From contig JAGRGD010000098.1 of the NCBI GenBank assembly GCA_020445665.1, forward strand, positions 1 through 32,865: 32,865 nt of DNA. The letters are read 5' to 3'. Numbering within the stretch: position 1 is the stretch's first letter; the number at the start of each line of letters is the position of its first letter. The translations under genes and the position numbers were made by a program. Below are positions 1-32,865 of the stretch, piece by piece. The notes beneath the pieces were generated by a model. It saw only the letters and a list, made by a program, of their open reading frames with translations, did not search any database and was not told where the DNA came from. Source of the DNA: Rhodocyclaceae bacterium. GTDB lineage: Bacteria; Pseudomonadota; Gammaproteobacteria; Burkholderiales; Rhodocyclaceae.

Positions 1-42
1 CTGGTGTGTGAAGGAAGTGCTCTACCGCTGAGCTAACCGCCC
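1..42 (-). tRNA. tRNA-Val (CAC), partial at window edge
   Basis: Read on the minus strand, the sequence has a 7-nt acceptor 5' strand (GGGCGGT), TA, a paired D arm (GCTC/GAGC around AGCGGTA), then a 27-31 strand CTTCC and loop TTCACAC. The anticodon would be CAC, reading valine GUG. The 3' half is outside the window. Bases 39-43 as given (ACCAG) pair with 27-31 at only two of five positions, so the last few bases may be an assembly-edge artefact or the tRNA is unusual. The gene is divergent from gltX. Confidence 0.7.
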
Positions 43-120
43 GCGAAAAAATGAGCGGCGATTTTATGGGGCGCCCGGGGTTGCGTCAAGGCGGCGATGA
101 TTCGGGGCCCTTCGATCAAG

Positions 121-126
121 TAGAAT
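121..126 (+). promoter_or_regulatory. possible -10 element for gltX
   Basis: TAGAAT lies 36 bp before the gltX start codon and matches the sigma-70 -10 consensus in five of six positions. No convincing -35 is visible 16-18 bp upstream, so this is only a candidate. Confidence 0.25.
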
Positions 127-162
127 GCCGGCCTTTCTCCCGCTTTCAGCCGAGCCGTCACG

Positions 163-1566
163 ATGCCTTCCGCCGTCCGCACCCGTTTCGCCCCCAGCCC
201 CACCGGCTACCTCCACATCGGGGGCGCCCGCACCGCCCTGTTCTGCTGGGCCTATGCGCGCCGCCACCGCGGGCAGTTCATCCTGCGCATCGAGGATACC
301 GATGTGGCGCGCTCGACGCCGGAGGCGGTGCAGGCAATTCTCGACGGCCTGGCGTGGCTGGGGCTCGACTGCGACGAGGGGCCGTTCTACCAGATGCAGC
401 GCATGGACCGCTACAAGGCGGTGCTGGGCGAGTTGCTCGCCGCAGGCGAGGCCTATTACTGCTATACCTCGCCGGAGGAACTGGACGCCCTGCGCGAGGC
501 CCAGCGGGCCCGGGGCGAGAAGCCGCGCTACGACGGCCGCTGGCGGCCGGAGCCGGGCAAGACCCTGCCGGAGCCGCCGGCCGGGGTGAGACCGGTGGTG
601 CGCTTTCGCAACCCGGCGGATGGGGTGGTCGCCTGGGATGACCTGGTCAAGGGGCGCATCGAGTTCGCCAATGCGGAGCTCGACGACCTGATCATCGCCC
701 GGCCGGACGGCACCCCCACCTACAATTTCTGCGTCGTGGTGGACGACTGGGACATGCAGATCTCCCACGTCATCCGGGGCGACGACCACGTGAACAACAC
801 GCCGCGCCAGATCAACATCCTGCGCGCGCTGGGCGCCGAGGTGCCCCAGTACGCCCACCTGTCGATGATCCTCGGCGACGACGGCCAGAAGCTCTCCAAG
901 CGCCACGGCGCGGTCAGCGTCATGCAGTACGACGAGGCCGGCTACCTGCCCGATGCGGTCATCAACTACCTGGCGCGGCTGGGCTGGAGTCACGGCGACG
1001 ACGAGATCTTCTCTCGCGACCAGCTCGTCGAGTGGTTCGACCTGGATCACATCACCGCCTCGGCAGCCCAGTTCAACACCGAGAAGCTCAACTGGCTCAA
1101 TGGGCAGTACATCCGTCAGGCCGACGATGCGGTGCTGGTTGCCGATGCGACGCGGCGGATGGCCGCCCGGGGCGTAGATCTGGCCGCCGGGCCGGCACTG
1201 GCGGCGCTGGTGCCGCTGTACAAGGACCGCGCCGCGACCCTCAACGAGCTGGCCGACGCGCTGGCCGCCTACTACAGCCCGCCGACGCCGCCGGCCGAGT
1301 TGCTGGCCCAGCACCTGACCGATGCGTCCCGCGCCGCGCTCGGCGAGCTGGCGGGAACGCTCGCCGGGCTGGACTGGAACCGGGAGGCGATCAGCGGCGC
1401 GATCAAGGGGGTCATGAAGACCCATGGCCTGAAGATGCCGCAGGTGGCGATTCCGCTGCGGGTCCTGCTGCTCGGCGTGACGCAGACGCCGTCGATCGAT
1501 GCGGTGGTCGAGGTGATGGGGCGCGACCGGGTGCTGGAGCGGATCGGGAGCGGCCTGGTCGCCTGA
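163..1566 (+). CDS. gltX: glutamate--tRNA ligase
   Basis: Class I aminoacyl-tRNA synthetase that charges tRNA-Glu with glutamate in the cytoplasm; 467 aa, the usual length for bacterial GluRS. The N-terminus has [17 protein letters not shown], containing the HIGH-type ATP motif (HIGG), followed by LRIEDTD. The KMSKS-equivalent is KLSKRHG near residue 245. The C-terminal third is the all-helical anticodon-binding region. The ATG at 163 puts the conserved [11 protein letters not shown] at the very N-terminus as in family members; upstream extension in this frame is not supported. It converges on the PLD-family gene, with only about 30 bp between stop codons. Recognition by motif is strong. Confidence 0.97.
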
Positions 1567-1596
1567 GGCGGCGTCTGCACGGCCGGGGCGGGCGGC

Positions 1597-3018
1597 CTAC
1601 CAGAGCGGCTCGAAGAGCCGCGCCAGCAGCTCGAGCATCCGCTCGGGCAGGGGGCGCTCCTGCCAGGCCTCCGGCGTGATGCGACGGGAGGCCGCGAGAT
1701 CGTCCTGGAACATGGCCTCCATCTGACGCGCAAAGTCGCGGCCCAGGACCACCACGTTCACCTCGTTGTTGCCGCCGAAGCTGCGCCAGTCCATGTTGCT
1801 GGAGCCCACGGTCGAGATGACCCCGTCGATGACCGCGGTCTTGGCGTGCAGCACGGCATGCTCGAACTCGTGGATGTCGACACCGGCCTCGAGCAGGCGC
1901 TGGTAGTAGCTACGGCCCGCGTAGAGCACCGGTCGGAAGTCACTGCGGGAGGGCAGGATCAGCTGGACCTGAACGCCGCGGCGGGCCGCGTCGGACAGCG
2001 CGGCGATCATGTCCTCGCCCGGCGCGAAGTAGGCCATCGTCAGGTGGATGCTGGCGAGCGATGCGTCGATGGCGGCCAGCAGCATGGCGTAGATCCGGTT
2101 GCGCTCGTCGTCCGGGCTGGAGGCGATCACCCAGGCCACGTCGTCGCCGGCGCGGCCGCCACCGGCGGGCTGATCCGGATCGAAACCGGGCACCTCGCCC
2201 TCACAGCCCTGAGCGAGCCAGGTCTGGCGGACGAGCACCGCAAGGGCCTCGACGGCGGGCCCCTGAAGTTGCAGTTGGGTGTCTCGCCAGCCGACCTCCC
2301 GCTCAAAGTGCGGCCCGCGCCCGAAACGCAGCGAGCCTGACGCATAGACGCCGCTGATGTTGATGCCGCCGGTGAAGGCGATCCGGTCGTCGACGACCAG
2401 GATCTTGCGATGGTCCCGGTGGGTGATGTCCCAGTAGCCGGGCCGCTCAAGGGGGGAGACCGGATTGAAGGCACAGACCATCACGCCGCTCCGGCGCAGT
2501 GCGTCGAAGTAGCCGTCGGGGGTTGTGACCGAGCCGATGTCGTCGTAGATCACGGCCACCAGGACCCCCTCGGCCCGCTTGGCCGCCAGCAGTCGGGCAA
2601 GGGCCTGCGAGACCTCGGCATCGTCGATGATGTAGCTTTCCAGCAGGATCGTGCGGCGGGCGCGGGCGATGGCATCGAACATCGCGGCGAATGTCGCCGG
2701 ACCGTCCACCAGGAGCTCACCGCGCGTGCCCTCATGAAGCTGCAGCTCGCCGAAGGTCGCGAGGGCGGCCAACTGGCGCTCAAGCAGGGTCTGGCGCCCC
2801 TCGTCGCCCAGCTTGCGGATTGCGGCCACCCGCTCCCGGTGGGTGAGCTGCCCGTCCGCGTCGGCGACGCTGACGGCCGCGGCCAGGGATCGCTCGTCGG
2901 CCACACTCGCCATGCGGCTTGCGGCGGTCGTTTCGTCGCGGGCAACCCGTGTGCCGGCGCAGCCGGCGAGGGCGGCGCACAGCAGCAACAGCAGGGTCAG
3001 GCAGGGCACGCGGGTCAT
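1597..3018 (-). CDS. phospholipase D / cardiolipin synthase-like lipoprotein
   Basis: A 473-aa PLD-superfamily protein. Both HKD motifs are visible: HRKILVVDD followed by GGINISG in the middle, and LHAKTAVIDG followed by GSSNMDW near residue 400. Two HKD motifs with GG/GS-N pairs are typical of cardiolipin synthases, which join phosphatidylglycerol with a second phospholipid. Unlike ClsA, which has N-terminal transmembrane helices, this one starts with a lipoprotein signal (lipobox LAGC, Cys20), so it is probably anchored in the outer or inner membrane facing the periplasm. The ATG at 3018 was chosen because it places the signal peptide at the N-terminus; the open frame continues upstream but without signal character. 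A phosphodiesterase or phospholipase role is also possible. Confidence 0.85.
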   Translation of the reverse strand: MTRVPCLTLLLLLCAALAGCAGTRVARDETTAASRMASVADERSLAAAVSVADADGQLTHRERVAAIRKLGDEGRQTLLERQLAALATFGELQLHEGTRGELLVDGPATFAAMFDAIARARRTILLESYIIDDAEVSQALARLLAAKRAEGVLVAVIYDDIGSVTTPDGYFDALRRSGVMVCAFNPVSPLERPGYWDITHRDHRKILVVDDRIAFTGGINISGVYASGSLRFGRGPHFEREVGWRDTQLQLQGPAVEALAVLVRQTWLAQGCEGEVPGFDPDQPAGGGRAGDDVAWVIASSPDDERNRIYAMLLAAIDASLASIHLTMAYFAPGEDMIAALSDAARRGVQVQLILPSRSDFRPVLYAGRSYYQRLLEAGVDIHEFEHAVLHAKTAVIDGVISTVGSSNMDWRSFGGNNEVNVVVLGRDFARQMEAMFQDDLAASRRITPEAWQERPLPERMLELLARLFEPLW

Positions 3019-3223
3019 GGTTTGGTTCCGGTTGTCGCCCCGGGTCGCAGGGTCCGGGGGCCGCTGAGACCAAGGTAAGCAGGGGGCGAAGACCTGCCTG
3101 TAGGCCGACGCCGGCTCGGCTGTAGGCAGGGGACGAATTTGAGATGGCACCGGATGGGCTCGGTTACACTGCGCCGTGTTGGAATCGACGTTGCCCTGCC
3201 GCCGCCCCCGGCGGTCTGACCCC

Positions 3224-3877
3224 ATGCCGAACGAACTCGCCGTACCGGTTTTTGCCGTTGCCCTGACCCTGATGGTGCTGGTCGGTGCTGCGGTGATCTG
3301 GCGTTATCGCCGGCGCGAGTCGGCGCGAGTGGCGCGGGGCCTGGCGCTCGATGCTGCCACCGTGATCGACGCCCTCGGCTTCGCGACAACGCCCGCCAAC
3401 CTCCTGTATTCGGTGACCCTGGGGCCGTCCGGCGGACGGGGCATGTGGACCCTGGTTCGGGACGGCGATGGGCAGGATGCCGGGCGGGTCGGCTTTCCGG
3501 TGGCCAATGGAGGCGTGATCCGGACGATCTCGTGCGAGGAGGGCGACTACGCCTGCCACCGCATCTTCGGCATGTCCGGCGACCGGGTCAGTCTGCAGCG
3601 GGCCGGCAGCGACGCGATCCGCATGCAGTTCGAGGCGGGCGCCGGCGTCGAGCGCTATCGCATCAACGGGGAGGTTGTGTACGAACGGCGACCCCTGTCG
3701 CCGATGTCGCCCGGTCGCTGGCGCATCGAGTCCCGCGGCGAGACGGTGGCTGTCCTGGTGAACCTCGCTGCCGATCTCGACCTGCGTGCCCAGGCCCTGA
3801 TCGCGCAGGGGGAGTTGCCGCTGGTGGACCGCCTGTTCATCCTCGCCATGTCCGACACCGCCGTTGCCGCGACGTGA
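3224..3877 (+). CDS. membrane-anchored protein of unknown function
   Basis: A 217-aa protein from the ATG at 3224. It has one N-terminal transmembrane segment (about residues 5-23, VPVFAVALTLMVLVGAAVIW) followed by basic RYRRRE, so the rest is probably cytoplasmic. I do not recognise the soluble domain, which is beta-rich, contains Cys residues in SCEEGDYACHR, and ends in a helical segment. An alternative in-frame GTG at 3176 would add 16 residues with no obvious function. Its stop overlaps the GTG start of the next gene by four bases (GTGA), so the two are translationally coupled and probably work together. There is no strong Shine-Dalgarno before 3224, so the start is uncertain. Confidence 0.7.
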   Translation: MPNELAVPVFAVALTLMVLVGAAVIWRYRRRESARVARGLALDAATVIDALGFATTPANLLYSVTLGPSGGRGMWTLVRDGDGQDAGRVGFPVANGGVIRTISCEEGDYACHRIFGMSGDRVSLQRAGSDAIRMQFEAGAGVERYRINGEVVYERRPLSPMSPGRWRIESRGETVAVLVNLAADLDLRAQALIAQGELPLVDRLFILAMSDTAVAAT

Positions 3878-4572
3878 GGCCGGATTACCGGCCGCTCTCG
3901 GCCGTCGGCCTGAACGCGCAGGCCATTCTCGACATCGATGCACTGCCCGAGGCAACACGGGAACGGCTGGCTGCCGCCGTCGATCTGTCGCCCTGGCGCC
4001 GCATCGTTCTCATCGCCAATACAGGCCCCGAGCTGTGGCGCGCCGTGCAGGCCGCCGGTGTCGGGGGTGCCCATCCCATTGACGATTTCAGCATCGATAC
4101 GGTCGGGCGCTGGTGGTCCGGGCATGCGGGCGGTGCGCGGTGCTTGCGCCTCTACCCGGACGGCGCACCGATCGACCTCCAGGCGCTGGGGCGGGCGGTG
4201 GGATGGCACCACGATAGCCCGCTGAAGATCGGCATCCACCCCGTATGGGGCACCTGGTTCGGCTACCGGGTGGCGCTGCTCACCGATGCACCCTGGACCC
4301 CGACGCCGCCCGAGGCTGGCGACGTGCCCTGCCTCCGCTGCGAGGCGCCGCCATGCCGAGCCGCCTGCCCGGCCGGCGCGGTCGGTGCGGACGGCCTCGA
4401 TCTGCCCGCCTGCCTGCGCTTCCGCACGCAGCCCGATTCGCCCTGCGCCCGGACCTGCCTCGCCCGCCTGGCCTGCCCGGCCGGAGTGGCGTATCGCTAC
4501 GACGAGGCTCAGATCCGTCACAGTTACGGCGATTCGCTGCAAGCGATTCGCCATTTTGGCCTGCCAGGATAA
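3874..4572 (+). CDS. CblC/QueG-like protein with double [4Fe-4S]-type cysteine motifs
   Basis: A 232-aa protein starting at a GTG that overlaps the upstream stop codon (GTGA). Residues 108-135 (VGW...IHPVWGTWFGYR) resemble the HPxxGxWFAxR segment of CblC/MMACHC and the GW...G.WF segment of QueG, both cobalamin-binding flavoprotein-fold reductases. Residues 153-166 give CxxCxxxxCxxxCP and residues 180-202 give C-x10-C-x3-C-x4-CP, eight cysteines suitable for two [4Fe-4S] clusters and arranged like the QueG ferredoxin domain. The C-terminal HEAT repeats that QueG uses for tRNA are missing and the protein is about 120 residues shorter, so it is not QueG. I infer a corrinoid- or flavin-linked Fe-S redox protein; substrate unknown. 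Confidence 0.7.
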   Translation: MRPDYRPLSAVGLNAQAILDIDALPEATRERLAAAVDLSPWRRIVLIANTGPELWRAVQAAGVGGAHPIDDFSIDTVGRWWSGHAGGARCLRLYPDGAPIDLQALGRAVGWHHDSPLKIGIHPVWGTWFGYRVALLTDAPWTPTPPEAGDVPCLRCEAPPCRAACPAGAVGADGLDLPACLRFRTQPDSPCARTCLARLACPAGVAYRYDEAQIRHSYGDSLQAIRHFGLPG

Positions 4573-4587
4573 CGCGCTGGCGTTTCG

Positions 4588-4615
4588 GGCGACCGGACCG
4601 GAGGGCCCGGTCGCC
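4588..4615. terminator. hairpin between convergent genes
   Basis: A perfect 9-bp inverted repeat, GGCGACCGG at 4588-4596 and CCGGTCGCC at 4607-4615, with a 10-nt loop, sits in the 52-bp gap between two convergent stop codons. The position suggests a bidirectional terminator, but neither side has a T tract. Confidence 0.45.
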
Positions 4616-4624
4616 TGGGCCGAA

Positions 4625-5953
4625 TCAGTTGCAGAGCTCGGGGCCGAGGCAATACTTGAGCACTACCGCGTCCACGCCGGTACCGGTTCCGGCGCCGGAG
4701 CCGAGACCAGCCACGATGTAGCAGCCGAGGGGCGTCGGCAGCAGCGTGGCCGGGTTGATCAGGTTGGCTACGAGCTGCACTTCGCCCTGGGGTGGCATGT
4801 GGAGCCAGGACTGGGCGCCGAAGGCGTCGTACTTGATCAACATCTGGCCCTGCTGATACTCGGCGAGCACCAGCACGTTGCCGCTGGCGTCGATGGCGAT
4901 CGACTCGCCCGCGTTGAACATGCCCGACCGGTACGTGTTCTGCCAGATTGAGCTGCCATCCACGCCCGAGAGCTTGACGGTGCCAGCGTCGGCGAACAGA
5001 TAGCCACTGGTGCCATTCATGATGCCGGTCGCAATGACGTCGCCGTTCTGGTCGACAGCGAGATCGTGGAGGTCGTCGAACAGGGTCGGGTCGCCGTAGC
5101 GACCGCCCCACAGCTTGATGCCGGCCGGGTTCCATTTCGCGATCGAGAAGTCGCTCTTGTAGGTGCCGCCAACCGTGACGCCGCCGTCATCGTCCAGTCT
5201 GAGCGTATGCGCGCTTCCCTCCGCGTGCCGGTCGGCCCAGACCACGGCGCCGTTCGCGTCGAGACGGGCGACCTCGATGCCGGTGATGCCGTCGGACAGC
5301 CGCGTACCGCAACTGACCGCGACGCCGCTGTCCTGGGTTGCGGCGATGCCGCCTGGCTGGCCGTCGGGCGCCTTGAGTCCGGGCAGCGACCACTGCCACT
5401 CCTGGACGCCATCCGCACCGTACTTGATCACCATGCAAGTGTCCGAGGTGTAGAGCTTGCCGATCATATAGACCGACCCGTCCGGCGCTACGGAGAGGCG
5501 GGCGGGCGAGAAATCGGTTCGCACCGCTGTCCAGTGGAGTTGTCCGTCAATGTCGTATTTGATCAGCGTCGACCGCGAGTCATTGGAGCCGACCGCGTCC
5601 ATGGCGACGAGATAGACCGCACCCCGCGGGTCGTACTCGCTGTCGATGGCCTCGGCACCGAGTGAGCCATCGCCACGGAACGCGTTATCCCAGATCGTCG
5701 CGCCGGTCTTGTCGAGTTTGACGAGGCGGGCCTCCATGATGTCGGCGAAGAAGGTGCCGTTCTTGAATTTCGTGGTGGCAGCGACATACAGGTTGCCGGC
5801 GGAATCCATCGAGGTCGCGGCGTACTGGTCTTGGGAGATCTGGGGCGTGCCGGTTATGGCAGTGTCCCATTTCTTGTCGACGGTCTGCTGGGCCATCGCG
5901 GTCAGCGGGAGGCTTGCCGCGACGATGGCGAGCAGGCGGGTGTTCAGTGTCAT
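4625..5953 (-). CDS. secreted beta-propeller-like repeat protein
   Basis: A 442-aa protein with a Sec signal peptide (cleavage probably after AMA, about residue 21). The mature part consists of repeated units with patterns such as DSAGNLYVAA, APDGSVYMIG, LDANGAVVWA, DQNGDVIATG and DASGNVLVLA. Each has a D-x-x-G-x-V/L-h motif typical of SBBP/delta-60-type or PQQ-like beta-propeller blades, alternating with K-x-D/N-x-x-G-x-x-x-W elements. Four cysteines lie in the second half. It is probably periplasmic or extracellular and binding rather than enzymatic; no catalytic motif is evident. It is a single-gene unit with an AT-rich upstream pocket. Ligand and role are unknown. Confidence 0.75.
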   Translation of the reverse strand: MTLNTRLLAIVAASLPLTAMAQQTVDKKWDTAITGTPQISQDQYAATSMDSAGNLYVAATTKFKNGTFFADIMEARLVKLDKTGATIWDNAFRGDGSLGAEAIDSEYDPRGAVYLVAMDAVGSNDSRSTLIKYDIDGQLHWTAVRTDFSPARLSVAPDGSVYMIGKLYTSDTCMVIKYGADGVQEWQWSLPGLKAPDGQPGGIAATQDSGVAVSCGTRLSDGITGIEVARLDANGAVVWADRHAEGSAHTLRLDDDGGVTVGGTYKSDFSIAKWNPAGIKLWGGRYGDPTLFDDLHDLAVDQNGDVIATGIMNGTSGYLFADAGTVKLSGVDGSSIWQNTYRSGMFNAGESIAIDASGNVLVLAEYQQGQMLIKYDAFGAQSWLHMPPQGEVQLVANLINPATLLPTPLGCYIVAGLGSGAGTGTGVDAVVLKYCLGPELCN

Positions 5954-6017
5954 TCTCGGGCTCCGGTGGTAGGGTTCCCGGGTGGCGGCTCGCGCACCCG
6001 GCGATGCAGCGCCGAGA

Positions 6018-6062
6018 GTGTAAATAGCTATATTGGGTAATGCGATCCGGTTACGCGTATTG
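6018..6062 (-). promoter_or_regulatory. AT-rich pocket upstream of the propeller gene
   Basis: In the 225-bp non-coding stretch 5954-6178, this segment is far more AT-rich than its surroundings, with TAAATAGCTATATT and GGTAATG. It lies 65-110 bp upstream of the minus-strand propeller gene and is the likely promoter/operator region. I could not assign a convincing -35/-10 pair. Confidence 0.3.
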
Positions 6063-6126
6063 CATGATGCGGATCAAGCATTGAGCTGACGGGCGCGTTC
6101 GCCGCGCGGCAGGAACGTCACAGGGC

Positions 6127-6151
6127 CGCCCGATCGAAGCGTCATCGGGCG
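6127..6151 (-). terminator. hairpin downstream of the large PLD gene
   Basis: A perfect 8-bp inverted repeat (CGCCCGAT / ATCGGGCG, 9-nt loop) lies 27 bp beyond the stop codon of the 741-aa PLD gene. There is no T tract after it, so terminator function is a guess from position. Confidence 0.3.
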
Positions 6152-6178
6152 ACATTCCAGACACGACGTACCGTGTTG

Positions 6179-8404
6179 CTAGATGGCCTTGAACAGGGCG
6201 TTGAAGCGGTCTGCCGCCTCGGCATCCCCGCGCAGGATCTTGCGTGAGAGCACATAGACCTCGCCGGTGGCGGCCTGCAGGCGCAGCTTCAGGTCGCTGC
6301 GCTGCTCGGGGGTCATGCGCTCCTCACCGGCGTAGCGGTCGAGCAGCCGGTCCACGAGGCGGTCGCGCTCGGTGGCCAGGTCGTTGGCGTCGCGCCCGAG
6401 GGACGCCGTCAGCTCCGTAGTACGACCGGGTTGTGCGATCACGCCGTCGAGCCAGTCGGTGTAGCTGCGGATGAAATCCGGCGCCCGGCGGATGAACAGG
6501 CCGTTGTTGCTGTCCATCATCAGGCTGCGCACGTCGGCGTTTGAGGAGCCGATGAAGATCGCCTGGTCGAAGACCATCACCTTGCTGTGCAGCGACAGCC
6601 GCGTGCCCGCCACGGGCTGGTACTCCAGGTAGCGGAAGGTGGCCCTTGGCGCGGTCGCAGGGGTCTCCTTGAGGTGGTCGGCAAGGGCCTTGAGTTGCCA
6701 CACGGCGAGCAGATTGACCACGTTCAGATCGGTGGTCTCGAGTGAATTGGTCAGCAGCGTGATGTCGACGCCGCCGCAGGGGCGGCTGCCGTCGATCATG
6801 GCGCCGAGATCCTGCAGCAGGTTGGCGGGCAGGAACAGGTAGGCGTTGTGGACGACTACGCGCCGGCGCCCGCCATCGCCAGCCTCGCAGGTGGCCTTCA
6901 GGGCGCTGCGCCAGAGGGACTGGATGTGCTTGCCGCCTGCGGCCTCCTCCCCGTGGCGGGCGCCGTAGCTGCGCTGCCCGCCGGCCACCGGCAGGTTCTC
7001 GAGGTAGTGGATCTCGGCGCCGGGATCGAGGGTGATCCGCTGCCCGGGCACTTCCGGTGTGTAATCGTCTTGGTAGCGGGCCACCTGCGCCTGGTGGGCT
7101 GCGGCGATCCGCGCGATGCGGGCCTCGAGGGGCACGAAGCTGGCGGCCAGTTCGCGGTCGACGCAGGCCGTGTCGCGGCCCTCGTCGCACGCCACCTGGG
7201 CGGCATTGAGCGCCTCGAAGTTCTCCAGCAGGTCGTTGGGCGCCTGGGCCCGCACCGCCTCGAGCGACGCCACCGACTCGAGCGCCCACAGCCGGTCGAA
7301 GCTGGCGGCGAGCACCGGCGCCGGTGCGCCGAGGTCGAGCCGCAGGTCGGTGTCCATGAAGATGTACTTCTGCGCCAGCGGGTTCGGGCGCATATGGTAC
7401 GAATCCTCCACGTTGCGGCCTCCGAGCACCAGGCGCTCACGATCCGCGAGGAGGAGCTTGTGGTGGAGGAACTCGGTCAGGTAGTCCCAGTCCTTCTGCG
7501 CCTGGGCGTCGTTCTGGCGCTCGACGGGGAGGTAGTTGCCGACCGTCTCGAACACCGGGTTCACCTGCTCGGCGAAGGCCAGCCGCGCGAAGGCGAGCTT
7601 CAGGCGCGCCCGCAGGCCATCAACCCCGCCCAGGTAGCGGGCACGGAAGTACACCTTGCCGAGGGCCTTGAGCTGGTCGAGGCGATCGCCGCCGGCGTCA
7701 CCGGCCGAGGCGCTGAGGGCCTCGGTGTCGATGGCCTGGCCCCGCGTGATCGCGTAGGCCATCAGCTTCGGATGCTTGCCGTAGAGGCCGGACAGGAAAA
7801 CGCCGGCCCCGGCGAGGCGGGCGTCGTCCGATGCGTCCGGTGTGAGCTGGCCGGCAGCGAAGCGGGCCTCGATGGCGGCCCGCTTGGCGTCGTCGCAGGC
7901 GGCCCCGCTCGCCCCGACGTCGGCGCAGCTGGTGGTCAGGTAGGCCGCATCGCGGACGATCTCGCGGGTCGGGCGGTTGTAGAAGCGCACCTCAATCCTG
8001 CCCTGACCTTCCTGCTCGAGCCAGCTGAAGCGGTCGAGATCCTTGTAGGCGGAGAAGTAATCCACCAGCAGGCGTACCTGCACGCCGCGCCGGGCGGCAT
8101 CGATGAGCGCCTGGCTCAGGCGCGAGGACGAGTAGTCGTCGGAGAAGATGTAGTAGGCGAGGTCGAGGCGCTCCGTGGCCGACTCGACCAGTGCGAGCTT
8201 GGCCGCAAAGGCGTGGTCGTTGCCGAGCAGGGCCTCGGCCTGGGTGTAGGCGAGGGGGCCGGCGCTGGCTTCGGCGGCGAGGCGGGCGTCGACCGCGTCG
8301 CCGGCGGGTGGAGCCAGCGTCGCGCAGGCGGCGAGGAGCAGGGCCGGCCCGGTGAGGGCAAGCCGTCGAAGAGTCGTAGACTGGATCGAGTCGCGAAGGG
8401 ACAT
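6179..8404 (-). CDS. phospholipase D-family lipoprotein (large)
   Basis: A 741-aa PLD-superfamily protein with a lipoprotein signal (lipobox LAAC, Cys27). The N-terminal half contains LDLAYYIFSDD and GVQVRLLVDYFSAYKD, characteristic of the PLD fold. The first HKD is LHHKLLLADRE followed by GGRNVEDSY (around residue 315) and the second is LHSKVMVFDQ followed by GSSNADVRS (around residue 610). It is much longer than classical cardiolipin synthases (about 480 aa), with inserts between the first beta strands and the first HKD motif. Likely reaction: phosphatidyl transfer or phospholipid hydrolysis at the envelope. It is divergent from the ChaN-like gene across a 93-bp gap. It belongs to a different subfamily from the 473-aa PLD protein 3 kb away. 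Confidence 0.85.
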   Translation of the reverse strand: MSLRDSIQSTTLRRLALTGPALLLAACATLAPPAGDAVDARLAAEASAGPLAYTQAEALLGNDHAFAAKLALVESATERLDLAYYIFSDDYSSSRLSQALIDAARRGVQVRLLVDYFSAYKDLDRFSWLEQEGQGRIEVRFYNRPTREIVRDAAYLTTSCADVGASGAACDDAKRAAIEARFAAGQLTPDASDDARLAGAGVFLSGLYGKHPKLMAYAITRGQAIDTEALSASAGDAGGDRLDQLKALGKVYFRARYLGGVDGLRARLKLAFARLAFAEQVNPVFETVGNYLPVERQNDAQAQKDWDYLTEFLHHKLLLADRERLVLGGRNVEDSYHMRPNPLAQKYIFMDTDLRLDLGAPAPVLAASFDRLWALESVASLEAVRAQAPNDLLENFEALNAAQVACDEGRDTACVDRELAASFVPLEARIARIAAAHQAQVARYQDDYTPEVPGQRITLDPGAEIHYLENLPVAGGQRSYGARHGEEAAGGKHIQSLWRSALKATCEAGDGGRRRVVVHNAYLFLPANLLQDLGAMIDGSRPCGGVDITLLTNSLETTDLNVVNLLAVWQLKALADHLKETPATAPRATFRYLEYQPVAGTRLSLHSKVMVFDQAIFIGSSNADVRSLMMDSNNGLFIRRAPDFIRSYTDWLDGVIAQPGRTTELTASLGRDANDLATERDRLVDRLLDRYAGEERMTPEQRSDLKLRLQAATGEVYVLSRKILRGDAEAADRFNALFKAI

Positions 8405-8482
8405 GGCGGTCGTCGGGGGGCTAGCGGATCGTCATAGCATAGGCGATTCCGGCCCACCGGTGGGGCGTCGGGCGGGCAGGGC

Positions 8483-8491
8483 TGCTAGACT
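8483..8491 (+). promoter_or_regulatory. candidate extended -10 for the ChaN-like gene
   Basis: TGCTAGACT is an extended -10 (TGn plus TAGACT) ending 6 bp before the ATG. No Shine-Dalgarno is visible between it and the start, so if it is used the transcript would be leaderless or nearly so. No clear -35 is present. Confidence 0.3.
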
Positions 8492-8497
8492 GCGGCC

Positions 8498-9475
8498 ATG
8501 CTCGATTTTCCGACCGCCTCCCGCCTTCTGTGCCATTGCCGGGCCCTCCTGGCCGCGCTCGCCCTGGTCGCCCTCGGCGGTTGTGCCGGCAACGGCCTGC
8601 TGCTGCACGACCATCCCCTGGCCGGTCACATTGTGGACCCCGCCGCTGGGCAGCCGGTCGCCCTCGGCGCCGCACTCGAGCGGATGAGCGCGGCCGATGT
8701 GGTCTTGCTGGGCGAGGTTCACGACAACCCCATTCATCACCGCCTGCAGCTGAAGGTGTTGCAGCAGCTGTCGCAGGCACGTCGTCTGGCGCTGGCGATG
8801 GAGCAATTCGACAGCGAGCACCAGGCCGCGCTCACCGCTGCGCAGGCCGATCCCGACGCGACCGCAGAGACCCTGGCCGACGCCGGCCAGCTGTCCCGCG
8901 AGGGCTGGGGCTGGCCTCTCTACCAGCCGCTGGTCTCGGAGGCGGTGGCGCGGGGGCTGCCGGTGATCGGTATCAATCTGTCCCGGCCGGAGGCCCGCCA
9001 GGTGGCGCGCGACGGGTTCGACGCAATGCCGGCGGGCGCAGGGCGCGACGCGGTCGAGCGCCACTGGAATCCCGAGCGGCAGAAGACCATGGAGGGCCTG
9101 ATCACCGATGGCCACTGCGGCCAGGTCGATGCCCGCATGCTGGGCATGATCGTGCAGGCCCAGCGGGCCCGCGATGCGGTGATGGCGGCCCGGATCGCGC
9201 CCTATGCCGATCGGGGCGTGGTGGCGATCCTCGGCGGCGGACACGCGCGGGTCGATCTGGCCGTGCCGGCCTACCTGGGTACGCTCGCCCCGGGGCGCCG
9301 GGTACTCAGCGTCGGGATGATCGAGGTCCGCGAGGGCGCTGATTCGGCGGCCGACTACCCCGCGGTCCGCGACAGGCTCTACGACCTGGTCTGGTTCACC
9401 CCGCGCTTCGAGCGGCCCGACCCCTGCGAGGCCCTGAGCCGAGCGGGCATGGCCAGGGCGATGAAGAAGAACTAG
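8498..9475 (+). CDS. ChaN-like haem-binding-uptake (Tiki superfamily) lipoprotein
   Basis: A 325-aa lipoprotein (lipobox LGGC, Cys29). The family hallmark VVLLGEVHDNPIHH lies just after the N-terminal segment; in the ChaN/EreA/Tiki fold, this Glu/His-containing motif marks the metal- or haem-associated site. MEQFDSEHQ and VAILGGGHARVD are the other conserved family stretches. ChaN of Campylobacter was reported to bind haem at a dimer interface; the wider family is linked to iron uptake or metalloprotease-like chemistry. The gene is followed 34 bp later by the HIT gene in the same direction. The exact ligand cannot be deduced here. Confidence 0.85.
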   Translation: MLDFPTASRLLCHCRALLAALALVALGGCAGNGLLLHDHPLAGHIVDPAAGQPVALGAALERMSAADVVLLGEVHDNPIHHRLQLKVLQQLSQARRLALAMEQFDSEHQAALTAAQADPDATAETLADAGQLSREGWGWPLYQPLVSEAVARGLPVIGINLSRPEARQVARDGFDAMPAGAGRDAVERHWNPERQKTMEGLITDGHCGQVDARMLGMIVQAQRARDAVMAARIAPYADRGVVAILGGGHARVDLAVPAYLGTLAPGRRVLSVGMIEVREGADSAADYPAVRDRLYDLVWFTPRFERPDPCEALSRAGMARAMKKN

Positions 9476-9509
9476 GCTAGCCGGCAGCGTTCCGCCGAGA
9501 GGACTTCTG

Positions 9510-9938
9510 ATGGCCTACGACGACAGCAACGTCTTCGCCCGCATCCTGCGGGGCGAACTGCCCTGCATCAAGGTGTTCGAGGACGACCACACCCTGGCCT
9601 TCCTCGACATCATGCCCCAGTCCGACGGGCATACCCTGGTGTTGCCGAAGGAGCCCGCGGTGACCCTGCTGGACCTCTCGCCCGAGGGCGCCACCGCGTG
9701 CATCCTGACGACGCGCCGGGTTGCCGCGGCGGTGCAGCGTGCGGTGGGTGCGCCGGGCCTGCTGATCTCCCAGTTCAATGGCGAGGCGGCAGGACAGACC
9801 GTGCCCCATGTCCATTTCCATATCATCCCGCGCTTTCCCGGCCTGAAGCTCAAGGCCCACGGTCGCGAACGGGGCGACCCGGATCGCCTCGACCAGATCG
9901 CGGCCCGCATCACCGGCGAACTGGCGTCGGCCCGCTGA
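9510..9938 (+). CDS. HIT family nucleotide hydrolase/transferase
   Basis: A 142-aa cytoplasmic histidine-triad protein. The active-site signature HVHFHIIP is at residues 100-107, with His102 as the expected nucleophile. FLDIMPQSDGHTLVLPKE is the usual N-terminal HIT core. HIT proteins of this size cleave nucleoside phosphoramidates or dinucleoside polyphosphates. A clear ribosome site (GAGAGGA) precedes the ATG at 9510. It probably shares a transcript with the ChaN-like gene; stop codons of this gene and the convergent OmpA-type gene are separated by only 4 bp. Confidence 0.93.
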   Translation: MAYDDSNVFARILRGELPCIKVFEDDHTLAFLDIMPQSDGHTLVLPKEPAVTLLDLSPEGATACILTTRRVAAAVQRAVGAPGLLISQFNGEAAGQTVPHVHFHIIPRFPGLKLKAHGRERGDPDRLDQIAARITGELASAR

Positions 9939-9942
9939 CGGC

Positions 9943-11139
9943 TCAGCCGCGGCAGCCGACCTCGGCAAAGTCCACCCGGCGGTCGATCGCATCACCGGCG
10001 TCATCGCTGCCCGAGCCGATGATGTTCTCGCGGAAGCCGTAGCCCCTGGCGCTGACCCGCGATGCGAGCTGGGGCTGGGCGCTGGTCATGTAGCGCAACA
10101 CCCGCTGCGCCCGTGCGCTCGACAGGGCGTCGTTGTAGGCGGCGGTGCCGGTGTGGCTCGAGTGCCCCTTGATCTCGAAGCAGCGGCCGCTCTCCTGCAT
10201 CCCGCGGGCGACCTGGCGGATCCACATCGGGTACTGGCGATAGAGCTCGCTGCGGCGGTCGAAGTCGTCCTTCTGGACGGCAAACAGGAACTTGATCGAC
10301 AGCGCGTTGCGGGCAATCGCGACGTCGATCAGCTGGCCGAAGGCGGTCTCCGCCGCGTCCTGCTGGCCGAGCTTCCAGAGGCTCTGGAAGCGGCCTGAGA
10401 GGGCCAGCAGGTCTCGCCCGTCGCCCGTCTCGAGGATCTCGGCGAAGCGCTTGGCGGCCACATCGTACTGCTGGCGTTCGTAGGCGCCGCGGGCGCTCTC
10501 GTAGGCCAGCGAGCGGCGCATCCGCTGCTGCATCGAGGCGTCGGCGCGCTCGGCGGAGGCCAGCGCCACCAGATCCTTCTTCTGCTCGGCGGCGAAGTAG
10601 ATCGGCGCGTCCTTGTAGAAGCGGGTCGGGGTCGCATCGAAGTGGCGCGCATTGACCAGTGCCGAGCCGTTGAGCAGTACCTCCGCGTCGGGATAGGTGC
10701 GCACCGCATAGTCGATCTTGAACCAGCTCGACTCCTCGCCCTCGCGGCCGCCCGGCTCGTAGCTGACCACGCCGTGCAGCATCAGCGCGCTGGACTGGTC
10801 GCCGGCCTCCTCGAGCCGCGCGATGGTCGTGGTCGGCATCGACTGACGCAGGTCGAGCAGCAGCAGGTCCCGCAGGTGGTGTCCCGAGACCATCGCCTCG
10901 GCCGTGTTGGCCTGGGGGAAACCGCCCAGCAGCAGCGGCTTCGACAGGCCCAGCTCCTGGGGCAGCGTCAGCCCCGGGATCGGCGACGAAAAGCGCTTGC
11001 CGACCTCCAGCGAGATGGCCCGCGAGACGTCGCGGACCTGCTGGAAGTGGGTTTCCGGCAGCTCCACGCGCGAGGCACAGGCCGCCAGCAGCAGGGCCGC
11101 CAGCGGCGCGGCGATGATCGCGAGGTGACGCCCGATCAT
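9943..11139 (-). CDS. OmpA-domain lipoprotein, paralogue 2 of tandem pair
   Basis: A 398-aa lipoprotein (lipobox LLAAC, Cys21). The N-terminal domain contains LMLHGVVSYEP and a repeated-strand pattern like the FlgO/CsgG/TolB-N group. A middle helical region looks TPR-like (ESARGAYERQQYDVAAKRFAEILETG). The C-terminus is an OmpA/MotB peptidoglycan-binding domain with IKGHSSHTGTAAYNDALSSARAQ and ending AIDRRVDF. It shares FDATPTR, SIKFLF and QYPMW with the upstream neighbour, so the two arose by tandem duplication. Its ATG overlaps the neighbour's stop by four bases (ATGA), showing translational coupling. Expected location: outer membrane, contacting peptidoglycan. Confidence 0.88.
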   Translation of the reverse strand: MIGRHLAIIAAPLAALLLAACASRVELPETHFQQVRDVSRAISLEVGKRFSSPIPGLTLPQELGLSKPLLLGGFPQANTAEAMVSGHHLRDLLLLDLRQSMPTTTIARLEEAGDQSSALMLHGVVSYEPGGREGEESSWFKIDYAVRTYPDAEVLLNGSALVNARHFDATPTRFYKDAPIYFAAEQKKDLVALASAERADASMQQRMRRSLAYESARGAYERQQYDVAAKRFAEILETGDGRDLLALSGRFQSLWKLGQQDAAETAFGQLIDVAIARNALSIKFLFAVQKDDFDRRSELYRQYPMWIRQVARGMQESGRCFEIKGHSSHTGTAAYNDALSSARAQRVLRYMTSAQPQLASRVSARGYGFRENIIGSGSDDAGDAIDRRVDFAEVGCRG

Positions 11140-12326
11140 GAGCGGCAGGGCACGATCTTGAACTCGACCCGGCGGTCGATGGCGTCCTGGGCGTCGTCGG
11201 TGCCGGAGCCGACGATGTTCTCCGAGAATCCCTTGCCGGTGGAGGTCAGGCGGCCCTTCAGATCGGGCCGGATCGACTGCAGCGAGCTGGCCACGAACTC
11301 GGCCCGGCGCGACGAGAGCCGGTCGTTGTAGGCCTCGGTGCCGCTGCGGCTGGCGTGCCCCAGCACCTCGAGGCAGGCGCTCCCCTCGGCGATCTGCTTG
11401 GCGATCTGCCGCTGCCACATCGGGTACTGGCGGGTCAGGTCGCCGGTGGCGGCGAAGGCGGTGCCGTTCACCTCGAAGAGGAACTTGATCGACAGCTTGC
11501 CCGAGCCGATCGCGGCAGCCACCAGGTCGCCGAAGGTGCGCTCGGCGGCGAGGAAGTCACCCCCCCGGAACTGGGACTGGTAGAGGCCCGACAGCGCCAG
11601 CAGGCTCTTGCCGCCGGAGGCGTCGAGGGCCTCCTGGAAGAGGCGCCCGGACTCGCTGAAGTTGCCGGCGTTGTATTGCTCGGTGGCCTCGGCGATGCGG
11701 GCCGAGACGCCGATCACGTCCTTGACCGGCGCGGCGTTGCCGCTCACCACCTGCAGCCGCTGCTGGTGTTCGTCGCCGGCCAGGAACATCGGCATGTCCA
11801 TGTAGAGGCGGGTCGGCGTCGCGTCGAACTGCTTGCTGGCGACGAAGGCCACGGCGTTGGCGACCACCTTGCCGGTCTCCACCTCCCGCACCACCGCCTC
11901 GATCCGCGCGTAGGACTTCTCGTTGTCGGCGGTCTTGCCGGCCAGGCGGACGCTGCCGAGGATGGCGAGGCTGGATTTGGACAGGTTGCGAGTGGACAGG
12001 GCGGCGAACTCGTAGGTGTCGTTGGCCTTGGCGAGGCGCTCGACGAGGCCCTTCTGGACCTGCACGCCGGAGTTCGTCACCTCGGCGGACTGCTCGTTGA
12101 AGAAGGCATCCACGACGACGATGCTGCCGCCCTTGCCGACCGACAGCAGGCCGCCGGGCAGCTGCTCGGCGATGCGCCCGGCGAGGGAACCGATCGCGCC
12201 GTCCAGATCGTCGTGATAGGTGGGCGCGGCGACCTTGTCGCCGGTGCAGGCGACCAGGGCGAACAGACTGGCCAGCAGGACCAGCAGGCGCTCAACGGCA
12301 AACGGATTGTATGAAGGCTTGTTCAT
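11136..12326 (-). CDS. OmpA-domain lipoprotein, paralogue 1 of tandem pair
   Basis: A 396-aa lipoprotein (lipobox LVAC, Cys27). Residues 40-170 contain AEQLPGG, IVVVDAFFNEQSAEV, ILGSVRLAG and VREVETGKVVANA, which together look like the FlgO/CsgG-type N-terminal domain of outer-membrane lipoproteins. A TPR-like stretch (EATEQYNAGNFSESGRLFQEALDASGG) follows. The C-terminal OmpA-type domain has VLGHASRSGTEAYNDRLSSRRAE and ends DRRVEFKIV. The start lies inside the 3' end of the caspase-like gene (35-nt overlap), so both are on one transcript. Inferred role: an envelope partner of the caspase-like protein; the family name alone does not establish this. Confidence 0.88.
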   Translation of the reverse strand: MNKPSYNPFAVERLLVLLASLFALVACTGDKVAAPTYHDDLDGAIGSLAGRIAEQLPGGLLSVGKGGSIVVVDAFFNEQSAEVTNSGVQVQKGLVERLAKANDTYEFAALSTRNLSKSSLAILGSVRLAGKTADNEKSYARIEAVVREVETGKVVANAVAFVASKQFDATPTRLYMDMPMFLAGDEHQQRLQVVSGNAAPVKDVIGVSARIAEATEQYNAGNFSESGRLFQEALDASGGKSLLALSGLYQSQFRGGDFLAAERTFGDLVAAAIGSGKLSIKFLFEVNGTAFAATGDLTRQYPMWQRQIAKQIAEGSACLEVLGHASRSGTEAYNDRLSSRRAEFVASSLQSIRPDLKGRLTSTGKGFSENIVGSGTDDAQDAIDRRVEFKIVPCRS

Positions 12327-13230
12327 GTTTGGTCAGACCCTCCAGGCCCAGTGACAATTTGGTGAACAGACTGGCGCAGGTGCAGTTCGGGCAGTTGTCG
12401 CCTGCCGTCCTGGCTGGCTCGGTCGCCGCCGGGGCCGCCTGGGCCGGCGGCGCGACCGGCGCGCCGAACTTGAAGCTGGTGATCAGCGAGGTGCTCTCCC
12501 ACGGGATCTGGCGCCCGCCGGTGGCTTTCACGACGAGCCCGCGGACCTGCTTGAAGACCTCCTCGACACTGGCGTCGGCATCGTCCAGCGCCTGCAGCAG
12601 CGCGGTCATGTAGGGGCTGTGCTCGCCGACGCCGTCTTCCGCGGTATAGCCGGGGGCGGTGGAGAACGCCACCAGTGTACCCAGCGGTGCGTTCATCTCG
12701 GCAAGGCCGCCCGAGGCGTTGGCCGCCTGGCTGAACGGGTTGTCGCGACAGGCGTCGAGCAGGATCAGCTTGGTCCGGGCCGAGAGGCCGTCGAGCCGCT
12801 CGGTCAGGAAGCGCAGGTCCACCAGCGTGAAGACCAGCTCGTTGCCGCCGACCTTGGCGTCGAGGGGCACGATGTAGTTGCGGCCATTCACCTGGATCGC
12901 GTGGCCGGCATAGAAGAACAGCACCTCCTGCGCATCGACGGCCTGGGCCAGGAAGTGCAGCAGGGTGTTGTAGGTCTGGGACTGGTCGAGATCCATCGCG
13001 GTCTCGACCTGGAAGCCGAAGCGCTGCAGCTTGTCGGACAGCGCTGCCACGTCGTTCACGACGTTGGGCAGGGGGCCGAAATCGTAGCTGGCGTTGCCGA
13101 GCACCAGGGCCATGCGGGGCGCTGCGCCCGCCGAGGCCGGCAGCAGCGCCAGGCTGGCAAGGGCAATCAGCAGGGCCAGGCACCAGAGGCGCAGGCAGGC
13201 GGCAGGAGGGGGGGAGAGCGGGCTCGACAA
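12292..13230 (-). CDS. exported caspase-like (peptidase C14, metacaspase-type) protein
   Basis: A 312-aa protein with a signal peptide (about residues 13-37, cleavage near AGAAP). The caspase fold begins at MALVLGNASYDF with the usual N-xx-NDV element. The catalytic His is in FFYAGHAIQ and the catalytic Cys in LLDACRDNPF; both are intact. SPYMTALLQAL and the GGRQIPWESTS segment complete the p20-like domain. A C-terminal extension carries CPNCTC, possibly a metal or disulfide site. The start is a TTG at 13230 without a clear Shine-Dalgarno; the next in-frame ATG is after the signal peptide, so TTG is preferred. It is the first gene of a three-gene operon with two OmpA-type lipoproteins. Substrates are unknown. 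Confidence 0.85.
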   Translation of the reverse strand: MSSPLSPPPAACLRLWCLALLIALASLALLPASAGAAPRMALVLGNASYDFGPLPNVVNDVAALSDKLQRFGFQVETAMDLDQSQTYNTLLHFLAQAVDAQEVLFFYAGHAIQVNGRNYIVPLDAKVGGNELVFTLVDLRFLTERLDGLSARTKLILLDACRDNPFSQAANASGGLAEMNAPLGTLVAFSTAPGYTAEDGVGEHSPYMTALLQALDDADASVEEVFKQVRGLVVKATGGRQIPWESTSLITSFKFGAPVAPPAQAAPAATEPARTAGDNCPNCTCASLFTKLSLGLEGLTKHEQAFIQSVCR

Positions 13231-13448
13231 GGGATCTAGCGTCTGGCTGGCTTCTGGACCCGCGCCAGCCGCAGGACATCCACGGACGGGCAGGGAGACG
13301 GGCGCCCGGCGCTCAGGGCCGGGTGCTGCCCGATTCTATTCGCCCGCCCGGGCGCACTCAACGACCCTTGGTGACAAATGCTGTCGCGGCGTGGGATAGC
13401 ACACGCACGGCGGCCCTTCCTGTCAGACCGTCGGCATGTCCCGGGCGA

Positions 13449-13465
13449 ATTAAGAGCGGTTTAAG
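13449..13465 (+). promoter_or_regulatory. putative PmrA/QseB-type response-regulator box
   Basis: ATTAAG-AGCGG-TTTAAG is a direct repeat of two hexamers separated by five bases (11-bp period), matching the TTTAAG/CTTAAG-N5 repeats known for OmpR-family regulators PmrA and QseB. It lies 49 bp upstream of the DUF1924 cytochrome gene, in an AT-rich island of a 284-bp divergent intergenic region (13231-13514) that otherwise shows no gene. The cognate regulator is probably the response regulator four genes downstream. Confidence 0.55.
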
Positions 13466-13514
13466 AATGCGCGTCCAAGCTGCCAGGCATCCTGACAAAT
13501 CTGCTGGAGCTGCC

Positions 13515-13919
13515 ATGAAGATTTCAACGCTGATCGCCGGCCTGTTGCTGGCGACAAGCCTCCCGGCAGGGGCGGCCGGGCCTGCCGATTTCCTGCAACG
13601 TTTCGAGGGGGAGGCACGCAGTGCCGACCCGGGCTTCGCAGCCTCGCCGGCACGAGGGCGAGACTGGTTTGCGGCCCCCCACGGGCAGGACTGGCGTTGC
13701 ACGAGCTGCCACACGGCCGACCCGGGCAAGTCCGGTCGACACAAGGTTACGGGCAAGGCCATCGAGCCGATGGCGCCGGCTGTGAATCCCGAGCGCCTGA
13801 CGAGCGAGCGCAGTGTCGCCAAGTGGTTCCGCCGCAATTGCCGCGATGTTGTGGGGCGCGAGTGCACAGCGGCCGAAAAGGCCGATGTGGTCGCCTACCT
13901 GATTCAGATCGGTCAATAA
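13515..13919 (+). CDS. DUF1924 / SHP-type monohaem cytochrome c
   Basis: A 134-aa exported c-type cytochrome with a signal peptide to about residue 20. Haem binds covalently at CTSCH (residues 62-66). The NPERLTSERSVAKWFRRNC stretch is characteristic of DUF1924. The sphaeroides haem protein (SHP) of this group has an unusual Asn distal ligand and a disulfide; Asn91 and Cys109/Cys117 are candidate equivalents here, which is inference. SHP can bind oxygen or NO in the reduced state. It is the first gene of a five-gene operon, 11 bp before the diheme cytochrome gene. A frame extension to 13323 lacks signal character and is not used. Confidence 0.85.
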   Translation: MKISTLIAGLLLATSLPAGAAGPADFLQRFEGEARSADPGFAASPARGRDWFAAPHGQDWRCTSCHTADPGKSGRHKVTGKAIEPMAPAVNPERLTSERSVAKWFRRNCRDVVGRECTAAEKADVVAYLIQIGQ

Positions 13920-13930
13920 GGAGTCCGACC

Positions 13931-14455
13931 ATGCACACGATGAACAGATCTTTCCGCCAGCACATGGCGCTCACCCTGGCCGCGATGTGGATTACGGTCC
14001 TCCCGGCAGGCGCGGCATGGGCAGACGATGATGATTTTCGCGGCGCGCCGCTGGACCCGCTGTATCTCGAGGAGTGCGGTGCCTGCCACGTGGCCTTTCC
14101 GCCGGCACTGCTGTCGCAGCGCTCGTGGGGCGCCGTGGCGGACGGACTGGCCGATCACTTCGGCACCGACGCCAGCCTCGACCCCGAGACGCTGCAGACC
14201 ATCCGTCGCTACCTCGACGACAACGCCGGCAGGCGCCGCAGCGACGGGGCCGACGGCCGCCCCTTGCTGCGCATCACCGACACCCGCTGGTTCCGCAAGG
14301 AGCACCGCCCCGGCGAGCACGGCCTGCGGTCCGACACCTTCTCGCGCCCCGAGGTGGGCAGCGCCGCCAACTGTGCGGCGTGCCACCGCGGCGCGGAAGA
14401 GGGTCGCTACGGTGAGCGCGAGATCCGGATTCCCACCCCCGGCAGCGCCCGCTGA
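13931..14455 (+). CDS. diheme cytochrome c (DHC-type)
   Basis: A 174-aa periplasmic protein with a signal peptide (cleavage near AWADD, about residue 31). Two haem-attachment motifs, CGACH (49-53) and CAACH (148-152), are about 100 residues apart, as in DHC. The ITDTRWFRKEHRPGEH stretch is typical of this family. A GGAG ribosome site precedes the ATG at 13931. DHC is known as the electron donor to SHP, and the adjacent b-type cytochrome would feed it from the quinone pool; that chain is inferred from gene order. Confidence 0.88.
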   Translation: MHTMNRSFRQHMALTLAAMWITVLPAGAAWADDDDFRGAPLDPLYLEECGACHVAFPPALLSQRSWGAVADGLADHFGTDASLDPETLQTIRRYLDDNAGRRRSDGADGRPLLRITDTRWFRKEHRPGEHGLRSDTFSRPEVGSAANCAACHRGAEEGRYGEREIRIPTPGSAR

Positions 14456-14479
14456 CCGGATGTGCAAGAGGAGAACGTC

Positions 14480-15232
14480 ATGATGGATGCCAGCATGGAT
14501 GCGGGCCTCGGTGCCCGCGAAGAGACGACCGCAAGCGGCCGCCAGCCGGTCCGGGTATGGGATCTGCCGACCCGGGTCTTCCACTGGACCTTCGCCGCCA
14601 GCTTCGCCGGCGCGTGGCTCACCGCGGAGTCGGAGCGATGGATCAATCTGCACATGATGCTCGGCTATACCTTCGCTGCGATGATCGTATTCCGCCTGAT
14701 CTGGGGCGTGGTGGGCTCGCGCTATGCGCGCTTCGGCAGCTTCCTGTTCCCGCCGTCGGCGGTGCTGGGCTACCTCAAGTCCCTTTTGACGATCCGGCCC
14801 CAGCATCACGTTGGACACAACCCCGCCGGCGCGATCGCCATTGTCCTGCTGCTCGGACTCGGCGCGGTGATTGCCCTGACCGGCGTCCCGATGGGGCAGG
14901 ACATGGGTGGCGAGTGGCTCGAGGAATTGCATGAGGGCGCCGCATCGGCGATGCTCGCCGTGGTTGCGGTCCATGTCGCCGGGGTGATCGTCAGCAGTTT
15001 TCTGCACCGGGAGAATCTCGCCCGCGCGATGGTCACAGGCTGGAAGCAGGGCGACGCAAGCGAAGGCATTCGGAGCTTCCGCAGCATCGCCGGCGTGCTG
15101 CTGCTGGTGGCGGTCCTCGGCGCCTGGGGCGCCTGGCAGGCGGGCTTCGCGCCCGACTGGCTGCCTGCGGCGGGCGTGCAGAGCATGGACGCCGGCATGG
15201 GCGATCACGACGACGATGACGACGACGACTGA
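14480..15232 (+). CDS. membrane cytochrome b (b561 / Ni-Fe hydrogenase b-subunit-like)
   Basis: A 250-aa integral membrane protein with about four to five helices: residues near 35-50, 60-80, 110-130, 150-170 and 195-210. VWDLPTRVFHWTF and NLHMMLGYTFAAMIVFR carry the first haem His residues, with HVAGVIVSSFLHRENLARAM providing the later ones, as in quinol:cytochrome c b-type subunits. It probably passes electrons from quinol to the diheme cytochrome. The ATG at 14480 is preferred over a GTG at 14462 because AGAGGAG ends 7 bp before it. The C-terminus is an unusual acidic tail of Asp residues after a single His (DHDDDDDDD), which could bind cations or dock a basic cytochrome. Confidence 0.88.
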   Translation: MMDASMDAGLGAREETTASGRQPVRVWDLPTRVFHWTFAASFAGAWLTAESERWINLHMMLGYTFAAMIVFRLIWGVVGSRYARFGSFLFPPSAVLGYLKSLLTIRPQHHVGHNPAGAIAIVLLLGLGAVIALTGVPMGQDMGGEWLEELHEGAASAMLAVVAVHVAGVIVSSFLHRENLARAMVTGWKQGDASEGIRSFRSIAGVLLLVAVLGAWGAWQAGFAPDWLPAAGVQSMDAGMGDHDDDDDDD

Positions 15233-15256
15233 GCGGGCAGAGGGAGACATATCGCG

Positions 15257-15922
15257 ATGAGAGTGCTGGTGGTCGAGGACGATGCGCTGCTCGGCGATGC
15301 GGTGCAGGTGGGGCTGCGTCAGGCCGGCTTCGTGCCGGACTGGATCACGGACGGGATCGGCGCCGAGCACGCCCTGGCGACCTCCGAGTACGGCGCCGTG
15401 GTACTCGACATCGGCTTGCCGCGCCGCTCGGGCCTCGAGGTGCTGGCCCGCATGCGGGCAGACGGCAACCGCCTGCCGGTGCTGATCCTGACCGCACGCG
15501 ACACGGTCGATGACCGCATCGCCGGTCTCGATGCCGGTGCCGACGACTACCTCGTCAAGCCCTTCGCGATGGGCGAGCTCGCGGCACGCCTGCGGGCGCT
15601 GGTGCGCCGGGCCGAAGGGCGCTCTCAGCCGGCCGTCGTGGTTGGCGCCATCACCCTCGACCCGGCGGCCCATACCGTGACGCTGGACGGTGCGCCGGTC
15701 GAGCTGTCGGCCAAGGAGTTCGCGCTGCTGCAAGTCTTCATGCAGAACGCAGGCCGGGTGCTGTCGCGGGCGCAGCTCGAGGAGCAGCTCTACGGCTGGG
15801 ACGACGACACCGGCAGCAACACCATCGAGGTCTTCATCCATCACCTGCGACGCAAGTTCGGGCGGGACCTGATCCGCACCGTGCGCGGCGTGGGCTACCA
15901 GTTGCCGAGACCGGGCGCGTGA
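15257..15922 (+). CDS. OmpR/PhoB-family response regulator (QseB/PmrA-like)
   Basis: A 221-aa two-domain regulator. The receiver has acidic residues E7-D9, phosphoacceptor Asp51 in VVLDIGLP, Thr in LTARD and Lys in YLVKPF. The winged-helix DNA-binding domain contains LSAKEFALL and ends TVRGVGYQL. Overall closest in style to QseB/PmrA/TctD. A GGGAGA ribosome site precedes the ATG. The gene overlaps the kinase start by four bases. It lies 24 bp after the cytochrome b gene, so it is probably made from the same transcript and binds the direct repeat at 13449-13465. Confidence 0.93.
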   Translation: MRVLVVEDDALLGDAVQVGLRQAGFVPDWITDGIGAEHALATSEYGAVVLDIGLPRRSGLEVLARMRADGNRLPVLILTARDTVDDRIAGLDAGADDYLVKPFAMGELAARLRALVRRAEGRSQPAVVVGAITLDPAAHTVTLDGAPVELSAKEFALLQVFMQNAGRVLSRAQLEEQLYGWDDDTGSNTIEVFIHHLRRKFGRDLIRTVRGVGYQLPRPGA

Positions 15923-17268
15923 GCACCATCGGCATCCGCACCCGCACGACCGCGGTCGTCGTCGTCGCGGTGGCCGCGGTGTGGTGTGTCGCCGCGATCC
16001 TGACCTGGTTCGAGGCCGAGCACGAGGCCGCCGAGATCTTCGACGGCCACCTGGCTCAGGCCGCCTCGATGCTGATCACCCAGACGGCGATGGAGATCGA
16101 GGAGCCCGAGGAGCTGGACGACGAGCTGCATGCGCCGCTCACCCATCGCTACGCCCGCAAGGTCGCCTTCCAGTTGTGGAGCCGCGAGGGCCGCCTGCTG
16201 GTGCACTCGGAGAACGCGCCCAATGTGCCCCTCGGCACGGTGCGCGAGGGTTTCAGCGACAGCGAGGTCGAAGGCGTGAGGTGGCGGGTCTATTCGGCCT
16301 GGAACAACGGCCGCGGAATTCTCGTCCAGGTCGGTGAACGGGCTGACGCCCGCAGCCATATGGCCGACGAGGTGGCCGAGGGCCTGCTCAAGCCACTGCT
16401 GTGGGGATTGCCCCTGCTGACGGTGTTGCTGTGGCTCGTCATCGGGCGGGCGATCCGGCCGCTGGGACTCGTGGCCAATGAAATCGCCGCCCGTTCCCCG
16501 TCGCGGCTCGATCCGCTCGAGGGGCTCGCCGTACCGCGTGAGGTGGAGCCCCTGGTCCGGCGTCTCGACGAGCTGCTGGTCCGGGTGGATCAGGCCCTGC
16601 AGGCTGAACAGCGCTTCACCGGCGATGCGGCCCACGAGCTGAGGACCCCCATCGCCGCGCTCGGCGCCCAGGCCGAGGTCGCCCTGGCGGCGAGCGACGA
16701 CGCCGAGAAGCGCCGGGCGCTGGTTGCGGTGCTGGCAGCGGCCCGGCGCATGGGACGCCTGGTCGAGCAGCTCCTGACTCTGGCACGGGCCGACAGCCAG
16801 GTGGCCGGCGACTGGGCCGAGGTGGACCTGGTGGCCATCGCGCGCGAGGTCATCGCTGACGCGGTGAGCGCCGGCAGCGCCGATACCGTCGAGATCGAGC
16901 TGGATGCGCCCGAACGCCTGATGGTGGCGGGCGAGCCGGGGTGGCTGGCCGTGCTGCTCCGGAATCTGGTCGAGAATGCGCTGCGCTTCAGTCCCGACGG
17001 CGAGCTGGTGACCGTCTCGGTCACCCGCGGCGCGGATGGCGCTGTCGTCCTGGAGGTGCGGGACCGGGGCCCGGGTGTGGCGCCCGAAGATTTGCCGCGC
17101 CTGGGCGAACGCTTCTGGCGAGAGGCCCGTCAGGCGGGTTCCGGCAGTGGCCTGGGGTTGTCGATTGCCAGGCGCGTCGCGACCCTGCATGGCGCGACAC
17201 TCGACTTCGGCGCTGGCGAGGATGGCAGTGGTCTGGTAGTCAGCCTGCGCTTTCCCGCCCGGCGCTGA
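15919..17268 (+). CDS. sensor histidine kinase (QseC/PmrB-like)
   Basis: A 449-aa inner-membrane kinase starting at GTG within the GTGA overlap. It has TM1 (about residues 10-29), a periplasmic sensor loop of about 130 residues rich in acidic residues (EIEEPEELDDEL), and TM2 (about 158-176). A HAMP-like linker leads to the H-box AAHELRTPIAAL (His239), N-box LVENALRFS, G1 DRGPGV and G2 GSGLGLS. The acidic sensor loop resembles those sensing cations in PmrB/PhoQ, but the signal here might equally be linked to the redox proteins. The 3' end overlaps the convergent hydrolase gene by 29 bp. Confidence 0.93.
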   Translation: MSTIGIRTRTTAVVVVAVAAVWCVAAILTWFEAEHEAAEIFDGHLAQAASMLITQTAMEIEEPEELDDELHAPLTHRYARKVAFQLWSREGRLLVHSENAPNVPLGTVREGFSDSEVEGVRWRVYSAWNNGRGILVQVGERADARSHMADEVAEGLLKPLLWGLPLLTVLLWLVIGRAIRPLGLVANEIAARSPSRLDPLEGLAVPREVEPLVRRLDELLVRVDQALQAEQRFTGDAAHELRTPIAALGAQAEVALAASDDAEKRRALVAVLAAARRMGRLVEQLLTLARADSQVAGDWAEVDLVAIAREVIADAVSAGSADTVEIELDAPERLMVAGEPGWLAVLLRNLVENALRFSPDGELVTVSVTRGADGAVVLEVRDRGPGVAPEDLPRLGERFWREARQAGSGSGLGLSIARRVATLHGATLDFGAGEDGSGLVVSLRFPARR

Positions 17269-17917
17269 GGGAAGACGCCGCGAAACGGCCGCTGTCGAGA
17301 AAGGTGGCGATCTCCCGCCCGACCCGGCGCGACAGCAGCATCTCGGAATGACCGACATGCAGCACGCGGCGGTCCTGCTCCCCGGGCAGGCGCGTTTCGG
17401 CCACCGACACCACACCGTCGTTGGGTCGCTCGATACCACCGAAAATGCGCGCCGCGGCGAGGCAGCGGGTGCCTGCGATCACGCCGATCTCGCTGCCGGC
17501 GGGCGCTGCGCAGGGGCCATGGTTCAGCCAGTCGGCGATCGAGAGGCCGATCACGCGAGCCATCAGCGCATTGCGCCGCAGTCGCGCTGCCAGCGCCGAG
17601 CCCTGGATCGGCGAGCCGAGCAGCACGCAGCGTTGGACCGGTGGATGGGGGCAGCAGGCCAGCATGCGCAGGATCACGACGCCACCCATGCTGTGGCCGA
17701 CGAGATGGGCGCCGTGCGGTGTGCGTCGGGCGAGGAAGGCGGCGAGGCGTCGCGCGTTGTCGTCAAGACCGACACGCACGGTGGGATAGCTGTAGCTGAG
17801 GGTGGTGTAGCCCCTGTCGCGCACCTGGCGCGCCAGCAGACTCATGGTCAGCCCGTGCATCCACAGGCCATGAACGAATACGACGGGAAGGCTGCGGTCG
17901 GGCGAGGAGGCGCCCAT
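17240..17917 (-). CDS. alpha/beta-fold hydrolase (lipase/esterase-like)
   Basis: A 225-aa hydrolase without a signal peptide. VVFVHGLW forms the oxyanion region, GHSMGG at 74-79 carries the nucleophile Ser76, NDGVVSV near residue 170 offers the acid, and HVGHSEM supplies the catalytic His. The size and the ND-G-V motif resemble PGAP1-like/triacylglycerol-lipase-type members. The ATG at 17917 is 16 bp after the stop codon of the ankyrin protein gene, so the two are co-transcribed. The substrate cannot be read from sequence; a lipid or ester is likely. Confidence 0.87.
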   Translation of the reverse strand: MGASSPDRSLPVVFVHGLWMHGLTMSLLARQVRDRGYTTLSYSYPTVRVGLDDNARRLAAFLARRTPHGAHLVGHSMGGVVILRMLACCPHPPVQRCVLLGSPIQGSALAARLRRNALMARVIGLSIADWLNHGPCAAPAGSEIGVIAGTRCLAAARIFGGIERPNDGVVSVAETRLPGEQDRRVLHVGHSEMLLSRRVGREIATFLDSGRFAASSLSAGRESAG

Positions 17918-17933
17918 CGCGGAGGAGCGCGGC

Positions 17934-19388
17934 TCAGTCGACGGTGCGTTCGTCGACGATCCGCCAGCGGCGGCTTTCACGGCCGAAGGTGAGCTGCTTG
18001 GTGTTGACGACCTTGTAGCTGTCGCTCTGGTAATCCTGGACGAAACGGGCGATGGCCTTGTCGCCATCGACGGAGACATCGATGTCGGTCAGCGTGACGC
18101 GAATGCTGCCGGGCTTGCCGACGCGGGTGCGGCGCTGCGCCTTCCAGCCATCGAGGGTGTTGCCGTCGGCCGGCACGAAGCGGCGCGAGTAGTGTGTGAG
18201 GTAGGCCTCGGGGTCGCCGGAGGACCAGTCCTCGGCCCACTGGGCGAGGGTCTTCCGGACCTGACTGCGGTCGGCCTCGGTGGTGTCCTTGGGCTCGGGT
18301 GCGGGCTTCGGCGCTTCGACGGCCTTCTCGGGTGCCGGGGCCGGCTTCGACGCCTCGACGACCTTCGCGGGCTCAGGTGCAGGCTTCGGCGCTTCGACGA
18401 CCTTCTCGGGCTCAGGTGCAGGCTTCGGCGCTTCGACGACCTTCTCGGGTTCGGGCGCGGGCTTCGGCGCCTCGGCGACCCTCGCGGGTTCCGGAGCAGG
18501 CTTCGGCGCCTCGACGACCGTCTCGGGTTCGGGCGCGGGCGTCGGCGCCTCGACGACCTTCTCGGGTTCCGGCGCAGGCGCCGGCGCTTCCACGACGGTC
18601 TCCGGCGGGTCGGCCGGCGCCGACTCCGACGCCACCTGCGCGTCGTCGGCCGGCGCCGGATCCGACCCGGAAACCGCCTCGGCGGTTTCCGAGGCGGGTT
18701 CCGCCGCGACCGAGGCATCCGCCGCAGGATCGCTGCTGGCCTCGACCGCCGCCTGGCGCTGGGGAAGGCTCGGTTCGGCAGTGCGGATCGGGCCGGTGGC
18801 TTCGGCTTGCTCGAGCAGGGTCTTCAGGCCGCTGCGATCGATGCGGAGCGGGCTGATCGTGCGCGTCGCACTGACCTCGAGCACCTTGACCGGGGTGCGT
18901 CCCAAAGCATTTGTGAGGGTCGCGTCGGCACCATAGGCCAGCAGGCTCTTGGCGAGATCGACGGCATCGGCGGACGGGCGAGCACCGGCGAGCAGGTGCA
19001 GCGGGGTGTTGCCCTCCGCATCGGCTGCGTTCGGGTCGGCACCCGCGTCGAGGAGCATGGCGGCCATCGCCGAGTCGCCCCGCTGGGCGGCGTGATGGAG
19101 CGCCGTCCGGCCGGCCAGCGCCTGGCGGTGGTCCGTGGCTGCCAGATCGGCGCCGGCCATGATCCGGTCGAGAACCCGGTAGCGGTCCCCGCAGGCGGCG
19201 GCTGCCACCAGGGGGCGGGGTAGGGCGACATCCTGCGGACAGGTGACCTGCGCCGAACTGCGCAGTTCGGACCAGAGCGAATTGTCGGGCGTGGCGGGCG
19301 CGGCGAGGGCGCTGGCCGACAGGCCGAGGGCGGCGATGAACTGCAGGACCCTGAGCGAGCGGCGTCGTGATCGTGGAGGTGTTTGCAT
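17934..19388 (-). CDS. exported ankyrin-repeat protein with Pro/Glu/Lys repeats and NTF2-like C-terminus
   Basis: A 484-aa protein with a signal peptide to about residue 30 (ALAAP). Two to three ankyrin repeats lie at 93-172 (GRTALHHAAQRGD, GADPNAADAEGNTPLHLLA, GRTPVKVLE). An Ala/Glu/Pro-rich linker contains eight 13-residue tandem units (265-368). Residues 372-484 (TLAQWAEDWSSGDPEAYLTHYS ... RRWRIVDERTV) resemble the NTF2-like/SnoaL domain found at the C-terminus of some L,D-transpeptidases (Cds6 type). The ATG at 19388 places the signal peptide first. The stiff repeat linker probably spans periplasm or cell wall between two binding domains. No catalytic function is visible. Confidence 0.8.
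   Translation of the reverse strand: MQTPPRSRRRSLRVLQFIAALGLSASALAAPATPDNSLWSELRSSAQVTCPQDVALPRPLVAAAACGDRYRVLDRIMAGADLAATDHRQALAGRTALHHAAQRGDSAMAAMLLDAGADPNAADAEGNTPLHLLAGARPSADAVDLAKSLLAYGADATLTNALGRTPVKVLEVSATRTISPLRIDRSGLKTLLEQAEATGPIRTAEPSLPQRQAAVEASSDPAADASVAAEPASETAEAVSGSDPAPADDAQVASESAPADPPETVVEAPAPAPEPEKVVEAPTPAPEPETVVEAPKPAPEPARVAEAPKPAPEPEKVVEAPKPAPEPEKVVEAPKPAPEPAKVVEASKPAPAPEKAVEAPKPAPEPKDTTEADRSQVRKTLAQWAEDWSSGDPEAYLTHYSRRFVPADGNTLDGWKAQRRTRVGKPGSIRVTLTDIDVSVDGDKAIARFVQDYQSDSYKVVNTKQLTFGRESRRWRIVDERTVD
18285..18596 (-). repeat. eight 39-bp tandem repeats coding for VVEAPKPAPEPEK-type units
   Basis: Within the ankyrin-protein gene, eight in-frame units of 39 bp encode variants of V-V-E-A-P-K-P-A-P-E-P-E-K. 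Units differ at positions 1-2, 5-6, 10 and 12-13. The repeat number may vary by slippage between strains. Confidence 0.9.
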
Positions 19389-19524
19389 AGTTCTACCGTG
19401 AGCGGGAGGCGCTGATTTTAGCCCGGAATGCCCCACGCTTGGACGCCGGATCTGGATCCGGTGCTCACCGCTCACGGCCAGAGGCCCAGCCTCGCGGCCG
19501 GGCCCCTGGCGGGTGGTGCAACGA

Positions 19525-20124
19525 TCAGCCCTTGCGCGCCGGGGCGGGCTGCAGGCCGCCGTCGCGCAGCGCGACACGGTCGCCGGAACGGAAGGCAGGC
19601 GGGCCGGGCAGGCGCACGACCTCGCGGCTGCCGTCGTCCATGCGGATGGCGACCTCATAGGCGGTGCTGCTGCGGACCTTGCGCTCGATCTGGTTGCCGG
19701 CGATGCCGCCCAGCACGGCGCCGCCGATCGTGGCGAGATCCCGTCCGGTGCCCTTGCCGACCTGGTTGCCCAGCACGCCGCCCACGACACCCCCGGCGAT
19801 CACGCCGGCGCCGCTGCCCTGGCCCTCGACCGCCACCGGGCTCACCGACTCGACCACGCCGCAGCCATCGCATTGTGGCGCCGACGCGGCAGGCGCTGGG
19901 GCCGCCTCGGCGCGGGATGCCGCCCTCGGCGCCGGCTTCGGTGAGGCTGTGGCGGTGGAGGCCTCGGCGGCGGCCATGCGGGATTCGCTCTTGATCTCCT
20001 GGTGGCTCTGCGTGGTGGGCAGGGTGCCGGTCAGGGCGGCGATGCCGACGGCGCTGAAGCCGATCACCGAGAGGGCGGCGAGCCACTGTACCGGGTGCAG
20101 TCGAAAGCGGGGTTTGCTGTTCAT
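19525..20124 (-). CDS. glycine-zipper 2TM domain protein
   Basis: A 199-aa protein with one N-terminal membrane segment (about residues 14-31) and a periplasmic remainder. Residues 103-149 form two Gly-rich zipper helices (GVIAGGVVGGVLGNQVG and IGGAVLGGIAGNQIE), the hallmark of the Rickettsia 17-kDa/SlyB-like glycine-zipper family. A short SH3-like beta segment (YEVAIRMDDGSREVVR ... GDRVALRDG) follows. CDGC at 85-88 precedes the zipper. A good ribosome site (AAGGAGA) precedes the ATG at 20124; the open frame extends upstream but without coding character. Family members are linked to envelope integrity; the exact role is unknown. Confidence 0.87.
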   Translation of the reverse strand: MNSKPRFRLHPVQWLAALSVIGFSAVGIAALTGTLPTTQSHQEIKSESRMAAAEASTATASPKPAPRAASRAEAAPAPAASAPQCDGCGVVESVSPVAVEGQGSGAGVIAGGVVGGVLGNQVGKGTGRDLATIGGAVLGGIAGNQIERKVRSSTAYEVAIRMDDGSREVVRLPGPPAFRSGDRVALRDGGLQPAPARKG

Positions 20125-20230
20125 GATGATTTCTCCTTGTTGTCCGTGCTGACACGTCAGGAGCAATCTAGCGAGATCCAGCACGGCCTGGAGGCGGCCA
20201 GAAAAAGGCTTACAAATGAATCGCTTCCGC

Positions 20231-22162
20231 TTACTCGTCGTTACGAATCCGGGCTCGCGACGGGCGCAGCAGGAAGCGTCCTGGGTCGAGCCCCTCGACG
20301 ATGTCACGCTCGAGCGGAAGGGGGTCGCCGTCGAGCTGGCTGGCGACCAGTTCGCCGATCAGGGACGACCAGACCAGGCCCCGCGCGCCGAAGCCGGAGA
20401 TCGCGAAGAGGCCCGGGTGGCGGGGCAGGTGACCGGCCAGCGTGGCACCGTCCGGGCGCTCGCCGGTTGGCAGTTCGCCGACCATCGGCAGGCGGTCCGG
20501 CGAGGCCGGGCGAAAGCCGACGCGGCCCGCCAGGCGGGGCGCAAGCAGCGTCTCGCCGAAGCCTGGCAGCATCAGCTCGAGGCGCGAGAGGTTTTCTGCC
20601 TGGTCGGCGTCGCGCAGGGCCGGTTCGTCGTCGGCCACCTGGAAGGTGGCGCCGGCGCAGCGCACGCCATCGATGGCGGGGCTGACGTAGCCCAGGCGAC
20701 AGACCACCACGTCGGGCGGGGTGCCGTCGGCCGCGTCGAGGTGCGTCACCTGCCCGCGTGCGGGGCGCACGGGCAGGACCCGGCTGGGGGCGAACGCGCC
20801 GATGCCGACGCCGTTGGCGAGGATGAGATGGGGTGCCTCGGCGATCACTGCGCCGTCGTCGCTTCTTGCGAGCCAGTGCTCGCCGAGGCGCTCGAAGCGT
20901 GCAAACCGGGTGCCGAAGTGGCTGTGCAGCCGGTCGCCGCAGGCGGCGAGGTTGGCGGCGCAGAGGGACGGTGGCTGGACCCAGCCGGCCTGCTCGAACC
21001 ACCAGCCGCCGGCCTCGACCGGCCAGCCGGCCAGCCGCGCCGCCTCGGCCTGCTCGACGAAGCGCAGGTAGGCCGCAGGCGGCGCGTGGGCCTCGACCAC
21101 CTGGGCCTGCTTGGCCTGGTGGTCCCGATCGCGGGCCAGGTGCAGCACGCCGCAGCGGGACCAGCGTGGCGCCTGGCCGAGGGCCTCGAGCATGGCCAGG
21201 TGGCGCAGGCCGTGCAGCGTGCCGGCGCGGGTTAGTCGCGAGAGCCGATTGTCGTCGAGGCTGGGCAGCGGGCGCAGCACGCCGGCGAGATTGCCCGAGG
21301 CGCCCTGTCCGGGGCCGTCCGCCGCATCAATCAGGTCGATCTGCCAGCCCCGGGCTGCAAGCCGCTGTGCCACCGCGGTGCCGGCGAGGCCGGCGCCGAC
21401 CACGATGGCGCGACGCTCTCGAGGCGCGGGCATGGCCGCTTCGGCCCGCGCCGACAGGGTCGCGTTGAGCTGGCCGGTCAGCATCTCGCGCTTGCCGGCA
21501 AAACCGGCACTGCGCTGCAGGTCGAAACCGGCATGGCCGAGGGCCTCACGCACCGCGCCGGCCACCGACCAGGTGGCCAGCGTGGCCTGTGGGGCGCACA
21601 GGCGGGCGAGCAGGTGGCAGATCCGGGGCGACCACAGCTCGGGATTGCAGGCAGGCGAGAAGCCGTCGAGGTAGAGCGCATCGGCGCGGCAGACGAGCTT
21701 TTCCAGAGCGCTCGTGGCGTCGCCGAAGAGCAGGGTCAGGACGACCCGCCCGCCCTCCAGCGAGAGACGGTGGATGCCGGGCAGCGGGAGCGGCCAGTCG
21801 CAGACCAGTGCCTGGGACATGGGGCCCAGTTCGGGAAATCCCTCGAGCAGGCGGGCCAGGTCCGTTGCCGTGAGCGGATGCTTCTCCACCGAAACGAAGT
21901 GCAGGCAGTCACTTCGCGCAGGGTCGTCCCGCCAGGCGGCCCAGGTGGCGAGGAAGTTCAGTCCGAGGCCGAAACCGGTCTCGAGGATCGTGAAGCGACG
22001 GCGCCCCTGCCAGCGCGCAGGCAGACCGTTGCCGCGGAGAAATACATGGCGGGCCTGACCCAGGGCCCCCGTACGGGTGTGGTAGACGTCGTCGAAGCGG
22101 GTGGAGCGGGGCGTGCCGTCGTCGTCGAAGGCCAGCTCGGCGGGCTCGATGTGCTCGTACAT
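20231..22162 (-). CDS. mnmC: bifunctional tRNA mnm5s2U biosynthesis protein MnmC
   Basis: A 643-aa cytoplasmic enzyme that completes mnm5s2U34 in tRNA after MnmEG: the FAD domain removes the carboxymethyl group from cmnm5s2U and the methyltransferase domain methylates the amine. The N-terminal methyltransferase domain has DVYHTRTGALGQARHVFL and the SAM motif ILETGFGLGLNF (59-70), then LYLDGFSPACNPELW and ATWSVAGAVREAL. The FAD-dependent oxidoreductase domain starts with IVVGAGLAGTAVAQRL (about 253-268), then GQGASGNLAGVLRP. Length and fusion are as in E. coli. It is the last gene after lysS and a small unknown gene, 23 bp from the latter. Confidence 0.95.
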   Translation of the reverse strand: MYEHIEPAELAFDDDGTPRSTRFDDVYHTRTGALGQARHVFLRGNGLPARWQGRRRFTILETGFGLGLNFLATWAAWRDDPARSDCLHFVSVEKHPLTATDLARLLEGFPELGPMSQALVCDWPLPLPGIHRLSLEGGRVVLTLLFGDATSALEKLVCRADALYLDGFSPACNPELWSPRICHLLARLCAPQATLATWSVAGAVREALGHAGFDLQRSAGFAGKREMLTGQLNATLSARAEAAMPAPRERRAIVVGAGLAGTAVAQRLAARGWQIDLIDAADGPGQGASGNLAGVLRPLPSLDDNRLSRLTRAGTLHGLRHLAMLEALGQAPRWSRCGVLHLARDRDHQAKQAQVVEAHAPPAAYLRFVEQAEAARLAGWPVEAGGWWFEQAGWVQPPSLCAANLAACGDRLHSHFGTRFARFERLGEHWLARSDDGAVIAEAPHLILANGVGIGAFAPSRVLPVRPARGQVTHLDAADGTPPDVVVCRLGYVSPAIDGVRCAGATFQVADDEPALRDADQAENLSRLELMLPGFGETLLAPRLAGRVGFRPASPDRLPMVGELPTGERPDGATLAGHLPRHPGLFAISGFGARGLVWSSLIGELVASQLDGDPLPLERDIVEGLDPGRFLLRPSRARIRNDE

Positions 22163-22185
22163 CGGCGGGCGTCGGAGGACCGGGC

Positions 22186-22674
22186 TCAGTGCAGGACGCC
22201 GGTGGGCGGCGTCGCCTGGGGCGCGCGAGGGGCGTCGCCCGCGGCATCGAGATCCAGATCCCAGTCGGCGGCCCGGGTGCCGGCGCGCAGCATCGCGCAG
22301 AAAACCTGCAACAGGCTGTCGTTGAGGGTCAGTGACATCGAGCGCGCCCGGTGCTCGCGCAGGACGAGGACGAGATGATCGGCCTTGTCCCGCTCGATCC
22401 GGGCCTCGGAGACCAGCAGCGGGACCTGGCCGAGGGGGCGCACGAGATCGTCGGCGGGGGCGTAGGGCTTGTCGAAGCGCCCCGCACCCGACGAAGGCCT
22501 CGCCGCGGGGACGGCTTCTGGCGCGCGCGCCAGCGGGCCGAGACTGGGCCAGATCTGGCGCACGAAGCGGCGTGTGAGGTGGGCGAGGTACTCCTCGCCG
22601 GCCTGGGTCGACACCCGCAGCAGGAGGCGGTCGGGGACCGCCTCGTAGGCGATCTGGATCTGGTGGATGCCCAT
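22186..22674 (-). CDS. conserved-looking small protein of unknown function
   Basis: A 162-aa soluble protein, not recognised. The N-terminal MGIHQIQIAYEAVPDRLLLRV and the LLVSEARIERD segment look like beta strands; the middle is Pro/Ala-rich and probably flexible; LNDSLLQVFCAML is a helix; the C-terminus is acidic then Pro-rich. No signal peptide or catalytic motif is visible. It lies 18 bp after lysS and 23 bp before mnmC, so it is co-transcribed and may relate to tRNA function. A weak GGCGAA precedes the ATG. Confidence 0.7.
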   Translation of the reverse strand: MGIHQIQIAYEAVPDRLLLRVSTQAGEEYLAHLTRRFVRQIWPSLGPLARAPEAVPAARPSSGAGRFDKPYAPADDLVRPLGQVPLLVSEARIERDKADHLVLVLREHRARSMSLTLNDSLLQVFCAMLRAGTRAADWDLDLDAAGDAPRAPQATPPTGVLH

Positions 22675-22692
22675 TTCGCCGATGCGCAGGCC

Positions 22693-24195
<1,503 letters not shown>

Positions 24196-24280
24196 GGTTC
24201 GCTCTGACGGTGATGGTGCGCGCCACGGCGCGCGCGACGCGTGAAAAAGAGCGAAATTTTGACACAAGGACCGCCTTTCG

Positions 24281-24299
24281 TGCCGGATTTGCGCCGGCA
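24281..24299 (-). terminator. hairpin after the diguanylate cyclase gene
   Basis: TGCCGG / CCGGCA with a 7-nt loop begins 10 bp beyond the diguanylate cyclase stop codon. It has a 6-bp GC-rich stem but no T tract directly after, so it is a weak terminator candidate, ahead of lysS. Confidence 0.35.
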
Positions 24300-24309
24300 T
24301 GGGCGCGGA

Positions 24310-25374
24310 TCAGTCGAAGAAGATGTCGGCTTCGGCCTGGTGGTCGGCGGCTGCGCCGTCGTGGGACGTCAGCTTGCCCTCGCGGACCAGCGCCTCGTAA
24401 TCGCTGGTCTGGTTGCGGCCGTTGTCCTTCGAGTAGTAGAGGGCCTCGTCGGCGCGCCCGAGCAGTTCGGCGTGCAGTCGCGACGGGTCGATGCGGGTGA
24501 AGCCGACCGAGCACGTGACGCGGCCGATCTGGGGGAAGGGGTAGTCTTCGACGGCCCGGCGGAAGCGGTCGAAGATCAGGCCGACCACGTCGGGCTCGGC
24601 GTGATAGATCATCACCACGAACTCCTCGCCGCCGAAGCGGAAGAGCTTGTCGCTGGCACGGAAGCTGTGGCGCATCAGGTCGGCCACGCGGATCAGCACC
24701 TCGTCGCCGAAGAGGTGGCCGTAGGTGTCATTGACCCGCTTGAAATGATCGATGTCGATGACCCCCAGCCAGCACGGGCGGGCCAGCTCCTTCGGCCCCA
24801 CGGGGCGCTGGCGCTCGAACTGCGCGCGGGCAGCCTGGTCGATCAGCTGGTCGAAGTTCTCTTCGAAGGTCTTGCGGTTGAGCAGGTGGGTGAGGGTGTC
24901 GAGGTTGGCGTACTCCCACTGCAGCTGCTGGTTGTAGAAGCAGCGCAGGAACAGGGCGGCCGCCTCCAGTTTGTCCGGCGTCGGATTGTGCTCGCAATGC
25001 ACCTCCAGCAGCCATTGCGCGGCCAGCGGCTCGCCGATGGCGAAAGCCACCGTCCAGTCGCCCCCGTTGCACTGCACCGAGCAGCCCGTCTGGGAACGGT
25101 GGCAATCCGCCAGGAGCGGCGCGGGGTCGAAGCGCGGCAGCATCGCGTCGGCGCTGATCCAGTGGTCCTCCTCCTCGCCGGCGATGCGCCAGCCGAGCGG
25201 GTGCACGTGCATGCCGTCCCGCTCGGTGGAGACCTTGTACATCAGCGAGTAGCGGCCCCCGAGGAAGCGCAGGAGGCGATCGCTGGTCTCCCGGTAGGCG
25301 TCCTCGCGACTGTGCAGGCGGCCGAGGGACTCGGCGCCCTGGAGGAGTTCGAGAATGGATCCGACGTCGGGCAC
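24310..25374 (-). CDS. diguanylate cyclase (GGDEF domain) with N-terminal GAF-like region
   Basis: A 354-aa protein starting at GTG. The C-terminal half is a GGDEF domain with GVIDIDHFKRVNDTYGH, active site GGEEF at 248-252 and inhibitory I-site RASD at 239-242, five residues before the signature as in PleD. It should make c-di-GMP from two GTP and be product-inhibited. Residues 1-150 form a soluble domain with six Cys residues and no membrane segment, probably a GAF-like sensor of a cytoplasmic signal. It lies 129 bp downstream of the accessory SMC operon, in the same direction, and may be transcribed independently. Confidence 0.92.
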   Translation of the reverse strand: MPDVGSILELLQGAESLGRLHSREDAYRETSDRLLRFLGGRYSLMYKVSTERDGMHVHPLGWRIAGEEEDHWISADAMLPRFDPAPLLADCHRSQTGCSVQCNGGDWTVAFAIGEPLAAQWLLEVHCEHNPTPDKLEAAALFLRCFYNQQLQWEYANLDTLTHLLNRKTFEENFDQLIDQAARAQFERQRPVGPKELARPCWLGVIDIDHFKRVNDTYGHLFGDEVLIRVADLMRHSFRASDKLFRFGGEEFVVMIYHAEPDVVGLIFDRFRRAVEDYPFPQIGRVTCSVGFTRIDPSRLHAELLGRADEALYYSKDNGRNQTSDYEALVREGKLTSHDGAAADHQAEADIFFD

Positions 25375-25503
25375 GGCGCTGCAGTGGGCGGATGGGTCGT
25401 GCAGACTGTTACGGCGCGGCTCCGGCCGACTTGAACCGCACGGCGGCGTGGCGCCGCGCCGATACCGGCGTGAGCATCGCGCGTGGTCGCGTGTGCGGCT
25501 CGC

Positions 25504-26760
25504 TCAGGTCGCCTGGCTGAAGAGGGCTTCCTGTTCGCCCTTCAGGCCGGTGTCACGCATCCAGCACAGCAACCGATGCAGCCCTTCGGGCAGGTCCTGG
25601 GCCAGGAGCTGCTCGCACAGGCGCCGGTCGCGCTCGCTCAGCGGGCGATGGTGGGGCAGGGCGGAGAGTGCCGCCGCGTCCATCCGCCAGGGGGTCCAGT
25701 CGAGGCCCCGGGCCTGCCACACTGCGCCGGCCTGCATCGCGATCTGCACGCCGTCCGGGTCGGGATCGCAGGCAATGGCGGCCGGTGCCGGCGCGACGAG
25801 CAGGAGCCGCTCTGCGGCCTCTCGCCACCACAGCGGGGGGTAGCCCGGCAGCCAGACGGCGCCCTCGTCTGACGGCAGCGTGCGGGCGACGTGGTCGAAA
25901 GCCGACCGGTTCTCGACCACCCGCCATCGGGTGGGTGCATCGATGATCGCATCGAGCGAATCGAGGGCCACGGCCGGCACGCCAACGAAGCCGCCCAGGG
26001 CGCCGCAGTCGATCTGGCCGGATGCGGTCGCCAGGCGGAACCGCCCAGCCAGCAACAGCAGCGGCACGTGATCGGCGATACCGTCGGCGGCCAGGTCGAT
26101 GACCGATTCGAGCCACTGCCACTCGGCGGTCGAGATGGCCTTGGTGTCGCCGCGCGCCTCATAGGCGAAGTCCCGCTTCGTCGCAGGCGCCCGCCCACCG
26201 TCGGCCTGGCGCCGCGACAGCAGCGCCTCGAGGAGGCCGAACCTGGCAATGGCGAGGCGTGGGGGCTTGTCCGCGAGGGTGGCGGCGGCGGCGCGGAGGT
26301 CGTCATCGACCAGATCGCGCTGCGCCAGCGCCTGCCAGTCCCGTGCGGCCTCGTCGGGATCAGCCAGGCCAAGCGCCTCGCGCAACGCGGCCGGATCGAG
26401 AAACCAGTAGCGTGTCGCCTGCCAGCCGTGGGCCGATTGCTGCTCTTCGGCGCACAACTGGCCGAGCACGAACAGATGCTCGATGAGGCGCAAGGCGTCG
26501 TTGGCGGCGTCCGCGCCCGCCTGGCGAAGGAGGGTATCGCGCCGGATCGGCCGATCGCCCAAAGCGCGTCGCAGCCACCGCTGGGCGATGGCACGCCAGG
26601 GCGCCGGCCAGGCACCGGCATCGGCGGGCTCGCGCGGGATCCGCTTGCGCATCCGGCGCCCGCGCAGGCTGGCGCGCATCGGGTCGCTGAGCCAGCAGGT
26701 GCTGACCCCGTCGCGGCCCACCGCCTGCCACTCGGCGGTGGCGGGGGTCACGCGGCCCAT
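25504..26760 (-). CDS. JetD-like Toprim/TopoVI-A-type protein (candidate plasmid-cleaving subunit)
   Basis: A 418-aa protein. Residues 50-240 are helical and winged-helix-like (RALGDRPIRRDTLLRQ). The FAYEARGDTKAIS stretch (198-210) resembles the conserved G-D-S/T-K element of DUF3322/DUF2220. The C-terminal Toprim domain has Glu283 in VVENRSAF, GYPP (306-309) and the metal-binding D-x-D-x-D in CDPDPDGVQIA (Asp332/334/336), ending with the GLKGEQEALF element similar to JetD's LEQE. In Wadjet, JetD is the nuclease that cuts looped circular DNA. The ATG at 26760 is 3 bp after the SMC stop codon. All expected acidic residues are present, so it should be active. Confidence 0.78.
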   Translation of the reverse strand: MGRVTPATAEWQAVGRDGVSTCWLSDPMRASLRGRRMRKRIPREPADAGAWPAPWRAIAQRWLRRALGDRPIRRDTLLRQAGADAANDALRLIEHLFVLGQLCAEEQQSAHGWQATRYWFLDPAALREALGLADPDEAARDWQALAQRDLVDDDLRAAAATLADKPPRLAIARFGLLEALLSRRQADGGRAPATKRDFAYEARGDTKAISTAEWQWLESVIDLAADGIADHVPLLLLAGRFRLATASGQIDCGALGGFVGVPAVALDSLDAIIDAPTRWRVVENRSAFDHVARTLPSDEGAVWLPGYPPLWWREAAERLLLVAPAPAAIACDPDPDGVQIAMQAGAVWQARGLDWTPWRMDAAALSALPHHRPLSERDRRLCEQLLAQDLPEGLHRLLCWMRDTGLKGEQEALFSQAT

Positions 26761-26763
26761 CGC

Positions 26764-29556
26764 TCAGGCCCGCTCGCGCAGCATCACGCCGATCGGCGGC
26801 GCCCAGGCCTCGGCCGGGGGTTTCTTGCGGGTCACCAGCGTCAGCTGCGCCGGCTCGAAGACGTTGGCGTTGTGGGTGACCGGCGTGGTGATCAGGTACT
26901 GGGCGCGGGTGGCCCGCAGGAAGCTGCCGACGCGGTCGATGTTGGCCACGTCGAGGTGTGCGAAGGGCTCGTCGATGAAGACGAAGCCGCCGGGCCGGGC
27001 GTCATCCATCAACAGGGCGATCAGCAGGATCAGCGATTTCATCACCTGCTGTCCGCCCGAGGCCTCGCCGTCGTTGAGGCCGACCGCGCCCTTGCGGTCG
27101 AAGTCGAAGCGCACGTCGAGCCCGGCCTGGGAGACCGCCAGGTCGTCGTTGTCGAGCATCGGCGTCGCGCACTCGACGCCGACATGGGCCAGCTCGCCCA
27201 GGGCGCGCAGGTTCTTGGCGTACTGGCGCACCGTGGCGCGGAGCTTCGCGATGTAGGCGGCGCGGGCCTCGTCGGTGTGGCGCCGCGCGGTGGCGCAGTA
27301 GCCCTGGCGCTGCTGGTAGTCCTGCTGGCGCTGGCCGACTTCGTCGCGCAGGCGCTCGGCCAGGGTCATCACGGTCGGATCGGTGATCCACTCGCCGTCG
27401 CCCAGGCGCGCCTCGAGGCGCTGCAGCTCCCGCCGGGCGCCGGCGGCCCCGTCGTAGCGCTCGGCCAGGAGGGCGATGCCGTCGCCGTCCAGCCATTCGG
27501 GTGCGAGGCTGCGGCGCTTGCGGCGAAGCAGGAGCAGGCGCTCCGCCTGGCTGCGGCGGCGGGGGCCGTTGTCGCGTGCGATGGTGGCGATGCGCTGCTC
27601 CAGCGCCTGTCGGTCGCGCCGGCGGCGATCGAGTTCGATGTCGATGCCGCGCAGCCGGTCGCCCGCGGCGTCGAGCTGTCGGCGGCTGGCATCGCGCTGC
27701 TGCTCGGCGCTCTGCTTCGCCTCGCGCGCTTCGTCGAGGGCCGCCTCGGCGGCGGCGTAGCGCTCGGCATTGGCCGCCAGCAGCTGGGCCGATTGCAGCC
27801 CGAGCAACTGCTGGCGCAGCGCCGAGAGGTGGTCGCGGGCGGCGTCGATTTGGGGCCGCAGGGTCTTCAGCTGCCCGTCCAGCGTCGCGACGTCCTGTTC
27901 CAGTGCGGCGATCCGCGCCTGACGCGCCAGTTCGCCGAAGTGAAAGTCGCGCGGCCGCCCGAGGTGGCGGGCGCCGCGGCGTTCGCGGTGGTAGCCGTCG
28001 CGGGTCAGCCACTCCTGGTCGGCGGGCAGGCCGCGCGCCGCTTCGACATCCTCGACGCGGCGAATCCGGTTCAGCAGATCGACCAGCCAGCGGGGCACCG
28101 GCGCCGTGAAGCGCACCACCTCGGCCAGGCTGCTGCTGCGGGGCGGCGCGGCCGCCTCGCGCTCGGGCACGACGAAGTGGCGGAAGCGCTCGCGCTCACC
28201 CAGGGCCCAGGCCCGGTGGCGATCGCCGTCGCGCTCGAGCAGCAGGACGTGGCGATAGGGGCGCAGCACCGCCTCCAGCGCACTTTGCCAGGCGGGGTCG
28301 GTGACCTCGACCGTCTCGGCCAGCGCCAGGTGGGCGATGCCTTCTTCCGCGAGCAGGGCGCGGAAGCGGCTGACCTCGGGGTCGCCCGGCGGCCCGCTGC
28401 GGCTGCGTGCGGCGCGCAGGTCTTCGCTGCGCGCCTCGAACTCGGCCACCTGGGCGCGCTCCTCGTTGCGCAGGCTGCTCAAGGCCGCTTCGGCGGCTTC
28501 GTGGGCCTGCTCGAGGGCGACCGCGTCCTGGCCGTGCTCGGCGGCGACGCGCTGGCGCAGGGCGTCGCGCTCTTCGAGCGCCTTGTCGATGTCGCGCAGT
28601 CGGTCGTGGGCGGCCAGCAGGGCCTGCTCGCTCTCCCGGTCGGTGTCGCGCAGCGCGGTGCGTTCGGCCTCGGCGGCGGCGCGCTCGCCGGAGACCCGTT
28701 CGATGGCCTCGGCCTGGGCGCGCAGTTCGGCCTGGCGGGCGGTGCGCTCGTGGTTCAGCGCGACCAGCTCGGTGCGCTCTGCGTTGGTGGTGCGCAGCAG
28801 CTCGGCCACCTCGAGCCGGGGCACGATCTCGCCGCGCAGGGCGTCTATCTCGTCGTGCAGGCGCTTCCATTCAAGGTAGCGGTCAGCCTCGAGCCGCTTG
28901 GCTTCGGCCTGGGCCGAGAGGCGGGCCAGATCGAGCCCCAGCGCGTCGAGCTCCCGCTCCGCATTGCGCTGCTCCTCGCGCGCGGCGTCGTAGTTGTCGA
29001 GCACCTCCTTGTCGCCGAAGACGTCGAAGACGAGTTCGAGCAGGGCCTTCGGTGAATACTCGCAGAGCTTGTCGGTGTCGCCCTGCTCGAGGGACAGGAC
29101 CTTGGCGATGGCGGGCGTCAGCCCGCCCCAGGCGAGGCGGTTCTGGTAGTCGCGCAGGCCGGCCCAGTCGGTGCCGTCCTCGATCGCCTCGATCGCGATG
29201 TCGCCGTCGAGGATGGCGTAGTCGCGGGTCCAGTCGCCGCCTGCCTTGCGGATCCGGCACACCAGGGTCACGTCGTCATGGAGGCACGGGAAGAAGGGCC
29301 GTCGCCCGGACAGGCCGGGCTGGTTGGCGACGACCGCGCGGATCCAGGCGAAGCTGCGGTCGGCGCGGCGCACGTAGCGGCGGAAATCGCGCTTGCCCGA
29401 GCAGCGCAGGGCGAAGAGGGTGCGCAGGGCGTCGAGAAGGGTCGTCTTGCCGGAGCCGTTGGGACCGACGATGGTGATGATCTGCGCGTCGAGGGGCAGC
29501 GAGAAGCGGCGCCAGAAATCCCAGTGGACGAGTTCAAGCTGTTTGATGTGGAACAT
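26764..29556 (-). CDS. compact SMC-family ATPase (JetC-like)
   Basis: A 930-aa SMC protein. Walker A is GPNGSGKTT (31-39). The Q-loop/head insert EQGDTDKLCEYSPKALLELV (157-176) resembles bona fide SMC proteins. Long coiled coils span about 185-390 and 540-740; the hinge region is about 395-535 (VTDPAWQSALEAVL ... LTRDGYHRERRGARHLG). The signature is EASGGQQ (831-837) and Walker B GGFVFIDEPFAHLD (856-869), followed by a D-loop. Its length is below canonical SMC (about 1150-1200) and MukB (about 1500) and near or shorter than most JetC. It should form ATP-dependent loop-extruding dimers with the two upstream proteins. The start overlaps nothing and is 2 bp after the racemase stop. Confidence 0.88.
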   Translation of the reverse strand: MFHIKQLELVHWDFWRRFSLPLDAQIITIVGPNGSGKTTLLDALRTLFALRCSGKRDFRRYVRRADRSFAWIRAVVANQPGLSGRRPFFPCLHDDVTLVCRIRKAGGDWTRDYAILDGDIAIEAIEDGTDWAGLRDYQNRLAWGGLTPAIAKVLSLEQGDTDKLCEYSPKALLELVFDVFGDKEVLDNYDAAREEQRNAERELDALGLDLARLSAQAEAKRLEADRYLEWKRLHDEIDALRGEIVPRLEVAELLRTTNAERTELVALNHERTARQAELRAQAEAIERVSGERAAAEAERTALRDTDRESEQALLAAHDRLRDIDKALEERDALRQRVAAEHGQDAVALEQAHEAAEAALSSLRNEERAQVAEFEARSEDLRAARSRSGPPGDPEVSRFRALLAEEGIAHLALAETVEVTDPAWQSALEAVLRPYRHVLLLERDGDRHRAWALGERERFRHFVVPEREAAAPPRSSSLAEVVRFTAPVPRWLVDLLNRIRRVEDVEAARGLPADQEWLTRDGYHRERRGARHLGRPRDFHFGELARQARIAALEQDVATLDGQLKTLRPQIDAARDHLSALRQQLLGLQSAQLLAANAERYAAAEAALDEAREAKQSAEQQRDASRRQLDAAGDRLRGIDIELDRRRRDRQALEQRIATIARDNGPRRRSQAERLLLLRRKRRSLAPEWLDGDGIALLAERYDGAAGARRELQRLEARLGDGEWITDPTVMTLAERLRDEVGQRQQDYQQRQGYCATARRHTDEARAAYIAKLRATVRQYAKNLRALGELAHVGVECATPMLDNDDLAVSQAGLDVRFDFDRKGAVGLNDGEASGGQQVMKSLILLIALLMDDARPGGFVFIDEPFAHLDVANIDRVGSFLRATRAQYLITTPVTHNANVFEPAQLTLVTRKKPPAEAWAPPIGVMLRERA

Positions 29557-29558
29557 GG

Positions 29559-30290
29559 TCAGCGCTCAGGGGCAGGCGGCAGCACGCCGTCGAGGGCGAA
29601 GCGCACACCGGCTTCGGCGTGGATGGCGGTGGTGTCGAAGACGGGGCAGGAGACGTCGTCCGGCCCGATCAGGAGCCCGATCTCGGTGCAGCCGAGGATG
29701 ACGCCCTCGGCCCCGTCGGCGAGCAGACGGGCGACGGCCTCGCGATAGATGCTGCGGGAGGCGGCCTCGCACCGCCCCAGGCAGAGCTCCTCGTAGATCA
29801 CCCGGTTGATCTCGGCGCGGGCGTCGGCCCCGGGGGTCCGAACATCGAGGCCGTGGGCGAGCAGCCTGCCCCGGTAGAAATCCTGCTCCATGGTGTATCG
29901 GGTGCCGAGCAGGGCCACGTGCGACAAGCCCGCGGAGCGGATCGCCGCAGCGGTGGCATCGGCAATGTGGATCAGGGGCAGGCCGCTGGCCGCCTCGACC
30001 GCGCCCGCCACCTTGTGCATGGTGTTGGTCGCGATCAGGATGGCCTCGGCCCCGGCGCGGGCGAGGCCGGCCGCCGCGTCGGCCAGCTGGGCGCCGGCAC
30101 CGTCCCAGTCGCCCGCCGCCTGGCAGGCCTCGATGGTGGCGAAGTCCACGCTGTGGACCACCAGGCGGGCCGAGTGCAGGCCCCCCAGGCGTGCCTTCAC
30201 GCCCTCGTTGAGCAGCCGGTAGTAGGTGGCGGTGGATTCCCAGCTCATGCCGCCGATGATGCCGAGCAGGGGCAGGGACTGCTCAGTCAT
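29559..30290 (-). CDS. aspartate/glutamate racemase family protein (YgeA-type)
   Basis: A 243-aa cofactor-independent racemase. The N-terminus LGIIGGMSWESTATYYRLLN and IATNTMHKVA (86-95) are YgeA-like; the first catalytic position is Thr88 rather than Cys, as in E. coli YgeA (L-Asp/Glu-specific), and the second is Cys201 in ILGCTEIGLL. It would interconvert L- and D-forms of an acidic amino acid in the cytoplasm. The ATG at 30290 overlaps the JetB-like gene's stop by 8 nt and its stop is 2 bp before the SMC start, so it is translated as part of the accessory operon. Why a racemase sits there is unknown; a signalling or protein-modification role is speculation. Confidence 0.9.
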   Translation of the reverse strand: MTEQSLPLLGIIGGMSWESTATYYRLLNEGVKARLGGLHSARLVVHSVDFATIEACQAAGDWDGAGAQLADAAAGLARAGAEAILIATNTMHKVAGAVEAASGLPLIHIADATAAAIRSAGLSHVALLGTRYTMEQDFYRGRLLAHGLDVRTPGADARAEINRVIYEELCLGRCEAASRSIYREAVARLLADGAEGVILGCTEIGLLIGPDDVSCPVFDTTAIHAEAGVRFALDGVLPPAPER

Positions 30291-30990
30291 CGATGTCCCC
30301 GGCGTCTTCGTCGTCCGCATCCTGGGCGACGTCGAAGGCGTTGCGGTCGGGCAGCACGCGCCCGGCACCGGCCAGCACCTCGGCGAGGGTGCCCGAAATG
30401 ACCCGGTCGGCCATTACCCGATAGTCGAGCAGGACATCGAGCAGCGGGCCCTCGTGGATCACGCCCTGGCGGCGCTCGATGAAACCGAGCCGGGCCAGCT
30501 TCCCAAGCATGAAGTTGCGCACCTTGGTCTTGCCACCGAGGCGGGCACCGAAGTCGGCGATCAGCGAGGCCTCGGACAGGCCGGCCGACACGCCATCGCC
30601 GTGCTCGACCGGCTTGTCGGTGCCGAACATGTCCTCCTGCCCCTCGTTGGCGAGATCCTGGCGGGTGACCTGGCGCTCGCGTTTGGGCAGCACGATCAGC
30701 GACCAGATGATCACCAGCAGCGCCACCTCGTCGCGGGTCAGGCCCAGGTTGCTGGCGGCGTATTCGCGGCCGGCGCCGAACACCGGCTCGTGCATCTCGG
30801 CGGTGAGGCCGACGGAGACGTGGGCAGCGTAGGGGTTGTCGAGCAGTTGCAGGCCAACCGCCTCGAGGCGACGCTCCAGTTCGCCGCGAAAGCTCTCGTC
30901 CACCAGGGCGCGGCGGACCAGGCGATCGTTTCGCGGCAGTGCGCGGGTGGCCAGCAGGCGCGCGGTGAGGGTGCGGATATCGTGTTCCAT
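30283..30990 (-). CDS. JetB-like KITE/MukE-type protein
   Basis: A 235-aa protein of tandem winged helices, as in MukE/MksE/DUF4194. NLGLTRDEVALLVIIWSLIVL (about residues 81-101) is the characteristic hydrophobic helix of the first domain. GKTKVRNFMLGKLARLGFIERR looks like the recognition part of the second wing. The C-terminus is acidic (DADDEDAGDIDD). It would bind the kleisin-like partner and modulate the SMC ATPase. It starts 6 bp after the JetA-like stop and its 3' end overlaps the racemase start. The family assignment is by pattern; sequence similarity to JetB is only moderate. Confidence 0.72.
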   Translation of the reverse strand: MEHDIRTLTARLLATRALPRNDRLVRRALVDESFRGELERRLEAVGLQLLDNPYAAHVSVGLTAEMHEPVFGAGREYAASNLGLTRDEVALLVIIWSLIVLPKRERQVTRQDLANEGQEDMFGTDKPVEHGDGVSAGLSEASLIADFGARLGGKTKVRNFMLGKLARLGFIERRQGVIHEGPLLDVLLDYRVMADRVISGTLAEVLAGAGRVLPDRNAFDVAQDADDEDAGDIDD

Positions 30991-30996
30991 CGTCGT

Positions 30997-32268
30997 TCAG
31001 GGCTCCGCTGAAGGCCGCGGGCGGACATCGCCGCGGCTGACAGCTTCGATTTCGTCATGTCCGACCGTCTCAAGGCCGGTTTCGAAGCGGACCGCCAGGG
31101 GCACCTGCATGAAGGCCCCGATCGGACCTTCGGCGGGGCTGGCCTCGCTGCCGTCGGCCAGGAGCGCGAGCAGCGAGAGGCGGTAGCTGGCGGCGCCGAA
31201 GCCGCCGCCCGCGACGGTCGGACCGAGCGGCGCGGCGGCGTCGATGGCGCGCAGGCGGTCGGTGAAGTGCTCGAGCAGGCGCAGGTCCTCCACCTCGGGC
31301 GCCGCCCCCACGTCGGCGGCGTCGGGCGGCGGCAGGGTGAGGTCGGCCTCGGCGCGGCGCACGTCGTCCGACAGCACCAGCTCGGCGCGGTCGAGCAGTT
31401 CGTGACCCCCGGCCAGCAGGGCCGGAGACGGCGGCACGACGGCGGCCCCGCCGGCCAGCGCAGCCAGCTGATCGGTCGGCAGGCCGCGAAGCCACGCCGA
31501 GACGTCCGATGACGAGATACCCGAGGCACCCAGCGTCACCCGCTGGGACTCGATCTTGTTCAGCGCCCGCTGGAAGGCGGCGTCGACCCGTGCCAGCCGG
31601 GACTGGGCGAGGCCGATGCGCTGGGCGACGCGGGCGATCTCGAAGTCGACCTCGGGATCGGCCAGCAGGCGGTTGAGGAGACCCGTCCCGCGGTCCAGCC
31701 AGCGCCCGTTGGCGGCCAGCCGCCGGCGGGCGTCGACGATGCGGAACTCGGACCCGGAGGCGATCGCGTCCTCGAAGTGCAGGGTCAGGTCGTTGAGCTT
31801 GCCGAGCAGGTGGCCCAGGGCTTGCGGCGTCATGCTGCCGGTGGCTTCCAGGCCCGCCAGCTGGGCGGTCAGGAAGCCCAGCTCGGCATCCTCCTCGGCC
31901 GCGAACTGCAGCAGCGCCGACAGGGCGACGACCGCATTGCGCCCCAGGTCGCTGAGCCGGTAGTGGCCGTCGTCGCCGAACTGGAGCAGCGCGTGCTCGC
32001 GCAGGCGCTTGAGCACCGTCTCGAGCTTGACCGGGTCGAGGTAGGCGAAGCGCTGGCGCAGCCCGTCCGGCGTCCAGCGCGGGGCCTCCGCCTCGTGGCC
32101 GATCTCGCGCAGCACCAGCAGGCGCATCAGCACCTCGGCATCGCTGCCGCGGAACAGCGAGACGAAGCTGCCGAGCACGCCCCGCGCGTGCAGCAGCGAT
32201 GCCAGTTCGGGGACGTCGTCGGCGCTGACGCCGGCCGCCAGTACCTCGGACAGGTCGGCGTCAAGCAT
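30997..32268 (-). CDS. JetA-like winged-helix/kleisin-type protein
   Basis: A 423-aa protein, first in the accessory operon. The N-terminal 130 residues are winged-helix-like (LETVLKRLREHALLQFGDDGHYRLSDLG). A helical middle part (about 145-260, with LNDLTLHFEDAI and ALNKIESQRVTL) resembles the coiled SMC-neck-binding region of kleisins. The remaining C-terminal region is alpha/beta and Ala/Pro-rich. I do not recognise DUF3375 by sequence alone; the assignment rests on position, size and fold pattern. The ATG at 32268 lies 21 bp after the prfB stop codon, leaving little room for a promoter, so it is probably read through from prfB. Confidence 0.65.
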   Translation of the reverse strand: MLDADLSEVLAAGVSADDVPELASLLHARGVLGSFVSLFRGSDAEVLMRLLVLREIGHEAEAPRWTPDGLRQRFAYLDPVKLETVLKRLREHALLQFGDDGHYRLSDLGRNAVVALSALLQFAAEEDAELGFLTAQLAGLEATGSMTPQALGHLLGKLNDLTLHFEDAIASGSEFRIVDARRRLAANGRWLDRGTGLLNRLLADPEVDFEIARVAQRIGLAQSRLARVDAAFQRALNKIESQRVTLGASGISSSDVSAWLRGLPTDQLAALAGGAAVVPPSPALLAGGHELLDRAELVLSDDVRRAEADLTLPPPDAADVGAAPEVEDLRLLEHFTDRLRAIDAAAPLGPTVAGGGFGAASYRLSLLALLADGSEASPAEGPIGAFMQVPLAVRFETGLETVGHDEIEAVSRGDVRPRPSAEP

Positions 32269-32289
32269 GGCTCGGTGGATCCGGCGGGC

Positions 32290-32865
32290 TCAGACGCCCT
32301 GCTTGAGGCTGGCCTGGATGAATCCGTCGAGGTCGCCGTCGAGCACCGCCTGGGTGTTGCCCACCTCGAAGCTGGTGCGCAGGTCCTTGATGCGGCTCTG
32401 GTCGAGTACGTAGGAGCGGATCTGGTGACCCCAGCCGATGTCGCTCTTGGCGTCCTCGAGCTGCTGCTGCTCGGTCTGGCGCTTGCGCAGCTCCAGTTCG
32501 TAGAGGCGCGCGCGCAGCATCTTCCACGCTTCATCCCGGTTGCGGTGCTGGGAGCGGTCGTTCTGGCACTGGACCACGATGCCCGTGGGCTCGTGGGTCA
32601 GGCGCACGGCGGAGTCGGTCTTGTTGATGTGCTGGCCACCGGCGCCGGATGCGCGGTAGGTGTCGGTGCGCACGTCGGCCGGGTTGATCTCGATCTCGAT
32701 CGAGTCATCGACCTCGGGGTAGACGACGACCGAGCAGAAGCTGGTGTGGCGGCGGGCGTTGGAGTCGAAGGGCGATTTCCGCACCAGACGGTGGATGCCG
32801 GTCTCGGTGCGCAGGAAACCGTAGGCGTACTCGCCGTCCACCTTGATCGTCGCGCTCTTGATGCC
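32290..32865 (-). CDS. prfB: peptide chain release factor 2, C-terminal part
   Basis: Partial gene running off the right edge of the window; about 191 C-terminal residues are present. The stop-codon-reading tripeptide SPF is in [16 protein letters not shown] and the peptidyl-hydrolysis motif GGQ is in [33 protein letters not shown] and [22 protein letters not shown] follow as in E. coli RF2, ending ASLKQGV. The SPF signature distinguishes it from RF1 (PxT). The programmed frameshift site near the start codon is outside the window. Confidence 0.97.

Follow-up and report, generated by a model that had tools for sequence, protein, structure and literature searches.

A candidate Wadjet/Mks-branch SMC operon with an optional JetD-type nuclease in a Rhodocyclaceae bacterium

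Gene layout and the closest described systems

Wadjet type I (JetABCD, MksBEFG or EptABCD), in particular its DUF5716 (PF18982) branch, and the MksBEF complexes are the described systems nearest to the locus reported here. Published work (PMC10586767) sets out the Wadjet mechanism, describes Wadjet distribution as sporadic, and proposes that MksBEF arose by loss of JetD; such an origin of MksBEF and MukBEF from Wadjet is there proposed and unsettled. No description of the SMC family treated below was found among the literature matches listed, which were mostly openly available papers other than preprints.

The DNA analyzed, called the window throughout, is a whole stretch of 32,865 nt from Rhodocyclaceae bacterium GCA_020445665.1 (contig JAGRGD010000098.1). 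A sequence-only reading had described an operon of four genes in the order JetA-B-C-D, and four minus-strand open reading frames do occur in that order between positions 32268 and 25504. They encode a putative kleisin-like subunit (JA, 30997..32268, 423 aa), a putative KITE-like subunit (30283..30990, 235 aa), an SMC ATPase (26764..29556, 930 aa), and a predicted JetD-type Toprim nuclease (JD, 25504..26760, 418 aa). They are not contiguous, because a fifth minus-strand gene for an aspartate/glutamate racemase (29559..30290, about 243 aa; PF01177, E 3e-47), overlooked in that reading, lies between the KITE-like gene and the SMC gene. Adjacent genes, racemase included, overlap or are spaced by 2-6 nt, and the tight arrangement and the kleisin-KITE-SMC-nuclease order are both shared with DUF5716-branch Wadjet type I. 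On the same strand, prfB for peptide chain release factor 2 (32290..32865; RF-1 domain, E 9e-44) lies upstream, 21 nt from JA, and is truncated by the window end. Downstream are a minus-strand GGDEF diguanylate cyclase gene (24310..25374; PF00990, E 1e-33), which is outside the complex, and lysS (22693..24300, minus strand; tRNA-synt_2, E 5e-94), the border gene on that side in the window.

The racemase matched NF007569 at E 2.3e-96 with 322 bits, below the model cut-off of 417. In a sample of 80 loci from a public genome collection, it occurred only in L015 and L019, and the same gap elsewhere holds genes for a TrmA-type methyltransferase (L018, L024), an MFS transporter (L071), or a PIN protein (L025). 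A functional subunit was rejected on these grounds, and the racemase is probably a passenger.

The SMC ATPase and the JetD-type nuclease

The window SMC has a match to the SMC_N domain, with an N-terminal head at about residues 1-215, a hinge at about 390-550, and a C-terminal head at about 765-930. Its motifs include Walker A (VGPNGSGKT), the signature SGGQ, and Walker B (FIDEPF). It was below cut-off both for the canonical SMC model TIGR02168 (106.6 bits against the NCBIfam cut-off of 567.35) and for the MukB N-terminal domain PF04310 (E 0.046, 13.9 bits against 23). A sequence-profile search of the PDB returned SMC, Rad50, and ABC proteins, PtuA, and one JetC (8dk1_C, E 2.8e-4). Family members are of very even length: with starts picked to fit the window SMC start, 73 of the 74 complete loci encode proteins of 929-933 aa, and seven more distant loci encode proteins of 923-944 aa. 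By comparison, the SMC proteins of the DUF5716 branch have 1131-1195 aa, those of MksBEF 1223-1226 aa, and MukB 1486 aa.

The hinge is of the JetC/MksB kind found in the DUF5716 branch and is not a canonical one. Profile comparison gave probabilities of 97% for DUF5716-branch JetC, 94% for MksB, 66% for DUF3375-branch JetC, 5% for canonical SMC, 0.1% for MukB, and 0.05% for SbcC. When one reference row was compared at a time, DUF5716-branch JetC (90-95%) and MksB (58-93%) were again on top, with DUF3375-branch JetC at 0.6-5.5%. The ATPase heads were less informative. Against reference sets, DUF3375-branch JetC reached 97% for the N-terminal and 93% for the C-terminal head, and against single rows the respective values were 71-95% and 7-68% for JetC, 94% and 47% for canonical SMC (one row), and 88% and 68% for MukB. 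In these single-row comparisons JetC shows no clear lead over canonical SMC or MukB. An origin of the hinge from canonical SMC or Rad50 was rejected on the hinge profiles; the heads alone are not decisive.

A canonical-SMC-like head insert had been noted in the sequence-only reading, and this was borne out, with an EQG segment (E157-Q158-G159 in the window) present in 82/82 family members. The segment is shared with the SMC of Smc-ScpAB (IEQGMISRII in the canonical SMC of the same genome), and it is not unique to the window SMC family. The resemblance of this segment and the stretch that follows it to SbcC as well as canonical SMC would fit a Rad50/SbcC-like repair complex in which JD replaces Mre11. 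The N-terminal head also matches SbcC at 93%, over 21 columns only, but the hinge is of JetC/MksB type, the CxxC hook motif is absent from all 82 SMC rows, and 63 of 64 loci have two small subunits next to the SMC, so that we regard this explanation as very improbable.

The nuclease, too, is close to Wadjet type I. PADLOC JetD1 models matched all 11 aligned JD members, including that of the window (E 6e-10), and the JD profile matched JetD of the DUF5716-branch loci L187-L189 at 97% over 348 columns. The value was 0.6% for the DUF3375-branch JetD set and 90% for both JetD branches combined. The GDTK/GDSK, E, DxD, and EQE motifs of DUF5716-branch JetD have counterparts in the window JD, which carries GDTK, E283 (VEN), D332/D334, and E409/E411 (GEQE). 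Across the family, the E-N, DPDP, and GEQE motifs occur in 13/13 rows, and the GDTK-type and WLPG motifs in 12/13, being missing in L140; these rows omit L037 (in-frame stop), L054 (contig end), and L061 (no start found).

With SMC and JD both having type I models as their best PADLOC matches, and both also matching the DUF5716-branch operon L187, the system could be a plain diverged Wadjet type I in which ordinary JetA and JetB are masked by divergence. The single-row hinge values for the DUF5716 branch are in keeping with this, as is a match of the JetB1 model to one of 20 KITE-like family members (E 0.031). However, JetA models picked up none of 20 JA members even with E values up to 1 allowed, the window SMC falls short of the reference JetC and MksB proteins by 185-296 aa, and EQG near residue 158 is found in only 1/13 of those references (L188, in a different context). 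We therefore consider a plain type I identity improbable.

The small subunits

The sequence-only reading had named a kleisin-like, a KITE-like, an SMC, and a Toprim protein. The SMC-type ATPase and JetD-like Toprim assignments were confirmed, and the kleisin and KITE labels lacked sequence support at the family level. The window JA had no match in Pfam, NCBIfam, or PADLOC, and none to ScpA. The PADLOC JetA models that missed the JA family recognized four JetA/MksF proteins used as a positive control at 1.5e-62 or better. MksF of the MksBEF locus L191 is recognized by JetA models and its MksE by JetB models, unlike the window JA and KITE-like proteins. In profile comparison, however, the DUF3375, DUF5716/MksF, and MukF kleisin branches fail to match one another as well, so that sequence comparison says nothing for or against JA being a kleisin.

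The AlphaFold model of JA (pLDDT 74.5, pTM 0.36) has a secondary structure suggestive of a winged helix at the N terminus and a winged domain at the C terminus, with a helical region between them. In a Foldseek search of the PDB, MukF chains took ranks 1-3 (E 0.03-0.05, TM-scores 0.15-0.24), which is not significant. JA is a putative kleisin.

The KITE label for the neighboring protein draws on position, size, and co-occurrence, and its 235 aa compare with 234 aa for E. coli MukE. Apart from the one JetB1 match, no JetB (DUF4194) match was found, and its profile reached at most 4% against known KITEs, which mostly match each other (JetB1-JetBx 92%, JetB1-MksE 94%, JetB1-MukE 46%). Its AlphaFold model was poor (pLDDT 50.6), and Foldseek returned generic winged-helix proteins, with no MukE among the best 50 rows listed. 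Homology of the KITE-like protein and JA to MksE and MksF was not found by profile comparison, and PDB sequence-profile searches with JA, the KITE-like protein, and JD found no kleisin, KITE, or JetD. The protein is thus a putative KITE.

Besides the sizes of JA and the KITE-like protein and the weak JA-MukF fold match, MukBEF has in common with the window a tryptophan in the first conserved SMC motif (HWD in the window SMC, NWN in MukB), but the E. coli operon has no annotated nuclease. Across all four proteins there was no clear best match to one named subtype, since DUF5716-branch Wadjet type I and MksB come closest for the SMC hinge and the nuclease, while no named subtype fits the putative kleisin and KITE. 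The earlier proposal of a divergent Wadjet subtype or a separate SMC defense/chromosome-organizing family fits these data, with the amendments that the nuclease is optional, that the triad usually sits downstream of prfB, that the likeness to canonical SMC is confined to the EQG segment and does not extend to the hinge, and that an unrelated racemase gene interrupts the operon. As JA and the KITE-like protein match no JetA or JetB model above noise, defense searches that need both (e.g., PADLOC 2023) probably miss the system.

Distribution, probable nuclease loss, and proposed working

The SMC was present in 42 of 150 genomes of the window's family. These 42 belong to 19 genera, for which 46 genomes were sampled in all (hand count). 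JA and the KITE-like gene stood alongside it in 63 of 64 public loci with enough upstream DNA (in the 64th, L043, JA is elsewhere in the genome), and a JetD-like gene was found in 14/80; the association of JA, KITE-like gene, and SMC is thus not due to chance. Outside the family, five of seven genomes with a JA match had the intact triad and two did not. In 56 of the 59 loci whose DNA extends far enough, the gene upstream of JA is prfB. This usual site, together with presence in 42 of 46 genomes of the 19 genera, is unlike the sporadic pattern of Wadjet and counts against the explanation that we favor below.

Within the family, JD was found in 10 of the 42 SMC-bearing genomes and was missing from 32, and in the 108 genomes without the SMC the best JD match had E 0.003. 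Canonical-like EQG, the site downstream of prfB, the racemase insert (in the window), and this frequent lack of the nuclease all set the window type apart from Wadjet type I. Both states, with and without JD, occur within each of three sampled genera (codes g1, g37, g57), and the SMC tree implies 12 or more changes of JD state. Across 13 loci, JD and SMC identities correlate (Spearman 0.72), which fits old co-inheritance, and JD seems to have moved alone once. Its absence from most relatives probably reflects repeated loss. In loci lacking JD, no convincing JD remnant was found in the 4 kb that follow the SMC gene. The triad without a detected JD is under purifying selection (SMC dN/dS 0.027-0.149 in nine pairs). 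In this state it resembles MksBEF (L190, L191, L194, with no JetD seen in the available locus DNA), from which the family differs in that some members carry JD.

The genome that the window comes from also encodes a canonical SMC (1019.6 bits) and ScpA, and ScpA occurs in 146 of the 150 family genomes, including all 42 with the window-type SMC; replacement of Smc-ScpAB by the window complex was rejected for this reason. Carriage by phages or viruses was likewise rejected, as the SMC had no match in 50,697 phage records and none was confirmed when viral contigs were scanned, by a pattern-based method, with the SMC and JD alignments.

We favor, and hold to be reasonably probable, the explanation that the genes encode an SMC-kleisin-KITE complex of the Wadjet/Mks branch, short-armed and with a JetD-type nuclease, which would restrict small plasmids in the window host and would be mostly nuclease-free and MksBEF-like elsewhere. 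In its favor are the JetD homology with intact motifs, the hinge, the steady company of JA and the KITE-like gene, the purifying selection, and the correlated identities of JD and SMC, as well as, more weakly, the MukF ranks of the JA model. Against it stand the KITE-like protein that matches no known KITE, the non-significant kleisin match, the 0.6% of JD with the DUF3375-branch set, heads that do not favor JetC, and the JD pieces with no SMC nearby. Two SMC proteins would dimerize through the JetC/MksB-type hinge, JA would bridge the heads and close the ring, and KITE dimers would sit on JA. ATP-driven extrusion would then reel in DNA; once a small circle was fully extruded, JD would be freed from autoinhibition and its Toprim dimer would cut the circle, so that the host would restrict small plasmids. 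The window system is probably a restrictor of circular DNA. In JD-free relatives the triad would be retained next to Smc-ScpAB as a complex of MksBEF-like kind, whose probable substrate is the DNA of the chromosome.

A chromosome-organizing or segregation complex, MksBEF-like in all hosts, in which JD would be a regulated endonuclease that serves transactions of chromosomal DNA and not an anti-plasmid effector, would also account for the usual position downstream of prfB, for the purifying selection on the JD-free triad, and for the 32 of 42 genomes with the SMC but no JD. However, JD is the faster-diverging of the two (identity between the window and L014 is 58% for JD and 83% for the SMC) and changes state often, with its one apparent solo move, both as a defense effector would, and ScpA is already present in all 42 hosts. 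On balance we find this reading unlikely, although less so than a plain type I system.

Broader than the restriction reading that we favor, and put forward only tentatively, is a new branch of SMC complexes with kleisin and KITE families of its own, a Wadjet/Mks-type hinge and nuclease, and a canonical-type EQG segment, which would switch repeatedly between defense and housekeeping at the site downstream of prfB and might represent a living intermediate between Smc-ScpAB and Wadjet/Muk/Mks. Close relatives with and without JetD at one preferred site could serve as a natural test of switching between defense and chromosome care. Such pairs bear on whether nuclease-free SMC complexes organize the chromosome, and on what retains them after the weapon is lost.

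Some features of the surroundings vary among loci. Of 62 loci, 28 have a GGDEF gene, regardless of strand, in the 3 kb downstream of the SMC gene, and lysS was found in 35 of the 62 whose downstream DNA reaches at least 3.5 kb, being the border gene in only part of the loci. L084 contains an unexplained 68-residue JD match near a contig end (E 1.8e-17), and L030 a match at E 0.005. Pieces of JD with no SMC nearby were seen in L141 and on a Diaphorobacter plasmid.

Gene layout and chromosomal setting

A divergent Wadjet-like SMC operon of four genes in JetA-B-C-D order had been proposed at 25504..32268 by the sequence-only reading. ORFs read from the window place all four genes at these coordinates on the minus strand, encoding a kleisin-like protein (JA, 423 aa), a KITE-like protein (KITE, 235 aa), an SMC (930 aa) and a JetD-like protein (JD, 418 aa), but a gene for an Asp/Glu racemase between KITE and SMC had been overlooked (29559-30290, minus strand; PF01177, E 3e-47). 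It shares 8 nt with the end of KITE and stops 2 nt short of the SMC start, and the full order on this strand is prfB (cut by the window edge), JA, KITE, racemase, SMC, JD, a GGDEF gene and lysS. A racemase was found in the same position in two other loci (L015 and L019) and is absent from the close relative L014. Elsewhere on the minus strand, 20234-22162 encodes a protein with Methyltransf_30 and DAO domains, a layout that we take to be that of the tRNA-modifying enzyme MnmC, and 1600-3225, 6182-8404 and 17937-19790 encode two phospholipase D-like proteins and one ankyrin-repeat/Cds6_C protein.

Of 100 confirmed loci, the best 80 were used to sample location. JA and KITE lie upstream of SMC in 63 of 64 loci with more than 3.5 kb upstream, the exception being L043, where the kleisin is elsewhere in the same genome. 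The constant flank of the triad of JA, KITE and SMC is the prfB side, since 56 of 59 loci with at least 6 kb have prfB upstream of JA (distances of 7 to 3134 nt), lysS is present in 35 of 62 with at least 3.5 kb downstream, and the complete order prfB-JA-KITE-SMC-lysS occurs in 25 of 43 with 6 kb on both sides. The triad of genome G847 (L209:4428-13042) is flanked by two other ORFs, presumably obgE and proB, at another housekeeping site.

The gap between KITE and SMC (74 loci) is at most 60 nt in 40 loci, 20 of them overlapping, 61-500 nt in 16 and longer than 500 nt in the other 18. The genes inside are various and unrelated, and differ between genera. They include a TrmA-type methyltransferase (L018:2247-3350, L024:2413-3507), an MFS transporter (L071:3311-4510), a PIN protein (L025:4039-4419), and ORFs of 435 and 412 aa with no Pfam match (L021:160-1464, L032:6353-7588).

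Relationship of the subunits to known SMC systems

Profile references were DUF3375-branch Wadjet (JetC1 and its partners, 5 to 8 rows), DUF5716-branch Wadjet with JetD (JetCx and its partners, L187-L189), MksBEF-like operons with no JetD in the DNA examined (L190-L194), and one row each for E. coli MukFEB, E. coli SbcC and the canonical SMC of the window's own genome. The best PADLOC model for the SMC was JetC1 (E 3e-26), with the best stretch at residues 195-683, spanning arms and hinge. Compared as sets (20 rows), the hinge scored 97% to JetCx, 94% to MksB, 66% to JetC1, 5% to canonical SMC, and at most 0.1% to MukB and SbcC; against single reference rows it scored 90-95% for three JetCx, 58-93% for three MksB and 0.6-5.5% for seven JetC1. 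At the level of sequence profiles, the heads do not discriminate among SMC families. As sets, the N-head scored 97% to JetC1, 95% to JetCx, 94% to SMC, 93% to SbcC, 89% to MksB and 88% to MukB, and the C-head 93% to JetC1, 88% to JetCx, 68% to MukB, 47% to SMC, 33% to SbcC and 11% to MksB; single JetC rows did not clearly outscore the one canonical SMC row.

After the N-head comes the EQG segment LEQGDTDKLCEYSP; compared by eye, segments at a like place are IEQGMISRIIEARP in the own-genome SMC and LSQGQFAAFLNAKP in E. coli SbcC. The head segment singled out from the sequence is genuine, since all 82 family members have EQG near residue 158, but not fully exclusive, as one of 13 reference JetC/MksB rows (L188) carries EQG near residue 152 with a different stretch after it. 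A CxxC hook motif was found in none of the 82 SMC rows. When starts are picked to agree with that of the window's SMC, 73 of the 74 complete loci among the best 80 of 100 confirmed have an SMC of 929-933 aa. Its length is 923-944 aa in seven more distant members, compared with 1115-1486 aa for reference JetC/MksB/MukB, 1198 aa for canonical SMC and 1048 aa for SbcC (SMC architecture is treated in PMC10512200). The longest, in Cognatazoarcus halotolerans (L066:6069-9074), has 1001 aa, about 70 aa beyond the other 73.

The other subunits fared unequally against the Jet models. All 11 JD members matched JetD1 and 10 of 11 matched JetD2, and in profile-profile comparison JD scored 97% over 348 columns to DUF5716-branch JetD and 0.6% to DUF3375-branch JetD (the two JetD reference sets scored 94% against each other). 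HMM searches of the window's JA and KITE gave no relevant match in Pfam, NCBIfam or PADLOC. JetA models matched none of the 20 JA members at E up to 1; each of four families was hit by a single member, the best being JukB (E 7.7e-05). JetB1 was matched by one of 20 KITE members (E 0.031). The same model families recovered reference operons at 5e-104 for JetA and 4e-42 for JetB (both L187), and 3e-217 for MksF (L191). KITE scored at most 4% against known KITEs, with controls of 92% for JetB1-JetBx, 94% for JetB1-MksE and 46% for JetB1-MukE. JA likewise scored at most 4% against known kleisins, a comparison that is uninformative because the known kleisin branches that were compared, JetAx-MksF (99%) apart, do not exceed 5% among themselves either.

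The predicted structure of JA (pLDDT 74.5, pTM 0.36) retrieved MukF chains at ranks 1, 2 and 3, and MukF/MukBEF entries at ranks 5, 7 and 9, in Foldseek against the PDB. These matches had E of 0.03-0.12 and low TM-scores, and no PDB match reached E 0.001, so that the resemblance to the MukF fold is suggestive only. The KITE prediction was poor (pLDDT 50.6), with generic winged-helix proteins among the matches listed. We infer a kleisin role for JA, a KITE role for its partner, complex formation, and all functions of the system. Judged by sequence, it is a related variant and not Wadjet type I, because two defining subunits fail sequence tests. Judging from its gene order, its hinge and an intact JetD, the window's copy probably works like Wadjet, in which case the complex would extrude small circles and these would next be cleaved, as described for Wadjet in PMC10586767; conserved acidic residues of MksG/JetD are described in PMC10123090. 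By analogy, the nuclease-free majority of the window's relatives may be likened to MksBEF.

Distribution and history of the triad and the nuclease

The SMC was found in 42 of 150 genomes of the window's family and 19 of 68 genera, and by hand count in 42 of the 46 genomes sampled from these 19 genera; ScpA was found in 146 of the 150, with all 42 SMC carriers among them. JD was present in 10 of the 150 genomes, all among the 42, at E 7.1e-118 or better, with the next genome at 0.0034. Another JD search counted a stop in five of its matches, which run to gene ends; one of the ten, in Pseudothauera lacus (L037:11533-12729, equivalent to G108:C1:446218-447447), has an in-frame TAG, and this gene is apparently decaying. 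When 14 selected genomes with the SMC were searched again, JD was found in G516 and not in the other 13.

Of the 80 best loci (100 confirmed), 14 carry JD. The start of the JD match follows the SMC match by 0-65 nt in 10 of them and by 368-752 nt in three, and in L048 it is 5.5 kb away. In L084 an isolated JetD-like match of 68 residues lies about 0.5-0.7 kb past SMC near a contig end, either a truncated gene or a remnant. At least 12 changes in JD presence are required on the SMC tree (78 rows), on which loss and gain are indistinguishable; the genome-wide counts are safer, because the broken JD of L037 and the cut one of L054 counted towards presence, and several rows scored as lacking JD extend less than 1 kb downstream. 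Over 13 loci, pairwise identity of JD correlates with that of SMC (Spearman 0.72), the pairs being non-independent. The SMCs of Thauera linaloolentis (L028) and L029 share 87% identity, yet their JDs share 53%, and the JD of L028 shares 72% with the one in Pseudothauera rhizosphaerae (L023), which suggests that the nuclease was once transferred alone, without the triad.

In nine pairs with no JD found in the DNA examined (covering only 0.3-0.4 kb downstream of SMC in L051/L052), dN/dS was 0.027-0.149 for SMC, 0.009-0.255 for KITE and 0.027-0.286 for JA. Three pairs with JD, too few for comparison, gave 0.10-0.21 for SMC and 0.12-0.37 for JD.

JA was matched in four of 369 genomes at class level (own, G516, G177 and G482; E up to 0.001) and six of 398 at phylum level (own, G516 again, G781, G791, G847 and G886; E up to 1e-6). 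Five of the seven outside the family hold the triad (L140, L208-L211), with JD adjoining it in L140 only; G177 (L141) has JA in broken pieces and one piece of JD on a contig that holds neither SMC nor KITE, and in G482 (L142) there is a weak JA match only. No SMC match was found in phages. Among 72,556 plasmid records, JD pieces occur in three (two Variovorax, one Diaphorobacter) and SMC pieces in the two from Variovorax. In these two, RA8 and WDL1, the SMC/JetD-like pieces lie beside IS1071 elements and adjoin xseA/xseB (L151:3622-6173; L152:5386-7937 and 35115-36578).
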